Shown here: piece by piece, positions 1-64,000 of the stretch
How the letters are laid out: each line of letters opens with the position of its first letter
Position numbering within the stretch: position 1 is the first letter of the stretch
DNA from: Roseivirga sp.
GTDB lineage: Bacteria; Bacteroidota; Bacteroidia; Cytophagales; Cyclobacteriaceae
Reading direction: 5' to 3'
Assembly: GCA_021404565.1 (NCBI GenBank)
Contig: JAAWWF010000007.1
Coordinates: forward strand, 186,001 to 250,000
DNA: 64,000 nt
Made by a program: the position numbers and the translations under genes
The notes under the pieces: model-generated
Seen by the model: the letters and a program-made list of their open reading frames with translations, nothing else
The model's database searches: none
What the model was told of the DNA's origin: nothing

Positions 1-43
1 CTGGTTTCTCATTCCCCGGCTGCCCAAATCGTATTAATTTCAT
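1..43 (-). CDS. FAH-family hydrolase, N-terminal 14 codons (probable 2,4-diketo-3-deoxy-L-fuconate hydrolase)
   Basis: Reading leftward from an ATG at 41-43, the frame stays open to the window edge and gives MKLIRFGQPGNEKP. This is the characteristic opening of fumarylacetoacetate-hydrolase-fold proteins of the ureidoglycolate lyase / diketo-deoxy-fuconate hydrolase type. It lies 60 bases after the sulfatase stop and on the same strand. With the upstream L-fuconate dehydratase and SDR, it would supply the last step of non-phosphorylative fucose breakdown, cleaving the diketo acid to pyruvate and lactate. Only 14 residues are visible, so family membership rests on this N-terminus plus context. 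The rest of the gene lies outside the window. Confidence 0.6.
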   Translation of the reverse strand, partial: MKLIRFGQPGNEKP

Positions 44-103
44 GTATTCAAACGCTTTTAAATATTCTTATAAGTCTTTCATAATTACTCACCCAGCCCT
101 CAC

Positions 104-1606
104 TTATGTCAACAGGAAGGTTAAGTCCAGTGAATCGCCCATTTCCTTTTGTAATTCCATTAAATCTCTAAGCAATGAGTTTCTCTTTTCTTTATAATCT
201 GCCTGACCAGATAAGTCATGCATTTCAAGCGGATCGGCATTCATATCGAACAATTTCACCTTCCTTAGTTTAGGGTAGACTATCAATTTATAGCCTTCCT
301 TTCGGATCATTCTTTGAAGGTCTATATAAGCTCCGTAAACTCCATTTTGCAGGTTACCGCCTTGTTTGGTGTCCTTAAGGCTGTTAAAGTCTATATAATC
401 CGGTTTTGTTATACCGGCAACATCCAGACCGGTAGCCATAATATCCTGCAGGTAAACATCATGGTCAATAATTCTTCCTTTTTCGACATTGGGGCCTACC
501 ATCATCAGGGGCACTCTCATACTATGATCGTACATATTCTGTTTGCCCAGCAGGCCATGGTGCCCTACTGACAGACCATGATCTCCGGTAAAAAAGATAT
601 AGGTATTCTCTTCTTTTCCTGAAGCTTCCAGCGCATTCAGGATCTTTCCAATTTGTTCGTCCAAATGAGAGATAATAGCATAATATTCACGCAGATGAGT
701 CTTGACGGCATATGGCGTTCGGGGGAAAGGAGCCAATGCTTCATCTCTTAAAGCCGGAGCACTTCCTATTCCGTCTTTATCAGGGTATTGCTCCATGAAA
801 TTCTCAGGAAGCGGAATATCTTCCAACACGTATTTTTCTAAAAACGATTTAGGGGCCTGTCTTGGGTCATGTGGGGCATTAAAGGACAAGTACATAAAGA
901 AAGGCTTGTCTTTGGTTGAGGCTGCTTCGATGAATTCAATCGCATCATCTTTCAACACCTCGCTCCAGTGTTTTCCACTCTTCCAAAAACCTCCATTCAA
1001 GGTATCATAAGACAACCACGACTTGTCGTTTTCATCTATGGGACGAAAATAACCGGCAGGCCGGATTAAGCTGAGGTCTTCATTTTTCTGGTAAGCATCC
1101 CTGACCTTATTCCATATGCCCGGTATTTTGTGAGAATGATCCCCAGGCATACCAGGACGAATATTTTTTACGTTTTGGAAAACATGAACTGCCGGAGCTT
1201 GCACGTGCCATTTTCCACTCATATAGGTATCGTAGCCAGCAGATTCCATGAGTTTTCCCCAGGTTTGATTGAGGGCTATAGAATCTTTGGCCGCCCATCT
1301 GCTACTAATATCCCTGGCTTTCCAGATTGATCTTCCTGAAATCATCATGGCACGTGATGCCGTACATACGGCCCCATTCCAACCACCCATGTTATAGGCG
1401 TGGCTAAAGGTTGTTCCGGATTTGACGAGTTTGTCAAGGTTTGGTGTTTCGATAACCTTGTTTCCGAATGCGTGAATTGCCTCATAGGTCAGATCATCCG
1501 CAAAAAGAAACACAATATTTGGTTTTTGGTCCGTATCAAGGCCATCCTCTACCGAACCTGTACAAGCAGATTGAAGTAGAAAAAGGAATAGCACTAGTTT
1601 ATACAT
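104..1606 (-). CDS. Lipoprotein sulfatase (type I, formylglycine-dependent)
   Basis: A 500-residue arylsulfatase-family protein. The N-terminus is a lipoprotein signal with lipobox Cys near residue 15 (LLQSAC), so it is probably anchored in the envelope. The metal-binding Asp pair (FADD, about 36-38) is followed by the catalytic motif C81-T-A-S-R, in which Cys81 would be converted to formylglycine. A later TGDHG motif is also typical. The family hydrolyses sulfate esters. The neighbouring L-fuconate pathway suggests a sulfated fucose-containing glycan such as fucoidan as substrate, but that is inference. The gene starts 9 bases after the SDR stop and precedes the FAH gene, consistent with one leftward operon. 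No maturase (anSME or FGE) is seen in the window. Confidence 0.9.
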   Translation of the reverse strand: MYKLVLFLFLLQSACTGSVEDGLDTDQKPNIVFLFADDLTYEAIHAFGNKVIETPNLDKLVKSGTTFSHAYNMGGWNGAVCTASRAMMISGRSIWKARDISSRWAAKDSIALNQTWGKLMESAGYDTYMSGKWHVQAPAVHVFQNVKNIRPGMPGDHSHKIPGIWNKVRDAYQKNEDLSLIRPAGYFRPIDENDKSWLSYDTLNGGFWKSGKHWSEVLKDDAIEFIEAASTKDKPFFMYLSFNAPHDPRQAPKSFLEKYVLEDIPLPENFMEQYPDKDGIGSAPALRDEALAPFPRTPYAVKTHLREYYAIISHLDEQIGKILNALEASGKEENTYIFFTGDHGLSVGHHGLLGKQNMYDHSMRVPLMMVGPNVEKGRIIDHDVYLQDIMATGLDVAGITKPDYIDFNSLKDTKQGGNLQNGVYGAYIDLQRMIRKEGYKLIVYPKLRKVKLFDMNADPLEMHDLSGQADYKEKRNSLLRDLMELQKEMGDSLDLTFLLT

Positions 1607-1615
1607 CTCAACCTC

Positions 1616-2392
1616 TTAAGTATTCAGTTTTATAAAACCTCCATCAATCGGATAATCGGTCCCTGTTATAAAAGCCGCCTGGTCCGAGCATAGAAACAAG
1701 GCCAGATCGGCAATCTCCTCCGGTTTGCCCATCCTGCCAATGGGCTGGGTCGCGGAGAGTTTTTCAAACATTTCTCCTTCTTTTCCGGGATAGTTTTTGG
1801 CTATAAAGCCATCTACAAATGGAGTATGCACCCTGCCTGGAGAAATACAGTTGCAGCGGATGTTATCGCCCACATAATCTTTGGCTACAGACAGTGTCAT
1901 GGTCAGCACGGCACCCTTACTCATGGAATAGGCAAAGCGATCGGAAATGCCGACAGAAGAGGCTACAGAGGCAAGATTGAGAATTACCCCGCCATGCTCC
2001 TTCATATGTTGAATACAGGCAAACATACCATTGTACACCCCTTTGACATTGACAGCGTAGATACGATCGAGATCTGCCTCGCTGGTCCCCTCCAGATTTC
2101 CTACATGGGCAATACCAGCGTTATTGACCAGAATGTCAATTCTGCTCTCGCTTGCAATGGCGTCAACCACTGACTTCACATTTGCCTGGTCAGTAACATC
2201 GCAGGTATGATACTGTGCCTTATTTCCAGCCTCAGTAATTTCAGCCACCACTGAAGCTCCAGCCTCCGCATTCATCTCCAGAGCATGCACAGTCGCTCCG
2301 GCTTCTGCAAAGGTTTTGGCTATCGCACGTCCTATACCACTACCCGCTCCTGTGATCAGGGCATTCTTTCCACTTAAGCTAAACTTGTCCAT
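1616..2392 (-). CDS. SDR-family oxidoreductase (probable 2-keto-3-deoxy-L-fuconate dehydrogenase)
   Basis: A classical short-chain dehydrogenase of 258 residues. It has the dinucleotide motif TGAGSGIG (about 14-21), NNAG near residue 90, and the catalytic Ser with YxxxK (YSMSK). The start chosen is the ATG at 2390-2392, which begins MDKFSLSGK and overlaps the dehydratase stop by 14 bases; an in-frame start 36 bases upstream would add an unlikely basic extension inside the dehydratase gene. Placed between L-fuconate dehydratase and an FAH hydrolase, it most likely oxidises 2-keto-3-deoxy-L-fuconate with NAD+. The specificity is inferred from context; the SDR assignment is firm. Confidence 0.85.
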   Translation of the reverse strand: MDKFSLSGKNALITGAGSGIGRAIAKTFAEAGATVHALEMNAEAGASVVAEITEAGNKAQYHTCDVTDQANVKSVVDAIASESRIDILVNNAGIAHVGNLEGTSEADLDRIYAVNVKGVYNGMFACIQHMKEHGGVILNLASVASSVGISDRFAYSMSKGAVLTMTLSVAKDYVGDNIRCNCISPGRVHTPFVDGFIAKNYPGKEGEMFEKLSATQPIGRMGKPEEIADLALFLCSDQAAFITGTDYPIDGGFIKLNT

Positions 2393-3725
2393 TGACCTTA
2401 ATTTTTTCTTCAGACCAATAGGTACCATTTGGGTAGCTGTAGGTCTTCATTGATTCTTCTTTCATGGTAATGCTGTAACCCGATTCTTCGGGCACCATAT
2501 AAGCAGCATTGCTGATTGCTACCGGGGTTTCAAAATGTTCATGCAGATGATCTACGTACTCCACTACCCTGCCTTCCATGGTCCCACTGATACAGATATA
2601 GTCGATCATGGCCAGGTGTTGAACATATTCACAAAGCCCGACTCCTCCTGCATGAGGGCAAACAGGAATACTCAACTCATCAGCCATTAACAAAACCGCT
2701 AACACTTCATTGACACCCGCCAGACGGCAGCTATCAATCTGACAATAATCAAGCGCTCCCGAAGTCATAAATTGTTTGAACATGATCCGGTTTTGGCAAT
2801 GTTCACCTGTAGCCACTTTTACCGGCTTAACGGCATCAGCGATAGCCTTATGTCCCAGTATATCATCCGGACTGGTGGGTTCTTCAATCCAAAGTGGATT
2901 GAACTGTTGAAGTACTTCCATGTGCCTGATTGCCTGGGGCACTTCCCACTTCTGATTAGCATCCATCATCAGAAAACGGTCCTGACCAATCTCTTCTCTT
3001 ATTATCGTGGCCCTCCTGACATCATCATCCAAATCGAGTCCCACCTTCATTTTTACAAAGTTCCAGCCATCAGCCACGGCCTCCTTGCAGAGCCTTCTTA
3101 TTTTATCGTCAGAATAACCCAACCAACCCGCTGAGGTAGTATAGGCAGGATAACCGTGAGCTCTGAGTACAGCTATTCTCTCATTTTTGCCAGCCTCCTT
3201 TGATTTTAGATTTTGCAGGGCTCTTTCTGGTGTAATTACATCTGTGATATAGGTGAAGTCCACACAGGATACCAGTTCTTCAGGACTCATTTCTGCAACA
3301 AGCTGCCAAAGCGGTTTTTCCTCCCATTTGGCATACAAATCCCAAACTGCATTTACAACAGCCCCCATGGAGATATGCATGACTCCTTTTTCAGGGCCTA
3401 ACCAACGAAGTTGACTATCACCGTTGAGTTCGGTCCAAAAGGCCCCCATATCAGCCGTAATTTCAGATAGCTTTCGGCCCACTACTCTGGGCATAAATTC
3501 TTTGATGGCTTCTGTACAGATGGAATTACCCCGGCCAATCGTGAAAGTAAGTCCATGACCTTCCATACCTTCTATATTGGTTCTGAGAATCAGGTAAGCG
3601 GCTGAATAATCCGGATCAGGATTCATGGCGTCTGAACCATCCAGGGTCTTGCTGGTAGGGAAGCGAATGTCTCTCACTTCATAGCCTGTAATCTCACAAC
3701 CTGACCCCGATACTTTTTTGAACAT
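2379..3725 (-). CDS. L-fuconate dehydratase (enolase superfamily)
   Basis: A 448-residue enolase/mandelate-racemase-superfamily protein. Visible features are the KxK base motif (K225-M-K227), metal ligands at D255-x-N257 and E281/E282, the GEH segment at 307-309, and a later CPHAGG stretch. The overall pattern matches L-fuconate dehydratase (relatives of human ENOSF1), which removes water from L-fuconate to give 2-keto-3-deoxy-L-fuconate. It is the first gene of the leftward set with the SDR, sulfatase and FAH genes, and overlaps the SDR by 14 bases. The divergent AraC-type regulator 105 bases away is the obvious candidate regulator. Another acid-sugar dehydratase is possible, but the context favours fuconate. 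Confidence 0.87.
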   Translation of the reverse strand: MFKKVSGSGCEITGYEVRDIRFPTSKTLDGSDAMNPDPDYSAAYLILRTNIEGMEGHGLTFTIGRGNSICTEAIKEFMPRVVGRKLSEITADMGAFWTELNGDSQLRWLGPEKGVMHISMGAVVNAVWDLYAKWEEKPLWQLVAEMSPEELVSCVDFTYITDVITPERALQNLKSKEAGKNERIAVLRAHGYPAYTTSAGWLGYSDDKIRRLCKEAVADGWNFVKMKVGLDLDDDVRRATIIREEIGQDRFLMMDANQKWEVPQAIRHMEVLQQFNPLWIEEPTSPDDILGHKAIADAVKPVKVATGEHCQNRIMFKQFMTSGALDYCQIDSCRLAGVNEVLAVLLMADELSIPVCPHAGGVGLCEYVQHLAMIDYICISGTMEGRVVEYVDHLHEHFETPVAISNAAYMVPEESGYSITMKEESMKTYSYPNGTYWSEEKIKVNGQV

Positions 3726-3784
3726 AGAGCAAGCTCTCTATTTAAATCCCCGATTTCTACCTTGGCGTATGCCAGTACATATAC

Positions 3785-3792
3785 TATTTTTG
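3785..3792 (+). promoter_or_regulatory. Candidate -7 element for the AraC gene
   Basis: TATTTTTG matches the Bacteroidetes TAnnTTTG -7 consensus and lies 38 bases before the AraC start. A weak -33 (TTGG instead of TTTG) sits 19 bases upstream. It lies in the 105-base divergent region shared with the dehydratase; no equally good leftward promoter was found there. Confidence 0.4.
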
Positions 3793-3830
3793 CATGAATT
3801 GGCTAATATTCAAGAGTACTTGCTAAATTA

Positions 3831-4700
3831 ATGTCAGTGAAAGCAACATTATTAAAGCGGGGCGCTAGTCCTGCTCATTCATTTTCAGTCTCAAAGCACG
3901 ATTTCCCGCACTTTCTCAAGGTATGGCACTATCATACTGAGCTGGAGTTGGTATATACCAAACAAAGTGACGGAACCCGGTTTATCGGGGATAACATCTC
4001 GCGATTTCAGGCCAGGGAGTTGGTTTTGATAGGCAGTAACCTGCCTCATATGTATCAAAATGATGAAGCCTATTTCCAAAATGATTCGCAGCTAAGGGCA
4101 GAAGCTCATGTAGTCCATTTCAGTCCCTCATTTCTCAACACCTCACTTGGCGAGATTCCTGAGCTGAGACAAATTCATCTGCTGATTGAAAAAGCAAAGC
4201 TGGGCCTGCTGTTTACACAGGAAACGGCAGATAAGATAGCTCCTTTGATTATGGAACTGGATGGTTTACATGACCTGGAGCGAATGCTCAGTTTTTTGAA
4301 GATACTCTCAATTTTGGCACAATCTCCCGAAGCTTCTACTATTGCTACTCCCGGGTTCGTCAATCACTTTGATCAGGCCGGTGATGCCAAGCTGGATATG
4401 GTATATGATCATGTCATGCAACATTTCCAGGAAGACATTAAAGTAGATGCCATTGCTGATCTGGTGAGTATGAATAAATCCTCCTTCTGTCGCTATTTCA
4501 AAAAGACGACACAAAAAACCTTCACTGAATTTCTCAATGAGGTGCGCATTGGCTTTGCCTGCAAAGTATTAATGGAAAAGCAAATGGGTATTCTGGAAAC
4601 AAGCTACTACTGTGGCTACAATAATATCTCCCACTTTAACCGCCAGTTTAAGAAGAAAGTGAAGATGAGTCCTTCAGAATATTTACGAACGAGGAGGTAA
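3831..4700 (+). CDS. AraC-family transcriptional regulator
   Basis: A 289-residue protein with an N-terminal cupin-like sensing half (note HYHTELELVY near 33-42) and a C-terminal double helix-turn-helix (about 190-287). The latter includes SFCRYFKK and the typical SHFNRQFKKKVKMSPSEYLR ending. It is transcribed divergently from the L-fuconate dehydratase operon and probably controls it in response to fucose or a derived acid. The effector is inferred from position only. A GTG or ATG start further upstream is not apparent. Confidence 0.88.
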   Translation: MSVKATLLKRGASPAHSFSVSKHDFPHFLKVWHYHTELELVYTKQSDGTRFIGDNISRFQARELVLIGSNLPHMYQNDEAYFQNDSQLRAEAHVVHFSPSFLNTSLGEIPELRQIHLLIEKAKLGLLFTQETADKIAPLIMELDGLHDLERMLSFLKILSILAQSPEASTIATPGFVNHFDQAGDAKLDMVYDHVMQHFQEDIKVDAIADLVSMNKSSFCRYFKKTTQKTFTEFLNEVRIGFACKVLMEKQMGILETSYYCGYNNISHFNRQFKKKVKMSPSEYLRTRR

Positions 4701-4794
4701 CTAATTATCCGAGCGGGTTAAGCTCAAGCGAAAAAGCCTCCGGAAAACTCACAATTTGAACCCATCAGTTGCAAAAGAGTTGATTCCTTCCGTA

Positions 4795-4834
4795 TTTAGT
4801 AAAATACTAAAAGGTCTTTTAATCTTTTACTAAA
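4795..4834 (+). promoter_or_regulatory. Palindromic operator candidate upstream of norC
   Basis: TTTAGTA-AAA-TACTAAA (4795-4811) is a perfect 7-base inverted repeat with a 3-base spacer. A third copy of the half-site TACTAAA lies at 4828-4834, 11 bases before the norC ATG at 4845. Such a site fits binding of a dimeric regulator. The Rrf2 protein encoded at the other end of the nor cluster is the natural candidate, though an FNR/CRP-type factor cannot be excluded. No TAnnTTTG box was found here. Confidence 0.5.
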
Positions 4835-4844
4835 TAACCTAACT

Positions 4845-5276
4845 ATGCTATCGAAAAAGCAAGCGAGAACTTTTTTCCTGGGTGGTACCATGTTAACGTT
4901 TCTCATTTTCATCGCCCTGACCATTTACTCCTTTAGCGGAGAGCAGGATCAGGCAAACACCCTACAGTTGAACGAACCCATTGTACGAGGGAAGCAGCTA
5001 TGGGAAAAAAACAACTGTATGGGCTGCCATACCATACTCGGAGAGGGAGCTTACTACGCTCCCGAATTAACCAAAGTAATAGACCGCAGAGGGAAAGGAT
5101 ACATCAAGGCAGTATTGATGAGCCCGGTTTCCTGGGCACCAAACGGACGAAAAATGGTCGCTTACGGCTTTACAGATGCCGAAGCAGAAGACCTGATTGC
5201 CTTCTTTGACTGGATTGATGACATAGACCTGAACGGCTTTGATCGGGTAGTATCACCATTGGCAAAAGACAAGTAA
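4845..5276 (+). CDS. norC: Nitric oxide reductase cytochrome c subunit NorC
   Basis: A 143-residue membrane-anchored c-type cytochrome. It has one N-terminal transmembrane helix (about 10-30) and a single haem site C58-M-G-C61-H62, with Met104 (GRKMVAYGF) as the likely sixth ligand. In the cNOR complex NorC passes electrons to NorB, which reduces NO to N2O on the periplasmic side of the inner membrane. It is the first gene of norCBQD, 18 bases before norB, and preceded by a strong palindrome. Length and order match canonical NorC. Confidence 0.93.
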   Translation: MLSKKQARTFFLGGTMLTFLIFIALTIYSFSGEQDQANTLQLNEPIVRGKQLWEKNNCMGCHTILGEGAYYAPELTKVIDRRGKGYIKAVLMSPVSWAPNGRKMVAYGFTDAEAEDLIAFFDWIDDIDLNGFDRVVSPLAKDK

Positions 5277-5294
5277 ACCCGATAACGCACGACC

Positions 5295-6638
5295 ATGAAA
5301 TATAAATCACAAAAAGTAGCCTATTGGTTTTTTGCATTATCAATGCTCCTACTGGTACTACAAATCGTTTACGGATTCATTATGGGCTTTGCCAGGGTTG
5401 GCATGGATGGCCTACACGAAATCATCCCATTCAACACCGCCAGAGCCGTACACACCAACCTGTTGGTTGTTTGGTTACTCTCTGGTTTTATGGGAGCAGC
5501 CTACTATATCATTCCTGAAGAGTCTAAGAGAGAACTGGTGAGTGTCAAACTCGCTTATGTACAGCTGATATCTCTGGCGCTTGTAGGGGTTACTGCCATT
5601 ATTGGTTATCACTTCAACTGGTGGGAAGGTCGAAAGTTTCTGGAAATTCCCAGACAACTCGACTACCTCGTTGTGATCAATGTTTTGCTATTTCTGGGAC
5701 TCATTCTGCTGACGCTCTACAAAGCCAAACGCAGAACTACCACATCCATCGTTTTGGCCATGGGCTTGCTATTCGCTGCCTTACTCTATCTGCCAGGGAT
5801 GTTGCCTTTTGACAGCCAGGTAATGGATTCCTTCTTCCGCTGGTGGGTCGTTCACCTGTGGGTAGAAGGTGTATGGGAGCTTATCATGGGAGGTATTCTT
5901 TCCTTCCTGCTCATCAAGCTTACTGGTGTGGATAGAGAAGTAATTGAAAAGTGGCTATACGTAATTGTAGGACTCACCTTCCTATCTGGCGTACTGGGAA
6001 CAGGTCACCATTATTACTATATCGGGGTAAATGACATATGGATCATTGTGGGTGGTATTTTCTCTGCCCTTGAGCCTCTTGCATTCCTTGGGATGGCCCT
6101 TTTTGCCATTAACATGTACCGTAAAGGAGAAAAGAAACACCCTAACAAGCTCGCCCTTTTCTGGACGCTGGGCTGTGCCATTGTTTCCTTTGTGGGAGCA
6201 GGTTTACTGGGTTTTGCCCATACGCTACCGCAGACTAACCTATACACCCATGGTACGCTGGTTACGGCCATGCACGGTCACCTTGCCTTCTGGGGTGCCT
6301 ATGCCATGATTGTACTGGCTATGATCAGCTATGCAATGCCCAATCTTACGGGCAGGAAGATTTATGAAAGTAACCGGGGTCGGGCCGCATTCTGGCTTTC
6401 TAATATTGGAATGCTTGGCATGACAGTGGCCTTTGGAGTAGCCGGGGTAGCCCAGGTATACCTTGAGCGGAAATTCAAAATGGATTTTATGATGGTACAA
6501 AACGAAATCAGTATCCATTTTGTAACACTGCTCATTTGTGCTACCCTGTTTACGGTTGGTATCATCTTCTACATTCTTGATTTTATAAAATACGGACGCC
6601 CCAATGATGAGGCCCTTGAAACAGCAGAGCATTTATAG
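5295..6638 (+). CDS. norB: Nitric oxide reductase catalytic subunit NorB
   Basis: A 447-residue polytopic protein of the haem-copper oxidase superfamily with about twelve predicted helices. Histidine-rich motifs of NorB are visible: HTNLLVVW (helix II), WWVVHLWVEGVWE, GTGHHYYYIG, and the late HGHLAFWGAY. These supply haem b, haem b3 and non-haem iron ligands. Its length and the separate upstream NorC identify the cytochrome-c-dependent form, not the fused quinol-dependent qNOR. The reaction is 2 NO + 2 e- + 2 H+ to N2O + H2O, for NO detoxification or denitrification. No nitrite or nitrous oxide reductase genes are in the window. Confidence 0.93.
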   Translation: MKYKSQKVAYWFFALSMLLLVLQIVYGFIMGFARVGMDGLHEIIPFNTARAVHTNLLVVWLLSGFMGAAYYIIPEESKRELVSVKLAYVQLISLALVGVTAIIGYHFNWWEGRKFLEIPRQLDYLVVINVLLFLGLILLTLYKAKRRTTTSIVLAMGLLFAALLYLPGMLPFDSQVMDSFFRWWVVHLWVEGVWELIMGGILSFLLIKLTGVDREVIEKWLYVIVGLTFLSGVLGTGHHYYYIGVNDIWIIVGGIFSALEPLAFLGMALFAINMYRKGEKKHPNKLALFWTLGCAIVSFVGAGLLGFAHTLPQTNLYTHGTLVTAMHGHLAFWGAYAMIVLAMISYAMPNLTGRKIYESNRGRAAFWLSNIGMLGMTVAFGVAGVAQVYLERKFKMDFMMVQNEISIHFVTLLICATLFTVGIIFYILDFIKYGRPNDEALETAEHL

Positions 6639-6658
6639 AACTGTGTATATGGCTTAAA

Positions 6659-6693
6659 GACGATAAAGAGAGGGTCACCCTTGATTTATCGTC
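6659..6693 (+). other. Hairpin between norB and norQ
   Basis: GACGATAAA (6659-6667) pairs perfectly with TTTATCGTC (6685-6693). The 17-base interior itself contains AGGGT-C-ACCCT. No T-run follows, so it is more likely an mRNA stability or processing element (different dosage for CB versus QD) than a terminator. It occupies much of the 94-base gap. Confidence 0.4.
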
Positions 6694-6732
6694 TGGCCTA
6701 TCCACTCCCCCACCCTAATTGCACAAAACATC

Positions 6733-7560
6733 ATGATAGAAAAACTACCGGTTAACGGACTTACTCAAGCTACGAAATCAGCTGGCAAGCCCGCTCCCTT
6801 TTACCAGCCTGTAGCCAAAGAGGTTTACGTTTTTGAGCATGCATACCAAAACAAAATCCCCATGCTGCTGAAAGGCCCGACCGGGACAGGGAAAACGAGG
6901 TTTATAGAGTTTATGGCTTATAGGCTAGACAGTGCAATCATCACCGTTTCATGTCATGAGGAAACCTCTTCCACCGATCTGATTGGACGATATATTATCA
7001 AAGGAGCTGAGACTTTATGGATTGACGGGCCTCTTACCAAGGCCGTCAGAACCGGTGCTATCTTATACCTGGATGAGATAGCTGAGGCACGGCCCGATGT
7101 CATTGTTGCCATACATTCCCTTACCGATCATCGCAAAGAGCTGTTTATTGACAAGCTGGGTGAGACAGTTTCGGCACACCAGGACTTCATGCTGGTAGCT
7201 TCCTTCAACCCAGGTTATCAGAGAGGTTTTAAAGAGCTAAAACCCTCGACCAGGCAGCGTTTTGTGGCACTGGCATTTAACTACCCCAAGCCGAAAGACG
7301 AGGCTAACATCATCACCAAAGAAACACAACTGGAGAGTAATCTTGCCACAAAGCTGGTGAACATAGCTACCAAAATCCGGAACCTGACAGAGCTGGGCCT
7401 GACGGAAACCGTTTCTACTCGTTTGTTGGTAGATGCGGCCAAATTGATTCATTCGGGCCTTCCGAAAAGGCTATCGGTAAAAGTGGCGGTAGTAGAACCC
7501 CTTACAGATGACCCGGAGATTACCGAAGCACTTTCAGATCTGGTAGACCTTATGATTTGA
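6733..7560 (+). CDS. norQ: MoxR-type AAA+ ATPase NorQ
   Basis: A 275-residue AAA+ ATPase of the MoxR/CbbQ/NorQ family. Walker A is G48-P-T-G-T-G-K-T55, Walker B is YLDE near 113-117, and a sensor segment ASFNPGYQRGF follows. Together with NorD it is needed to insert or activate the non-haem iron centre of NorB. It lies 15 bases before norD, the usual NorQ-NorD pairing of an AAA+ ATPase with a von Willebrand A partner. The name rests on sequence plus position within a nor operon; by sequence alone CbbQ would be hard to separate. Confidence 0.9.
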   Translation: MIEKLPVNGLTQATKSAGKPAPFYQPVAKEVYVFEHAYQNKIPMLLKGPTGTGKTRFIEFMAYRLDSAIITVSCHEETSSTDLIGRYIIKGAETLWIDGPLTKAVRTGAILYLDEIAEARPDVIVAIHSLTDHRKELFIDKLGETVSAHQDFMLVASFNPGYQRGFKELKPSTRQRFVALAFNYPKPKDEANIITKETQLESNLATKLVNIATKIRNLTELGLTETVSTRLLVDAAKLIHSGLPKRLSVKVAVVEPLTDDPEITEALSDLVDLMI

Positions 7561-7575
7561 TCAGCCACCAGCAGC

Positions 7576-9345
7576 ATGTTCGAACCAGACGAATATATCT
7601 TTACCAAACTTGCCTATTTCTTTAAAAGGAGGAGAAAGCAGTCTCAAGACTCGGCATCTCATATAGTAAAGCTGACGGAGATAAAATCACGTCTTACCAT
7701 TTTTGCCAGAGCTATTACAGGGGAGCCCATTGAACTCTTTGAAGCAGAGCGCGAGGGTGGCTACAAAGACAACAACTTCTTTCTGCCATCAGCTTTTTCT
7801 ATCCACGACTCTTCGGAACAGAACACCGCCATGTATGTTTTCCGCACTCTGTACCTATCTGTTCAGAAAAGACTGGGTTTCAACTTTCAGCCATCTGATG
7901 AACCCAGCCTGGAACTTGCCCGTCAGCAATCCCTGGAAACCTCCTCAATGGTGCTAAAAGAAATGCATTCCCAATTCTCCGGAATCGAAGAGATTCATGC
8001 CCGACTCAAAGCTCATTGTGAAAAAACCGCATCTAATAAGCAACAACCAGATTACTCATTTCTGTATGGCAAATGGATGAAAAACTCCGCCCGGGCTGAG
8101 GGAGCAGCTGCTCTCAGGAATTTCAGTGAGAAAGCAAAAAAGGCCATCGAAGATGAGATCAAAACAATGATTAAGGCTCAGGCAGTAGAGGAAGTCATCT
8201 CTGTGCAGGTAGATAAAAAGGCACAGGAAGACTATACCCTGACGCACAATTTCGAAAAAGTGGAAACAGCCGAAGAGTTTGACGGAGGCTGGCGCGATTT
8301 TGATGGAGATGATGACCTGGATGACCACGCTAATGCTCTTGAAGAATTAAATATGAAGTACACTGTCCGTGTGGATGATATGGTACATTCCGTCTACCAG
8401 GCGGATTTTATGGAAAACACTACCGTGTCTGAAAGTAGCGAAACGGACAACACCGCTTTTCACCTGACCTATGATGAATGGGACTACTCAAAGCGTAGCT
8501 ATAAACCTGATTTCTGTAAGGTGTTTCCCGAAGCCTCACTCCACACGGACAGTTCTTACTACAAAAGAACCCTAAGAGAGAATGCTTCCACTCTATCAGG
8601 TTTGCGCAAAATGTTGACTTCTGTGAACAACAAATATCAGCAACAGCGAAGGCAGAATACCGGTGAGGATTTTGATCTGGATGCCATTACCGACCTCTTT
8701 GTCGACCTCCAATCCGGTCATTCTCCATCAGAGAACATTTATCTGTCAAAGAGGAAAAAGGAGAAAGACATTTCAATATTGCTCTTACTCGATGTGAGTT
8801 TATCGAGTGATGGATATGCTGCAGGCAACAAAGTAATTGATGTGGAAAAGCAGGTTTCTATCATTTTCGGAGAAATCCTTAATGAGTTCAATGTCGACTT
8901 TTCTATCAACGGCTTTTTCTCTAAAACCCGCAATCACGCAACTTACCTCACACTCAAAGGATTTGATGAAAGCTGGCAAAAGGCAAAGCACAAAATTGGA
9001 GCGGTTACACCCAGTGGCTATACCAGAATTGGTACCGCTCTCAGGCATTCGGGCGCCTTGCTGGACAAAAGGGAGAGTAAAAATAAATGGGTTATTCTTA
9101 TTTCGGATGGAAAACCCAATGACTATGATCGATACGAGGGCAAATATGGTATCAACGATGTAAAACAAGCGCTGCGGGAATTGAATCAGCGACATATCAA
9201 TTCATATGCGCTGGCCATTGAAGCACAGGCAAAATACTACCTACCCCAGATGTTCGGACAAAACCACTACCAGATTCTTACTACACCGGTAGAGCTGCTC
9301 CAGTCAATGGTGAAGCTTTACGAAAGAATCAAGTATCAATCTTAG
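7576..9345 (+). CDS. norD: NorD, von Willebrand factor A-domain partner of NorQ
   Basis: A 589-residue soluble protein with a C-terminal vWA domain. The metal-ion-dependent adhesion site is D406-x-S408-x-S410 (LLLLDVSLSSDG), followed by the later SGYTRIG and ISDGKPND segments that complete the site. The long acidic N-terminal part is typical of NorD/CbbO-like proteins. It works with NorQ in maturation of NO reductase. It ends the rightward nor operon; the convergent Rrf2 gene stops 40 bases further on. A weak 6-base stem (CTTAGC 9341-9346 / GCTAAG 9363-9368) spans its stop codon. Confidence 0.9.
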   Translation: MFEPDEYIFTKLAYFFKRRRKQSQDSASHIVKLTEIKSRLTIFARAITGEPIELFEAEREGGYKDNNFFLPSAFSIHDSSEQNTAMYVFRTLYLSVQKRLGFNFQPSDEPSLELARQQSLETSSMVLKEMHSQFSGIEEIHARLKAHCEKTASNKQQPDYSFLYGKWMKNSARAEGAAALRNFSEKAKKAIEDEIKTMIKAQAVEEVISVQVDKKAQEDYTLTHNFEKVETAEEFDGGWRDFDGDDDLDDHANALEELNMKYTVRVDDMVHSVYQADFMENTTVSESSETDNTAFHLTYDEWDYSKRSYKPDFCKVFPEASLHTDSSYYKRTLRENASTLSGLRKMLTSVNNKYQQQRRQNTGEDFDLDAITDLFVDLQSGHSPSENIYLSKRKKEKDISILLLLDVSLSSDGYAAGNKVIDVEKQVSIIFGEILNEFNVDFSINGFFSKTRNHATYLTLKGFDESWQKAKHKIGAVTPSGYTRIGTALRHSGALLDKRESKNKWVILISDGKPNDYDRYEGKYGINDVKQALRELNQRHINSYALAIEAQAKYYLPQMFGQNHYQILTTPVELLQSMVKLYERIKYQS

Positions 9346-9385
9346 CCTACTTAGGGTATAAAGCTAAGGCTCCATAAACGGTCGC

Positions 9386-9841
9386 CTACTTATTAAAAGC
9401 ATCAAAATCCTTTAAGGAAATTACGCTACCTGAGCTTTTGATCTCATCGGCAAACTGGCTTATCGATTTATCCTTAAACTCAGCCAGTACTTTCTTTTTA
9501 AAAGCTGAGGCTAAAAAATGAACCGGACAGGGGTTTTTGTCACTGCAATAAGAAAGGCCTAAAAAGCACTGATCAAATTTTACCGCCCCATCAATGCACA
9601 AGATCACATCCCATAGTGTATTTTTCTTGTTTTTCTCGGTCAGATAAAAGCCTCCATTGGGTCCTTTGGTAGAAGAAACAAGCTCACTTCGGGTCAGCTG
9701 TTGCAGCAGCTTTGACAGAAAAGGCTGTGGACTTTCAAGCTTCTCCGCGATCACCTTCACCCCAATCTTCTGAGATTCATCAGACTGAAGGGCCAGAAAC
9801 ACAATCGCGCGTATTGCATATTGACAAGCATTTGACAGCAT
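9386..9841 (-). CDS. Rrf2-family Fe-S regulator (NsrR/IscR-like)
   Basis: A 151-residue Rrf2 winged-helix protein. The start is taken at the ATG 9839-9841 because MLSNACQYAIRAIVFLAL is the usual Rrf2 N-terminus; an in-frame start 90 bases upstream would add a Phe/Tyr-rich tail with no family counterpart. Three cysteines, C92-x6-C99-x5-C105, and H108 lie where NsrR and IscR bind their Fe-S cluster. It converges on norD. NsrR-type members sense NO and repress NO-detoxification genes, so control of norCBQD through the palindrome at 4795 is likely but not proven. Its own upstream region has only a loosely related AGTAAAAGTAAT stretch. Confidence 0.85.
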   Translation of the reverse strand: MLSNACQYAIRAIVFLALQSDESQKIGVKVIAEKLESPQPFLSKLLQQLTRSELVSSTKGPNGGFYLTEKNKKNTLWDVILCIDGAVKFDQCFLGLSYCSDKNPCPVHFLASAFKKKVLAEFKDKSISQFADEIKSSGSVISLKDFDAFNK

Positions 9842-10048
9842 TATATCCTGAGTTTTGAAGAAGTAAAAGTAATAAAAAGATAGTTTTGTCTTTAATTCGG
9901 CAGGGCTATTTAGAAAGAACTTATCTGACATTGGGTCAGCAATATCTTCCTATTCCAAATTAGGTTTTTGCCATATCACGATCATACCTGATCTCCACCT
10001 TTGTTGACCTTATTTCGGAATCAACTTTAAACTGCTTACAAACAAAAA

Positions 10049-10079
10049 AGCCACTTATCGATCTTACTCGTAAGTGGCT
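10049..10079 (-). terminator. Rho-independent terminator (second, distal)
   Basis: On the minus strand AGCCACTTA pairs perfectly with TAAGTGGCT around a 13-base loop, and is followed by a T-run (plus-strand A-run 10043-10049). It stands downstream of the tRNA-tail-like repeat at 10089-10106, mirroring the terminator behind the intact tRNA. Confidence 0.65.
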
Positions 10080-10088
10080 GATTTTGAA

Positions 10089-10106
10089 GCTCCTCCCTCC
10101 TGGACT
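10089..10106 (-). repeat. Partial repeat of the tRNA-Asn 3' end
   Basis: On the minus strand AGTCCAGGAGGGAGGAGC reproduces the 3' tail of the tRNA at 10203-10219 (AGTCCAAGAGGAGGAGC), with one substitution and one inserted base. No cloverleaf can be built around it. It is separated from the real tRNA by a terminator and followed by another. It looks like a remnant of a tRNA-associated insertion or duplication. Confidence 0.45.
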
Positions 10107-10160
10107 TCCAGAAGCTGCGCTGCGCTCCATTCGGGATAAACTTCTCGTCCGGAATAGCAT

Positions 10161-10200
10161 AAAAAAGAAATGCCAACCGTATGGCTGGCATTTCTTTTTT
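10161..10200 (-). terminator. Terminator behind tRNA-Asn
   Basis: A perfect 15-base stem: 10161-10175 pairs with 10186-10200 around a 10-base loop. It has A-rich and T-rich flanks, so it can act in both directions. It lies directly after the tRNA 3' end on the minus strand. Confidence 0.85.
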
Positions 10201-10203
10201 ATG

Positions 10204-10277
10204 CTCCTCCTCTTGGACTCGAACCAAGGACCCTCTGATTAACAGTCAGATGCTCTAACCAACTGAGCTAAGGAGGA
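10204..10277 (-). tRNA. tRNA-Asn (anticodon GUU)
   Basis: A 74-base cloverleaf on the minus strand. The acceptor stem TCCTCCT pairs with AGGAGGA and is followed by discriminator G. The D arm contains AGCTCAGTTGGTTAGAGC, the anticodon stem-loop is TCTGA-CTGTTAA-TCAGA with anticodon GTT, and the T arm contains GGTTCGAGTCC. CCA is not encoded (CAT follows). A -33/-7 promoter lies about 50 bases upstream and a terminator directly downstream, so it is an independent unit. Confidence 0.96.
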
Positions 10278-10326
10278 ATATTTGATTTTTATTCCTATTT
10301 GCGGCCGAATGCCGCAAAACGGAGTG

Positions 10327-10357
10327 CAATATTAGCTGTTGGTCAACTTATTGCAAA
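10327..10357 (-). promoter_or_regulatory. Bacteroidetes-type promoter for tRNA-Asn
   Basis: On the minus strand TTTG (10357-10354), 19 bases, then TAATATTG (10334-10327). This fits the Bacteroidetes consensus TTTG-N19-TAnnTTTG with one mismatch. It lies about 50 bases upstream of the tRNA 5' end. Confidence 0.6.
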
Positions 10358-10606
10358 GTCTTTTTTTAGATTTTTTTCTCTTTTCTCAAAAAACACCAAA
10401 TCAACCCGAGCAGAGCCTGCCATTTCCTGAAAAGTATCGCTTCAAAATGAGACGGTTATTGAGTGAATGATGCCTTCCCGTCTACACAAAGTCTATGATT
10501 GGGACAGCCTGCTCTTATAAAAAGCCTGTTACTTCGCAATTACTCACCCCTACACAGTATTTGGTAGCCTGATGGACTCAATTCACGGTTTGAAAACATC
10601 AGAAAC
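10358..10606. other. Non-coding stretch upstream of the TonB receptor
   Basis: This is the rest of a 329-base gap between the tRNA and the TonB-dependent receptor. No convincing ORF, RNA or -33/-7 pair was found. TATTTGG near 10558-10564 is one base short of a -7 box. The receptor promoter must lie here but I cannot place it. Confidence 0.4.
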
Positions 10607-13516
10607 ATGAAATCACGCATTACCCTACTAGCAAGCTTATTCCTTATTGGTTGCCAGATATTGCAGGCCCAAAAACAGCAAATCTCCGGAACAGTCATTG
10701 ACGAAAACGATGCACCTCTATTCTCTGTTAATATTCAGGTCAAAGGAACCAGCAACGGTACTACTACAAATCAGCAAGGTGAATTCTCACTGCAAGCTGA
10801 GACAGGAGATGTTTTGTTACTCTCCTACATTGGCTATGAGCGATACCAGCTACGCATCGGAGCAAATCAGAGCAGGTTACAGATCAAAATGACTCCTGAG
10901 TTCCGTATAGAAAACGAAGTAGTGGTGCTGGGTTCCAGAAATAAAAACCGGACCATTACAGAATCTCCGGTACCGGTAGATGTTCTGGATATAAAAAATC
11001 TCAGTATCTCCATCCCACAGTTGAATGTAAATCAACTGCTTAATTATGTGGCCCCATCATTTACCTCAGCAGTTCAGCAAGTGGCTGATGGCACAGATCA
11101 CATTGACCCCGCTTCATTGAGGGGGCTTGGACCGGATCAATTGTTGGTGCTGGTTAATGGTAAGCGAAGACACACTTCTTCACTTGTCAACGTCAACAGC
11201 TCTGTTGGCAGAGGAAGTGTAGGAACCGACCTGAATGCCATCCCGGTATTTGCGATTGACAGGATTGAAGTACTTCGTGACGGAGCTGCAGCACAGTATG
11301 GCTCTGATGCCATAGCGGGAGTAATGAACATAGTACTCAAAGACCAGACAGAAGGAGTGACAGTAGCGGTTAATACAGGTATTAATGCCAGCAGCGGGAG
11401 CAACAACCACACCGGAGGCACAGATGGAGAGCAGGTACAATTTGACATTAACTACGGCATACCCCTCTCACAAAACGGTGGATTTCTGAATTTCACAGGA
11501 AGTGTATTTACACGACAGCCTACACGCAGAGCAGGGCTGGATGGGTTTTCGGGTACCATCTTCAATGGCTACAATGCCATCGAATGGGTGGCCAGTCAGG
11601 CAGGAGCAGATGTAGCCGCTCTCTCTTTTGATGATATCCGGTCTTTTGGTCAGCAGGTGACTCACTTCTCTAATGACCTGAAGACGCAAATTAACAGTGC
11701 AGCCACCATTGCCAATCTTCAGAGTATTCTCAACATTGACGTGACTGAAGCAGAGCTGCTGGCAAGAGGACAAAGCAGACAAGACTACAGTATGCGGGTA
11801 GGCCAGACGAAAATCAGAAGCGGCAAATTCATGTTCAACATGGAGCTGCCCTTCTCAGAAAATTTCGGTCTCTATGCCTTTGGTGGAGCAAGCTACCGCA
11901 ATGGACAATCAGCAGGGTTTTACAGAAGACCGGATCAGGCAAGAGCCAACACAGCCGTGTATATCAATGGTTTTCTGCCTCAATATCATGGCGATATCAA
12001 GGACCAATCTGCTTCAGTGGGAATTCAGGGAACAACACAGGATGACTGGCATGTTGACTTTAGCAATACATGGGGCCGTAACACATTTGACTACACGGTT
12101 ATGGGCTCCAGTAATGCCACCCTCGGGAGAGCTACGCCTACCTCTGTATATGCAGGGGGCTTCTCCTTTACACAAAATACCACCAACCTGGATCTGACCA
12201 GGTACCATGACCACATATTTGCCGGATTGAACGTGGCCCTGGGGCTTGAATACAGAATGGAGAATTACCAGGTATTTGCCGGACAAGAGGAGTCATATGC
12301 CTCTTATGATATCAATGGAGATGTCGTTGCCAATGGCACCCCCTCCAACCTGCTGGTAACTGATTTCTTCGGAAGACAAAGACCGGCAGGTATTCAGGTA
12401 TTCCCCGGGCATCGTCCTGAAAATGAACGAGACCGCTTTCGAAGTAACTATGCAGCCTACATGGATTTTGAAGCTGATATGAGCGACAAAATCATTCTTG
12501 GCCTGGCGGGGCGCTATGAGAACTACAGCGACTTTGGCGACACCTTTAACTGGAAGCTTACATCGAGGTTCCAGGTTTCGGATGGTTTTAGTGTTCGCGG
12601 GGGCATGAGCACGGGCTTTAGAGCTCCTTCACTGCATCAAATACACTTCAGCGCCACCAGCACCAATATCATCAATGGGGTATTTACCGATGTAGGCACC
12701 TTTTCAAATGACAGCAGGGCCGCGAACCTTCTGGGTATTCCTGACCTGAAACAGGAAAAATCATTTAACGCAAGTATGGGCCTCGCGGCTGATTTTAGTG
12801 ATGCGAATATCACAGTCACCCTGGATGGTTTCTATACGGCTATTGACGACAGGGTAGTACTCACAGGCAACTTCTCGCGACCAGACAACCCTGTTACTTC
12901 AGCCGAATCTGAGCTTCAATCTTTATTCGATCAGGCCGATGCTACCCAGGCTCGGTTCTTCACCAACGCCATTGATACAGAGACCCTGGGGCTGGACCTG
13001 GTGATCAGCCATGAAACACGCTTTTCTGAAAAGGGGAGATTAGTGAACAACTTTGCTCTTAGCACTTATGCCACGGAACAAGTGGGAGAGATCAAAGCCT
13101 CCGAAGTATTAGCCAGTGCCGGCTTGACGGATACCTATTTCGGTACCAGAGACAAACTGTTTCTGGAAAGAGCTCAGCCTAGGGTGAAGACTAATTTAAC
13201 CCATACCCTTCAGGCAGGTGATTTTACTTTCTTTCTCAGAAACGCCTATTTTGGTAAGGTCACCAACCCCAATTCACTGTCAGATGGGATTCACGCGGTG
13301 TATGGCGGCAAGCTTATAACAGATCTTTCTATCAGCCATCAGCTTAACCCTACAACAGAGCTAACCATTGGAGCTAACAACTTATTTGATGTTTATCCTG
13401 ACCAGGTACTACCCGGCCTGACCAGTGGAAACAACTTCATTTATCCAAGAGCGACTTCGCAATTCGGGATTAATGGCAGATACCTCTTCTTCAGACTAAA
13501 TTTTGAAATCAACTGA
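10607..13516 (+). CDS. TonB-dependent outer-membrane receptor
   Basis: A 969-residue receptor. It has a signal peptide (cleavage near residue 21, LQAQ), then a carboxypeptidase-regulatory-like domain (about 25-110, ISGTVIDENDAPL...). A plug domain follows, with LRGLGPDQLLVLVNGKRRH and IEVLRDGAAAQYGSDAIAGV, and then a 22-strand-type barrel ending in an aromatic-rich C-terminus (YLFFRLNFEIN). Such proteins import large or scarce ligands across the outer membrane using TonB energy. There is no SusD partner next to it, so a glycan-uptake SusCD pair is unlikely. The ligand is unknown. The convergent NRAMP-like gene 11 bases away hints at metal, but this is weak. Confidence 0.88.
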   Translation: MKSRITLLASLFLIGCQILQAQKQQISGTVIDENDAPLFSVNIQVKGTSNGTTTNQQGEFSLQAETGDVLLLSYIGYERYQLRIGANQSRLQIKMTPEFRIENEVVVLGSRNKNRTITESPVPVDVLDIKNLSISIPQLNVNQLLNYVAPSFTSAVQQVADGTDHIDPASLRGLGPDQLLVLVNGKRRHTSSLVNVNSSVGRGSVGTDLNAIPVFAIDRIEVLRDGAAAQYGSDAIAGVMNIVLKDQTEGVTVAVNTGINASSGSNNHTGGTDGEQVQFDINYGIPLSQNGGFLNFTGSVFTRQPTRRAGLDGFSGTIFNGYNAIEWVASQAGADVAALSFDDIRSFGQQVTHFSNDLKTQINSAATIANLQSILNIDVTEAELLARGQSRQDYSMRVGQTKIRSGKFMFNMELPFSENFGLYAFGGASYRNGQSAGFYRRPDQARANTAVYINGFLPQYHGDIKDQSASVGIQGTTQDDWHVDFSNTWGRNTFDYTVMGSSNATLGRATPTSVYAGGFSFTQNTTNLDLTRYHDHIFAGLNVALGLEYRMENYQVFAGQEESYASYDINGDVVANGTPSNLLVTDFFGRQRPAGIQVFPGHRPENERDRFRSNYAAYMDFEADMSDKIILGLAGRYENYSDFGDTFNWKLTSRFQVSDGFSVRGGMSTGFRAPSLHQIHFSATSTNIINGVFTDVGTFSNDSRAANLLGIPDLKQEKSFNASMGLAADFSDANITVTLDGFYTAIDDRVVLTGNFSRPDNPVTSAESELQSLFDQADATQARFFTNAIDTETLGLDLVISHETRFSEKGRLVNNFALSTYATEQVGEIKASEVLASAGLTDTYFGTRDKLFLERAQPRVKTNLTHTLQAGDFTFFLRNAYFGKVTNPNSLSDGIHAVYGGKLITDLSISHQLNPTTELTIGANNLFDVYPDQVLPGLTSGNNFIYPRATSQFGINGRYLFFRLNFEIN

Positions 13517-13527
13517 TTGAGCTCCTA

Positions 13528-14778
13528 CTACAGAAAGAAATATACCACTACATAGATTACCGCAAAGACGGACAGAAACACTATGCCGCTCCTGGCCAGC
13601 CAGATAAGCTTTGTACCGGGTTGATATTCCGGAGCAATCTGCTTAGATGTGATGACTCTGTAGTTGATTAAGGCGATGACCGGTGCAATCAGAAAGGAAA
13701 GAATGGTTGCAAGATCTACCAGGTCTTTCAGATTGGACGAAAGCAGTAGGATAAAGAAGAAAGAGACTACCGCTACGGTTACCATCATCCAGGTATAGGT
13801 AGTACGAACACCCGCATTTTTGAAAAAGAGCAGACGTACCGTTTCCCCCATGGCCCTGCCAAAACCATCTACCACGGTTATAGTTGTGCTGAACATCGCA
13901 CTGAATGCAGCTGTGGCAATAATCAGATAAGACCAACCACCCAATGCGTTGGTAAAGAGTGTCACCACCTGATCGGCAAAGACCGTGGAGTTTCCGGAAA
14001 GCTCCACTCCGGTACCATACATCACGTTCGCCCCCAGGGTAAGAAAGCAGATGGCGAGAATAGCCGTAACCCAGTAACCGAACTTAAAGTCGAATAGGAT
14101 TTCTTTAAGCTTAGGTATATAGCCCGTTTGCTTCATACGCTCAATCGCCCACAGGCTGTTCCAGGTAGAAAGATCAACGGCAGTAGGCATCCAACCCATA
14201 AGGGCGATGACAAAGATAATGCTGCCCCGGTCTGTTAGCTCCTTGGGAATAAATCCTTCAACAGGTACTACTCTACCCTTGACCACAACCGCAAAAAAGG
14301 CCACCAAGGTCGAAATCAACAGCACCGCACCAACAACCTTCAGCATAGAATCCAAAATGCTGTATTTACCCACTGCCAGCACTAGAGTACAAAAGAGCAA
14401 AATACCTCCTGAGAGGTAGGCTGTATCGATCGTAAGACCAGTAAGGTTGTTGAGCATACCGGCTGTCACAAAAGTCACAGCAGCCGTAACCGTGAACATA
14501 GAACCCAGACTGAGGAGAAAATACACCCATAACACCCACTTGCCTTCTGCCAGATAGCCCTCCAGAAGACTCTTTTTCGTAGCGGCCGCATAGCGGGAAC
14601 CGAACTCGAAAAAGGGATATTTAAAAATCAATGCCGCTATAATGAACAGCACGAGTGAGTAACCAAAGTCGGCCCCTGCCCTGGTGGATTGCACAAGGTG
14701 TGACACACCTATACAGGTACTGGCAAAAAGTATCCCCGGCCCGAAGGCCTTCAGCAAATGAGTTAAGTCTCTGTTCAT
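13528..14778 (-). CDS. NRAMP-family membrane transporter, atypical
   Basis: About 416 residues with eleven predicted helices in the NRAMP fold (FGPGILFASTCIGVSHLVQS at the first helix). The start is taken at ATG 14776-14778 (MNRDLTHLLKAFGPG); a GTG 18 bases upstream is possible. Classic Mn/Fe NRAMPs have DPGN in helix 1 and MPHN in helix 6. Here the matching segments read CIGVS and GWMPTAVD, so the canonical metal ligands are missing. It may carry another substrate or work by another mode. It converges on the TonB receptor with an 11-base gap. The family is clear, the substrate is not. Confidence 0.75.
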   Translation of the reverse strand: MNRDLTHLLKAFGPGILFASTCIGVSHLVQSTRAGADFGYSLVLFIIAALIFKYPFFEFGSRYAAATKKSLLEGYLAEGKWVLWVYFLLSLGSMFTVTAAVTFVTAGMLNNLTGLTIDTAYLSGGILLFCTLVLAVGKYSILDSMLKVVGAVLLISTLVAFFAVVVKGRVVPVEGFIPKELTDRGSIIFVIALMGWMPTAVDLSTWNSLWAIERMKQTGYIPKLKEILFDFKFGYWVTAILAICFLTLGANVMYGTGVELSGNSTVFADQVVTLFTNALGGWSYLIIATAAFSAMFSTTITVVDGFGRAMGETVRLLFFKNAGVRTTYTWMMVTVAVVSFFFILLLSSNLKDLVDLATILSFLIAPVIALINYRVITSKQIAPEYQPGTKLIWLARSGIVFLSVFAVIYVVVYFFL

Positions 14779-14985
14779 AGGAAAGTGATAAACCACTAAA
14801 AATAGACATTCTTTTCAGCCCATCATACGACAGTTTTACTGATAAAATCGGTCAATATGTCAGTTTTTCAAAAAGAAAAACACAAAAAACTGCCATAATG
14901 ACTTATAAATTCCACACAATCGGATTGGTATGGTTTTGAAAGAAGAGAGGACAAAAGATTTAGAAAAAACAAAAAGACAAATAAA

Positions 14986-15411
14986 ATGAGCATAGTAAGA
15001 AGAAATTCAGACGTATTCGTACCAGCAACAGTTGACAGCTTTTTGGATCGATTCTTTAACGATTCATTCGCGCAAAACAAGAACAGCTTTAGCCCCAGAG
15101 TGGACATTGCTGAAACAGATAAGGCTTTCGAGCTTCACTTAGCAGTCCCTGGTTTTGATAAGAAAGATTTTAACATCGACCTGGACAAAGGCAAGCTGAC
15201 AATTAGCGGGGAAAGGAAATTTGAGAATGAGAAGAAAGAGAAAAACTACTACTCGATTCAAACCGAGTATGGCAAATTCTCAAGATCATTCCAGCTACCT
15301 GATAACGTGAAAGCAAAAGGCATCAGTGCCAGCTATGAAAACGGCATCCTGGGAGTGACCATCCCAAAAGACGAAGCCAAGAAAATAGCATCCAAGATTG
15401 AAGTGAAATAA
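14986..15411 (+). CDS. Small heat-shock protein (Hsp20 / alpha-crystallin)
   Basis: A 141-residue small chaperone. The alpha-crystallin domain covers about residues 35-130, with the family motif AxxxNGILGVTIPK (ASYENGILGVTIPK) near 124-137. It forms oligomers that hold unfolding proteins in the cytoplasm without ATP. It is a single-gene unit ending in a strong terminator. The upstream gap (207 bases) has TATGGTTTTG, close to but not matching the -7 consensus. Confidence 0.92.
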   Translation: MSIVRRNSDVFVPATVDSFLDRFFNDSFAQNKNSFSPRVDIAETDKAFELHLAVPGFDKKDFNIDLDKGKLTISGERKFENEKKEKNYYSIQTEYGKFSRSFQLPDNVKAKGISASYENGILGVTIPKDEAKKIASKIEVK

Positions 15412-15462
15412 CAAGATTGAAATGAAATAATAGGTTAGGTTAGTTGTGTTGAGGTTGATTAA

Positions 15463-15512
15463 GGCCCCGGGCCATCCAGTCGCATAATGGATGAGCCGCG
15501 GGGCTATTTTTA
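15463..15512 (+). terminator. Terminator after hsp20
   Basis: GCCCCG (15464-15469) pairs with CGGGGC (15499-15504), with a second inner stem ATCCA/TGGAT. TATTTTTAT follows. It separates hsp20 from the convergent CDF transporter gene. Confidence 0.75.
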
Positions 15513-15528
15513 TGACTGCGTAGACCGA

Positions 15529-16422
15529 TTAGCAACCTTTACATTCCTCATGTGGCCCCTCAAACTCAATGGTTACGTGTTCGACCTCTTCTTTGAGCAA
15601 CTCTTTGGCAACAGCCTTGATTTCTGCCATTTCCTCCAGTGTGTAATCCCCATTGAGCACCAGGTGAGCAGACAATACGTGGTATTCTCCATCCATTGAC
15701 CAGATATGGCAATCGTGCACATCTCTTATTTGCGGGATACCTTTAAGCTTTTCGTGAACCAATGGGATATCAATATCCTGAGGGGTAGCCTGTAGTATGA
15801 TACCTAAACTTGCCTTCAGGCTCTTATAAACATTAAAGAGTATAAAGAGGGCGATCAACACCGATAGTAAAGGATCAATCCAGGGTGCATCAAAGTAGAG
15901 CATTACAACACTACCGATAAGCACAGCCACCCAGCCAAGTACATCTTCCAGTAAATGCAGGGAAATCACCTTTTCATTGATAGAAGTGCCCTTCTTTAAC
16001 CTGAGTACCGCAGCTCCATTCACCACCACTCCGAATATGGCCAGGTACATCATGCCCTTCGCATCAGTAAGCCCAGGATCAAAGAGGGCCGGTATGGCTT
16101 CTGTTAGGATAAATACTGAACCCACGAGCAGTACTACAGCATTGATAATGGCACCCAGAAGCGAAAAACGCTTATAACCATAAGAATAGATTTCATCCCC
16201 CTTCTTTGTAGAAAGCTTCTGAAAGTACCAGGAAAGCCCAATGCTCAGGCTATCACCCAGGTCATGAAGTGCATCCGACAGAATAGCCAGACTATTCGTC
16301 ATAATACCTCCCACAATCTCAATAATGGTAAAACCAAGATTGAGGAAAAAAGCAACCTTCAGGTTCTTAACTCCATGGTCATGATGGTGGTGATGTCCGT
16401 GATGATGGTGGTGATGCCCCAT
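15529..16422 (-). CDS. CDF-family metal efflux transporter (zinc type)
   Basis: A cation diffusion facilitator of about 297 residues. The N-terminus is extremely His-rich (GHHHHHHGHHHHHDHG), a likely zinc-binding tail. Six helices follow, with metal-site patterns LSDALHDLGDSLS (helix II) and a helix-V DPLLS segment, then a cytoplasmic C-terminal domain with HDCHIW and a terminal HEECKGC. It exports Zn(II) or similar ions from the cytoplasm using proton antiport. The start is the ATG at 16420-16422; a TTG six bases upstream would add two residues. It lies 70 bases after acetyl-CoA synthetase but is probably functionally separate. Confidence 0.9.
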   Translation of the reverse strand: MGHHHHHHGHHHHHDHGVKNLKVAFFLNLGFTIIEIVGGIMTNSLAILSDALHDLGDSLSIGLSWYFQKLSTKKGDEIYSYGYKRFSLLGAIINAVVLLVGSVFILTEAIPALFDPGLTDAKGMMYLAIFGVVVNGAAVLRLKKGTSINEKVISLHLLEDVLGWVAVLIGSVVMLYFDAPWIDPLLSVLIALFILFNVYKSLKASLGIILQATPQDIDIPLVHEKLKGIPQIRDVHDCHIWSMDGEYHVLSAHLVLNGDYTLEEMAEIKAVAKELLKEEVEHVTIEFEGPHEECKGC

Positions 16423-16492
16423 GCTCAAATGTACAGGGGAAAGCCATGCAACAGGGAATCAGAAGGCTACAAAGTTCAGTCGGGAGACTCCC

Positions 16493-18391
16493 CTACAAAC
16501 CTGCTCCTGTTTTAATCGCTTCCACGATATCAGGGTTCAGCAAAGTGGATGTATCACCCAGACTATCTACCTCTCCGGAAGCAATCTTTCGGAGAATACG
16601 CCTCATAATCTTGCCGGAACGTGTTTTGGGCAATCCAGGCACAATCTGAATTTTATCGGGACGCGCTATAGGGCCAATGATCTTGGTCACTGTCTGTTTT
16701 ATTTCGGCCTGTAAACTCTCTTCTGAGCGGCCTTCCATATCGCAGATCACATAGGCATAAATTCCTTGTCCTTTAATATCATGCGGATAACCCACTACGG
16801 CCGACTCTACCACTTTGGGGTGCTCATTTATGGCGTTCTCTACTTCAGCCGTACCCATTCGGTGACCCGAAACATTTATTACATCATCAACCCGGCCAAG
16901 GATACGATAATATCCGTCCTCATCGCGCTTTACACCATCACCTGTAAAATAGTAGCCCGGGAAGGATGAGAAATAGGTCTGTTTACATCGTTCATGATCT
17001 CCATAAGTAGTTCTGAGCATCGAGGGCCAGGGGAATTTAATACAGAGATTCCCCTGCACACTGTTGCCCTTGAGTTCATTGCCCTCATTGTCAACAATGG
17101 TCAGCTGAACTCCTGGCAGTGGCAAGGTAGCGTAAGCCGGCTTGGTTGGCGTAATGCCGGCCAGTGGAGAAATCAGGATCCCTCCGGTCTCCGTTTGCCA
17201 CCAGGTATCTACCAGCGGACATCGACCTTTCCCCACATGATCATGGTACCAGTGCCAGGCCTCTTCATTGATAGGTTCACCTACCGAACCAATCACCTTC
17301 AGGCTCTCCAAAGAGTAAGGCTCAACAGGTTCGGTACCAAAAGCCTGTAAAGCACGAATGGCTGTTGGTGCGGTATAGAATTGGTTGACCTTGTGTTTAT
17401 CGCAAATGGCCCAGAAACGTCCCGGATCAGGATAAGTCGGCACCCCTTCGAACATAACAGAAGTAGCCCCGGCCAGCAGTGGGCCATATACAATATATGA
17501 GTGCCCGGTAATCCAGCCTACATCGGCAGTACACCAATACACATCTCCCTGATCGTATTGAAAAACATTTTTGAACGAGTAACTGGTATAGATCATATAG
17601 CCCCCACAGGTATGCACTACCCCTTTGGGTTTGCCGGTGGAGCCTGAGGTATACAGGATAAACAGCAAATCTTCACTGTCCATCACCTCCGCTATATTGT
17701 GAGTAGACACACCCTCAATAGCATCATGCCACCAAATATCCACCCCTTCATTCATAGTCACCTCCTGACCGGTTCTTTTCAGCACAATTACTTTCTCGAT
17801 GGTATCGCTGGTAGTGAGTGCCTCATCTACCACAGCCTTGACCGGGATTTGTTTATTCCCCCTGAAATTGCCGTCTGAGGTAATGACCATTTTCGCCTGA
17901 CAGTCAATGATTCTATCAGACAAAGAAGTAGCTGAAAAGCCCGCAAAAACCACCGAATGTACCGCACCAATTCTGGCACAGGCCAGCATGGCAATGGCTG
18001 CCTCTGGCACCATGGGAATATAGATGATCACCCTGTCTCCCTTGCCCACACCTTGCGCTTTCATAGCATTGGCAAACTGACAGACCTTTTCGTGAAGCTG
18101 CTTGTAGGTCAGCGTTACATGTATCTCATTCGGGTCGTTAGGCTCCCAGATAATGGCTGGTTTATCGCCATGAGTAAAGAGATGTCTTTCCAGAATGTTC
18201 TCAGTGATGTTCAGCTTACCATTCACAAACCACTTTACATCCGGGCCTTCAAAATTCCAGTCCAGCACTTTATCCCAGCGCTTTTGCCAGTGAAAAGAAT
18301 CGGCTATTCGAGCCCAGAAGTTCTCCGGGTCCTGTACACTTTTCTGATACTCATGGAAGTAGCCCCCAAGGCTGTGAATACGGTCACTCAT
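16493..18391 (-). CDS. acs: Acetyl-CoA synthetase
   Basis: A 632-residue AMP-forming acyl-CoA synthetase (E. coli Acs is 652). It has the phosphate-binding loop YTSGSTGKPKGV (about 255-266), a WWQTETGG segment, YFTGDG, and the C-terminal PKTRSGKIMRRIL whose Lys is the acetylation-controlled catalytic residue. The enzyme converts acetate, ATP and CoA to acetyl-CoA via acetyl-AMP. Downstream of the sodium:solute symporter pair on the same strand (205-base gap), it suggests acetate uptake plus activation. The gap has no promoter that I can recognise. Confidence 0.95.
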   Translation of the reverse strand: MSDRIHSLGGYFHEYQKSVQDPENFWARIADSFHWQKRWDKVLDWNFEGPDVKWFVNGKLNITENILERHLFTHGDKPAIIWEPNDPNEIHVTLTYKQLHEKVCQFANAMKAQGVGKGDRVIIYIPMVPEAAIAMLACARIGAVHSVVFAGFSATSLSDRIIDCQAKMVITSDGNFRGNKQIPVKAVVDEALTTSDTIEKVIVLKRTGQEVTMNEGVDIWWHDAIEGVSTHNIAEVMDSEDLLFILYTSGSTGKPKGVVHTCGGYMIYTSYSFKNVFQYDQGDVYWCTADVGWITGHSYIVYGPLLAGATSVMFEGVPTYPDPGRFWAICDKHKVNQFYTAPTAIRALQAFGTEPVEPYSLESLKVIGSVGEPINEEAWHWYHDHVGKGRCPLVDTWWQTETGGILISPLAGITPTKPAYATLPLPGVQLTIVDNEGNELKGNSVQGNLCIKFPWPSMLRTTYGDHERCKQTYFSSFPGYYFTGDGVKRDEDGYYRILGRVDDVINVSGHRMGTAEVENAINEHPKVVESAVVGYPHDIKGQGIYAYVICDMEGRSEESLQAEIKQTVTKIIGPIARPDKIQIVPGLPKTRSGKIMRRILRKIASGEVDSLGDTSTLLNPDIVEAIKTGAGL

Positions 18392-18596
18392 GTCGATTGT
18401 CTTTGATCTGCCTTTGCCCGTCAGGCGAAAGGGTCTTTGTTAGTTGTTTGATGCCACCATCGAAATCAAGATAACTTAATTCTCTGCTGGCCACTCATTT
18501 TTAATATTTGAGTTTAAGAAAATATAGGTAACGAAGGAAGTTTTTTTGATGAACAGCGACTGACCATAGCTAAAGCGTTAAGACAAATCCCTGATT

Positions 18597-20357
18597 TTAA
18601 TTTTTCACAGGCACCCTGATATTCTCTACCATCTCCCCGATTTCCTTAGGAGGGGCAGGTGTAAAGTGGCAAACTACCAGCGCCACAATGAAATTGATAA
18701 TCATACCTATGGTACCAAAGCCTTCGGGAGAAATACCAAACCACCAGTCATCTGATGTAGTAGGCCCTCCAATCCAACCCAGCTTATAGCGCATCATATA
18801 GAATATAGTAATTCCCAAGCCCGTGACCATACCGGCAATGGCTCCCTGCTTGTTCATACGCTTGTAGAAAATACCGAGAAAAATAGCCGGGAAGAAAGAT
18901 GCCGCAGCCAGACCAAAGGCCAGCGCCACCACAGCAGCCACAAAATCAGGGGGGTTGATACCGAAATATCCGGCAACAATAACGGCCAGCATAGCGGCTC
19001 CACGAGCTATTAGTAGTTCGCCTTTTTCACTCAGGTTGGGTAACCATTGTTTCTTTACCAAATCATGAGATACTGAGGTGGAAATAACCAACAGCAAGCC
19101 CGCTGCAGTCGACAGGGCAGCAGCCAAACCGCCAGCCGCTACCAGAGCAACTACCCAATTAGGCAGGTTCGCAATTTCGGGATTGGCGAGCACCATGATA
19201 TCGCGGTCAATAAAAAGCTCATTTTCATTGTCCATCAGCAGTTCATTGCTGATCAACCTCTCACCACTGGCACCTAAGCCTTCGGAAAATACCGGCCCTT
19301 TTTCAGTAAAAACACTTCCCGGTCGATACTGGATCTTTCCATCACCGTTTTTGTCCCCCCAGGCAAGCAGACCGGCCTCTTCCCAGGTACTGAACCATTC
19401 GGGTATTTCCGTATAGCGCTTATCATTTACTGAATCCATCAGATTGGTTCTGGCAAAGGCCGCTACAGCGGGGGCAGTTGTGTAAAGTATGGCAATAAAA
19501 ACCAGAGCATAACCAGCCGACAACCGGGCATCTTTTACCCTTGGCACGGTAAAGAATCTTACAATCACATGAGGTAAACCAGCCGTGCCGACCATTAATG
19601 CAGCGGTAATAAAGAAAATATCAATAGTGGACTTATTACCATCAGTAAAGGCAGTAAAACCTAACTCAGTCATCAATCCATCAAGCTTATCGAGCAAGGA
19701 AACATCCGTACCCACCATGTCGGAGCCGAAACCCAATTGAGGAATGGGATTACCAGTAAGCTGAATGGAAATAAAAATGGCAGGAACCATAAAGGCAAAA
19801 ATCAGAATACAGTATTGAGCTACCTGCGTATAGGTAATCCCTTTCATACCTCCCAAGACAGCATAAATAAAGACGATACCCATTCCGATATAGACACCAT
19901 TATTAATATCTGTTTCCAGGAAACGAGAGAAGACCACGCCCACTCCGCGCATCTGACCTGCCACATAGGTAAAGGAGACAAACAAGGCACTGATAACAGC
20001 CACCGTCCTGGCTACATTGGAGTAATAGCGGTCGCCAATAAAATCAGGCACCGTGAACTTGCCAAATTTTCTAAGGTAGGGGGCCAGCAATAAGGCCAGC
20101 AAGACATATCCACCCGTCCAGCCCATCAAATAGACAGACCCATCGTATCCGGAAAATGCGATGAGCCCGGCCATGGAAAGAAAGGAAGCGGCTGACATCC
20201 AGTCGGCAGCAGTAGCCATGCCATTGGCCAGGGGGGGTACATGCCCCCCGGCTACATAAAACTCTTTCGTAGAACTCGCCCGTGCCCAGACCGCGATACC
20301 AATGTATATAGCGAAAGTGACTCCTACTATAAGATATGTCCAGATTTGTACATCCAT
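18597..20357 (-). CDS. Sodium:solute symporter large subunit (VC_2705 subfamily, acetate-type)
   Basis: A 586-residue sodium:solute symporter with about thirteen helices. Typical motifs are FYVAGG, MATAADWMSAASF, GYDGSVYLMGWTGGY and LAAALSTAAGLLLVIS. A large hydrophilic loop (about 310-395) includes an EF-hand-like DKNGDGKIQY, which is a normal feature of the VC_2705 subfamily. These proteins work with a DUF4212 small subunit, here the gene just upstream. The acs gene downstream points to acetate or another short monocarboxylate as substrate. The start is nine bases after the small-subunit stop. Confidence 0.9.
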   Translation of the reverse strand: MDVQIWTYLIVGVTFAIYIGIAVWARASSTKEFYVAGGHVPPLANGMATAADWMSAASFLSMAGLIAFSGYDGSVYLMGWTGGYVLLALLLAPYLRKFGKFTVPDFIGDRYYSNVARTVAVISALFVSFTYVAGQMRGVGVVFSRFLETDINNGVYIGMGIVFIYAVLGGMKGITYTQVAQYCILIFAFMVPAIFISIQLTGNPIPQLGFGSDMVGTDVSLLDKLDGLMTELGFTAFTDGNKSTIDIFFITAALMVGTAGLPHVIVRFFTVPRVKDARLSAGYALVFIAILYTTAPAVAAFARTNLMDSVNDKRYTEIPEWFSTWEEAGLLAWGDKNGDGKIQYRPGSVFTEKGPVFSEGLGASGERLISNELLMDNENELFIDRDIMVLANPEIANLPNWVVALVAAGGLAAALSTAAGLLLVISTSVSHDLVKKQWLPNLSEKGELLIARGAAMLAVIVAGYFGINPPDFVAAVVALAFGLAAASFFPAIFLGIFYKRMNKQGAIAGMVTGLGITIFYMMRYKLGWIGGPTTSDDWWFGISPEGFGTIGMIINFIVALVVCHFTPAPPKEIGEMVENIRVPVKN

Positions 20358-20366
20358 AATCGCTGT

Positions 20367-20627
20367 CTAGTCTTCCTCTACTTTATACTTTTTATCAAGC
20401 TTATTCATCAGTCTGACATACACGAAAATCAAAATAACAAAGGCATATATCGCTCCCTGTTGTGCAAACCAGAATCCCAATTTGAAACCTCCAATTCGGA
20501 TTTGGTTGAGTTCATCCACAAAGAGAATCCCACAACCATAAGAAACCAGAAACCAGATTGAGAGTAAAATCACCAGATACCTGACATTCTCTTTCCAATA
20601 AGCTTTGAGCATTTTTTTATCGGGCAT
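20367..20627 (-). CDS. DUF4212 sodium:solute symporter small subunit
   Basis: An 86-residue protein with two transmembrane helices (about 17-37 and 51-72). The family pattern is YWKxNxRxxxxLLxIWFxVSYGxGILFxxxLNxxxxGGFxLGFWFAQQGAIYxFVxLIFxYxxxMNxLDxKY. DUF4212 proteins are found beside the VC_2705-type symporter and are thought to be its accessory subunit. It is the first gene of the leftward symporter operon. Confidence 0.92.
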   Translation of the reverse strand: MPDKKMLKAYWKENVRYLVILLSIWFLVSYGCGILFVDELNQIRIGGFKLGFWFAQQGAIYAFVILIFVYVRLMNKLDKKYKVEED

Positions 20628-20757
20628 GATTGGAAATTAACATGTTTCAAGAGGCTTACAAAACAATGTTCGGAATTAAGGCAGCTCGCCAGACCGGAAG
20701 ACGTAGACAATCTGTACACCCGGACAAAAAAGCATGAAAAATTATCAGCAGTGAATC

Positions 20758-21684
20758 CTACCTGAATTTCTCCGACCCGGACTTAAAGATTCGATTAAAA
20801 AAAAGAGGGTACTTGAGAGTGATGCCCAGTGATTCGAATTTCTTAAACCTGGCCTCCTGAAAGATATTTTTTGTGCCTGCCATATTAAAATGGTAGGTAA
20901 GCTGAATTTCAGCCGTGCGGTCCATACCCACCCTGAAAGATTTACCTAAAGAGAGGAAGCCGCTGCTAAAAATATTGAAGAACTCAAAGGCTTTAGGGCT
21001 GTCATTGATGAGGGTGGTTTCACGGGTAGTACTGGCGACAAAGTTGCTTCCAACCAGCCCACCGGTTTTCCAGAGTATGTGGTCGGTGTAGCGTTCTTTA
21101 ATGGATGTTCGGGTAGAAAAACCGGCACCAATAACCAAAGAATTATGGGCGTCCCGTAGTCGGTAACGAACTCCCATGGGAATTTCAAGGCCAAAAATCA
21201 CTACATCTGTAGATACTGTCTCTTTGGCCAGCAAAGCCCCATTGGCCAGCCGCCCCTGTACCCGTTCGTTTCCCACCATAAAATTCTGATCGATGTAGTT
21301 AAGGTTGAGTCCACCAAACAGTTGTAGCTGCCGATCCAGATCGAATGATATCTCCAGACCCCCACTGAAATTGATGTTAGACTCTGTATTCTCATCAGGT
21401 AAATAGCGAAAAACAGAAAGGCTTCCATTGTACTCAGGCTTACCCAACCGGAGCCTAAAAGGACGTTTTTCCTTTTTTTCTTTCTTCACTTTCCGGCTCA
21501 CCTTCGTGGTATCGGGTTCTTGCTTCTTTTTAGAGATATAAATCCTGTCGCCTCTATTCTGGTAAGCTGAAGCCTCAGAAGAAAGTGCCAAAAGAAAAAT
21601 GCAGGTACAAAGAAGTGAAAAGAGCAGCCTGGGGCCGATCAATACACCAACGACCAAGGGCTCCTGATAACTACTTGATTTCAT
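20758..21684 (-). CDS. Predicted outer-membrane beta-barrel protein
   Basis: A 308-residue protein of unknown function. An N-terminal hydrophobic stretch (about 10-40, ending SEASA-YQ) is a signal peptide with an unusually long n-region. A Lys-rich linker (VSRKVKKEKKEKRP) follows, then alternating polar/aromatic strands with many Gly, as in PorT-like eight-strand barrels. The C-terminus (LGITLKYPLFF) fits a last strand. Its start overlaps the upstream lipoprotein stop by 14 bases, so the two are co-translated and may form an envelope pair. No specific role can be assigned. Confidence 0.6.
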   Translation of the reverse strand: MKSSSYQEPLVVGVLIGPRLLFSLLCTCIFLLALSSEASAYQNRGDRIYISKKKQEPDTTKVSRKVKKEKKEKRPFRLRLGKPEYNGSLSVFRYLPDENTESNINFSGGLEISFDLDRQLQLFGGLNLNYIDQNFMVGNERVQGRLANGALLAKETVSTDVVIFGLEIPMGVRYRLRDAHNSLVIGAGFSTRTSIKERYTDHILWKTGGLVGSNFVASTTRETTLINDSPKAFEFFNIFSSGFLSLGKSFRVGMDRTAEIQLTYHFNMAGTKNIFQEARFKKFESLGITLKYPLFFNRIFKSGSEKFR

Positions 21685-22162
21685 AGTTCTGGAAGAAGTG
21701 TTGGTTGCGATTGGAGGTGTTTTCTATGGTAATATTATATAAGCCGGGAGTAAGAAAGGACAGGTCTACTTTTCTGAAAGTGTAAGTTTGATTTGAGGTA
21801 CAATCTTCTCGTTCGTGGCCATGGTAGACGTACAAGGTAATGTCCAGAGGTATATTGGGATCCGTGCGGTCATCATAAATGCTCTCAGCATAGAGCGAAA
21901 AACGATGCCTGGCGCAGCCTCCTGTAAACTGCACCTCCATCTCTGCCACGTTACCTCCTTCCTTCAGTGCCAATCGGCTCATAAAAAAGGGAGCTCCCCA
22001 AGTACGGTTTCGATCGAGAAAGAGCTCATAGGTATCAGGAACCACAAAGGAGAAAGTCTCCAGTTTAAAGTCAGGGTCGAGGTTCAAATACGGGTCTTCC
22101 GGTACGTCTGAGCAACCCAGAAATATCAAAAAACAAGCAAGTAGTAGAATAGTCTTTTTCAT
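21671..22162 (-). CDS. Hypothetical lipoprotein
   Basis: A 163-residue lipoprotein. The signal sequence MKKTILLLACFLIFLGC has lipobox Cys near residue 17. The rest is beta-rich, with two later cysteines (FTGGCARHRF and EDCTSNQTY) that may pair. The ending PGLYNITIENTSNRNQ resembles an immunoglobulin-like or gliding-lipoprotein (GldH-like) sandwich, but I do not recognise a defined family. It is translationally coupled to the beta-barrel gene downstream. Confidence 0.6.
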   Translation of the reverse strand: MKKTILLLACFLIFLGCSDVPEDPYLNLDPDFKLETFSFVVPDTYELFLDRNRTWGAPFFMSRLALKEGGNVAEMEVQFTGGCARHRFSLYAESIYDDRTDPNIPLDITLYVYHGHEREDCTSNQTYTFRKVDLSFLTPGLYNITIENTSNRNQHFFQNYEIK

Positions 22163-22381
22163 TATGATTCTTCTGCCTTAATCAATTTAGCGAATTATTC
22201 GCCTCTGCCCTGTCTTCCAGAGAACAGCTGGTAGCCTGATATTACAGTACTGTATAGCTATTAGAGGCAAAAACTTAACCCAAAGTTGGATTCAGCAATC
22301 AACTTCCACCATTTTAATGAACGACTATAAAACGGGTTTCTATGAAAATGAAACAAGATGCAGTTACTAATTACTGATAAC

Positions 22382-22825
22382 TCAGGGTAAATAAGCGAAT
22401 TTACTAAGAACGGTATATTGTTTATGACCGACTCTGCCAGTGACAATCTTATTACCCATGCGTAACCAGGCATGGGCTTTCATCAGTTTATGCTCTTCTT
22501 TTTTAACACCAAAGTAAATAGTGTGCGACCATCCTCTTCTTTTCAGAACCCAATGTGCGCACAGGGCCTGTGCAAAACAGTTGCTATTCCAGGGAGTGTA
22601 CTTTGATACAGCAAGAATTGCGCTTGCCAAACGAACCAGGCTTTGTCTATGTGCTTCACTAAGTTCTTCCAGGGTTTCTTCCTGCACTTGCCCCATCCAA
22701 CCGGCAATCTTTTTAAATGGAAAAACAAGGACACTTAGTCTGCCCACTCCAAGCAGTATCAATACCTCAAGCAGAAGTCGTCTGAAGGGCCAGTCGGCAC
22801 GAAAGAAAGCTTTAAGAGCGGTCAA
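22382..22825 (-). CDS. Lasso-peptide B2-type transglutaminase-like protease
   Basis: A 147-residue protein of the transglutaminase-like superfamily found as the B2 leader peptidase in lasso-peptide clusters. The core pattern is W-N-S-N-C83-FAQAL...L-K-R-R-G-W...IYFGV......KAH118AWL, giving the catalytic Cys and His. A third acidic residue in the usual place is not obvious (GNKIVTGRV follows). B2 proteins cut the leader from the precursor before ring closure. Its partners (B1, cyclase, precursor) lie 11-15 kb to the right. It sits 55 bases behind the permease/FG-GAP gene on the same strand. The N-terminal half (1-75) is basic and hydrophobic, as in B2 proteins. Confidence 0.8.
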   Translation of the reverse strand: MTALKAFFRADWPFRRLLLEVLILLGVGRLSVLVFPFKKIAGWMGQVQEETLEELSEAHRQSLVRLASAILAVSKYTPWNSNCFAQALCAHWVLKRRGWSHTIYFGVKKEEHKLMKAHAWLRMGNKIVTGRVGHKQYTVLSKFAYLP

Positions 22826-22880
22826 TAAATAAAGAGATTAACACAACAGCATATCAACAAAAATACACAGGTTCACTTAA

Positions 22881-25800
22881 TCAGTTTGAGTTAACAGAAC
22901 CGGCCCTTTCAATGGTGTACAAGTAATCTGACTGTAAGGGTGATTCTATGATGGTCTCTTCACCTGTGGACCACTTTACAACTAGCTTATCAATATTTTT
23001 ATGCTGACCCAAACCGAAGTGGGCAATGGGCTCATCATAAGACTTATAACCTCCACTAGCCAGAATTTCACGCATTTGATGTTTCTGCTCTCCGTAATAA
23101 ATCGTAATTCTGGAACCGATTCCAAAATGATTTCCAAGTCCATCAATTAACCTGAAACGTATAGCCTCATTTTTGTGATTATTATTTTCGTACAGGGAAA
23201 CCGGCCCCACCGAAGTAGCCAACATCACATCCAGGTCACCATCCAGGTCAAAGTCTACATAGCTGTTGGAAGAACTCGGAAGGTAATTCACTAAACCGGA
23301 TGCTCGGGTCTGTTCATCAAATGTCTGTCCATTAAGATTTCTGTAAAACATATTGGATTCCTGGACCGGCTTAAAAAGATAGCCGTTAGTTATATAGAGG
23401 TCCTGCCACTCGTCATTGTCCAGGTCTGCAAACTTACTGTTCCATGCCCACCCTGTAACCCGAATTCCATATCTGTCCGTTTGGCCCATATATTTTCCGG
23501 ATTCATCTTTCTTGAGCAGTACTCCCCCAGGCCTTTTGGCGTCAGCAGCTGTTGCAAGATACTCCTCAGCTCTTACGTATTGATCTGTTTTAAAATTGGC
23601 TATGAAGTTATATTTCGGCCATGCTGAAGTAAAATAGTCTTCCGGTTTCCCCAGCTTTTCATGCTGCATCTTTTGCCGAAGAAGCTGAAATGCAATACAG
23701 TCCAGCAAATCCTCTTCTTCACAATGCTCAAACTTCTTATGAACAAGGGTTCCCAGATAGGCCTGATGCTTTTTAAATAACACTTCACAATAGCCTCGCT
23801 GCTCATCGTTCTTTATTCCACCACAGATCTGTTGAATGCTGGTGGTACGAAAATCTGCATTCCGATTGTCTGTTTGCGCTTCGTAAATTTCAAACTCCAA
23901 ATCGTTATCCACATCCACGGTGGTAACACTCATTGTCGTCATCGTGGTCTTCTCTACCAGGTCTCTGGGATTGTTTACCAGTTCATACTCCCCAGTTGAT
24001 CGATCCCCTGTATAAAAATAATCCGGCATCACAAAGTCATTACCCACAACCAAGTCTTGTGAGTCATCTCCTATGACATCGCTTAAGAGAGTTGATAGTG
24101 TTTCACCCGGGGGTGCTGAGTCTAACTGTAGCTCAAAACGCCTCCCACCCTTGTTTGTGAGCCAGAAATTCTGAGAAGCAGGTACAGAATATATTGAGCC
24201 TCCATTCACCCCCATGGTCCAGTTACCTACAAAAATATCGAGTAAGCCATCACCGTTTCCGTCACCGAAAGCAACTGATGCACTAAGTACCATATCCTCA
24301 GTCTGCGGTAACCTTGAGAGTGTTTGCCCATCAAAACGGCCCTGATTGCTATATTTGATATAATTCCCTCCTCGATAGGAAGTGAAAAACACGTCCAACC
24401 AGCCATCATTATCCAGATCTATCAGCGCCCCCCCGAATATATCCAGGCTATCCGGCACATTGAGCGCCTGTCGCTGAAAAGTCTCTCCGTTAATGTTTGC
24501 ATAAAGGAACAGATCATTAGCGGATGCCATCAGTAAATCAGGGTAGCCATCTCCATGAATATCACCCGCTGACATACTCCTTTGATTGGCAAGCCCATCC
24601 TGAGTATATATAGGAGAAAATATGTAAGGAACATCCATACCAATTTCTTGTCCTTCAATGGGCGAAAACCAGTCTTGAGAGTCCGAAATTCTCGCTTTGA
24701 ATGGAATTCCGGAAACCCGCACATTATGCTTACTCCATAACAAATCCCCACGTTCAGTTCGGCCTGTGATCAATGCATTTAACTGTAAAGGAGTAAGCAA
24801 AGTAGTATCCTTAGCCTTTGCTACATAATCCGTAGGTGGACCATCAGAATCTTTGATGGTTTGGTAATGATCATATATATATTTAACCGTCAGCTCCTTT
24901 TCAAGAAAATGCCCCAGAGTACCGTTCGTAATACCGATCACAGTAACAACAGCAAACATGGCAATAGCCAGCTTTCTGGAAAATGCCCTATCTACCACAA
25001 ATGCAGAGTAAATACTGAATGAACCAAGTGTAAAGAGCAAAGTCATGGCATATTTGGCGGGCAATCCCCCTGCCCATAAAATGGCCGTAATCAAAACGTC
25101 AAAGGCCATAGGTACCGGTAAAAAAGTACCTACCAGGGCAAGAGCCATCATCAGGAGTACAGACTCTGTGGTGCTGGCCGCTTCTGTAAGTTGAATGAAA
25201 CCTTCCAAAGGTAAAAATGTGATGAGTACATTACCCAGAAAACCCGCCAGTAGCATAAGTGGCACAGCAGTTCTGATCAAATACCAAAGCCCCACAAAAA
25301 AGCCCCTTATTGTCCATTTTATGGCCCCAAACCAGCTTTTGTCCTGTATCACATCCACCTGAATATTGACGGGTGGCAGTTTAAAAAAACCCGGTAGTTT
25401 TCTTTCTTTAACAGGGGTTGAGTTCCCCTGTCTGGCTTTGATGTACCTTGAAAGCAAAGGAATAATCAAGAGTAGCAAAACAACCGTTGACCCCAACTTA
25501 AACCAGACCATATAAGGCGGCAAAAGAGAGAAAAGCATGGAAAGTACAATCACATTCAGAGTAGGCGAACTGACCATGGTAGCCATTGCTGTTTCCGTTT
25601 TTGCACCTGCATCTTTCATGCCCATGGCTATCGGGGCAGCACAATTGACACAAACCCCCAAAGGAGCCCCGATCAAGGTACCAATCATGGCATTAATCCA
25701 TCGGTTGTTCGATTTATGTTCCTTCAAGAGCGAGAACAAAACCATAAGCACAGCACCGAACAGAAGACCAAAACCCATACCCTTTTTGTTAGTCTCAACC

Positions 25801-26012
25801 CAGTTAGCGGTATTAGAGAGGATTTGAACGATCCATGAGTCTCTGTACTGTATGGAACGAAAAATATCGAAACTTATACCCATCGACTCATTATCAGCCC
25901 CCAATAAAGCTTTTTCATTAAGCTGCGGGTATCTCGATCCGGTCCAAAAAAATATGGCAATGGTAAGCATGAGCACCAGGCTCACAAGAATCCTTTTCTG
26001 ATTGACTTTCAT
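22881..26012 (-). CDS. ArsP-like permease fused to FG-GAP/VCBS repeats and an ASPIC/UnbV domain
   Basis: About 1043 residues, start taken at ATG 26010-26012 (MKVNQKRILVSL); a GTG 21 bases upstream is possible. The N-terminal 380 residues are a multi-pass permease with duplicated bundles. It has GTLIGAPLGVCVNCAAPIAMG and a VSSPTLN segment, as in the ArsP/DUF318 permease family. The remainder is extracytoplasmic: FG-GAP/VCBS repeats with Ca-binding DxDxDG-like loops (DIHGDG, DLDNDG, DGNGDG, DLDNDE, DFDLDG), then an ASPIC/UnbV domain (about residues 965-1035). Repeats and ASPIC normally occur in secreted CRTAC1-like proteins. The fusion to a permease is unusual. It precedes the lasso B2 gene by 55 bases. 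Transport substrate unknown. Confidence 0.8.
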   Translation of the reverse strand: MKVNQKRILVSLVLMLTIAIFFWTGSRYPQLNEKALLGADNESMGISFDIFRSIQYRDSWIVQILSNTANWVETNKKGMGFGLLFGAVLMVLFSLLKEHKSNNRWINAMIGTLIGAPLGVCVNCAAPIAMGMKDAGAKTETAMATMVSSPTLNVIVLSMLFSLLPPYMVWFKLGSTVVLLLLIIPLLSRYIKARQGNSTPVKERKLPGFFKLPPVNIQVDVIQDKSWFGAIKWTIRGFFVGLWYLIRTAVPLMLLAGFLGNVLITFLPLEGFIQLTEAASTTESVLLMMALALVGTFLPVPMAFDVLITAILWAGGLPAKYAMTLLFTLGSFSIYSAFVVDRAFSRKLAIAMFAVVTVIGITNGTLGHFLEKELTVKYIYDHYQTIKDSDGPPTDYVAKAKDTTLLTPLQLNALITGRTERGDLLWSKHNVRVSGIPFKARISDSQDWFSPIEGQEIGMDVPYIFSPIYTQDGLANQRSMSAGDIHGDGYPDLLMASANDLFLYANINGETFQRQALNVPDSLDIFGGALIDLDNDGWLDVFFTSYRGGNYIKYSNQGRFDGQTLSRLPQTEDMVLSASVAFGDGNGDGLLDIFVGNWTMGVNGGSIYSVPASQNFWLTNKGGRRFELQLDSAPPGETLSTLLSDVIGDDSQDLVVGNDFVMPDYFYTGDRSTGEYELVNNPRDLVEKTTMTTMSVTTVDVDNDLEFEIYEAQTDNRNADFRTTSIQQICGGIKNDEQRGYCEVLFKKHQAYLGTLVHKKFEHCEEEDLLDCIAFQLLRQKMQHEKLGKPEDYFTSAWPKYNFIANFKTDQYVRAEEYLATAADAKRPGGVLLKKDESGKYMGQTDRYGIRVTGWAWNSKFADLDNDEWQDLYITNGYLFKPVQESNMFYRNLNGQTFDEQTRASGLVNYLPSSSNSYVDFDLDGDLDVMLATSVGPVSLYENNNHKNEAIRFRLIDGLGNHFGIGSRITIYYGEQKHQMREILASGGYKSYDEPIAHFGLGQHKNIDKLVVKWSTGEETIIESPLQSDYLYTIERAGSVNSN

Positions 26013-26226
26013 TGAGATTTGCCGGCACTCCACATTTGTGCCTTTTCAATGTAGCTGGAATTAAGTTGAATACCGGGCATATTCATCACTTCAAATAATG
26101 CATAAAAAAACAAACAAATGTGCTGGTCGGCAAGGTTTATCTGACATAAAATAGACACTGGCAGAAGACAGGTAAATCAAAAAGGAATTGATAAATTGAC
26201 TGTTCTTAGCATCCTGCCAGAACCAT

Positions 26227-26916
26227 ATGAATCAGTACAAAGACCTTTTTTATTCCTTCCATTACGATGAGATACAGGGGTTTGATGAAATCGAAAAAGT
26301 TGCCAGGGCTCTCTCCGAAATACCTACCGATTTTGATGTGGCTGAGCTACAAAAAAAACCGGGTCTTGACAGATACAAGCGCATGCGCGCCAGCCTCGAT
26401 ATATTACCCGACAAGAAACAGGCCCTTGGCCTCGAGGCCAAGGCTCATTTAAACAAAGTACTACCAAGTATAAAGCCGGAGGCAGAAGATACAAATCACA
26501 AACCTCATGAGAAATGGTCCTTCAGGCCTGGTCACATTGCTTTTAATCCAGCGTTGGGCCGACTCAATGAGTTAAAAACACTTCTCAACGACTACTTTGA
26601 TTTTCAATGTTTACAGGCAGGAGACTTTCTTTACCCTCCCGGTGGCTTCAGGCTGTGGCATACCAACAAGTTTGACTTGGAAAGCTGGTTCATATTTTTT
26701 GTTGATGTAGACAAACCGAAAGGTTCTTTTTTCAAGTTTATAGACCCTGATACCAATGAACTCATTACACACTGGGACGAACCGGGTACTGTCAATATTT
26801 TTAGAATAAGTAGCAACAACAGTGACTTGCTTTGGCATTGTATCGGATCGGAAGACTGCCACAGATGGAGTCAGGGATTTTCAATACCAGATAACTGGAA
26901 GGAAAAAGTATTATAG
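26227..26916 (+). CDS. Double-stranded beta-helix (2OG-Fe oxygenase-like) protein
   Basis: A 229-residue protein. The C-terminal half carries YPPGGFRLWHTN (H145, N147), SFFKFIDPDT, and a distal WHCI (H204) with R213. This is the layout of a small double-stranded beta-helix family related to 2-oxoglutarate/Fe(II) oxygenases. The first metal motif is H-x-N, not H-x-D, so iron binding is uncertain. The N-terminal 95 residues are helical. It is alone on the plus strand and overlaps the convergent HTTM gene by six bases. It may modify a peptide or glycan in this cluster; that is inference. Confidence 0.55.
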   Translation: MNQYKDLFYSFHYDEIQGFDEIEKVARALSEIPTDFDVAELQKKPGLDRYKRMRASLDILPDKKQALGLEAKAHLNKVLPSIKPEAEDTNHKPHEKWSFRPGHIAFNPALGRLNELKTLLNDYFDFQCLQAGDFLYPPGGFRLWHTNKFDLESWFIFFVDVDKPKGSFFKFIDPDTNELITHWDEPGTVNIFRISSNNSDLLWHCIGSEDCHRWSQGFSIPDNWKEKVL

Positions 26917-27729
26917 ACCTGCATAAATGTCTGCGAAATGTGACAGCGTTTCGAGAACCTTACCGCTCATATGGTTATAGGCAGGGTAAACCGCTATAAA
27001 GGTCCAGAGAAAGTGATTGATACCCACTGTAACGGAAAGCACTCCATGAAATAGCAAGCCTGCCATTAAAAACACCGGAGCTGCTTGCGGCCAGAATAGA
27101 CCTATAAAAAAGCAAAGTTCAAATAGCATAACACCCCATGAAGCAGTTCTGATGAACCATTTAGACTTCTTGGGCACAGGGCTAACCATACGCCAAAATG
27201 GGAACCTGTTCATGAAGTTTTCAATGGCCTGTCCATTTCTCCAAAGTCTGGACTTCAGCTTCTGTAATCCGGTAAGATGATAAATCAGCACCAGGTATGT
27301 TGATAAAAACAGAAGACCTGCCTCGGTAATTACCGGACTATCAGGTAAAAAATAATAGAGTAATAGCACCGTCAGAATCACTCTGAACAATGGTGAGTCT
27401 GAGCTCACAAAATGCCTCCATCGTGGATAGGACAACAGATGAAAAAAGAAAATAACCATCAATACGAATCTGGGATTCAGCCCGGCAATAACCAGCCCGA
27501 TACAGGTCAAAGCACACATCAGGGTGAGTATTTTCAAGACCCACGCTCCAGTTCCGTCATAAGCAAAACGGAACACCTTCATATACCCTGATACCAGGCC
27601 TTCATTGGCTATCGGGAAATTCATGATGGCTCTATGCCTGACAGCAATAACAAAATCTTCCAACGATAGCTGAAAAAGCCCGATACACATTAGTATAGTT
27701 ATCCATGAATATGCCTCTGAAGTTATCAT
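26911..27729 (-). CDS. HTTM-domain membrane protein
   Basis: A 272-residue membrane protein with about six helices. The ending FHGVLSVTVGINHFLWTFIAVYPAY matches HTTM (horizontally transferred transmembrane) domains, which are related to vitamin K-dependent gamma-glutamyl carboxylase. Those carboxylases use a longer lumenal part that is missing here. It is the last of four leftward genes and overlaps the preceding gene by four bases (ATGA). The activity is unknown. It ends overlapping the convergent oxygenase-like gene. Confidence 0.65.
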   Translation of the reverse strand: MITSEAYSWITILMCIGLFQLSLEDFVIAVRHRAIMNFPIANEGLVSGYMKVFRFAYDGTGAWVLKILTLMCALTCIGLVIAGLNPRFVLMVIFFFHLLSYPRWRHFVSSDSPLFRVILTVLLLYYFLPDSPVITEAGLLFLSTYLVLIYHLTGLQKLKSRLWRNGQAIENFMNRFPFWRMVSPVPKKSKWFIRTASWGVMLFELCFFIGLFWPQAAPVFLMAGLLFHGVLSVTVGINHFLWTFIAVYPAYNHMSGKVLETLSHFADIYAGL

Positions 27730-28232
27730 GGTAGCTTTATAAAATCACTTAATACCAGAACGATCTCCTCTTCATTAACAATTCGTTCTACCTTGATTTG
27801 CCTGTGCTTAGCTTCCTTGTCGCCTCGGTAGCTAAGTACTATACTCTGAAAAAAATTAAACCTAGACGAGTCTGAACTTGGCCTGCCCAAATAATGTAAA
27901 TGCGCAAAAGAGCGAATAGCGGCTATCATAAAACCATATAGTCGATTATCCGGATTGAGAAGAAAAAGTGTGGGCTTCCAGGGTTTCTCAAGATCGATCA
28001 GTTGCCATGCCCCTATTTCACCCGCTCTGTTCTTGTCGCGATACGAAACAGTAAAACGTTGGATTTCGCCACCTTTATCAGGCATAAACATCGTCCATTG
28101 ATTAAACCAGCCATTGAATCGGAGAAATTCTCTTAATCTCAGCCACCGGCCTTTATTTGTAAGAGTCACCCAAATGGTACACAATAACCAAAGAGAGAAA
28201 AAAAGTAGAGTGCCTGTTTCAAAAAACGTCAT
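27726..28232 (-). CDS. HTTM-associated small membrane-anchored protein
   Basis: A 168-residue protein with one N-terminal helix (about 5-25) and a soluble remainder. The motif RFNGWFNQWTMFMPDKG resembles the W-x-MFxP signature common in proteins paired with HTTM genes. Its stop overlaps the HTTM start by four bases and its start shares one base with the upstream stop (TAATG), so the pair is translationally coupled and probably forms a complex. No enzymatic motif is visible. Confidence 0.5.
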   Translation of the reverse strand: MTFFETGTLLFFSLWLLCTIWVTLTNKGRWLRLREFLRFNGWFNQWTMFMPDKGGEIQRFTVSYRDKNRAGEIGAWQLIDLEKPWKPTLFLLNPDNRLYGFMIAAIRSFAHLHYLGRPSSDSSRFNFFQSIVLSYRGDKEAKHRQIKVERIVNEEEIVLVLSDFIKLP

Positions 28233-29218
28233 TAGCTAGTTCCATTTTTTGCTCTTATTTGTTGAACTACCTGCTCCTTCTGTGCTAAAAGGTCCAGTTC
28301 CCATTGTTTGTAAAAAGGCTGCGGATTTATGCCACAACTAACCAGTTCTCTTTTCAACCAATCAAGTTTAGGTCCTTGAAACACCGTGAAATCCTTCTGG
28401 AAATTAACCCTATTTGGTGGTCTGAACAGTCGATGGTAATGGAATGTATGAATCTGATCCAGTGTCAACTGTGTATTTGATGCAGATAGATACATGTGGG
28501 TTTGAGGAGAATAATTATAGGTCACCGGCAGTTCTTTCATCGTCAGACCCATACTGCTGATGGTTGCTGAAAGTGTGGATTGTTCCACAAAAAACAGCCC
28601 CTCTTCTGGCTTCAGGCCACTGTCCATTATCTGTTCAAAATTTATTTGCCATTGCTCGAATAATCCGGATGTTCTGCGTGCAAAAATTAACCCTGCATTG
28701 TAATAACTGAATATTCTCTGCTCTCTAATACCTGTTTGTATAAAATCGGGCTTTTCTACCCCTAACCGGGCATAGAGTTCTTTCCAATAAGCAGTGTTTT
28801 CATCATTGCCATTAGTACCCACCCCTTTGAGGTTTACAACCCTCATCTGTACATCGGCATCATGGCCAGTAACAAACTCCTCCAAATTATTGAACACCAC
28901 CTGATCACTATCTAAAAACAGCAGGTAATCTTCTGAAAGATGTCTCGCATAATAATCACAGGCAACCACTTTGTTGGCAAAGTCATAGTTGGTGTATTTC
29001 CCATTAAGGAAAACGTATTCATGCCGAACGTTACATTCCTCAAAAACGACCTGTGTCTGCAAAGAAAGTGGTTGTGGGTTGCGAGGTTGTATACTATAAA
29101 CTGGCGCATCTTTTAGCACACCTCCAAACTTTCTAATACTCTTTACCAGTAGTTGTGACATACTCTCGAGAGCTCCGGGTTCTGTGCAAATAATAATAGC
29201 AATGGTCTTATCCTTCAT
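28232..29218 (-). CDS. GT-A-fold glycosyltransferase-like protein
   Basis: A 328-residue protein with a nucleotide-sugar transferase look. It has an N-terminal beta strand (TIAIIICTEPGALESM), the segment YLLFLDSDQVVFNNL with a DxD metal site near residues 103-105, and later a substrate-side IFSYYNAGLIFARR. These are features of GT8-like or related GT-A enzymes. It overlaps the upstream Asp/Arg hydroxylase by 11 bases and the downstream gene by one base. The acceptor is unknown. Possibilities are a modified peptide or a glycan. Confidence 0.6.
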   Translation of the reverse strand: MKDKTIAIIICTEPGALESMSQLLVKSIRKFGGVLKDAPVYSIQPRNPQPLSLQTQVVFEECNVRHEYVFLNGKYTNYDFANKVVACDYYARHLSEDYLLFLDSDQVVFNNLEEFVTGHDADVQMRVVNLKGVGTNGNDENTAYWKELYARLGVEKPDFIQTGIREQRIFSYYNAGLIFARRTSGLFEQWQINFEQIMDSGLKPEEGLFFVEQSTLSATISSMGLTMKELPVTYNYSPQTHMYLSASNTQLTLDQIHTFHYHRLFRPPNRVNFQKDFTVFQGPKLDWLKRELVSCGINPQPFYKQWELDLLAQKEQVVQQIRAKNGTS

Positions 29219-30134
29219 TACCGAAAAGTATTTGCAGATTCATCGAATTGGCCACCCTTGCTTTAAACACTGAGATCACTCTGACATTATTCACCTTGAA
29301 CCTGAGTGAGTCACCCAACTTGTCAGCCTCCTGCCTGGCTGTATTAATGGCTTTTTGATAGTACGCCACGGCCTGAGCACTGGCCCCAAACTTAGCTTCA
29401 ATAGCTTTCCACTCATCCTGATAGCTTCGAATCAGTTTTAACCAGGCATTTGCCTCGACACTATCTTCACAGAGATCAAGCTCTTTAACCAGCAGATTGA
29501 GTGTTTCTTCCAGATCAGCTCCGGATTTAATAACCGGTGTCGGATCATTTTCGAGTGTCAGTTCTTCAGATGCTGTAGTCATATTAAGCCCGGTTTTCAG
29601 GTTACCATGATCATCGAAGATATTAGCGGCTTCCGTATCAAAGACAAGATGAATACGGTTCTCTTTACCCTCATTGCGCACACCATGTCTCCTCCAATTG
29701 TCAAAAGTCCATACTTCTCCGGGTGCCATTACCACTTCTTCCTTATTGCATGCAAAGAATACTTTATCAGAACTTATGAGGGGTATGTGAATTCGAACAC
29801 GCCTATCCCAGTATTCATTGGTGTCAGAGTGAACAGGTACATCACAACCAGCCTCAAGCCTCATTAGTCTGGAAATACCAATAGGAAAATTGAACGATTT
29901 CAGTAAACCGGTCACAGCCGGCAGCTTCTCTGCGAATAGAGTAGGCTTTACAGGAGCTCGTTTAACATTATTGATAGTGCCCAGATAGCTTAATATTGGT
30001 ATGTACGAATTTCCTTCAAAGCCACTGGCGTGAGCTATCCAGTCAGACTCACATAAACTCCGGCCAACTTCTTGTGCCGCCTCCATTATCTCTCGCGAAA
30101 ATGGGAGTTTAAAAAATGGCTGTTTAAGGTTCAT
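29208..30134 (-). CDS. Aspartyl/arginyl beta-hydroxylase-like oxygenase
   Basis: A 308-residue protein whose first 170 residues match the Asp/Arg beta-hydroxylase fold. It has V101-H102-S-D104-TNEYW, RVRIHIPL, FDNWRRHGV (H150), and R160 for 2-oxoglutarate. The C-terminal 130 residues are helical with no known domain. The family hydroxylates Asp, Asn or Arg on the beta carbon in peptides, proteins or non-ribosomal products. It leads a four-gene coupled leftward operon (hydroxylase, glycosyltransferase, HTTM partner, HTTM). Beta-hydroxylation of an Asp in the nearby lasso precursor is possible but untested. Confidence 0.75.
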   Translation of the reverse strand: MNLKQPFFKLPFSREIMEAAQEVGRSLCESDWIAHASGFEGNSYIPILSYLGTINNVKRAPVKPTLFAEKLPAVTGLLKSFNFPIGISRLMRLEAGCDVPVHSDTNEYWDRRVRIHIPLISSDKVFFACNKEEVVMAPGEVWTFDNWRRHGVRNEGKENRIHLVFDTEAANIFDDHGNLKTGLNMTTASEELTLENDPTPVIKSGADLEETLNLLVKELDLCEDSVEANAWLKLIRSYQDEWKAIEAKFGASAQAVAYYQKAINTARQEADKLGDSLRFKVNNVRVISVFKARVANSMNLQILFGNEG

Positions 30135-30270
30135 TGCGTTTCTTTTCAGCTCTCAGCTGTAAAAATAAGTAGTTATATACATACCACATATTTCGAAGCA
30201 TACTTTCATGTAGTACAAATTATTTTCAAAAGTTTGACAAACAGGTCAATTGAGGTTCGAAATTATCCGT

Positions 30271-31376
30271 CTACTCAGAAGTAAGCTTTTGAACCAATGG
30301 CGTTAAGTATTCTGTGATTTTATCTGCCACAAATTCCGAGCCTTCGCTGTTGTAATGCACGCTATCATATATATGTTCAGGCAGAACTTGATTATCAAGA
30401 TCAATCATCAATACCTCTTCCTGCTTGCAGACATCCCTTATCACCTGGTTCATGCTAAAAAACAGCTTCTTATACTATTCAAACGATACGTTAAAACGGT
30501 TTGGAATAATACTGAGGTCGTTCCCAATACCCAAAAAATCGCCCTTGACCCTGTTACCCTGTGTCATCAGCACCGGGGTAACTCCCTTAATTCTTGAAAT
30601 GGAGACGAAAAGCTCCAGGTTTTCTTTGAATTTTCTCAAAATTACTGACTTATCTTCCTCAGTGAGTCGGGGGAGTTTCCTGACCTCCTTGGATGGTTTC
30701 TTTCGCATACTGGTCATCATGATATCAAATCGCATTCCTATGTGGGGAAAGACAGACTTGGCTTTAACGGCAAGTGCTGTTGTAAGCTTGAGCTCTTTGG
30801 TGATAATTTGTGTAGGACGCCCATTGATCTGCCAATATGACTTACTTCTGATGAGCTCATGAAATCATTGATATTATGCATCATTACCGCAATATCCGAT
30901 TCTTCGATGAGTACCTTGTTTAAGTAAATGTTCAGAGTATGGGCACTATTATTACCCGCCACTGCTGCATTCAGTGTATTCACCTTAAAACCATGTCTAT
31001 TGAATAACTGACCTACCAGGTATGGAAATCTCTTCTCTTCCGCTACAGCCCAGCACTCAGTGGTAGAGCCCCCCATAAAAGCAATGGTAGCATCAGGGTT
31101 TTTCAGAAGATTAGAGGGTTCGACATATCCTCTTTTGTCAACTTCAAACCTCACTTTCCGTGATTCACCGTTAGACTCACCACCGGTAAAGTAAGTCACC
31201 GGCTGATCATGCGTACGTGAAGTTCCGGGAGTATTCTCCTTCAAAAAAATATGTCTTTGAGGCACAAACTCTTTAGGTGTTTGTTCAGACAGGGGCCCCA
31301 ATAAAAACTCTGTACCAAATAGAAGAATTACAAATATGACAGTTGAAATCAGTAAGGTAAAAAGGCGTTTTTTCAT
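30271..31376 (-). pseudogene. Broken SGNH/GDSL hydrolase
   Basis: Read leftward from ATG 31374-31376, this encodes a signal-anchor start (MKKRLFTLLISTVIFVILLFG) and GGSTTECW, the SGNH nucleophile block. The frame is then lost near 30861, where one missing base in GATTT-CATGAG would restore FHELIRSKSYWQINGRP and the rest. Further on, an in-frame TAG at 30475-30477 interrupts ...NVSFE-stop-YKKLFF. The C-terminus then resumes with IDLDNQVLPEHIYDSVHYNSEG, the Asp-x-x-His end of the family. Joined, the pieces give about 368 codons, matching the intact 371-residue relative at 56533. Two independent lesions argue for a true pseudogene over a sequencing slip. Confidence 0.8.
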
Positions 31377-31604
31377 AATTTCTTCAATCAGGTTAGAAAA
31401 AAACGGTGTTGTCAACAAAAAAAAGCAAGGCAGTAGAAAGGCACTTTATTTCAATCAGAGCAGTTTCTTTTAGCATCAAATCAAAAGTAAGCACTTATTC
31501 ATAAATTTGGCTGTTGACAGCCTAATTGTAGTCTGATCAATACAAGGAAAACAGATCTGGATTTTATGCATGATTACTAGGTATATTAAAGATTGTTTGA
31601 AAGC

Positions 31605-32441
31605 ATGAAACATCTGATATGGATATGCTCATACCCCAAGTCAGGAAACACCTGGTTAAGAATTCTGCTGGACAGCATACTTCTGCATAATGGCAATAGT
31701 ATTGATATTAATCATATAAAAACCGCAAGTCGCAGAATTATCAAAAGACACTCTTTTGATGAATTTTTAGAGTTTGAATCTGATGAACTGACCCCATCAG
31801 AGATTCTAGCCTATAAGCAGAAGTACTATTTAGACTATGGCCTGAAGGCGACTCAAGATATTTTCGTGAAAACTCACGAAGCTAACTGGAGGGTAAATGA
31901 AAGAGAAAACCTGATACCAGAAGAGGTAACAAAGTTAGGTATTTACATTGTGCGGAACCCTTTAGACATCGTGAGCTCCCTTGCCGGTTACCATACCGTC
32001 ACAATCGATGAAGCCATTCAAATACTGGGCAATCGCGATTATACATTATTTGGGCTTGACCGGGGAATTGGCCGTAATGTCCCTGTAAAAGTGGGTGACT
32101 GGAGTTTTAACGTCAGCAGTTGGTTGAATTCGAAACAGCTACCGCTGGTATTTATCAAATATGAAGACCTTCTTTATGAACCTGTCGAAGCCCTAAGCAA
32201 AATTATGAAGGGTTTAAAACAGCCAATTGATCAACGATTGATTAAAAATGCGGTAGAAAACCACAGATTTGACCGCTTAGTACACCAAGAGACGAATCAC
32301 GGTTTTATAGAGAGGCCAAAAAAAACCGATGCCTTCTTCAGAAAAGGCAAATCAGGATCGTGGAAAGAAGAACTCTCGACCAAACAAATTGATCAGGTAC
32401 GAAAAACGCACCATGAAGTGATGACTCAATTAGGTTATTGA
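31605..32441 (+). CDS. PAPS-dependent sulfotransferase (first paralogue)
   Basis: A 278-residue sulfotransferase. The 5'-phosphosulfate loop SYPKSGNTW lies at about 9-17 and the 3'-phosphate motif IYIVRNPLDIVSSLA near 115-129. The C-terminal FFRKGKSGSWKEEL is the RKGxxGxWK PAPS-binding signature. The start is ATG 31605; a TTG 12 bases upstream is in frame. It transfers sulfate to a hydroxyl group. It is closely similar along its whole length to the sulfotransferase at 34672 in the lasso operon. An inverted repeat GGCTGT-TG-ACAGCC (31509-31522) and a TAAATTTG box (31502-31509) lie upstream. Confidence 0.9.
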   Translation: MKHLIWICSYPKSGNTWLRILLDSILLHNGNSIDINHIKTASRRIIKRHSFDEFLEFESDELTPSEILAYKQKYYLDYGLKATQDIFVKTHEANWRVNERENLIPEEVTKLGIYIVRNPLDIVSSLAGYHTVTIDEAIQILGNRDYTLFGLDRGIGRNVPVKVGDWSFNVSSWLNSKQLPLVFIKYEDLLYEPVEALSKIMKGLKQPIDQRLIKNAVENHRFDRLVHQETNHGFIERPKKTDAFFRKGKSGSWKEELSTKQIDQVRKTHHEVMTQLGY

Positions 32442-32570
32442 ATCTTCATTGAGTTGCTGAAAAAGGATAATCGTCTTCTCGTTGTTTCTATAGATTCAAA
32501 CCCGGAAAGGCACAAAAGCGAATACAAGTCAGACAGACCGTTTTCAACAATTCTCCAAGCGTGAACTCCA

Positions 32571-32602
32571 TTTGAATTGGTAGAGGTTTTAATCTAACTT
32601 TA
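32571..32602 (+). promoter_or_regulatory. Promoter candidate for the P4H-like gene
   Basis: TTTG (32571-32574), 20 bases, then TAACTTTA (32595-32602). This is one mismatch from the Bacteroidetes TAnnTTTG box at near-consensus spacing. It lies in the 240-base gap after the first sulfotransferase and about 80 bases before the oxygenase ATG. Nothing else is visible in that gap. Confidence 0.45.
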
Positions 32603-32681
32603 TCCATTTATCAGGAGATATTGGATTTGTAATTCGGTATTCTCCAAAGTGTCTCTAGTTCAATATCACAAATGAGCTTTC

Positions 32682-33581
32682 ATGCCTGATGATGTGGATG
32701 ATAATTACGCAATAGAGCGAACAAGTCTCATTTTGTTCCAAAAAGTCGTTTCTACATTAAACGAACGCTTAAAAGATCAACCTGACAACGCTACTATCAA
32801 ACTCAAATTAATTGACTTTTACCGGAAACTGGGTCATCCGGACAAAGTCAGAGAATTGTTGGAAAGCTTTGAATTCAATGATCTGGATACCTACCATAAA
32901 AATCTTTGGTCTTATTTCTCGGTAAAGTCGCCTGATTCGAAAATTAGCAATTCCGAGTCTTCTCCTTTTTTCCAGGTCCATAATTTCTTATCAAAACCAG
33001 CACTGGAGCAGATTTGGCAGTTGATAGAACAAAATCTGGACAAAACCAGGGAATCTCAGGTTTCAGGACTTCATCAAGCAGGTTCTGACCCTCGTTCAGG
33101 GCTCTATGATTCTAAAACACGTTCATCACGAATAATTAACTCTGACGCCATCAAACCAATCAGGAATTGGTTTTTGGCTTTGATTGAAGATCAACTACCA
33201 AAGATTAAATCCCAGTTATCACTAACTGATTACTCCATCCCTCAATGTAGGGAATTGCAGTTGACTCGCCATCAGCATGGTGATTTTTACGGCTTGCATC
33301 AGGATATTTCTCAGGACAAAAACAAACCTGTATCTACACGGAGATTCACGTTTGTTTATTACTTTTTCAAAGAGCCCAGGGGCTTTGATGGCGGTGATCT
33401 ACTAATGTACGTTGCCAATACAAAAGAGGGGCTGCTATCCAATGCATTTACACGTATCATTCCTAAAAATAACACGCTCATTTTCTTTCCAAGTGATCGC
33501 TTTCATCAGGTAACAATGATCAACAGTGCAGGGCGGGGAATTGAACATTCACGCTTCACTTTAAACGGTTGGTTTCATTAG
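32682..33581 (+). CDS. Prolyl-4-hydroxylase-like 2OG-Fe(II) oxygenase
   Basis: A 299-residue protein. Residues 8-75 form helical hairpins like a short TPR region. Residues 95-299 are a P4H-type oxygenase with RHQHGDFYGLHQD (H206-x-D208), FFPSDRFHQV (H275) and R291 (RFTLNGWFH) as iron and 2-oxoglutarate ligands. Family members hydroxylate proline or other residues in peptides. It stands between the two paralogous sulfotransferases and upstream of the lasso kinase. The precursor has Pro42 and Pro52, so peptide hydroxylation is a reasonable hypothesis. It has its own likely promoter at 32571. Confidence 0.78.
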   Translation: MPDDVDDNYAIERTSLILFQKVVSTLNERLKDQPDNATIKLKLIDFYRKLGHPDKVRELLESFEFNDLDTYHKNLWSYFSVKSPDSKISNSESSPFFQVHNFLSKPALEQIWQLIEQNLDKTRESQVSGLHQAGSDPRSGLYDSKTRSSRIINSDAIKPIRNWFLALIEDQLPKIKSQLSLTDYSIPQCRELQLTRHQHGDFYGLHQDISQDKNKPVSTRRFTFVYYFFKEPRGFDGGDLLMYVANTKEGLLSNAFTRIIPKNNTLIFFPSDRFHQVTMINSAGRGIEHSRFTLNGWFH

Positions 33582-33659
33582 GCAATGTTGCTCCGGGTTT
33601 GGTGCCCTCCATCATTGAACATAAATGACCTGAGCCTCATTTTTTCTTTGTTGTCCTTA

Positions 33660-33667
33660 TAAATTTG
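33660..33667 (+). promoter_or_regulatory. -7 box candidate for the lasso operon
   Basis: TAAATTTG is an exact TAnnTTTG match 99 bases before the kinase ATG. The -33 position is poor (CATT). It lies in the 185-base gap upstream of the kinase-sulfotransferase-cyclase-precursor operon. No better candidate was seen. Confidence 0.35.
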
Positions 33668-33766
33668 CTTTCAATGAAGAAACATTTAAAAAAATTGATA
33701 GGTTCGCAAAGAGATATAAGCAGGGCATTCTAATACCATACCTGCATTGACACTCCATATATTTTA

Positions 33767-34675
33767 ATGAATTTGTATTATTATAAAGCCTACGGATTAA
33801 TATTTCAATCAGAGTTTCCCATTGAAGGGTTGTCAAAAGAATCAATCTGCGAAAACCCAGATGTAGTTCTGAAAATTGGCAAGCTGGACGTGAGTCCTTA
33901 CGATCTGGTCAAAGGCTTTTTAGTGAAAGAAATAATTCCTGAAGGATTCCTTTACGGTATCAAAGATCTGGCTACTTTTCTTGTTTCAGATGGGAAACAA
34001 GTAATCGTTGACCCTTTGACAGACGAAACAGAACTTTGGCAAATGTACCTGCTAGGTTCAGTGATGGGTGCCATTTTACAACAAAATGGATTTTTAACAC
34101 TCCATGGCAGTGCCTTCGTATTTAACAACAAGGCACATCTGATTTTAGGAGCTTCGGGCATGGGTAAATCGTCCATTGCTATGGCCTTGCACCAAAAAGG
34201 TTATGAACTTCTCACAGATGATATTTGTGCGATTAAGTTCAACAGCGATAACAAGCCTGATTTACATATTGCCAGTAAGCATATAAAGTTGTGGGAAGAT
34301 GCCATTGAGCATCTCGATACAGCTCAGGAAGGGATGCCCAGAGTACGTAAAAGTTTACCCAAATTCAGGCTACTACTTGATACAACCCATGATCAGGACA
34401 AATATGAACTGGGCAATATTTTTGTGCTCAATATTAAGCGTTTGGCAGAGGGGCAATTTTCCTTTAAAAACCTGAATACCATGGAGTTTCTCCATCACCT
34501 AAACCTAAACGTCTATCGTAAAAAGTTCTTATTGGATATGGGAAATCAAAAAGAGGCTTTTTATATGCTCAGTCAGCTCACAAACAATGCGCTGGGAACT
34601 GTATTGAACAGAACTCATTCGGGTACAGATGTACGTTTGGTAGCAGAGAAAATCGAAGCGTTTTTAAAGCAGTGA
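33767..34675 (+). CDS. HPr-kinase-like lasso-peptide kinase
   Basis: A 302-residue protein of the HPr kinase/phosphorylase-like family found in lasso-peptide clusters. It has LHGSAFVF (H113), the P-loop G128-ASGMGKS-S136, and LLTDDICAI with Asp151/Asp152. The N-terminal 100 residues are a separate cap. In the paeninodin cluster the homologous kinase phosphorylates the C-terminal Ser of the precursor, and the precursor here also ends in Ser. It is the first gene of the four-gene operon and overlaps the next gene by four bases (GTGA). It lacks the trimer-forming regions of true HPr kinase, and no HPr is encoded nearby. Confidence 0.82.
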   Translation: MNLYYYKAYGLIFQSEFPIEGLSKESICENPDVVLKIGKLDVSPYDLVKGFLVKEIIPEGFLYGIKDLATFLVSDGKQVIVDPLTDETELWQMYLLGSVMGAILQQNGFLTLHGSAFVFNNKAHLILGASGMGKSSIAMALHQKGYELLTDDICAIKFNSDNKPDLHIASKHIKLWEDAIEHLDTAQEGMPRVRKSLPKFRLLLDTTHDQDKYELGNIFVLNIKRLAEGQFSFKNLNTMEFLHHLNLNVYRKKFLLDMGNQKEAFYMLSQLTNNALGTVLNRTHSGTDVRLVAEKIEAFLKQ

Positions 34676-35529
34676 AGCATCTTATCTGGCTTGCATCATA
34701 CCCCAAATCAGGAAATACCTGGTTCAGGATTCTGCTAGATAGCATCCTGTTGCACGAGGGTGGGCCGGTAGATATCAACCGGGTCAAAACTGCCAGTCTA
34801 AAGATTATCGAGAGACAACAATTTGATGAGTTTCTGGAGTTTGACTCTGGTGAACTCACCATGCAGGAGACCCAATCCTTTAAACGTAAATATTATCTGG
34901 AATACGGGCATAAGGCCACTGAAAGCACTTTTATTAAAACACATGAGGCCAATATTACGGTAGATGATCATGAGCGCCTTATTCCTGAACAAGTAACCAA
35001 ACTGTGTATCTATATTGTCAGAAATCCGCTCGATATCGTCTGTTCGTTGGCTAATCACTATATAGTTAGCACAGATGAAGCGATAAAAATTATGGGGGAC
35101 AGCTCCTACACATTTTTCCGGCATGAAAAAGGCATTACGTCTAATATACCGGAAATGATAGGAGACTGGAGCATGCATGTAAACAGCTGGTTGAATACCG
35201 GGAAACTTCCCGTGATACTGATCAAATATGAAGATTTACTAAGTAAACCCATTCAGACACTCGGCATGGTAATGCAAAAGTTGGATCAACCTGTATCTGA
35301 CCTTATACTGCAACGTGCCGTAAATAATCATAGCTTTGAAAAGCTTGCCCATCAGGAGTCAAAGCATGGTTTCCGTGAGAAAGTTGTAGCTTCTTATGCC
35401 TTTTTCAGAAAAGGAAAAGCGGATTCATGGAAAGAAGAGCTTACACAAGGGCAAATTAGCAGGATGATTGAGAGTCATCATCAGGTAATGAATAACTTAG
35501 GCTATAGCACCCATATTAATAAGCAATAA
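34672..35529 (+). CDS. PAPS-dependent sulfotransferase of the lasso operon (second paralogue)
   Basis: A 285-residue sulfotransferase starting at GTG 34672, which overlaps the kinase stop. It has SYPKSGNTW (9-17), IYIVRNPLDIVCSLA and FFRKGKADSWKEEL, so all PAPS-binding motifs are intact. It clearly shares most positions with the sulfotransferase at 31605 and has the same length. It ends three bases before the cyclase start. Sulfotransferases occur in a minority of lasso clusters. A likely acceptor is a hydroxyl residue of the precursor such as Tyr56 or one of the serines, but a glycan or lipid target is not excluded. Confidence 0.88.
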   Translation: MKHLIWLASYPKSGNTWFRILLDSILLHEGGPVDINRVKTASLKIIERQQFDEFLEFDSGELTMQETQSFKRKYYLEYGHKATESTFIKTHEANITVDDHERLIPEQVTKLCIYIVRNPLDIVCSLANHYIVSTDEAIKIMGDSSYTFFRHEKGITSNIPEMIGDWSMHVNSWLNTGKLPVILIKYEDLLSKPIQTLGMVMQKLDQPVSDLILQRAVNNHSFEKLAHQESKHGFREKVVASYAFFRKGKADSWKEELTQGQISRMIESHHQVMNNLGYSTHINKQ

Positions 35530-35532
35530 GAG

Positions 35533-37419
35533 ATGTCTTATATCTACGGCATTGTTTGCCATCCGGAAGAGGTAGATCCAGAGTCACTGGCTATACTGAA
35601 AGCCGATCTTCAGCGATATCCAACGGATGGCCATATTAGGCTTACAGAAGGTATGATATCAGGTGGATTATTCTATCAGAATCTTAGAAAGCCACCATTT
35701 CCCTCAGAAGCCCCTGTCAAAGATCCCGATACAGGCATTGTCATTTTTGCCAGTACTAGGCTGGACTACCGGGCATTGTTAATAAAAAAGCTGGAGTTAG
35801 ACAAAGGCCAGCTGAATCAGTTAACCGATACACAACTGATTCTCAAAGCATACCTGAAATGGGGCGAGAATTGTGTTGATAGACTGGAAGGTGATTTTTC
35901 ATTCCTTATCTGGAATCCCTCAAAACAATATCTCTGGGGAGCACGAGACCCCCTGGGTTTTCAGCCTCTTTTTTTCGCCATTAAAGAGAAAACCTGTTTC
36001 TTTTCCAGTCATACCAATGGCCTGGCCAGATTATCGGGTATAGACAGAAGGCCCGATGAAGCATTTCTTGCCAGTAGATTGCTAAGGTCGCAAGCTTCTC
36101 TCCTGGCAACTCCTTACAGAGGCATAAGCCAAATTCCCATAGGGCATACGATCAAAATTGATCAGGACCAGGTGGGTATCAAAAAGTACTACCATTGGCA
36201 GACCACCCCCATGCGGCAGAAAATATCACGGGAAGACTATGCCTCCGAACTGTCAACACTTTTATCTGGTGCCATTGAAACCAGACTTTACTCAGATTAT
36301 CCGGTAGGAGGATTCCTTAGCGGGGGGCTGGACTCCAGCTCTGTGATGTCTATAGTCCAATCATTATTGCATCAACAAGAACCGGGAAGGGCCCTCATTA
36401 CAGCTTCATCAGTACATCCGAAAGAAAGTGACACCCGGTATGAAGACGAAAGACCGTGGGTGGATATGTTCAGTAAGTATTTCCCAAATACTCAAATTAA
36501 CTATTGTACGCTTGAAGATATACCTCCGCTACGCCCGGAAGATGCGGAGTTTTTTTCAACCACCCGGCTGCGCAGATACCCCACCATGTTCATGACCGAG
36601 TTGATGCAAAGCAAGCTTGTAGCCGCAGGCTGCCGCACCTATTTTACCGGTTGGAGAGGTGACCATTTTATTTCAAGAAGGGGATACGCACACTATACCG
36701 AGTTTCTGAAGCGAGGCAAGTTCCGAACACTACACAAGGCAATACGGGATACAGCCGCTTTTACTAACCGAAATCCAAAAGCCTTGCTCAAAGCAATTAT
36801 CAAAGATAATCTTCCCAGCAAGGGGGTTGATTCCAGAAACTTTCCGGGATTGAAATTCTTGAACAGCGAATGGACAGAGAGTGTTTGGGCAAAAGACAAA
36901 CTATCGAAACCCCGATGGAAACTGAATGATCTAAACCATGATTTTTGGTGGTATTTACCTGATCGCCAGGGAACACATCAATATTATGAAGATACCAGTT
37001 ATCATAATAAATCGGTATTGAAGCGAATGATTCCATTGTCAGACCCCAGGATCATCAACTTTGCTCTTCAGTTGCCGGCAGAAGAGTTTTCAAAAGGTGG
37101 TATGGACAGGAGTATTATGAGAAGAGCCGTCAGTGATTATCTGCCTGACGAACTACGGCTGAGAAATACCAAAGGCAGCTTCATGGGCAATGAATCTGCT
37201 GTCGCGGCCAAAATACATCAGCTGTGGCTGGATCAAAACAATATAAAAGATATCACCAATAAATCACCAATAAGTACAATTATAAACCCTATTCAAATCA
37301 ACAAATACATACATAAACACAAGACAAACATAAAAAATGGAGATACAGATTTACATCATGAAAACACCTATTTATTGAATTTGTTAGGATTTTTGTTTTT
37401 CTTTGATCGAAATAGATGA
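35533..37419 (+). CDS. Lasso-peptide cyclase (asparagine-synthetase-like, C protein)
   Basis: A 628-residue asparagine-synthetase homologue. The N-terminal glutaminase-like domain begins MSYIYG and lacks the catalytic Cys2, as is usual for lasso cyclases. The ATP-pyrophosphatase loop is S263-GGLDSS, followed by RYEDERPWV and FTGWRGDHFISRRG. The enzyme would adenylate an Asp/Glu side chain and close the macrolactam with the new N-terminal amine. It is third in the operon, three bases after the sulfotransferase stop and 13 bases before the precursor ATG. True asparagine synthetase is unlikely without Cys2 and beside B1, B2 and a kinase. Confidence 0.85.
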   Translation: MSYIYGIVCHPEEVDPESLAILKADLQRYPTDGHIRLTEGMISGGLFYQNLRKPPFPSEAPVKDPDTGIVIFASTRLDYRALLIKKLELDKGQLNQLTDTQLILKAYLKWGENCVDRLEGDFSFLIWNPSKQYLWGARDPLGFQPLFFAIKEKTCFFSSHTNGLARLSGIDRRPDEAFLASRLLRSQASLLATPYRGISQIPIGHTIKIDQDQVGIKKYYHWQTTPMRQKISREDYASELSTLLSGAIETRLYSDYPVGGFLSGGLDSSSVMSIVQSLLHQQEPGRALITASSVHPKESDTRYEDERPWVDMFSKYFPNTQINYCTLEDIPPLRPEDAEFFSTTRLRRYPTMFMTELMQSKLVAAGCRTYFTGWRGDHFISRRGYAHYTEFLKRGKFRTLHKAIRDTAAFTNRNPKALLKAIIKDNLPSKGVDSRNFPGLKFLNSEWTESVWAKDKLSKPRWKLNDLNHDFWWYLPDRQGTHQYYEDTSYHNKSVLKRMIPLSDPRIINFALQLPAEEFSKGGMDRSIMRRAVSDYLPDELRLRNTKGSFMGNESAVAAKIHQLWLDQNNIKDITNKSPISTIINPIQINKYIHKHKTNIKNGDTDLHHENTYLLNLLGFLFFFDRNR

Positions 37420-37432
37420 TATTCGTAAAGCT

Positions 37433-37609
37433 ATGAACTCACAGAAAGGACTAAAAAAAGAAGATCAGAACAACAGAACCGGTAAAATGGTCTGGCAGCT
37501 TCCTGAACTCATAGAGTTAGACATTAACGAATCAACATTGAACGTTACTAAAGTTCCGGGTGTATCAGTTAACGATGGAGGCGACCCCTTCTCTGACTAC
37601 AATAGCTAA
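37433..37609 (+). CDS. Candidate lasso-peptide precursor
   Basis: A 58-residue peptide starting at ATG 37433, 13 bases after the cyclase stop. The basic N-terminal part (MNSQKGLKKEDQNNRTGK) leads into W21-Q-L-P24-E-L-I-E-L-D, a Trp variant of the YxxP-x-L recognition motif bound by B1/RRE proteins. A plausible core is GVSVNDGGDPFSDYNS (43-58). Gly43 and Asp51 would give a nine-membered ring, with a seven-residue tail holding Tyr56 and a C-terminal Ser58. The usual Thr at -2 is absent (VP precedes Gly43), so the cut site is uncertain. Assignment rests on size, position in the operon, WxxP motif and acidic C-terminal core. Confidence 0.78.
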   Translation: MNSQKGLKKEDQNNRTGKMVWQLPELIELDINESTLNVTKVPGVSVNDGGDPFSDYNS

Positions 37610-37620
37610 TTAGTAGTTTC

Positions 37621-37899
37621 TTAGCGTGCAAGCACCATCTTTCTTTCGTGCAAGTCCTGAATAAAATCCTTGCAGTTATTGGCACAAGTTTCTGTGTCTA
37701 CCTCAAAAACACTTGTAAGTCTGGAAACCAGGTCATCGAAGGACACTTCTTCATTCATAGCCTGCCAGATATATGAGGCTACCTGATTCATCCCAAAGTA
37801 TTTTCCACTTTCAATGCTCATCAGTGCCAGTGATTCACCGAGGCCTGCCTCGATCAGGTCATCGGATTTCTTAAGTAAGGTGCTTCCTTTTATTTCCAT
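37621..37899 (-). CDS. PqqD-like lasso B1 / RiPP recognition element protein
   Basis: A 92-residue PqqD-family protein. The pattern L-x-S-x-x-x-GKYFGMN-x-VASYIW-x-x-M followed by a helical half is the winged-helix RiPP recognition element. B1 proteins bind the precursor leader at its YxxP-type motif and present it to B2 and the cyclase. The gene is on the opposite strand to the operon and ends only 11 bases from the precursor stop, with no terminator visible between them. A near-perfect promoter lies 22 bases upstream of its ATG. Confidence 0.87.
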   Translation of the reverse strand: MEIKGSTLLKKSDDLIEAGLGESLALMSIESGKYFGMNQVASYIWQAMNEEVSFDDLVSRLTSVFEVDTETCANNCKDFIQDLHERKMVLAR

Positions 37900-37920
37900 A
37901 TCCTAAGCAATTGCTTCGGA

Positions 37921-37951
37921 CAAAAGTAGAGTAACGCTGTACAAATGCAAA
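37921..37951 (-). promoter_or_regulatory. Promoter of the B1 (PqqD-like) gene
   Basis: On the minus strand TTTG (37951-37948), 19 bases, then TACTTTTG (37928-37921). This is an exact match to the Bacteroidetes TTTG-N19-TAnnTTTG consensus. Transcription should start around 37914-37916, just ahead of the ATG at 37899. Confidence 0.75.
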
Positions 37952-38088
37952 ATTGAATAAATTCTTTTTCAGATGTGCCAGAGTAATCTGTAACTAATTC
38001 TGTTTCCAGTCTCATTCAAATTTCAATGACTCAAATTTTCAAAATGAATTCATGAGTCTTAACTTATACATTCTCTAATAAACCCACT

Positions 38089-38562
38089 ATGGAAAAGGTT
38101 TTTGAATTTGATGCTGTTATTCAAAACGGAGGGGAAAAATGGCCGGAAGCCTCCTGTGTGTATTTCCCTTTTGATGTACAAGAGTCCTTTGGTACCAAGG
38201 GCCAGGTAAAGATTAACGCTACCTTCGATGGAGTTCCCTACAGAGGTTCACTAGCCAACATGGGCTCTGGGCATATTGTGATACTCCGAAAAGATGTAAA
38301 AGCTCAGGTAGGTAAAGGTCATGGTGACACCGTGAGAGTTACGGTACAAAAAGACACTCAGGAACGTATTGTTGATGTACCTCAGGAACTACAAGATGCC
38401 TTTGAGGCTGCTCCTGATGCTAAAGCCTTCTATGATACATTATCCTATACCAACCGAAAAGAATACGCACGCTGGATCAGTAGTGCCAAACGTGAAGAAA
38501 CCAAAGAAAGAAGGTTGGCCAAGACGCTCGATATGCTAAATAATGGTATCAAACACCCTTAA
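38089..38562 (+). CDS. YdeI/OmpD-associated (OmdA) family protein with DUF1905
   Basis: A 157-residue protein with an N-terminal DUF1905 barrel (about 3-85) and a C-terminal OmdA/YdeI segment (about 95-150, LSYTNRKEYARWISSAKREETKERRL). The second domain is named for bacteriocin protection after work on Salmonella YdeI, which aids resistance to cationic peptides. Such genes are common outside bacteriocin clusters, so the neighbourhood with lasso genes may be chance. It is 61 bases before the PhyH gene, on the same strand. Confidence 0.8.
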   Translation: MEKVFEFDAVIQNGGEKWPEASCVYFPFDVQESFGTKGQVKINATFDGVPYRGSLANMGSGHIVILRKDVKAQVGKGHGDTVRVTVQKDTQERIVDVPQELQDAFEAAPDAKAFYDTLSYTNRKEYARWISSAKREETKERRLAKTLDMLNNGIKHP

Positions 38563-38623
38563 AATCAGCTCCACAATATGATCATATCAGAAAATATCTC
38601 TACCTACTCTTGTACCCATTACC

Positions 38624-39463
38624 ATGGAGTTTAGCCCTGAAGAAAAAAGAACAGGCAAGCTTAGTGAACAAAGACTGGCAGCCCTTGTGAAGGAGTTCAG
38701 AGCCAAAGGCTACCTTGTAATCGAGAATCACTTTTCAAAAGAGAAAATAGAAGAATTGAACACCAGTTTCGAAAGAGATTATTCTCATCATTTCGATGAC
38801 AAACAACACAAAGATGCCAGAATGTTCAGCCACAGAAGGCCCTGCATCACTATCGATGTCAAAGAAGAGTTTAATGCTCCCGAGATCTACTGTGACCCTT
38901 TGATTCTTCAGGTAATGGGCCACCTTTTAGAACCTGATTTTGTCATTTGCAATTTAACATGTGTGCTCTCTCTTCCCGGATCAAAACAAATGAAAGTACA
39001 CAGAGATGGTACGATATTCAACGGCAGTCCGGTAAAGGCAATGTTGCCTTCTTTTGCCATCGGTATGCTCATACCTTTGATTCCTTTTAATAAAACCAAT
39101 GGTACTACCCGATTTTGGCCCGGCAGCCACCTGGGCAACAGCACCATAAAAGAAACTGCCCAAAGCCCTGATTTTATTGAAGCAGACATTGACCAGGGTT
39201 CTTGTATCCTTATGGATTACCGACTTTGCCACAGTGGAAATGCCAATAACTCTGATTCTGTCAGACCTCTGTTATATTGCAACTATAGCAACGCCTGGTA
39301 TATAGATGTGGGAAATTTCCGGGAGCAGGCTCACTTTTATCTGAATGATGAGGAATTCATGAAAATACCGGAAGAGCACCGCAAATTATTTGTGCGCAGG
39401 AATGTTAATTTCACTTCTACCTTCAAACTCCTCAACGATCAGGAAAATTATTTCTCTAAATGA
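38624..39463 (+). CDS. PhyH-family 2OG-Fe(II) dioxygenase
   Basis: A 279-residue phytanoyl-CoA-dioxygenase-family protein. The iron triad H126-x-D128 (KVHRDG), H203 (LCHSGN) and the 2-oxoglutarate Arg214 are present, with RFWPGSHL before the second part. The family hydroxylates or halogenates small molecules, lipids and peptide-bound residues. It overlaps the CxxCxxCC protein by four bases (ATGA), so they are made together. The substrate is unknown; the nearby peptide and glycan clusters are both candidates. Confidence 0.82.
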   Translation: MEFSPEEKRTGKLSEQRLAALVKEFRAKGYLVIENHFSKEKIEELNTSFERDYSHHFDDKQHKDARMFSHRRPCITIDVKEEFNAPEIYCDPLILQVMGHLLEPDFVICNLTCVLSLPGSKQMKVHRDGTIFNGSPVKAMLPSFAIGMLIPLIPFNKTNGTTRFWPGSHLGNSTIKETAQSPDFIEADIDQGSCILMDYRLCHSGNANNSDSVRPLLYCNYSNAWYIDVGNFREQAHFYLNDEEFMKIPEEHRKLFVRRNVNFTSTFKLLNDQENYFSK

Positions 39464-39987
39464 CTGACAATAGCTCTTCAAGTCTTTGCACCCAATGTGG
39501 AGTTTGTTGTGATGGCTCATTCTTTGAACTGGCAGGTGTCCGGCCTTCTGATTTAAACGATGCTACACGAAAACTGGATATGGTGAAGACAGGGGATAAA
39601 CTTCAAATAAACCTCCCGTGTTCAGCACATATAAATAACCGTTGCACTATCTATGACCAAAGACCCTGGGTGTGTAGGGCCTATGAGTGCAAACTTTTAA
39701 AAGAGCACAAGCGTGGAGAGGTAAACAAAGATGAAGCCTTGAGTACTATTAATAATCTGAAATCTGCTTTAGAGGAGATTAATGCACTTTTGGAGAGCGC
39801 AGGTGTTCCAAAGGCGAATCATGGAATCCACAAAAGAATGAGGGTTCTGGAACAGGAGTCACTTAGCAAAGTGTCACTACCCGAATATCGCAAGACTCAT
39901 GGCCCGTTAATTATAAAACATCGCCTCCTTCAAAAACTTCTGGCGGAGAGATTTGGGATAATTTTTCAAAAGAAAAACCGGGCTTAG
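39460..39987 (+). CDS. YkgJ-family CxxCxxCC cysteine-cluster protein
   Basis: A 175-residue protein with C-T-Q-C-G-V-C-C near residues 8-15, followed by CSAHINNRCTIYDQRPWVCRAYEC, the full cysteine set of the YkgJ/CxxCxxCC family. These proteins bind Zn or Fe (proposed Fe-S) and are often found beside Fe-dependent oxygenases. The gene is coupled to the PhyH gene by an ATGA overlap. A role in metallating or repairing that enzyme is inference. Confidence 0.8.
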   Translation: MTDNSSSSLCTQCGVCCDGSFFELAGVRPSDLNDATRKLDMVKTGDKLQINLPCSAHINNRCTIYDQRPWVCRAYECKLLKEHKRGEVNKDEALSTINNLKSALEEINALLESAGVPKANHGIHKRMRVLEQESLSKVSLPEYRKTHGPLIIKHRLLQKLLAERFGIIFQKKNRA

Positions 39988-40093
39988 TCTATCACTTCGG
40001 TATGAGAGTACCAAAATAAGCCCTGCCTTATGAAAGTATTAAGGCAAGCTGCTATATTGCTTCTGCTGAAGCACCCATTTTCAGGAATGCCCA

Positions 40094-41284
40094 ATGAAAC
40101 AATTAGAACAACTTCTGGGGATCTCAAGTCGGGAATTTTTTTCGATTTATCACGAACAAAAACACCTGCTTGTGCCTTCGGCTTCATCCTCTGGTTTCAA
40201 CGATGCGCTGGAGCTTTCAGATATCGAGACCTACCTGGCTACCGTACCCATGCACCACGGGCAGGTAGTACTTGTAAATCATAACAGAAGGCCATGGGCC
40301 GATCAATTTCTGAAAGTAGAGAACGACTATGTGACCGGAAATGTCATAGATATCCGTAAACTGATGAACCTCCTGAGGAATGACACCACCGCCATTCTTG
40401 GAGACATGTCTAAATATATTCCCAAACTCAACCGTTACTGCGAACGACTGGAAGATGAACTTGGAGTAAAGCTTCAGGCTAACATCTATATTACCCCACC
40501 AAAATCTCAGGGCTTCAATGTGCACATCGACAGTCATGATGTATTTGTTCTGCAGCTCTTTGGCAAAAAAACCTGGCACTTGTATGAAGGGATGGTTGAA
40601 TATCCTACTAAATCTCTGATTAGAGAACAAAAGAAGTTTTCAGCAGAAGAGCATAAGCTTGCTGCACAACTTGAACTAAGACCAGGTGATTTGCTTTATG
40701 TACCACAGGGAATGTATCACGATGCCAGCACACATGATGACCCCTCCATTCACATTACACTAGGTCTTTTACCCAGAAGACGTTCAGAGATTCTGAAAAT
40801 GCTGTCGGAGGGAGTAAAGGATCATGATTTCTTCAGACGCCCTGTACCCGGAAACCTAAAAGATCAATCCATTAAAGAAGCATTTTTCAAAGAATTCAAA
40901 GAGGCATGCCATCAGCTCATAGATGAGGCAGATTTGAGCATATTGCTCGAAGAATTTTCCCATCAGTTTACAGCGAGACAGTCCCCCGACCTGAAGGGAA
41001 CTCTTTCCAGCATTTTAAGTGCAGATCAACTCAAACCAGACTCTCAACTACAAAGGAAGCCTCAAATCAGATATTGGCTGGAAGAAGAAACCTGGTTTAC
41101 GGTAGTTCATTTTTACAATGAGAAAGTGCAGGTTCCCAAGCCGATAACCGGGGTCTTAGAAGTTATCCTCGGCAAGGCCCCTTTTTCTCCTGCTGAAATA
41201 AGTTCCGACCTGGGAGATCAGGTCAAACTTGACCTGGTTAAAAAATTTGTTGTCACTGGTTTTTTGAGTATCGTTAAGCTTTAG
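40094..41284 (+). CDS. JmjC/cupin-type 2OG-Fe(II) oxygenase
   Basis: A 396-residue protein of the cupin-like JmjC family that includes the bacterial ribosomal oxygenase YcfD/RoxA. It has NVHIDSHDVF (H144-x-D146), FGKKTWHLYE and LYVPQGMYHDA (H209). The C-terminal part (about 230-396) is the dimer/winged-helix region. RoxA-type enzymes hydroxylate Arg in ribosomal protein L16; divergent members modify other peptides. Here it stands 106 bases after the YkgJ gene, far from ribosomal genes, so a secondary substrate is plausible. Start at ATG 40094. Confidence 0.8.
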   Translation: MKQLEQLLGISSREFFSIYHEQKHLLVPSASSSGFNDALELSDIETYLATVPMHHGQVVLVNHNRRPWADQFLKVENDYVTGNVIDIRKLMNLLRNDTTAILGDMSKYIPKLNRYCERLEDELGVKLQANIYITPPKSQGFNVHIDSHDVFVLQLFGKKTWHLYEGMVEYPTKSLIREQKKFSAEEHKLAAQLELRPGDLLYVPQGMYHDASTHDDPSIHITLGLLPRRRSEILKMLSEGVKDHDFFRRPVPGNLKDQSIKEAFFKEFKEACHQLIDEADLSILLEEFSHQFTARQSPDLKGTLSSILSADQLKPDSQLQRKPQIRYWLEEETWFTVVHFYNEKVQVPKPITGVLEVILGKAPFSPAEISSDLGDQVKLDLVKKFVVTGFLSIVKL

Positions 41285-41393
41285 ACACGTTATTGGATAA
41301 GAGCAGGGAACGACCAGAACATAGAAATGTATTCTGACTGACGTTCTCGACCCGAATCGATTAAAAATACCTATCTTAAAATTTTAGGAACGC

Positions 41394-41408
41394 AGCCTTC
41401 TTAAGGCT
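41394..41408 (+). other. Hairpin upstream of the eight-gene operon
   Basis: AGCCTT-CTT-AAGGCT forms a 6-base stem with a 3-base loop 17 bases before the GT2 ATG. TATTTTTTG follows, so it could be a terminator of the upstream unit or an attenuator. The rest of the 141-base gap shows only an AT-rich palindrome TAAAATTTTA near 41376-41385. Confidence 0.35.
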
Positions 41409-41425
41409 AAAAGAGTATTTTTTGT

Positions 41426-42295
41426 ATGACCTTGACCCCCGGCAAGCTTACCATATCAATTGTTCTTTACAACAATGACCCAATTCACCTGGAACAACTC
41501 TGTAACAGCCTCATAAACAACACAATACATACTGACATTTACTTTTTCGACAATTCTCCGACCGATGCCCTTTCTCAATGCATAAATGCTTACAAGGTTT
41601 TTCACTATAGATGGAGTAACAAAAATGTGGGATATGGACGCGGACACAACAGCATTATAAATGAAACTCTGGCCACAGGAGACTATCACCTGGCAATGAA
41701 CGCGGATATTTTTTTCAAGGAAGGAACCCTCGAGAAAATCATAACATTTATGGATCAAAAAGAGGATGTGGGTTTGCTGCTACCAAGAGTGCTGAACCCA
41801 GACGGTTCTGAACAGCCTCTCTATAAGCTACTGCCTGAGCCTCAGGATTTATTCATCAGAAGATTTGCTCCCGGGGTATTCAAACGATTCTTTGAGAAAA
41901 AACTTCAAAACTATCGCATGTCATTTGCAGATGAGCAAAGCACATTTGACGCCCCCTACCTCTCTGGTTGCTTTATGTTTCTGCGCAAGGAAGCGGTCAG
42001 ACAGGCTGGAGCTTTTGACCCCAGGTTCTTTATGTATTGTGAAGATGTCGACCTCTCACGCAGGGTCAGACAAAACTGGAGAACAACTTACTTTGCTGAA
42101 GCATCCATATATCACTACTTCTACAAAGGCTCTTACAGAGAACCGCGTCTGCTCTACTACCATGTAGTATCTGCCATTAAGTATTTTAACAAACATGGGT
42201 GGTTTCACGACCCTCAAAGAGAAAAGATCAACAGCGAAACGCTCAGAGGATTCGCTTCAAACAAAAAGGCCATTCCTTTTTCTCAAGCCAAATGA
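41426..42295 (+). CDS. Family-2 glycosyltransferase (rhamnosyltransferase-like)
   Basis: A 289-residue GT2 enzyme of the WbbL/rhamnosyltransferase-like group. It has ISIVLYNN at the start, NVGYGRGHN, the metal site near NADIFF (about 92-97), LSGCFMFLRKEA and the catalytic YCEDVDLSRRVR. It would add a sugar to a lipid-linked or surface acceptor at the cytoplasmic face of the membrane. It opens a rightward run of eight genes, and its stop overlaps the next start (ATGA). Confidence 0.85.
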   Translation: MTLTPGKLTISIVLYNNDPIHLEQLCNSLINNTIHTDIYFFDNSPTDALSQCINAYKVFHYRWSNKNVGYGRGHNSIINETLATGDYHLAMNADIFFKEGTLEKIITFMDQKEDVGLLLPRVLNPDGSEQPLYKLLPEPQDLFIRRFAPGVFKRFFEKKLQNYRMSFADEQSTFDAPYLSGCFMFLRKEAVRQAGAFDPRFFMYCEDVDLSRRVRQNWRTTYFAEASIYHYFYKGSYREPRLLYYHVVSAIKYFNKHGWFHDPQREKINSETLRGFASNKKAIPFSQAK

Positions 42296-43239
42296 AGGAA
42301 CAAAGTACTACCACATCTCCTATAGAATCAGCGGTGCTTAAAGTACTGGCTTACTATCATATTTTCCATCATCCGCTCACAGCAAAAGAGGTAAGGGACA
42401 GAGTAGATATTTCCGATATAAGTCAAGGTGCGGTTGATGAAACCCTCAGTGGTCTACTTAGTACAGGAATTATTTCAGAACATTCAGGCTATTACTTTCT
42501 TCCTGATTCAGAGACAATCGTGGAAAGAAGACTTAATGGTGAATCGAGGGCCCAAAAGCTACTGGGTACTGCTCATCGGATGTCAGGAATCATCTATTGG
42601 TTTCCCTTTGTACAGGCAGTTTTCATCTCAGGGTCCTTATCTAAAGGCACCGTGGCCGAAGATGCCGACATAGACTACTTCATTATTACCAAAAAGAATA
42701 AACTCTGGATAGCCCGCACTCTGCTGGTCATCTTCAAACGCGTTTTTCTTCTGGGATCCAAGAAGTATTTCTGCGTGAATTATTTCGTAGATGAAGATCA
42801 CCTGGAGATTCCTGACAAGAACATATTCACAGCTACCGAGGTAAGCACTCTTATTCCTATGCGGGGAAAAGAGTTATGGACAAAATTCATTGAACAAAAC
42901 TCATGGTACAAACAGTTTTATCCGAATATTGAACCAGGGGAAGTTGCTCACCCAAAGCCGCGGTTATCGAAGCGATTTTCAAAGGCTTTATTGGAGCCCT
43001 TGTTTTTCCATTCACTTGCAGAAAAGCTTGACAAGTACTGCATGAAAAGGACTTATGCCCGATGGACCAATATGTATGAGGAGCGCTATAGTGACAAAGA
43101 GTTTGAGCTGGCATTCAGAACACATCGTGGTACTTCAAAAAACCACGATAAAAACTATCAAAAAAGAGTACTGAGAGCCGTAGAGGAAAACCTGGACAAG
43201 GCAATCAGGCAGATTAAAACAGAAACCGTAAATGGCTAA
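42292..43239 (+). CDS. Nucleotidyltransferase-fold protein with N-terminal winged helix
   Basis: About 315 residues, starting at ATG 42292 inside the previous stop. Residues 15-75 look like a winged-helix. The central ISGSLSKGTVAEDADIDYFIIT carries GS...D-x-D, the minimal nucleotidyltransferase core. The family pattern continues with NYFVDEDHLEI and LYTATE-like segments, and the remainder is helical. Such proteins recur in surface-glycan and radical-SAM loci, but their reaction is not known to me. The end overlaps the radical SAM gene by eight bases. Confidence 0.65.
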   Translation: MKEQSTTTSPIESAVLKVLAYYHIFHHPLTAKEVRDRVDISDISQGAVDETLSGLLSTGIISEHSGYYFLPDSETIVERRLNGESRAQKLLGTAHRMSGIIYWFPFVQAVFISGSLSKGTVAEDADIDYFIITKKNKLWIARTLLVIFKRVFLLGSKKYFCVNYFVDEDHLEIPDKNIFTATEVSTLIPMRGKELWTKFIEQNSWYKQFYPNIEPGEVAHPKPRLSKRFSKALLEPLFFHSLAEKLDKYCMKRTYARWTNMYEERYSDKEFELAFRTHRGTSKNHDKNYQKRVLRAVEENLDKAIRQIKTETVNG

Positions 43240-44698
43240 AGTACTTGTTACCAATACTTACTTCTACCCGCTGGATGCCAAGCAATGGCGTTTCAAAAAG
43301 CCTTATCCTCCACTGGGTACCATTCAGATTTCTGCACTGCTGAGAGAGGAGGGGCACGAAATACAGTTTTTTGACAACTGCCTCAACGATGACCCAGCCA
43401 GGATTGGCAAGACTTTGCAGAGTTTTCAACCTGATTACCTGCTGATTTATGATGACGGTTTTAACTATCTGACAAAGATGTGCCTCACTACCATGAGAGA
43501 CGGTGCCTATACCATGGCCGGACTAGCCCAGACTGTCGGAGCAAAGGTAATCATCAGCAGTTCAGACTCCAGCGACCGATACGAGCAGTATTTGCAAAAC
43601 GGCATTGATTATGTAATCATGGGAGAGGGCGATGCCACCGCCAAAGAGCTTGTAAAATGCCTGGAGGCAGGTTCTGCGCCCTCAGGGGTTTCGGGGCTGT
43701 CTTATTTTGACACAGCAGGTGAGTTGAACAAAACCCTCAAGCGATCAGTCTTGCAAAAGCTGGATGAGCTGCCTCTTGCTGCCTGGGAGCTGGTAGATAT
43801 GGATGCATACAAGAACATCTGGCACTCGCATCACGGCTACTTTAGCATCAATATTGCCACAACCAGAGGCTGTCCATACAAGTGCAACTGGTGCGCCAAG
43901 CCAATATATGGCAACCGATACAATTCAAGGTCTCCGGAACATGTAATTGAGGAGATCAAGCTACTCATCAACCAATATGGTGTAAATCACTTTTGGATGT
44001 GCGATGATATCTTTGGCCTTACCCCAAAATGGGTTCAGGAATTTAACCAACTAGTTGAAAAGCATGACCTGAGCTTTCAGTACATGATTCAGTCGCGGGT
44101 TGACTTATTGCTGAAAGAAGATACAATTGATGCCCTTGTCGCAAGCGGCCTTGAAACCATATGGTTGGGAGCAGAATCCGGCTCTCAGCACATACTTGAC
44201 GCGATGGATAAAGGCATCACTGTGGAACAAATTCATGAAGCGGTTCCCAAACTCCAGCAAAAAGGAGTTAATGTGGCTCTATTCCTGCAGTTTGGTTACC
44301 TCGGTGAAACCGTTGAAGATATTCATAAAACCATCGACATGGTGCTGGACATTATGCCGGATGAAATCGGTATTTCGGTGTCTTATCCCCTACCCGGCAC
44401 CAAGTTTTATGATAAGGTAAAAGACGACCTGCAAGCCAAGGCAAACTGGGTGGATTCAGATGACCTGGATTTAATGTTCGAAAATACCTATTCACCTGCT
44501 TTTTATAAGAAGTTACACAGGTATGTGCACAACAGACACAAGCTAAAAAGAGGACTTCAGGCTCTCAAAAAGGGCGTTGGCTCACCCGGTTCTCTAAACA
44601 AAAAGTCAGTCAGGCAAATACTTACCACCGGATACCATTTGCCTATGGCTATCATCAATGGTTCTCAAATTAAAAAACTGGCTAAGGTCAAAGCATGA
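43232..44698 (+). CDS. B12-binding-type radical SAM enzyme (first of an operon pair)
   Basis: A 488-residue class-B radical SAM protein. An N-terminal cobalamin-binding-like Rossmann domain (about 1-150) carries KPYPPLGTIQISALL at its front. The 4Fe-4S motif is C214-PYK-C218-NW-C221, and IWLGAESGSQHILDAMDKG follows. The DxHxxG cobalamin motif is not visible, as in many members. The class performs methylations, ring contractions or C-C bond chemistry. It is clearly paralogous to the gene at 45486. The two flank a methyltransferase in the same operon. Confidence 0.82.
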   Translation: MAKVLVTNTYFYPLDAKQWRFKKPYPPLGTIQISALLREEGHEIQFFDNCLNDDPARIGKTLQSFQPDYLLIYDDGFNYLTKMCLTTMRDGAYTMAGLAQTVGAKVIISSSDSSDRYEQYLQNGIDYVIMGEGDATAKELVKCLEAGSAPSGVSGLSYFDTAGELNKTLKRSVLQKLDELPLAAWELVDMDAYKNIWHSHHGYFSINIATTRGCPYKCNWCAKPIYGNRYNSRSPEHVIEEIKLLINQYGVNHFWMCDDIFGLTPKWVQEFNQLVEKHDLSFQYMIQSRVDLLLKEDTIDALVASGLETIWLGAESGSQHILDAMDKGITVEQIHEAVPKLQQKGVNVALFLQFGYLGETVEDIHKTIDMVLDIMPDEIGISVSYPLPGTKFYDKVKDDLQAKANWVDSDDLDLMFENTYSPAFYKKLHRYVHNRHKLKRGLQALKKGVGSPGSLNKKSVRQILTTGYHLPMAIINGSQIKKLAKVKA

Positions 44699-45489
44699 CT
44701 GAATTCTTTGACATAGCCTCTAAAACCTACGATCAGGATTTTACGGAAACCCATACGGGAAGACTCCAACGAGATTTGGTCTGGAAGTACCTTGATCAAC
44801 GAACGGCTAAAACAGAGCCTCTCCACATTCTGGAGCTCAACTGTGGTACCGGAGAGGATGCCGTACACCTGGCCAAATCCGGGCACGTAATTACAGCTAC
44901 GGATATCTCAGAAGAGATGCTGAAGCAAGCCAGAGAAAAAGCCGCTGATCACGGCATCAACCATAAAATTCACCTGGATCGGGTAGACATCAAACAAATT
45001 GACTCTACTCCCTTCGATCATCGATTTGACCTGGTGTTTTCCAATTTTGGAGGGGTTAATTGTATAGGGCAGGACGACCTGAAAAAATTCAAAGCCAATA
45101 TCAGGAAGCTTCTTAAACCTAACGGAGCACTCATCATGGTGATCATGCCTGAACTCTGTATCTGGGAAAGCTTGTACTTCCTGACCAAATTCAGGCCGGG
45201 CCAGGTTTTCCGAAGAAAAAAGCCCTCAGTGATGGCCGATGTCTCAGGAGTTAAAGTAGAAACCTGGTACTACTCTCCGAAAAGGCTCAGCAAGGTATTT
45301 AAGCCTGAATTCTCAAGAGTCAAAGTAAAACCCATTGGCTTTTTCTCCCCCCCCTCTTATATGGAAACATATATTAAGAGGCACCCGCTTTTGTTTAAGT
45401 TCATTTCATTTATGGAACAGCGCTTTTCGCGTTTTGGCTGGCAGAGTACCATGGCCGATCACTATTATATAGAACTGGAGGTCAGATGA
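44695..45489 (+). CDS. Class I SAM-dependent methyltransferase
   Basis: A 264-residue methyltransferase. The SAM motif ILELNCGTGEDAVHLA (about 43-58) is followed by ITATDISEEML and FDLVFSNFGGVNCI. The C-terminal half is basic. It overlaps both neighbours by four bases (ATGA-type), so it is made together with the two radical SAM enzymes. The target may be a sugar hydroxyl or lipid head group, or the product of the adjacent radical SAM steps. Confidence 0.82.
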   Translation: MTEFFDIASKTYDQDFTETHTGRLQRDLVWKYLDQRTAKTEPLHILELNCGTGEDAVHLAKSGHVITATDISEEMLKQAREKAADHGINHKIHLDRVDIKQIDSTPFDHRFDLVFSNFGGVNCIGQDDLKKFKANIRKLLKPNGALIMVIMPELCIWESLYFLTKFRPGQVFRRKKPSVMADVSGVKVETWYYSPKRLSKVFKPEFSRVKVKPIGFFSPPSYMETYIKRHPLLFKFISFMEQRFSRFGWQSTMADHYYIELEVR

Positions 45490-46877
45490 AAGTACTGCTG
45501 ACACATGGGTACTTTATAGCCGAGGACGAAAAGGAGCAGCAGATTATGCGGCCCTACCCCCCCTTGGGTTTGTTATACATATCAGGGTTTCTCAATCAAC
45601 AGCAAATTGACAACAAAGTGTTCGACAGCACCTTTTCCGACAAGGCCAGCCTGTTTGCTAAAATTGATGAAGAAAAGCCTGAAGTACTGGCCATTTATGC
45701 CAACCTGATGACCAAGCTCAATGTATTGGAGATCGCAAAAACCTGTAAGAAGCTATCTCCCGGTACCAAAGTGATCATGGGTGGGCCTGATGTAACTTAT
45801 AACACCGAAAACTATTTAAAAAACGGAGCGGATTACCTGGTAATTGGTGAGGGAGAAAATACCATGCTGGAGCTCGTTCAGCACCTGTCGGCATCACCGG
45901 AAAGCCCTCCTGAAGAAGTGGCCGGACTGGCCTTTCTCAATGACAAGGGAGGAGTGGTGAAAACTGCCCCACGCACCAAAGTAAGAGATATAAACGAGCT
46001 TCCAATCCCGAATCGGGACGCTATACCTATCCATAAGTACCTGGATGCATGGAAATCACACCATGGTCAGAGTGCCTTGAATGTGAGTACTCAAAGAGGC
46101 TGCCCCTATACCTGTAAATGGTGCAGCACTGCTGTCTATGGCCAAAGCTATCGCAGGCGCTCACCGTCAAAGGTGGTAGCCGAACTCAAGGAGATCAAAG
46201 CCAGGTACAACCCCGATACCATTTGGTTTGTAGATGATGTATTTACGGTGAGTCACAAATGGCTCAGGGAGCTGGTGGATGAGTTGGAAAAAGAGCAGTT
46301 CACTATTCCTTTTGAGTGCATTAGCCGCGCAGACAGAATGAGCGAGGAGGTCATCAGTCTGCTAAAAAGAGCCGGCTGCTTTCGAATCTGGATTGGTGCA
46401 GAAAGTGGTTCTCAAAAGATCATTGATGCCATGGACCGCAGGGTATCGGTTGATCAGGTGAGAAATATGATCATTGAAACCAGAAAGCAGGGTATTGAAA
46501 CGGGCACCTTCATTATGGTGGGTTACCCGGGCGAAACAGAAGAGGATATTGAGGAAACGATCAACCACCTGAAGATTTCCAACCCCGATCATTTTACGAT
46601 TACTGTCGCCTACCCCATCAAGGGCACCTCATTGTATGATGAGATTAAGGAGAAGAAAACAGCTGAGCCGGAATGGCATCTGAGTACAGACCGGGACATT
46701 GACTTTGAAAGAACTTATAGTCGAAAATATTACGATTATGCCGTGAGTCATGTAATTAGCGAAGTGAACTATTTCAAAGCAAAACAAGAGCGTGGCTTAA
46801 GTACAAGGGCTATGAAACTGGCAATGAAAAGTCGTTATTCCCGTGCCATGATGATCTGGATTCGTACCGTAAAATGA
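45486..46877 (+). CDS. B12-binding-type radical SAM enzyme (second of the pair)
   Basis: A 463-residue paralogue of the enzyme at 43232 with the same architecture. It has the front RPYPPLGLLYISGFL, MGGPDVTYNTENYLKNGADYLVIGEGE in the cobalamin-like domain, and the cluster motif C206-PYT-C210-KW-C213. The segment IWIGAESGSQKIIDAMDRR and the following FIMVGYPGETEEDIEET are conserved. Two such enzymes in one operon suggest sequential or related modifications of one product. It ends 14 bases before the ABC transporter. Confidence 0.82.
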   Translation: MKVLLTHGYFIAEDEKEQQIMRPYPPLGLLYISGFLNQQQIDNKVFDSTFSDKASLFAKIDEEKPEVLAIYANLMTKLNVLEIAKTCKKLSPGTKVIMGGPDVTYNTENYLKNGADYLVIGEGENTMLELVQHLSASPESPPEEVAGLAFLNDKGGVVKTAPRTKVRDINELPIPNRDAIPIHKYLDAWKSHHGQSALNVSTQRGCPYTCKWCSTAVYGQSYRRRSPSKVVAELKEIKARYNPDTIWFVDDVFTVSHKWLRELVDELEKEQFTIPFECISRADRMSEEVISLLKRAGCFRIWIGAESGSQKIIDAMDRRVSVDQVRNMIIETRKQGIETGTFIMVGYPGETEEDIEETINHLKISNPDHFTITVAYPIKGTSLYDEIKEKKTAEPEWHLSTDRDIDFERTYSRKYYDYAVSHVISEVNYFKAKQERGLSTRAMKLAMKSRYSRAMMIWIRTVK

Positions 46878-46891
46878 ATTGAACCGCCAAG

Positions 46892-48625
46892 ATGCTCTTC
46901 GCTAAAAGACAATTTTTCCAGACATTTCAGGATACGCTTAAGATATCCGGAGGCAAGGGAAGAACTGGTTTCTATAAGAGTCTTTTTCTCTCAAGTTTCA
47001 ATTCATTTCTTGAAGTCTTCACCCTTGCATCAGCCATTCCACTCATTCTTTACTACATTTCCAGGCCTGAAAAACCGGAGGGTCGCTTTGCAGAGGTTTT
47101 TGAGAGTATTCTCCAATATCCTCTGTTCAATGAATCCATTGTCAACGTACTCCTGCTACTGGCAATGATTCTTTTACTCAAGAATGTAATCGGGGTATAT
47201 ATCTCATATTTCCAAATGAGCCTTTGCTATGGGGTAGCCAGCAACCTGAGTGCGAAGCTTTTAGAGAAATATTATGAACAACCCTACTTGCAATTTGCAC
47301 AGAGCAATTCTGGTGAACACCATAATGAGATTAATAATGTACCAACACTCTTTGCCTATAATATCCTGCTCGGATATGTATATATCTTCTCTGAGCTTAC
47401 TGTTGTCATTATTCTGAGCACAGCACTCATCATTGTTTCCCCTTATATATTTTTGCTTGTCACATTATTTCTGGTCAGTATCAGCCTACTGGCTCTATGG
47501 TTGAAAAACCGATATGCGCGAAAGATCAGCAATTCAAAGAGGTCGTATTTTTCAAGTACGTCAAAAGCCCTTATGAAAGCGCTGGATGGCTATGTTGCTA
47601 TACGCCTTTTCCGAAAGCAATCATTTTTCGTTGATCGTTACTCAGAAAAACTCAAACCACTTCAGGCCCTAAGTACCAAAGATCAGGTGCTTCAAACAGT
47701 TCCAATGCGTGTACTGGAAATGGCGGGATTCCTTGGTGTCATCATTATCATTTTCCTTTTTTCCAAGGCAGGCAAAAGTGCTACGGAAATGGCCACCATT
47801 CTTGGCCTTTTTGCAACGGCAGCCTATCGTATTATTCCTTCATTCAACAGGTTAATCAGTCGGTCAGTTACGATCAAGAGCAACTTGTACCTTTTGGAAA
47901 TTCTTAAAAATCGCCTGTTCTCTACCAAAGATTCGACTGACCACAGTACCGAAAAGATTGATATGATAAAATCTCTCGCAGCCGTTCAAATCGCCTTGGA
48001 CTATGGTGATAAGTCGGTACTTAAAGGGGTTTCATTTACGATAAACGCAGGTGATATATTCGGTATCTCAGGAACTTCCGGTAGTGGTAAAACAACTTTA
48101 ATCAATGTACTCATCGGTCTGCTTGAGCCACATAAAGGGCATGTACTGCTAAACGGTAAGCCCTTCAGCCCCTATGAAAACCCGAGGTGGTTTGAAAAAA
48201 TAGCCCTAGTGGGACAAAACCCCTTAATGATTGATGGCTCCATTGCTGCTAATATTGCCTTTGGGAGTCACACGTCAGACATAGATTATGAACGCATGAA
48301 AGATAGCCTGCGACAGGTGGGGCTTGCCAAATTCTGCAGTGAAGAAACAGGTGGACTTCATAAAGAAACAGGGGAAAATGGTCTACAGCTTTCAGGTGGT
48401 GAAAAAAGACGCATCGCCCTGGCCCGAGCGCTCTACCGTGATTCAGAAGTCTTATTTTTTGATGAAATTACCAATGACCTGGATGTCGAGAGTGCAGAGT
48501 TGATTTATACACTTCTTGAAAAACTCTCGAAAAGGGGTAAAATCGTGATCTGGGTGACACATGATCAGCGGGGACTGGATATTTGTACCCATACATTTGA
48601 CCTACGGACAGGATCTGCCTCCTAA
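46892..48625 (+). CDS. PglK-like ABC transporter (membrane and ATPase fused)
   Basis: A 577-residue half-transporter. Six helices (about 25-330) are followed by an ATPase domain with Walker A GTSGSGKTT (about 395-403), signature LSGGEKRRIALARAL and Walker B VLFFDE. The membrane part, including FLEVFTLASAIPLILYY and AAYRIIPSFNRLISRS, resembles PglK/Wzk flippases for lipid-linked oligosaccharides. It therefore probably flips a glycolipid made by the surrounding transferases. It is also the only exporter candidate for the lasso peptide in the window. Its start is at 46892. Confidence 0.82.
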   Translation: MLFAKRQFFQTFQDTLKISGGKGRTGFYKSLFLSSFNSFLEVFTLASAIPLILYYISRPEKPEGRFAEVFESILQYPLFNESIVNVLLLLAMILLLKNVIGVYISYFQMSLCYGVASNLSAKLLEKYYEQPYLQFAQSNSGEHHNEINNVPTLFAYNILLGYVYIFSELTVVIILSTALIIVSPYIFLLVTLFLVSISLLALWLKNRYARKISNSKRSYFSSTSKALMKALDGYVAIRLFRKQSFFVDRYSEKLKPLQALSTKDQVLQTVPMRVLEMAGFLGVIIIIFLFSKAGKSATEMATILGLFATAAYRIIPSFNRLISRSVTIKSNLYLLEILKNRLFSTKDSTDHSTEKIDMIKSLAAVQIALDYGDKSVLKGVSFTINAGDIFGISGTSGSGKTTLINVLIGLLEPHKGHVLLNGKPFSPYENPRWFEKIALVGQNPLMIDGSIAANIAFGSHTSDIDYERMKDSLRQVGLAKFCSEETGGLHKETGENGLQLSGGEKRRIALARALYRDSEVLFFDEITNDLDVESAELIYTLLEKLSKRGKIVIWVTHDQRGLDICTHTFDLRTGSAS

Positions 48626-48651
48626 GTAAGCGAGTCAAAATAATAACTGGA

Positions 48652-49485
48652 ATGCCTAAAATCATCTCTAAAGAAGCCATTATAACATCGGTTTCTTATC
48701 TATTGCTCCCTTTCGACTGGCTATACCAAAGAGGTAAGGGAAATAATCTAGCGATGATCCACCTGGGACGAAGCGGAAGCACTGTACTAGGTGATATGTT
48801 GAATCAGCACAATCGGATAAGGTGGACCGGTGAAATCTACGGAAAGTACATCAGAAGAGATCCCGATAACTTTTATAAAATGCTTCCGAAAAAACGGGAA
48901 TGGCTTCTGTATCAATCTTTAGAAAAGGACAGAAGAGGTACTGTTAAGAAGTTCTACGGATATGAAATAAAATTCTATCACCTGCATTTTATGGGAGAGT
49001 CTTTCAGCAATTATGTGCAGACAGTGAGCAAAATGGGTGTTAAAAAATTCATTGTCCTTGAACGTCTCAATTACCTTAAGGTTATCATCTCATCTCTCGT
49101 TGCACTGCAGAATGGTCTTTGGCATATAAAAGAAGAAACCTCTCCATCACTCACGCGGGTAAGTGTGGATGTAGATGACCTGTGGACAGACGGTGAATCA
49201 AAAACGCTAATGGGTTTTCTGGATGGTTATGCCCACTCTTTCAGAGAAGCCAGAAACACTTTGAAGGACACCAATACATTGTATCTGAATTATGAAGAAG
49301 ACATATTACAAGACCCGGGCATTGCCTACACGAAAGTTTGTGCATTCCTCAAACTTCCTCCAAAGGCTCCAAAAACCAACTACTATAGAACTAACAGATA
49401 TAAGCTTCAGGACATCATTGTTAACTTTGACGAGCTAAAATACTACCTGAAGGGATCGCAATATGAGTGGATGCTCTATGAATAA
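48652..49485 (+). CDS. Sulfotransferase-like protein
   Basis: A 277-residue protein with LAMIHLGRSGSTVLGDML near residues 31-48, a PAPS-binding loop of the Stf0 or heparan-sulfotransferase-like kind, and a 3'-phosphate-binding region KFIVLERLNYLKVIISSL. It is not close to the pair at 31605 and 34672. A hydrophobic segment lies near the N-terminus. It lies 26 bases after the ABC gene and would sulfate the glycan product of this operon. Confidence 0.75.
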   Translation: MPKIISKEAIITSVSYLLLPFDWLYQRGKGNNLAMIHLGRSGSTVLGDMLNQHNRIRWTGEIYGKYIRRDPDNFYKMLPKKREWLLYQSLEKDRRGTVKKFYGYEIKFYHLHFMGESFSNYVQTVSKMGVKKFIVLERLNYLKVIISSLVALQNGLWHIKEETSPSLTRVSVDVDDLWTDGESKTLMGFLDGYAHSFREARNTLKDTNTLYLNYEEDILQDPGIAYTKVCAFLKLPPKAPKTNYYRTNRYKLQDIIVNFDELKYYLKGSQYEWMLYE

Positions 49486-49514
49486 TCACCTCTTTCAATT
49501 GATAAAAACTGATC

Positions 49515-50597
49515 ATGAGTGAGAAACTGCATGTACTCTTTTTAACTCCCGGTTTCCCAAAAGATGAGGAAGATACTGCCTGTGTCACCGGCATACAGGC
49601 TTTTCTTAAAGCCCTGCTCAAAACAAGGCCTCACATCCGAGTTACTGTGATTGCCATGCAATACCCCAGAGAAAAAAAGGTTTACCAATGGCAGGGTGTA
49701 AAAGTACATGCATTGGGGAGGCCTGATTATCGTTCAGTGACAAAATTTTTCACAACAAACCGCCCTCTGAGCTTAATCCGTGAGATTCACGTTAAGAACC
49801 CCATCCACATACTACACTCCTTTTGGTTGGGAGAATGCACTATGATCGGGCAGAAGGTTGAGAAAAAACTGGGAATAAAACACCTGTGCACCATCATGGG
49901 AAGAGAAATGCTCGGTGTCAATTACTATCTCAAACTTATCAGGCTGAGCAAAGTCAGGATAGTCTGCCAATCGGCCTTTCAAAATAGCGAACTCATGAAG
50001 AGATTTCAGGTTCCACAAGCCAAAGTAATTCCCTTTGGGATTGAAGTAACTGACCTGACTCCTCTCAAAGATCAGGCACGAAGCAATGACCTGCTTTTTG
50101 TTGGCAATATTAATGAAAACAAGAATCTGGAAGGATTCTTAGAAATTGCCTCCCGTTTGATTCAGCAATTCCCAGAGCTCTCCATTCTCATCATTGGCGA
50201 CAATTTTCTTGAAACATCGGTAGAGGGTTTGTTGAGCAAATACGGCCTCAAAAACAATGCACGCTACCTTGGCAAGGTTTCGAATCAGGTTGTACTGGAA
50301 AACATGCTCCACTCAAAAATATTAGTGCATACGTCATTTTTCGAAGCAGGTGCTCTTGTGTTTATGGAGGCGCTTCTGCAAGGCATGTACATAGTGTCAA
50401 GAGAGGTTGGTCTCGTTCAAAAGCAAGAGCGATGGCAAGTGGCAAATACAAAGGAAGAGTTTGCTGAGGCTATTTCTGGCCATCTCCATTCTGATCTCCG
50501 ATTCGAGAGACAGATTCCTTATAGCATTGGCCAAACTGTTGAGGACTACACAGGGCTATATCAAACACTCTTATCCGAAGCAAGTGGTGCAGGATAA
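49515..50597 (+). CDS. Family-4 glycosyltransferase
   Basis: A 360-residue GT-B enzyme of the GT4 group. It has LFLTPGFPKDEED at the N-terminus, LLFVGNINENKNLEGFLEIA opening the C-terminal domain, and FEAGALVFMEALLQGMYIVS, the E-x7-E sugar-nucleotide site. It is the last gene of the eight-gene rightward operon, 29 bases after the sulfotransferase. A convergent gene of unknown function stops 17 bases beyond it. Confidence 0.83.
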   Translation: MSEKLHVLFLTPGFPKDEEDTACVTGIQAFLKALLKTRPHIRVTVIAMQYPREKKVYQWQGVKVHALGRPDYRSVTKFFTTNRPLSLIREIHVKNPIHILHSFWLGECTMIGQKVEKKLGIKHLCTIMGREMLGVNYYLKLIRLSKVRIVCQSAFQNSELMKRFQVPQAKVIPFGIEVTDLTPLKDQARSNDLLFVGNINENKNLEGFLEIASRLIQQFPELSILIIGDNFLETSVEGLLSKYGLKNNARYLGKVSNQVVLENMLHSKILVHTSFFEAGALVFMEALLQGMYIVSREVGLVQKQERWQVANTKEEFAEAISGHLHSDLRFERQIPYSIGQTVEDYTGLYQTLLSEASGAG

Positions 50598-50614
50598 GTA
50601 ATTTCCGGGTATGC

Positions 50615-51532
50615 CTACCCTCTCAGGTGTTCTATGGTATATTCGGGAGTGCTCACCGATGAGAGGTACCTCACAAAGTGCATATGAAATAAATAGCGAC
50701 CCTGTTCCTTTATTTGCTCTACACTACTGATACTACCTGCATAAAAAATCTGGCTGGAAAGGTTCTCAAAACCCAGAATATCTACGCTGAGTTTCGTCCC
50801 GATAAATGAGGGCATTTCCTTGCTTAAGTCCAGCCTGAATGATTTGCTCAACTTATAGATGGTCTGATAAGAGTCAGAGGAAATTGTATAAATAGAAACT
50901 TTCCTGGATTCCTGAACCAGCTGGTTCAGGCGGTTTTTTACTTTAAGACCAAAGGCAAAATGCCCCTCTTTTGCTGAGTAAAAGCAAATGTCAATGGGGA
51001 AGATTACCTTCTCACCAATCTGAATCAGGTACACCTGCCTGGGGTAGCTATAAATAGCAACAATTTGCTCGTACAGGTATTTCGTCATCACTCCCTCATA
51101 TTCTCCCCGAGCGATAGACATAGAAAAGAGCCTAGAGATAATCAATCTCCGCCTTAGAGCCCCCATGTGTTTGTTCTTTACCCCGGCACAGTGGTAAAGT
51201 TGAAGGGTGTCATTTTTCAGCTCCAGGCTGTTGAACTTTTTCAATCGCACCCGCGTAACCTCCTGCATCTGTCCATTGATTGGTGCTATAATTTTTAAAT
51301 GAGGTTTGTCAATCGACTGTTCTGCCAGGGTGGTTTCTGGCAGCATAATGCCGTAGGCTACGGGGCCATCTGCAGCAAGGCACTGCAAATGGGTGACATC
51401 GACCCAGGTCTGCTCCTCATCGAATGAAAGAAAAACTTTCTCGGCCACCTGGCCCTCCGGTACTCCAATGGGTACAAACTCTTTGACCATCTGGTCTTTG
51501 AGAATAATCTTTTTTATTAATCTATTGATCAT
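50615..51532 (-). CDS. Unrecognised protein, possibly flavin-reductase-like split barrel
   Basis: A 305-residue protein I do not firmly recognise. No signal peptide or membrane helix is visible. The second half (about 155-225, YSYPRQVYLIQIGEKVIFPIDICF... then FAFGLKVKNRLNQLVQES) is reminiscent of the FMN-binding split-barrel of flavin reductases, with nothing else to support it. It is a single leftward gene between two rightward units, with a 232-base region upstream shared with the radical SAM gene. If the flavin guess holds it could supply reduced flavin to local enzymes; that is speculative. Confidence 0.45.
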   Translation of the reverse strand: MINRLIKKIILKDQMVKEFVPIGVPEGQVAEKVFLSFDEEQTWVDVTHLQCLAADGPVAYGIMLPETTLAEQSIDKPHLKIIAPINGQMQEVTRVRLKKFNSLELKNDTLQLYHCAGVKNKHMGALRRRLIISRLFSMSIARGEYEGVMTKYLYEQIVAIYSYPRQVYLIQIGEKVIFPIDICFYSAKEGHFAFGLKVKNRLNQLVQESRKVSIYTISSDSYQTIYKLSKSFRLDLSKEMPSFIGTKLSVDILGFENLSSQIFYAGSISSVEQIKEQGRYLFHMHFVRYLSSVSTPEYTIEHLRG

Positions 51533-51764
51533 GTACTAGCATCCAAAAATGCCCACAGGCAGTATAGGTTGAAAAGATTGGTAATTTTCAGGGCAGTTCC
51601 AATCCTTGCAGATGATAAATCGTGGAAATCTGTCTGACCTGATACAATGAATAAAAACAGGCACATTTGAAGCAATGCTAATGTATGTTTACCCCATCAG
51701 AATTGATATCTTACAACTTGGAGTAAACTATATAGCGACTATCTTAGCCAACCTATAGTATAAC

Positions 51765-52853
51765 ATGAGCATCGCCAGCAAAGTAAAATCAGCAAACATA
51801 CAGCTGTATCCCAAGCACCTCTTCTACGCCCCCAACTGGATCGTATTAGGTGTTAACAATGTATGCAATCTGCATTGTAAAATGTGTGATGTGGGTACTC
51901 AAAATCTGGATAGCACTTTTGCGCAAAACCTCGTAGGAACCCAGCCTCTGAATATGCCTGAGGAGCTTACTAAGAAAATTATTGACGATACCGCCAGGTT
52001 TTTTCCCACCTCCAAAGTGGCTTACGCATTTACTGAACCACTGGTATACCCTCACCTGATAAGCACCCTGGAGTATGCCAATGAAAGGGGCGTTTATACC
52101 ACCCTGACAACCAACGCATTAACGCTACCTCATAAGGCTGAGCGACTTGTAAATGCTGGCTTGAATCAGATAAATGTATCCTTAGACGGACCTGAGTCTA
52201 CACATAATGAGATAAGGGGTCATAAAAAGTCATTTCAAAAAGCAATTGAAGGAATAGAGAAGCTAAAATCTCTGGATAATCATCCGGAAATCACGGTGAT
52301 CTGTGCCATTACCGAATGGAACCATGATCAGCTCTATGAGTTTGCCAGATTTTTTGAGTCAATCGGGATCGATACGCTCGCCTTTATGCATACTCAATAT
52401 ACTACTCAGGACCTGGCTGATGAGCACAATGAGATTTGGGGTCAGATATATCCTGCGACAGACTCCAATGTAGATCTGATTGATCATTCCAATATAGACT
52501 TACAGGTGCTGGCCGAGCAAATACGCAAGGTAAAGGAAGCCAGGTTTTCATTTAGTACTTACTTCTCTCCGGATATTGACGGGGAAAAATTATTGTATAC
52601 CTATTATATGCAGCCAGAGATTTTTATGGGCAAAAGATGCCACGAAATCTTCCAAAGTATTATGATTAAGTCGGATGGCTCAGTAATTCCGGCTCATGGC
52701 CGCTGCTTCAATTTGTCTTTGGGCAATATGAATGATCAAAACCTAAAACAGGTCTGGAATTCTGGCATAGCCAGCAAGTTCAGAGCTGATGTGTCGAAAG
52801 CCGGAGGGCTGTTACCCGCCTGCTCACGATGTTGCAGTGGTTTTGGAGAATAG
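51765..52853 (+). CDS. Radical SAM enzyme with SPASM-like C-terminus
   Basis: A 362-residue radical SAM protein. The cluster motif is C34-NLH-C38-KM-C41, followed by a TIM-barrel with TTLTTNALTL and INVSLDGPESTHNEIRG. The C-terminal region (CHEIFQSIMIKSDGSVIPAHGRC ... CSRCC) has the cysteines of a SPASM/twitch auxiliary cluster. Members modify peptides or small metabolites. It is followed 43 bases later by a sulfotransferase on the same strand. No convincing Cys-rich or other peptide substrate is encoded beside it. Confidence 0.83.
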   Translation: MSIASKVKSANIQLYPKHLFYAPNWIVLGVNNVCNLHCKMCDVGTQNLDSTFAQNLVGTQPLNMPEELTKKIIDDTARFFPTSKVAYAFTEPLVYPHLISTLEYANERGVYTTLTTNALTLPHKAERLVNAGLNQINVSLDGPESTHNEIRGHKKSFQKAIEGIEKLKSLDNHPEITVICAITEWNHDQLYEFARFFESIGIDTLAFMHTQYTTQDLADEHNEIWGQIYPATDSNVDLIDHSNIDLQVLAEQIRKVKEARFSFSTYFSPDIDGEKLLYTYYMQPEIFMGKRCHEIFQSIMIKSDGSVIPAHGRCFNLSLGNMNDQNLKQVWNSGIASKFRADVSKAGGLLPACSRCCSGFGE

Positions 52854-52896
52854 CTGATCGGTCACCTGAAGAGCTCCGCAGACATAAACTGACTTC

Positions 52897-53637
52897 ATGC
52901 TTGTAGACATGCTCAAGAAGAGCCTTACACTGGGCTTCAAATTGCTTAATAAGATTCTGGGTATACGTCCTGAATACATCTTTGTTATGGGCCATATGCG
53001 CTCAGGTTCTTCTCTTCTTTCACACCTGCTCCTTTCAAACACACAGATCAACGGCCTGGGTGAAAGTAATGCTATCTATCAAACTCCGCCAGAGCTGTGG
53101 CGGCTGGCACTTAAGTCTCAGCTCAAAGCAAGAAGGCTCTCCAAAAACAGTTTTTACCTTGATCAAATCAATCACAACGAAAAGACTCCCAACTATGAGC
53201 TACTTAAAAATGAGAACATCAAAGTAATTCTGCTCATAAGAAACCCACAGGAGACGGTAGCCAGTATTATGAAACTCGCTGAAGAGTATTATGAACCCTG
53301 GACACAACAAAGAGCAGAAAAATATTTGACAGATCGGTATAAGGGTCTGATCACTATTGCCCGATTGCTTCCAGAAGAACGGGTCATCTGGGTAGAATAT
53401 GAAAAGCTCACTGAGCAGAGTGACAGCACCCTAGACAGTTTGAGCAATTTCCTTTCCTTAAAATCAAAACTTAAAGCCCAATATGATACTTTTGGGTTTA
53501 CCGGAAAGCACGGAGACCCCTCTGATAAATTGCGGTCTGGTAAAGTCGGGGCCAGATCACCAGGCAAAAATACCATCGAGGTATCTGAGCAATGTAGCAA
53601 GGTTTATGCGCGCTGTCAGGCGCTCGCAACAGCCTAA
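52897..53637 (+). CDS. Sulfotransferase-family protein
   Basis: A 246-residue protein. YIFVMGHMRSGSSLLSHLLLSN (about 28-49) is the PAPS 5'-phosphosulfate loop, and KVILLIRNPQETVASIMKLAEEYYEPW is the 3'-phosphate site. The rest follows small sulfotransferases. Together with the radical SAM gene it forms a two-gene unit. It is the fourth sulfotransferase in the window and is distinct from the others. The convergent GT4 gene stops 14 bases away. Confidence 0.75.
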   Translation: MLVDMLKKSLTLGFKLLNKILGIRPEYIFVMGHMRSGSSLLSHLLLSNTQINGLGESNAIYQTPPELWRLALKSQLKARRLSKNSFYLDQINHNEKTPNYELLKNENIKVILLIRNPQETVASIMKLAEEYYEPWTQQRAEKYLTDRYKGLITIARLLPEERVIWVEYEKLTEQSDSTLDSLSNFLSLKSKLKAQYDTFGFTGKHGDPSDKLRSGKVGARSPGKNTIEVSEQCSKVYARCQALATA

Positions 53638-53651
53638 TAAGCAGGCACAAT

Positions 53652-54797
53652 CTACTTTACGAAATCTGCAACCATTGACTCGTACACCTCTAACATATTG
53701 GTACCCAGTGCTTCTTCGCTAAAATGCTTTTCATAATGCTCCAGTGTCCGTGCTCTTTCCCGGTCAATCGGCTTATCCATTAATGTCAGCATCTGCCGGG
53801 TCAGTGACTTGCTGTTTCCCGGGGTGAATAAGGCACCAACACTTCCCTGATTCGTCAGAGATTGAAATGACGGAATATCTGACAAAACAGGGATGACCCC
53901 GCAAGACATTGCCTCAATGGCGGCATAGCCACTCCCTTCTTTATAACTGGCCGACACAAAGTAATCAGCGCTGTTATAATAGGTCATTAATTCAGCCTGA
54001 TTCATCGCGCCCAGAAGGTGTACCTTCTCAAGGAGTGATGGTTTTTTTTGAATATATGCCCTTACCTGTCCTTCCAGTAGGTTTTCCTTGTAGATCATGT
54101 ACAGCATAGCCCCATTATGTTTTTTGATCAGCTCATTGAAGGCCTCCAATACGGTTAAGGGCGACTTATTTTCATTCAGATTGCCCACCCAAAGAAATAC
54201 AGGACCTCCTGTTAATCCTGAAATCTGGCGTGCCTCTTCCCTGGGCATACATGAAAACGGAGAGGTGGTCTCCATAACAAAATGGACCTTTTCAGGCTTA
54301 ATCAATTTCTTTTGCACCCACACTTGTTCCTGGCCCCGGGCTGAGAATAAGGCACCGTCAATTTTGCGAAGTCCCAACCGCAAATGCCAGATCCACCGCC
54401 TCAAATTAGGTACAGCCACATGATCCTGAATGAGGACGGGTAAAAAATCGCAATACCGCAACATGGTAAAGTTTGTGCCGGCACTAAAGAGGTTATGCGC
54501 ATGTATCAGGTCTACACTACGGCTCCGGGCAATCTTTGCCACCTTCTTGTTAAACTTAATGGCACGATACCATGGCCGTGGAGTATAAGGCAGATTGTCC
54601 TTCAGAAACAGGTAGTCTACTCCTTCATAGCTTATTTCAGCATCTTCGCAAAAACGATGAATTACAGTAAGCCTGATTCCTTTATTTGCCAGCGCCCTTG
54701 CCCATATGCGGGTAGTCTGGTCGTCCTGAATAAGCTGCTCCGGTTTTCTTGGGCTGGCATAAGAATGAAAAACGAAGGCGACATGCATAATTCTCAA
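53652..54797 (-). CDS. Family-4 glycosyltransferase
   Basis: A 381-residue GT4 enzyme. The front is MRIMHVAFVFHSY; Met4 is an alternative start. VDLIHAHNLFSAG, VFLWVGNLNENKSPLTVLEAF and SYKEGSGYAAIEAMSCGVIPVLSD give the sugar-nucleotide-binding E-x7-E region. It stands alone on the minus strand, divergent from the methyltransferase at 54823 with only a short gap. The acceptor is unknown. Confidence 0.83.
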   Translation of the reverse strand: MRIMHVAFVFHSYASPRKPEQLIQDDQTTRIWARALANKGIRLTVIHRFCEDAEISYEGVDYLFLKDNLPYTPRPWYRAIKFNKKVAKIARSRSVDLIHAHNLFSAGTNFTMLRYCDFLPVLIQDHVAVPNLRRWIWHLRLGLRKIDGALFSARGQEQVWVQKKLIKPEKVHFVMETTSPFSCMPREEARQISGLTGGPVFLWVGNLNENKSPLTVLEAFNELIKKHNGAMLYMIYKENLLEGQVRAYIQKKPSLLEKVHLLGAMNQAELMTYYNSADYFVSASYKEGSGYAAIEAMSCGVIPVLSDIPSFQSLTNQGSVGALFTPGNSKSLTRQMLTLMDKPIDRERARTLEHYEKHFSEEALGTNMLEVYESMVADFVK

Positions 54798-54822
54798 ATA
54801 TACGCCTTGAATCTTCGACTGA

Positions 54823-55599
54823 GTGCCTTACTTTACACAAAAAACAGGCCCATTGGAGTTCTATAAGCATTTAGTCAAACCCACGCAATTTGAAGGACAC
54901 TATAATGCCGTCAGGGAAAAAGAAGGCAGGATTCTCAGTATTGAGCAGATCAGGCAGTTGCCCATCACTCCAAAGAATTACGACCATCATCAGGAATGGA
55001 ATAAAAGAATCAGGTCCACGAATCGATTTTTAGAATATTTGCAAAAAAAACAAGTGAAAACCTTATTGGATGTAGGCTGTGGCAATGGATGGCTTATGTT
55101 CAAAATGGCCTCTCTATTGGAACATATTACAGGGTTGGATATCAATCACCTTGAACTCGAACAGGCTGCAGCGGTTCTGGCACCGTACGAGCATGTTACC
55201 CTTAAGTATGGCCATATCTTCGACCTTGAACCTGCGCCTGAATATGATTTAATATTATTCAATGCAAGTGTTCAGTACTTCCCGGATTTGTCACAGTTGA
55301 TAGCTGTAGCCAGTCGGTTTTTATCCGACAATGGGGAGATACATATCCTGGATTCTCCTATTTATCCCGATAGCACTGAGGCTGAAAAAGCTAAGCAACG
55401 GACCATTATATATTATGAGCAACAAGGGGTACCCGACATGATCAACTTCTACCACCATCATAATTTCCAGGACTTGGACTCCCTTGATTACAGGATTTTA
55501 TATAACCCAACGGACAAATTCCAGCGGCTAAAGCGCAAGTTTATTTCAGATATTCCTTTGTACTGGTTGGTAATAAATAAGCCTCAGGAACCAGCCTGA
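54823..55599 (+). CDS. Class I SAM-dependent methyltransferase
   Basis: Up to 258 residues from GTG 54823; a TTG at 54853 is an alternative and the start is uncertain because only 25 bases separate it from the divergent GT4 gene. The SAM motif LLDVGCGNGWLMFKMA (about 81-96) is followed by ITGLDINHLELEQA and DLILFNASVQYFPD. It resembles Ubi/Coq- and glycan-type methyltransferases. It is 27 bases before the FkbM gene. Confidence 0.75.
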   Translation: MPYFTQKTGPLEFYKHLVKPTQFEGHYNAVREKEGRILSIEQIRQLPITPKNYDHHQEWNKRIRSTNRFLEYLQKKQVKTLLDVGCGNGWLMFKMASLLEHITGLDINHLELEQAAAVLAPYEHVTLKYGHIFDLEPAPEYDLILFNASVQYFPDLSQLIAVASRFLSDNGEIHILDSPIYPDSTEAEKAKQRTIIYYEQQGVPDMINFYHHHNFQDLDSLDYRILYNPTDKFQRLKRKFISDIPLYWLVINKPQEPA

Positions 55600-55626
55600 A
55601 AGTTAAAAGCTATAATTTCCATCTCT

Positions 55627-56406
55627 ATGGTTTCTGTTAATAAGAACGGTCTTCAGGTTTTTTATAGAGAAGGAACTGCCGATGAAGGTGTGCTCCAACA
55701 TTCTTTTGAAAAGGACATTTTCTTTAAGGGAATGCCGGAATACCAACCTCGGGATGGACATTGCATTATTGACATAGGTGCCCACATCGGAACATTTTCT
55801 CTTCTGGCAGCAACAACCAACAAGATTGGGAAAATATACGCCATTGAGCCTTGTCTCGACACCTATTCAGTGCTTGAAAAAAACATTCTTGAAAACAGGC
55901 TCATTAACCTTCACCCGCATAGGCTAGCCCTGAGCGATAAAAAGGGAACAGCCAAACTGTTTTATGATACTGCTACCGGTAACTGGGGACACAGTCTTAC
56001 TCATGCATTCTCTGCCCAGGGAGAGGAAGTTCCCACGGATACGCTCGATGCATTTTTTGAAGAAAATGATATTGAGCATTGCCACTTTATAAAGTTCAAT
56101 TGCGAGGGCAGCGAGTTTGACATTTTACTCCAGGCCTCGTCTGAAACCCTTGCCAGAATTGATAACATGTTGGTCCTGTACCATATGGACCTCACTGATA
56201 AACACCATGTTAACGACATTATAAAAAGGTTGAAGAAGCTGGGTTTTTATACCGAGAAGAGATACGTCAGTCAAAAAGGAAAAAGAGGCTGGCTGGTGGT
56301 GATGAGAACCAACGGAGTTCATTCAATATTCCTTTCCTTTAAACACATTCTCAGACAGACTTTTTTATCGGCAAAGTCAATAGCAAAAGCTATCCTTAAA
56401 AGGTAA
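55627..56406 (+). CDS. FkbM-family methyltransferase
   Basis: A 259-residue FkbM-family SAM methyltransferase. CIIDIGAHIGTFSLLAA (about 48-64) and YAIEPCLDTYSVLEKNILEN form the SAM site, with HFIKFNCEGSEFDILLQA as the FkbM-specific KxDxEGxE-like block (here KFNCEGSE). The family O-methylates sugars or polyketides. It follows the previous methyltransferase on the same strand and precedes an SGNH hydrolase. Confidence 0.82.
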   Translation: MVSVNKNGLQVFYREGTADEGVLQHSFEKDIFFKGMPEYQPRDGHCIIDIGAHIGTFSLLAATTNKIGKIYAIEPCLDTYSVLEKNILENRLINLHPHRLALSDKKGTAKLFYDTATGNWGHSLTHAFSAQGEEVPTDTLDAFFEENDIEHCHFIKFNCEGSEFDILLQASSETLARIDNMLVLYHMDLTDKHHVNDIIKRLKKLGFYTEKRYVSQKGKRGWLVVMRTNGVHSIFLSFKHILRQTFLSAKSIAKAILKR

Positions 56407-56532
56407 CTGATCTTACATTTTAGGCAAACAGTATGGTCGCAGCTTCCAAGATTGGTTATCTTATCAGCCTGTTTGAAAGCTATAACGCTGAAATAAGAAA
56501 CCGACACAACTGCATCAGGCCCTTTAAAAGGA

Positions 56533-57648
56533 ATGAAAAAAGTAATTCAAATCAATCTCCTTATTCTACTGGTCAGCATCATAGCGATTGAGATTGGTTT
56601 GAGGTTTTTCCCTATTCCCGATCCATACGAGAAGGAAAAAGTCTCCATACTCTATTATTTTAAACCAGCCACCGCCCCGCACAGAGAGCTACATTTCTTC
56701 ATTGAAGACTCTCTCCCTGGTTTCGATCAGTATAAAAAAGAGGTAACCTACCTCACAAATAACATGGGCTTCAGAGGTACTAAAGAAACCAATGTGGAAA
56801 AAGCCGAAGGGGTCTTTCGAATATTCGCAGTGGGAGGAAGCACCACCCAATCTTATGTAATGGATGAGGGAGATGATTGGCCGGCCCTTTTAGGGGGTCA
56901 GCTTAATACGGAACATGATGGCAAATTTGAAGTAATCAATACTGGTCAGTCAGGGCACTCTTTAAGTGACCATCTACACCTTATTATCCAAAAACTCATT
57001 TACCTGAACCCTGACCTTTTCATAGTTTATGCCGGGGCCAACGATGTTGACAAACTTCTTACAACCCAGGATCTGTATCAGACGAATGTTAAAAATGCCA
57101 GACAAGACCAACCAGCTAAGTTCCTTGCCACCGAGTTTCAGTTGGGACGAAGACTCCACTATCTTTTGAAAGGCTATAGTCATAACGAAATTCATTTGAC
57201 CAGCGAGGCAAGTGAAAAGGCAAGAAATACACTGCGAGCCTTGCCTCCGGAAACCAACTTACCGGAGCTGGACTTCGAATACTCGCTGGATAATCTCAGG
57301 GCTATCATAGGTGTATGTCAAAGCCTTAACATTAAGCTCATGGTCATTACGCAAGCAGTCTCATGGGATGAAACTGATTCAGAAATGGACAACTGGCACT
57401 TTATGGTCAATAAGCAAGGTAAACGCTTTGATGAGCGTGTGCTCAACAGGCTTAATGCCGACCTGAACAAAGGAATGATTGAAGTCTGCGGGGAAATGGA
57501 GGTACCATTTTTCAATGCTCAGGACTATCTCAGTCCTACCTCAGAAAATTTTTATGATGATATGCATTTGAACTATGAAGGGAATATGCGCATGGCTCAA
57601 TTAGTCTATGACTTTCTACAAAAGAATTCAGCGTTAATCAAGCCCTAA
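56533..57648 (+). CDS. SGNH/GDSL-type hydrolase, membrane-anchored
   Basis: A 371-residue protein with an N-terminal signal anchor (MKKVIQINLLILLVSIIAIEIGL). RIFAVGGSTTQSY carries the nucleophile Ser of SGNH esterases, VYAGANDVDK the Asn block, and FYDDMHLNYEG the catalytic Asp-x-x-His. Such periplasmic esterases add or remove acyl groups on surface glycans. It is an intact relative of the pseudogene at 30271-31376. A 126-base gap precedes it with no clear promoter. Confidence 0.8.
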   Translation: MKKVIQINLLILLVSIIAIEIGLRFFPIPDPYEKEKVSILYYFKPATAPHRELHFFIEDSLPGFDQYKKEVTYLTNNMGFRGTKETNVEKAEGVFRIFAVGGSTTQSYVMDEGDDWPALLGGQLNTEHDGKFEVINTGQSGHSLSDHLHLIIQKLIYLNPDLFIVYAGANDVDKLLTTQDLYQTNVKNARQDQPAKFLATEFQLGRRLHYLLKGYSHNEIHLTSEASEKARNTLRALPPETNLPELDFEYSLDNLRAIIGVCQSLNIKLMVITQAVSWDETDSEMDNWHFMVNKQGKRFDERVLNRLNADLNKGMIEVCGEMEVPFFNAQDYLSPTSENFYDDMHLNYEGNMRMAQLVYDFLQKNSALIKP

Positions 57649-57761
57649 AAAACAATCCCAGGCAGCCTTTTACAAAAATCATCGTATTGCTAATGCACTC
57701 TGAAGCGATTGGTTATCTTAGGCAACCAATTGACCCGTGCTCTGAATTTGCCAACACATTC

Positions 57762-59270
57762 ATGAACAAAGTTCTTCTCTTTAATCCAAAAAGCTCTGCC
57801 AACGGTAGATATAGAGTTCCTAATTCAATTCTCCAGGTAGCCGCCTCTATCGAAGGCCTGTATGAATATGTTTTTGTAGACGGAAACCGGGAAGAAGATC
57901 CCTGGCCAATTATAGAAACTTATCTGAAAAGTGGTGAAATCAAGTATTTCGGGTCAACCGTAATGCCAGGGCCTCAGCTTAAACAAGCCATACCCTATTC
58001 AAAAAAAATCAGGGAGGACTACCCCAAGATTGTCATAGTTTGGGGAGGTTATTTCGCTTCCAATCAATACAAAGTATGCCTCGAAAGTGATTTTGTTGAC
58101 TATGTGATTAACGGACCTGGGGATACGGCTTTTCCCAGGTTACTTCAGGCTGTGGAAAAAGGCGAGAGCCTTGAGGAAATTGAAAACCTGATTTTTCGCA
58201 CGGATGAAGGCGAAATTGTAAAAAATCGGAATGAAAAACTCCTGAATCAGGACACCCTGCCCAGACTGCCTTATGAGAGACTTAATGAGTTCTACTCACT
58301 TGATCGCTATTTTTTCAAGACATTCCTGGGCAAAAGAACTTTGGGCTATCATTCCAGTTTTGGTTGTCCCTTTACCTGCTCGTTCTGCGCTGTAGTACCT
58401 ATATACAATGCGCGGTGGAAGGGAAAATCTGCGGCTGGTGTAGCAGATGATGTATTAAAACTGAAGGCCAGTCATAATATTGATGCAGTAGAATTCCATG
58501 ATAACAACTTTTTTACCTCCCGAAAAAGGGTGGTGGAATTCTCTAAACTCATGCTGGGGCAAAATATCAGCTGGTGGGGAGAAGGCAGAATAGACACACT
58601 GGATCAATACACAGATGAAGATTTGGCGCTAATGAGTGAAAGCGGCTGCAAGATGATTTTCTTCGGTGCCGAAAGCGGTGATGACGAAATGCTCAAGCAG
58701 ATTGATAAAGGAGGAAAACAGACTGGCGCTCAGATTCTGGAGTTTGCCGGCAGGCTTAGAAAGTTCAATATTGTCCCTGAATACTCATTTGTACTAGGGT
58801 TTCCAGGGCCAGACGACACCTCGGTTGCTGCCCAAATCGAAAGAGATATCAATTTCATCAAAAAGGTGAAGGAGGTAAATCCCGAAACGGAAATCATCAT
58901 TTATGTATACAGTCCGGTACCTACCGAGGGTTCTGAGCTGTACAAGCAAATTACCGAAGCAGGGTTCGAGTTCCCTTCAAAACTCGAAGATTGGCTCAAC
59001 CCGGCCTGGGAAAATTTCGATTTGCGTAGAAACCCGCTTACCCCCTGGCTCAAACCCGAAATGGTGGATCGTATCAGAGGTTTTGAAACAGTACTCAATG
59101 CCTATCACCCTACAGTTTCCGACTTCAAGGTTACTTCCTTACAAAGAAAGGTGTTAAGGGCCTTCTCAACACTTCGTTATAGGTTCAACTGGTTTAAGTA
59201 TCCCTATGAGCTTAAGGTTTTACAAAAATTTTGGGTGAGATATCGTCAACCTGAAATAGAAGGGTTTTAG
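57762..59270 (+). CDS. B12-binding-type radical SAM enzyme
   Basis: About 502 residues from ATG 57762 (MNKVLLFNPKSSANGRYRVP), chosen because this is the usual beginning of the cobalamin-binding domain; an upstream in-frame start at 57687 adds 25 unlikely residues. The cluster motif is C202-PFT-C206-SF-C209, with FFGAESGDDEMLKQIDKGG and FVLGFPGPDDTS. It is a third B12-type radical SAM enzyme, distinct from the pair at 43232 and 45486. It may add methyl groups to an unactivated carbon. It converges on the GT2 gene. Confidence 0.82.
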   Translation: MNKVLLFNPKSSANGRYRVPNSILQVAASIEGLYEYVFVDGNREEDPWPIIETYLKSGEIKYFGSTVMPGPQLKQAIPYSKKIREDYPKIVIVWGGYFASNQYKVCLESDFVDYVINGPGDTAFPRLLQAVEKGESLEEIENLIFRTDEGEIVKNRNEKLLNQDTLPRLPYERLNEFYSLDRYFFKTFLGKRTLGYHSSFGCPFTCSFCAVVPIYNARWKGKSAAGVADDVLKLKASHNIDAVEFHDNNFFTSRKRVVEFSKLMLGQNISWWGEGRIDTLDQYTDEDLALMSESGCKMIFFGAESGDDEMLKQIDKGGKQTGAQILEFAGRLRKFNIVPEYSFVLGFPGPDDTSVAAQIERDINFIKKVKEVNPETEIIIYVYSPVPTEGSELYKQITEAGFEFPSKLEDWLNPAWENFDLRRNPLTPWLKPEMVDRIRGFETVLNAYHPTVSDFKVTSLQRKVLRAFSTLRYRFNWFKYPYELKVLQKFWVRYRQPEIEGF

Positions 59271-59292
59271 CAGACCCTCCTTACCAAGGGCC

Positions 59293-60129
59293 TCACTTTT
59301 TGAATGAAAGTAAGTAGTGCTTGCCTGCAGAAAACAACTTCCACTCCTTACGTAAATGCCCTGCCACTATTCTGTGGTTTCGTTGCAGCTGTGGCAAGAG
59401 GGTGCTGTAGTGTTTTCGGAATGCTTCAGGGTATCGCGACTTAATCCGATAAAGAACAATGAGGTTGCAACGGGATATCTCCGCTATCTGATGACTCAAA
59501 CGGTCTGGATGTTTACGTATCCTCACCAGGCACTCATCGACAAAAGCACCGGTAAACCGATGTGATATCCGCAACCAGACATCCCAGTCCGTTACGACAG
59601 GAATACTCGGATCGAGCATTCCTATCTCAACCATATCATCCTTCCTTATCAGGTAGGAACCCGTGCAGATCAGGGTTCCTTCCATGAAAAGATCAAATAC
59701 ATTACCATTTACCCGTTTCTCAGGAATAATAAACTCATCATAAATGACCTCATCTCCGTCAAAATACAAATAGTTACAGTACGAAAAATCGAACTCATCG
59801 CTGGTTGATACGCGATGGTACAATAGCTCCAAAAATCGCTCATCCCACAAGTCATCCGAGTCGAGTAAGGCTACATACTCTCCTCTGGCCGCCAGTATTC
59901 CCGTATTGGTTGCTATACTTTGGCCGGAATTTTCAATTTTAATATACCTGATTACATCACCATATGACTTTATCACCTCAGCAGTTTCGTCTGTAGAACC
60001 ATCATCAACAACGATAACCTCAAAATCCTTGAAAGTCTGATTCATAACAGAATCGAGCGTCTCCCCAATGAGGTGAGCACGATTGTAAGAAGGTATGATT
60101 ACACTGATTTTAGGAAGAGCCCCATCCAT
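59293..60129 (-). CDS. Family-2 glycosyltransferase
   Basis: A 278-residue GT2 enzyme with ISVIIPSYNRAHLIGETLDSV, VIVVDDGSTDETAE, and the metal site LLDSDDLWD (about 92-100). The later DWDVWLRISHRF gives the catalytic Asp region (family E/D-D). It is the last of three leftward genes (deacetylase, GNAT-like, GT2). The stop is 22 bases from the convergent radical SAM gene. Confidence 0.85.
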   Translation of the reverse strand: MDGALPKISVIIPSYNRAHLIGETLDSVMNQTFKDFEVIVVDDGSTDETAEVIKSYGDVIRYIKIENSGQSIATNTGILAARGEYVALLDSDDLWDERFLELLYHRVSTSDEFDFSYCNYLYFDGDEVIYDEFIIPEKRVNGNVFDLFMEGTLICTGSYLIRKDDMVEIGMLDPSIPVVTDWDVWLRISHRFTGAFVDECLVRIRKHPDRLSHQIAEISRCNLIVLYRIKSRYPEAFRKHYSTLLPQLQRNHRIVAGHLRKEWKLFSAGKHYLLSFKK

Positions 60130-60195
60130 ATAATTAACTCATTGATGCTTTAAATTTCGAAAATGATACGGTTTGAAACCATGAATACGGGACTT

Positions 60196-61146
60196 TTAAA
60201 AGGTATCCAAATCACCATAAGTCAACAATAAGGACTCCGGGGAAAGCTCCATGTCAAAGCTCTTTCCGCCAATTTCCCATGTAGAAGTACCCGGAGTGAT
60301 ACTTTCCAGCATCTGCTGATTTATGCCTCCTTGTTGACATTGAAAACTCAATTGAGTTACACCAATTTTCCGTGCCAGCCTTTTAAGCTCTTCCAGCAGA
60401 CCAACTAGCATTTCCCTGTTCTCAACCTCAAAATCCCCTATGAGAATCTGCGCGCCCGGACTTAGCCAAACCGTACCGTTTTTCATTTTCAAGACAAGGG
60501 CGTTCCTCTTATAATCAAAAAAAGCACGGTCATGCACAACCGTAACGGAGTTCATATTCTGTTCGCTATTTGCCAACCCGGTTATAATTTTGCCTTGACG
60601 GCTGATAACCCCGTCTCTCCACCGCTTATAAACGGATTTGAGAAAACCCAATCGCATAAGAATCTTTCCAAAAGGAAATGACCCCGTTGCTATTCCATAA
60701 TGATACATTGTTCCTGACTGGATCCAATCCAGTTTGCTGAAGAAGATTTTAGCTGAATTCTGATTCGGAAACCCGTAAATACATTTCACCCCCTGAGCTT
60801 TCAAAAGCTCATCTACTCTTTGAGCCAGGAAGCCAAAAATACCCATCCCCTGATATGAGGGGTGTGTCATAGAATCACAGGACTGAGCTCCAATGAACTC
60901 TTTGCCCTTATATTCCAGTCGATAAGGAACAGCTCCCTGGAAGCCCACAGGAACATCATTCTGGTTGTACATCAGACAGCCAAAACAATCCATCTCGATA
61001 TGATCGACCATGTATTTTTCCTTCAAAAAACTTATCTCGGTTTTTGTACCATAGATCTCCAGGAAAAGATGAGCAAGATCTTGCATGTTATCCTCATTGA
61101 GGTAGCAATGCTTAAAGCTCTGTCCTTTGAGTTCAATAGTGTCCAT
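60196..61146 (-). CDS. GNAT-family acetyltransferase-like protein
   Basis: A 316-residue protein. Residues about 15-150 are a GNAT domain, with SCDSMTHPSYQGMGIFGFLAQRV as the acetyl-CoA-binding Q/RxxGxG/A segment (Gln-Gly-Met-Gly). The C-terminal half is an extra beta-rich region, typical of the longer glycan-locus members of this family. It overlaps the deacetylase stop by 14 bases. It may re-acylate or replace an amide after deacetylation of an amino sugar; that is inference. Confidence 0.72.
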   Translation of the reverse strand: MDTIELKGQSFKHCYLNEDNMQDLAHLFLEIYGTKTEISFLKEKYMVDHIEMDCFGCLMYNQNDVPVGFQGAVPYRLEYKGKEFIGAQSCDSMTHPSYQGMGIFGFLAQRVDELLKAQGVKCIYGFPNQNSAKIFFSKLDWIQSGTMYHYGIATGSFPFGKILMRLGFLKSVYKRWRDGVISRQGKIITGLANSEQNMNSVTVVHDRAFFDYKRNALVLKMKNGTVWLSPGAQILIGDFEVENREMLVGLLEELKRLARKIGVTQLSFQCQQGGINQQMLESITPGTSTWEIGGKSFDMELSPESLLLTYGDLDTF

Positions 61147-62107
61147 CGATCATTGCTTTAGCCTGGTGCTCTACTCCTATAAACGGGTTAATACCCAGCC
61201 GCGACCTCAGTCGATCGTCAAGCTCATCCTCCTCAAAGAGGTGCCCGGTAGAAAACTGATATTGATAGCCCAGCTCTTCGCCTAAAGCCACTACCTCCCG
61301 GGTATACGAACCGTCCGGATAGGCCAAAAAGTCTACTGAAGTTTGCATAACCTCTTCGAGATATTCTTTAGACATTCGCATGTCTTCGCGGGCCTCACTG
61401 GCTTTGACATTTGCATAGTTATTATGAAAATGACCATGGGAACCTACTTCGGCATAATCCGACTTGTTGAGTAACCTTAAATCTTCAGCTGACATGAGTT
61501 GCCAATAGTCGCGAAGTTCAGGCAAATCCTTAAAGCCAGCAGACACCGATTTCATCATTTCCTGCTTGAAAGCAAAGTCCTCTTCTTTGCATTGTTCTTT
61601 CAGGGGAGTTCCTGAATCCCTATCTATATACTGTCTGCCTGATTTCTCATAATCCCGACCATCAATTGTAATCTTTTCCGGAGAAAACCGGAAGCCCAGA
61701 TCCAGATGGTCAGCCCAAAGTATATCTTGACCCGCTGAAAGGATGGAAGTAGCAAAGAAACAAGCCGGCACTTTATGCTTTTCCAATAGTGGCAAAACAT
61801 GGCTCAGGTTATTCTTATAGCCATCGTCAAACGTGAGCACTAAAGTATACCTGTCCTGTGGATAATTCCTTTCCACAAAATCGGTAAGAGTGGCTATATG
61901 AAAGTTCCTTTTGAAAAAAATAAGCTGTGCTTCGAGGTCTTTGATTCGCACAAATCTTGCGTTAAAAGCTGTCGGGTTTTCAGCCACAACTCCATGATGA
62001 ATCAATACCCTGCTACCCCGGAACTGACTCCAATAAGATGCTTTTCTGGCAGCGTAGTAGCGATCTCGCCATTCTCGCCTCAATCTGTAAATTACCTTTT
62101 GGAGCAT
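61133..62107 (-). CDS. Polysaccharide deacetylase (NodB-homology, CE4)
   Basis: A 324-residue CE4 protein. TLVLTFDDGYKNNL (about 88-101) holds the catalytic and metal Asp pair, EVGSHGHFHNNYAN the H-x3-H metal ligands, and DFLAYPDGSYT the third block. CE4 enzymes remove N-acetyl groups from GlcNAc-type polysaccharides. There is no signal peptide, so it may act on a cytoplasmic lipid-linked sugar. It leads the three-gene leftward unit. Confidence 0.85.
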   Translation of the reverse strand: MLQKVIYRLRREWRDRYYAARKASYWSQFRGSRVLIHHGVVAENPTAFNARFVRIKDLEAQLIFFKRNFHIATLTDFVERNYPQDRYTLVLTFDDGYKNNLSHVLPLLEKHKVPACFFATSILSAGQDILWADHLDLGFRFSPEKITIDGRDYEKSGRQYIDRDSGTPLKEQCKEEDFAFKQEMMKSVSAGFKDLPELRDYWQLMSAEDLRLLNKSDYAEVGSHGHFHNNYANVKASEAREDMRMSKEYLEEVMQTSVDFLAYPDGSYTREVVALGEELGYQYQFSTGHLFEEDELDDRLRSRLGINPFIGVEHQAKAMIDGHY

Positions 62108-62240
62108 GTTTTAATTTTTGCCGATCCCGCTGTCAGGTTTAAGGCTTTCCCGCTGGTGCCGCATTCTGTCCTTAGCAGGTCATAAACTATCGAAAAATTA
62201 AAGCTTATGAAACCAGCCCTGCACAATTCTTCGGGACGAA

Positions 62241-62960
62241 TTGCTAAATTCGGGTCTTGAGAATCCAAACGCATCCTTGATAAAAAAAACATTAAAATTT
62301 CTACTATTTCCATTTCTTAAGAAGCTCTATAGCTTTCACATGAAGCGAGGTCGAATGGTAAAAATTGGAGGCCTCCGGTTTTCAGTTTCCGATGGGGTTT
62401 TCCACCCAGGCTTTTTCTTCAGTTCCAAAATACTCAAGAGTGAATTACTTCGTCACCCGATATCCGGTAAAACAGTATTAGATATTGGCTCAGGAAGCGG
62501 ATTTATTTCGGTATTCGCAGCCCACCATGAAGCGCTGGTAACGGCCATAGATATCTCAAGAGCTGCTGTTGGCTGCACTCTGAAAAATGCTGAAATCAAC
62601 CAGGTCCAACTGAAAGTGATTCAATCAGACCTTTGGGACCAATTACCGCCTGAGACATACGATTACATTGTAATCAATCCTCCGTATTACCCACAAAACC
62701 CGGAAAAAGAGTCACAGCATGCCTGGTACTGCGGAGAAAATTTCGAATACTTCAATACGTTGTTTAAAGACATAGGCAGTTACATACATCAGGAATCAAA
62801 AGTGATGATGGTGCTAAGCGAAGACTGCCAGATAGAACAAATAAAACAGATAGCCAACACTTTCGACCTACAGTTTGCATTGACTGCCACGGAAAAGAAT
62901 TTTTGGGAGGTCAATTATATTTTTGAAATAAACCCAGAGGGTGAGAAGGGGGATTTATAA
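62241..62960 (+). CDS. Class I methyltransferase with NPPY motif
   Basis: Up to 239 residues. The true start is unclear: TTG codons at 62241 and 62277 and ATG codons at 62340 and 62355 are all in frame. The residues before 62340 (KKTLKFLLFPFLKKLYSF) look like coding sequence, which favours an upstream TTG. TVLDIGSGSGFISVFAA is the SAM motif and VINPPYYP the N-P-P-Y motif of N-methylating enzymes (HemK/RlmG-type fold). The target is unknown. It is divergent from the deacetylase. Confidence 0.7.
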   Translation: MLNSGLENPNASLIKKTLKFLLFPFLKKLYSFHMKRGRMVKIGGLRFSVSDGVFHPGFFFSSKILKSELLRHPISGKTVLDIGSGSGFISVFAAHHEALVTAIDISRAAVGCTLKNAEINQVQLKVIQSDLWDQLPPETYDYIVINPPYYPQNPEKESQHAWYCGENFEYFNTLFKDIGSYIHQESKVMMVLSEDCQIEQIKQIANTFDLQFALTATEKNFWEVNYIFEINPEGEKGDL

Positions 62961-62979
62961 GCATCTGTCATACCAAGAA

Positions 62980-64000
62980 TTAATCCCTGACCAGAACCTG
63001 ATCCTGATTGATTTCTTTCAAAAGCCACTTGCCAATCAATCTCTGACCAAAAGTGTTTAAATGACTGTCATTGTTGAAATATACTGAACGTCCATTTTCC
63101 TCCATGGTCTTCAGGTTTAGAAGAGGATCAAGTATCCTCACTCGTTTATCCCTGGAAAAAAAGTCCTCCATTTCTGCCTGGAGGGGATAACTGGCAAGTC
63201 CTGGCTTAAAATCTTCCGAGAATTGAGCTCCTATTAATTTCATCCTCTCTAAATAGAGATCATTTACCTGTGCACAATGTGGAATGATTACAATGAATAT
63301 CTCGGAGTTCTCTCCTGCAAAACCAAAGAGTTTCTCCATTCGCTTCATATAAGATTTCAGGTCTCCAGCCCTACCCTCAGTTAACATTGCGGCATTCTCA
63401 ACCAACCCAGGCTCAGCCTTGAAATAGATTTTATCCCGCATAGTGTATTTCTCAGGAGCAAACGCATGGCTTACAAACTCTGCCCTTTCGCCCTGACTTG
63501 TGTCGTTGGTCTTTAAGGCAGCCAGAGAATAATTGATGAAGCTTAGCGACCAAAGGTATTCCGATAATTTCCAATAAACCTCTCTTGGCGAGGATATACC
63601 TTTCATTTCAGCGGGATGACTCCAGCTAAACAGGTCATTTCCAGTATAGAATTGAAAAACCAGGATATCAGGATCTTGCTTTTTGATATGACGTCTTCCA
63701 AACAGAAACTGCTCTCTTATAGATGTACCCGAAATGCTCGCATTTCTGACATTAAAGTCCGAAAGAGAGTCGCTGATTAACTGAACGTAACCCCTCTTAT
63801 GCGCTGAAAAGGAATCTCCTATGACAAGGACATCCCTTCTCCCCTCCTGCTGCTCGAAGTTTGAATTCAGGTATTCAAAATCCCCCCCATAAAAGTCGAT
63901 AATATAGAGGCGAAACGATACCTCGAACAACAAGAAGGTGGTAAGCAAGATAACCGCAGACTGACCTGTAAGGCTTAATAACTTCCTCCCAAAAGATCTG
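62980..64000 (-). CDS. SGNH-hydrolase-like membrane protein, 5' end outside the window
   Basis: At least 340 residues. The frame stays open to the window edge (FGRKLLSLTGQSAVILLTTFLL), so the gene begins beyond 64000; the first visible stretch is a membrane anchor. LVIGDSFSAHKRGYVQLISD is the SGNH nucleophile block, FYTGNDLFSW the Gly/Asn block, and YFNNDSHLNTFGQRLIG the Asp-x-x-His end. This is similar in style to AlgJ/AlgX-like or SGNH acyl-transfer proteins of surface glycans. It converges on the methyltransferase at 62241 with a 19-base gap. Confidence 0.75.
   Translation of the reverse strand, partial: RSFGRKLLSLTGQSAVILLTTFLLFEVSFRLYIIDFYGGDFEYLNSNFEQQEGRRDVLVIGDSFSAHKRGYVQLISDSLSDFNVRNASISGTSIREQFLFGRRHIKKQDPDILVFQFYTGNDLFSWSHPAEMKGISSPREVYWKLSEYLWSLSFINYSLAALKTNDTSQGERAEFVSHAFAPEKYTMRDKIYFKAEPGLVENAAMLTEGRAGDLKSYMKRMEKLFGFAGENSEIFIVIIPHCAQVNDLYLERMKLIGAQFSEDFKPGLASYPLQAEMEDFFSRDKRVRILDPLLNLKTMEENGRSVYFNNDSHLNTFGQRLIGKWLLKEINQDQVLVRD

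Follow-up and report, generated by a model that had tools for sequence, protein, structure and literature searches.

What is made by an operon that places genes for a kinase and a sulfotransferase directly upstream of those for a lasso-type cyclase and a 58-residue precursor? Such an operon was found in the 64,000-nucleotide stretch of Roseivirga DNA analysed here (the window), which comes from a marine bacterium. The best reading, with a probability of roughly 0.7, is a lasso peptide that would be phosphorylated on its C-terminal Ser and sulfated, probably on a nearby Tyr.

Features of the syntenic block (positions are those of the window; G009 and G013 are two related Roseivirga genomes)
Feature	Position	Strand	Evidence
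B2 leader peptidase (lasso_biosyn_B2 / Transglut_core3)	22382..22825	-	NF033537 90.7 bits (cut-off 33); PF13471 2.6e-22
ArsP-type permease fused to FG-GAP/UnbV domain	22881..26033	-	adjoins B2
Conserved 229-residue protein	26227..26916	+	77-79% identical in G009, G013
HTTM-domain membrane protein	26911..27729	-	PF05090 9.2e-7
Small membrane partner of HTTM protein, 168 residues	27726..28232	-	conserved in G009, G013
Glycosyltransferase-like protein (weak)	28232..29218	-	PF00535 E 0.2 only; conserved in G009, G013
Aspartyl/asparaginyl beta-hydroxylase-like oxygenase	29208..30134	-	PF05118 2.3e-14; conserved in G009, G013
ST1, sulfotransferase, ST2 paralog	31593..32441	+	PF00685 3.3e-22; conserved in G009, G013
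2OG-Fe(II) oxygenase	32682..33581	+	PF13640 2.7e-16; in G009, not found in G013
K, HPr-kinase-like lasso precursor kinase	33767..34675	+	PF07475, below cut-off; catalytic motif
ST2, putative PAPS-dependent sulfotransferase	34672..35529	+	GTG start; PF00685 (Sulfotransfer_1) 1.1e-20
C, lasso macrolactam cyclase	35533..37419	+	NF033535 4e-79; tree
A, 58-residue lasso precursor	37433 (ATG)..37609	+	conserved in G009, G013; core VPGVSVNDGGDPFSDYNS (residues 41-58) predicted
B1, PqqD-like RiPP recognition element	37621..37899	-	PF05402 3.9e-17; NF033536 (lasso_PqqD_Bac) 1.5e-16
PhyH-type Fe/2OG oxygenase, lasso-associated	38624..39463	+	PF05721 4.1e-18
CxxCxxCC protein, lasso-associated	39460..39987	+	PF03692 7.6e-7
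JmjC_2/cupin oxygenase, syntenic block end	40094..41284	+	PF08007 1.7e-27; conserved in G009, G013

The K, ST2, C and A genes formed a single tight operon on the forward strand, with a 4-base overlap between K and ST2 and gaps of 3 bases between ST2 and C and 13 bases between C and A. The B1 gene converged on this operon from the opposite strand, and 11 bases separated its 3' end from the stop codon of the precursor gene. The original prediction had described this arrangement, and its genes, motifs and layout all held; B2, ST1, the Fe/2OG-type oxygenases, a second lasso cluster and a Firmicutes precedent for sulfotransferase genes were missing from it. It had also called the operon complete, which was incorrect, since the B2 gene was located 11 kb from K, outside the operon, and no ABC exporter was encoded in the conserved block (22382-41284).

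That block was syntenic in the source genome and in G009 and G013, the two genomes that carried this cyclase among the 58 searched. Neither of the two findings that would have refuted the prediction was made, as C did not group with true asparagine synthetases and the precursor frame was conserved beside C in both relatives. C matched the lasso cyclase model better than the asparagine synthase model (NF033535, 4e-79, versus TIGR01536, 1.9e-46), at a score (266.9 bits) below the curated NCBIfam cut-off of 525. Its N-terminus, MSYIYG, lacked the glutaminase Cys2, as had been claimed, and in a phylogenetic tree it was placed with the cyclases of B2 loci, apart from the Cys2 asparagine synthetases, whose 12 Cys2-type rows formed a separate clade. 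B1 scored above the cut-off for PqqD (PF05402, 62.8 bits) and below it for the lasso-specific model (NF033536, 60.3 bits; NCBIfam cut-off 80). The B2 gene was the sole one found in the genome, and its product retained Cys83 and His118, which were invariant in eight aligned B2 proteins. Conservation in two other Roseivirga genomes, together with the grouping of C with cyclases of other B2 loci, identifies the block, as judged from its sequence, as one that makes a lasso peptide.

Comparison of precursor residues 19-58 with G009 revealed 24 synonymous and no nonsynonymous codon changes; at the level of codons, purifying selection acts strongly on the precursor. Given this selection and the synteny in two congeners, the gene arrangement is not due to chance. 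The precursor reading frame adjoined C in both of the relatives, among 58 genomes searched, that had this cyclase. That leader and core are almost unchanged in three species suggests that the role of the peptide is a conserved one and not fast-changing warfare.

Lasso leaders usually carry a YxxPxL motif, which lies closer to the Thr at position -2 than was observed here. In this leader the motif was W21xxP24xL26, with Trp in place of Tyr. Thr39 (position -2) and Asp48 (core position 8) were invariant in the three genomes; since more residues than usual separated the W-P-L motif from Thr39, the core start is a predicted one. A nine-residue ring that began with Gly (G43-D51) was rejected, as G013 has Asn in place of D51. 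The acidic tail was ...DPFSDYNS, and the terminal ...DYNS, with its C-terminal Ser, was present in all three genomes. Since the core start and ring acceptor are predicted, and the predicted ring begins with Val and not Gly, the product could be a linear RiPP or a macrolactam of another kind, made by an enzyme that resembles lasso cyclases; the presence of B1, B2 and C alongside a precursor with a leader, and a D8 that is invariant in three genomes and gives a ring size of 8, make this very improbable.

K matched Hpr_kinase_C (PF07475) with an E value of 4.5e-7 and 30 bits, below the Pfam cut-off of 33.3. Its catalytic motif was intact, residues H113, K134, D151 and D152 being conserved in 69, 69, 68 and 67 of 69 aligned K proteins, respectively; an H-K-D-D motif is named for lasso precursor kinases in excerpts of PMC9266682. 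K therefore resembles the kinases of paeninodin and other kinase-tailored lasso peptides (PadeK, ThcoK and SyanK), which share, in excerpts of PMC8498205 and PMC9266682, the HPr-kinase-like character, the motif and the C-terminal Ser of the precursor. Unlike those systems, the present one belongs to another phylum, has B2 outside the operon, has a K gene that overlaps a sulfotransferase gene, includes extra oxygenases and is known from its genes alone. By this resemblance, K probably phosphorylates the precursor.

ST1 and ST2 were 58% identical. The motifs YPKSGNTW, K89-x-H91 and RNPL (with S125) were invariant in 12 aligned sulfotransferases, and we take them to provide the PAPS-binding P-loop, the 3'-phosphate site and the catalytic His. 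When the sulfotransferase profile was compared with the PDB, the best match was TEG12 (6.1e-24), followed by human SULT1B1 and Teg14 (7.4e-22), with StaL at 1.1e-16; human SULTs were nearly level with TEG12. Matches to the lasso sulfotransferase profile above 350 bits were confined to lasso clusters in 395 genomes of the phylum, with up to six candidates per genome scored. Other sulfotransferase-like genes were located in the window at 48652-49485 and 52897-53637.

Of 75 other B2 regions from Bacteroidota (each up to 20 kb, some ending at contig ends), 7 had the K-ST pair. The two genes were adjacent every time, and in all seven they were on the same strand and overlapped. APS kinase makes the sulfate donor. 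A gene for it was detected in 7 of 10 cluster types with the sulfotransferase (7 of 11 if the source strain's second cluster, which lacks B2, is included) compared to none of the 66 B2 regions without a found ST, that is, with no match to the seeded ST profiles. By genus the difference was 4/7 versus 0/~25 (p = 0.001), with figures entered by hand, three genera (g1, g87 and g181) represented on both sides, and Fisher tests that treat related regions as independent. Five of the seven other lasso regions with this ST had the APS kinase in or beside the cluster; in L123, a CysD-like gene and a CysN-APS-kinase gene lay beside the cyclase. The APS kinases of L089, L091 and L123 were the only full-length copies found in their genomes and may thus serve general metabolism too. 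The source genome's own APS kinase was encoded on another contig (C16), outside the block.

This last location, and the other sulfotransferase-like genes of the window, would fit a product that is phosphorylated only, with ST1 and ST2 simply travelling with the cluster and sulfating something else, for example a polysaccharide. We consider this highly unlikely, since lasso loci from several genera combined K-ST pairs with B1 and B2, APS kinase tracked ST within lasso regions, and the ST subfamily above 350 bits was not found outside lasso clusters in the genomes and candidates scored. The original prediction of a product both sulfated and phosphorylated is indirectly supported by the intact kinase and ST motifs, the recurrent K-ST adjacency and the co-localised APS kinases.

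Of the 8 ST cluster types for which a precursor was found, 7 had a Tyr in its tail, compared to 10 of the 25 such K regions that lacked this ST (p = 0.024, with related rows). On the ST side, the three Roseivirga copies counted as one type and the source strain's second cluster as another, and the rule-based search found no precursor in L029. The same search found one or more precursors in 25 of the 54 K regions without this ST and none in 29; the 25 include a chance reading frame in L074, counted as Tyr-positive, and L121 and L125, which have Sulfotransfer_2 genes. Both of the source strain's own precursors ended in PF and then Y-x-[S/T]; in one of them, two residues separated these motifs. 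Tyr is not the target in every cluster, since the precursor found in L123 had no Tyr and several of those in L090 had neither Tyr nor a C-terminal Ser.

The sulfate might instead be carried by a sugar, a phosphosugar or Ser/Thr, with the ST acting on what K and a nucleotidyltransferase or glycosyltransferase had put on the C-terminal Ser. The ST gene was directly beside K in every case, the K-ST locus L123 had a Tyr-less precursor, and Pfam NTP_transf_5 genes were present in four of the seven other K-ST regions, as well as close to the source strain's second cluster and the G013 cluster. In excerpts of the review PMC8498205, a nucleotidyltransferase-like protein glycosylates the phosphorylated lasso peptide pseudomycoidin. 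This protein presumably belongs to NTP_transf_5. However, no gene of that family was found in the window block, the family was as common without this ST (47 of 68 B2 regions), tail Tyr was enriched as described above, and the top PDB match was a glycopeptide sulfotransferase. TEG12 sulfates a phenol. Sulfation at a site other than Tyr is accordingly regarded as possible but doubtful, and Tyr is the preferred target.

Several other genes of the block were associated with lasso loci. All five matches to the PhyH-type oxygenase at E≤1e-30 in 59 genomes were within lasso clusters, homologs of the CxxCxxCC protein were found in lasso regions L028, L080 and L081 and in the second cluster, and in L022 and L024, two lasso loci of the genus, HTTM homologs adjoined the cyclase. 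In L022 a 162-residue protein beside HTTM resembled, by eye, the 168-residue partner; neither had a family match. The 229-residue protein had no Pfam or NCBIfam match, and its AlphaFold2 model (pLDDT 33) was unusable. The permease-UnbV protein is a possible export or immunity partner: matches at E≤1e-100 were confined to the source genome (three copies), G009 and G013, among 59 genomes including the source, with up to 13 candidates scored per genome. The second copy was 6 kb from the precursor (C31:16974-17120) of the second lasso cluster, which lies on the same contig as the window, has K and ST genes 4 bases apart and lacks B2. The third (contig C18) was dismissed as evidence of a further lasso cluster, since inspection by eye showed no lasso genes there. 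An ABC transporter at 46892-48625 was rejected as the lasso exporter; the block common to the three genomes does not include it, and its alignments of 199-242 residues with the ABC genes near the G013 block and the second cluster showed only 24-30% identity.

In the proposed pathway, K would use ATP to phosphorylate the linear precursor at Ser58, in the way that PadeK acts in the case of paeninodin, and ST2, perhaps also ST1, would transfer sulfate from PAPS to a nearby hydroxyl, most likely that of Tyr56. B1 would present the leader, B2 would cut after Lys40 and C would close a Val1-Asp8 macrolactam on VPGVSVNDGGDPFSDYNS. For this lasso the calculated [M+H]+ is 1807.777 without modification, 1887.743 with phosphate, 1887.734 with sulfate and 1967.700 with both groups. 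The conserved Fe/2OG-type oxygenases may add hydroxyls, and export would probably depend on an ABC exporter whose gene is outside the block. As no other B2 was found in the genome, this one would need to act for the second K-ST cluster too.

The sulfotransferases resemble those of glycopeptide antibiotics (TEG12, Teg14 and StaL), which are among the profile matches in the PDB. The substrate of those enzymes is a nonribosomal peptide. RaxX is ribosomal and not a lasso peptide. Tyr sulfation of a ribosomal peptide, as predicted here, is exemplified by RaxX and RaxST (a sulfatyrotide), and RaxST was co-expressed with the PAPS-making RaxP and RaxQ (excerpts of PMC9484694). Tailoring of a lasso by an iron/2-oxoglutarate enzyme, a possible activity of the oxygenases here, is reported for canucin (hydroxylase CanE; by a title cited in PMC13352647). 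As in the phosphoglycosylated pseudomycoidin, a kinase is joined by a second decorating enzyme, and NTP_transf_5 genes (the family link being presumed) occur near the G013 cluster and the second cluster; the window block differs in that no such gene was found there and sulfate, not a sugar, is predicted.

Some Firmicutes lasso clusters begin with a putative sulfotransferase gene (Zhu 2016c, via excerpts of PMC8498205). Since sulfotransferases in lasso clusters are thus already known, the locus could be an ordinary cluster of the phosphorylated type, with nothing new in principle and only the product missing. This is unlikely: neither a sulfated lasso peptide nor an association of APS kinases with lasso clusters was found in the literature searched, part of it in excerpt. 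In the Firmicutes clusters the gene is at the cluster start, with no sulfated product reported in those excerpts; here it directly follows K, and K-ST occurs in several Bacteroidota genera, some with APS kinases.

Taken together, we think it fairly probable that these loci represent an undescribed class of sulfated (and phosphorylated) lasso peptides in the Bacteroidota, with the K-ST pair, often accompanied by an APS kinase, as its hallmark, at least two sulfotransferase families (Sulfotransfer_1 and Sulfotransfer_2) and, in the source strain, one B2 for two lasso systems. The APS kinases inside lasso clusters lend support from a separate angle, and both the site and the exact masses can be predicted, with a clean genetic test also available. 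If the reading is true, the action of a peptide kinase and a sulfotransferase next to each other on a single small scaffold would provide new tools for making sulfopeptides.

The original prediction placed a kinase gene (K), a sulfotransferase gene (ST2), a lasso cyclase gene (C) and a precursor gene in one operon, with the recognition-element gene (B1) on the other strand, and all were found as described. The claim that the operon was complete did not hold, since the gene for the leader protease (B2) lies outside it. This was the only B2 gene found with two family models in the genome (8.57 Mb; assembly 98.4% complete), to whose contig C31 the window belongs and which is of the same genus as two other genomes, G013 and G009.

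Coordinates of the lasso peptide genes and loci
Feature	Position	Strand or setting
K	33767-34675	rightward operon
ST2	34672-35529	rightward operon
C	35533-37419	rightward operon
Precursor	37433-37609	rightward operon
B1	37621-37899	strand opposite to operon
B2 leader protease	22382-22825	(-), outside operon
Second lasso cluster of this genome	C31:4865-17120 (L140:4865-17120)	~190 kb from window B2
Lasso loci encoding both APS kinase and Sulfotransfer_2 proteins	L121:153-5636, L125:9084-14972	

Compared gene by gene, G013 and G009 share with the window a single syntenic block that runs from B2 (22382) to the gene of a JmjC-type oxygenase (41284). It lies at C30:76800-94054 in G013; in G009 it falls on two contigs, partly at the end of C181 and partly at the start of C175. 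Besides the lasso core genes, the block encodes a permease-UnbV fusion, a 229-aa unknown protein, an HTTM pair, a glycosyltransferase-like protein, an Asp-hydroxylase-like protein, a further sulfotransferase (ST1), a PhyH oxygenase and a CxxCxxCC protein. The 2OG oxygenase (32682) and YdeI-like (38089) genes were present in G009 and not found in G013. An SGNH-hydrolase-like gene (30271-31418, minus strand) is fragmented into three ORFs in the window; the matching place held an intact relative in G013 (L015:16657-17769), and none was found there in G009. Among 59 genomes (this one and 58 relatives), the window cyclase had matches at E<=1e-40 in three, and the PhyH gene had five matches (E<=1e-30) in four, every one within lasso clusters. 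An HTTM membrane protein gene also occurs in two other lasso loci of this genus that resemble each other (L022:10018-11334 and L024:12098-12922), where it adjoins the cyclase gene; it is paired with a small membrane protein in L022, as it is in the window (26911-28232). Further along (43232-46877), a methyltransferase gene is flanked by two B12-binding radical SAM genes; these were conserved in G009, and no counterpart was found in the parts of G013 that were compared.

The 58-residue ORF proposed as the precursor was conserved beside C in both relatives. Over residues 19-58 the window and G009 precursors were identical, and the 24 codon differences between them were all synonymous; residues 1-18 had two synonymous and seven nonsynonymous changes. 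In G013 the codons for residues 19-58 showed 15 synonymous changes and three replacements (Ser34 to Ala, Asp51 to Asn and Ser54 to Thr). Judged by these comparisons, the precursor gene is real. Since Asp51 is Asn in G013 and Asp48 is invariant, Asp48 is the better candidate for the ring acceptor; with this acceptor and Thr39 at -2, the core would be VPGVSVNDGGDPFSDYNS, with a Val1-Asp8 ring. The stretch from the leader motif to Thr39 is longer than usual for lasso precursors.

In a 57-row tree whose rows were labelled lasso or non-lasso, the window cyclase fell among cyclases of B2-bearing loci (fork with L104, L123, L080, L028 and L081: 94/87, not starred), and the 12 MCG-type (Cys2) asparagine synthetase rows formed a separate clade (99/99). 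As predicted, the cyclase did not group with the Cys2 asparagine synthetases. Label separation was imperfect (three changes); L150, labelled non-lasso and lacking Cys2, was placed among lasso rows, and L057 and L109, labelled lasso, were paired with a long row labelled non-lasso, which the program flagged as a possibly false join.

Regions of <=20 kb were compared around B2 genes found in the order (37/291 genomes), the phylum (36/395) and near relatives (7/59). B2 was present by profile search in 78, three of which were the Roseivirga block. Of the remaining 75, seven (L029, L088, L089, L090, L091, L108 and L123) had a sulfotransferase gene of the window kind, which overlapped K on the same strand in all seven; K was also present in 54 of the 68 others. 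A profile of 12 sulfotransferases (11 from the lasso loci set plus ST1; G013 ST2, cut by the stretch end, was omitted) was run against the 395 phylum genomes, and scores above 350 bits occurred only in lasso clusters (two matches in this genome, and those in G414 and G547). The third copy in this genome, in its second cluster, scored 277 bits, and all other scored matches <=176 bits. This ranking alone is not proof, because the profile was built from lasso sulfotransferases and <=6 candidates were scored per genome. In the K-sulfotransferase clusters of L088, L090 and L091, from three genomes of one genus, a rule-based search gave 10, 11 and 8 precursor genes, respectively, and the core of many resembles GxDGG..(T/A)Y. 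Those of L108 (10506-13178) and L123 (12588-15233), which belong to different families, each had a formyltransferase gene (Pfam) and three adjoining phage-tail-collar-like genes (by eye; one checked by Pfam).

The second cluster of this genome contained a K2-ST3 pair, two Asp-hydroxylase-like genes, two further sulfotransferase-like genes (Sulfotransfer_2 and _4), and PhyH and CxxCxxCC proteins at 55% and 44% to their window counterparts. Its B1 scored 98.7 bits, above cut-off; its cyclase scored 417.5 bits to the lasso model, under the cut-off of 525. Its 48-aa precursor ends in NPFYHT (F-Y-H-T, where the window precursor has D-Y-N-S). An ABC transporter gene following it (C31:26708-28492) was 61% to one 3 kb past the G013 block. 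Since no B2 was found in this cluster, the single B2 probably serves both clusters, unless a gap in the assembly hides another.

APS kinase genes, whose products make the sulfate donor PAPS, were present in L088, L089, L090, L091 and L123, all regions with the kinase-sulfotransferase pair; in L123 a CysD-like gene (Pfam PAPS_reduct) is followed by one for a fusion of a CysN-like protein and APS kinase. The APS kinases of L088 and L090 can be dedicated, because their genomes (G233 and G273) have another full copy elsewhere; L089, L091 and L123 contain the sole full-length copy found in theirs. In G036 and G414, as in the three Roseivirga genomes, the gene is away from the lasso cluster. Two other B2 regions, L121 and L125, had APS kinase and Sulfotransfer_2 genes and no Sulfotransfer_1 gene; profile search found Sulfotransfer_2 in no other B2 region, and a different sulfotransferase family was apparently recruited independently in these two. 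Overall, APS kinase accompanied 7/10 sulfotransferase-bearing cluster types versus 0/66 B2 regions without a found sulfotransferase (p = 5e-8, with related rows; the Roseivirga block counted once, and 7/11 if the second cluster, without B2, is included). This co-localisation supports a sulfotransferase role in lasso biosynthesis.

The best PDB match of the sulfotransferase profile was TEG12, a glycopeptide-antibiotic sulfotransferase, with human SULT1B1 and Teg14 close behind and StaL lower. Glycopeptide-antibiotic sulfotransferases act on phenols. A tail Tyr was present in rule-found precursors of 7/8 sulfotransferase types versus 10/25 K regions without the window kind (29 further such regions had no rule-found precursor). 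L123 was an exception, and some L090 copies also had no Tyr, so Tyr is not the sole possible target. K contains the H-K-D-D residues needed by its studied relatives, of which PadeK adds phosphate to the C-terminal Ser of the precursor and not to the threaded peptide, according to PMC9266682 and PMC8498205 (section 8).

No description of a sulfated lasso peptide, and no association of lasso peptides with APS kinase, was found in the literature searched, the scope of which mostly excluded subscription papers; the available parts of PMC8498205, PMC9266682, PMC13352647, PMC9484694, PMC13381572, PMC12325987 and PMC10885120 contained no sulfated lasso peptide. A putative sulfotransferase gene is noted in some Firmicutes lasso clusters in the portion available of PMC8498205 (section 8, citing Zhu 2016c), and the association of such genes with lasso clusters is therefore already known, in another phylum. 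In Bacteroidota, the kinase-sulfotransferase pair accompanied by APS kinases appears to be new, as does the predicted sulfated product.
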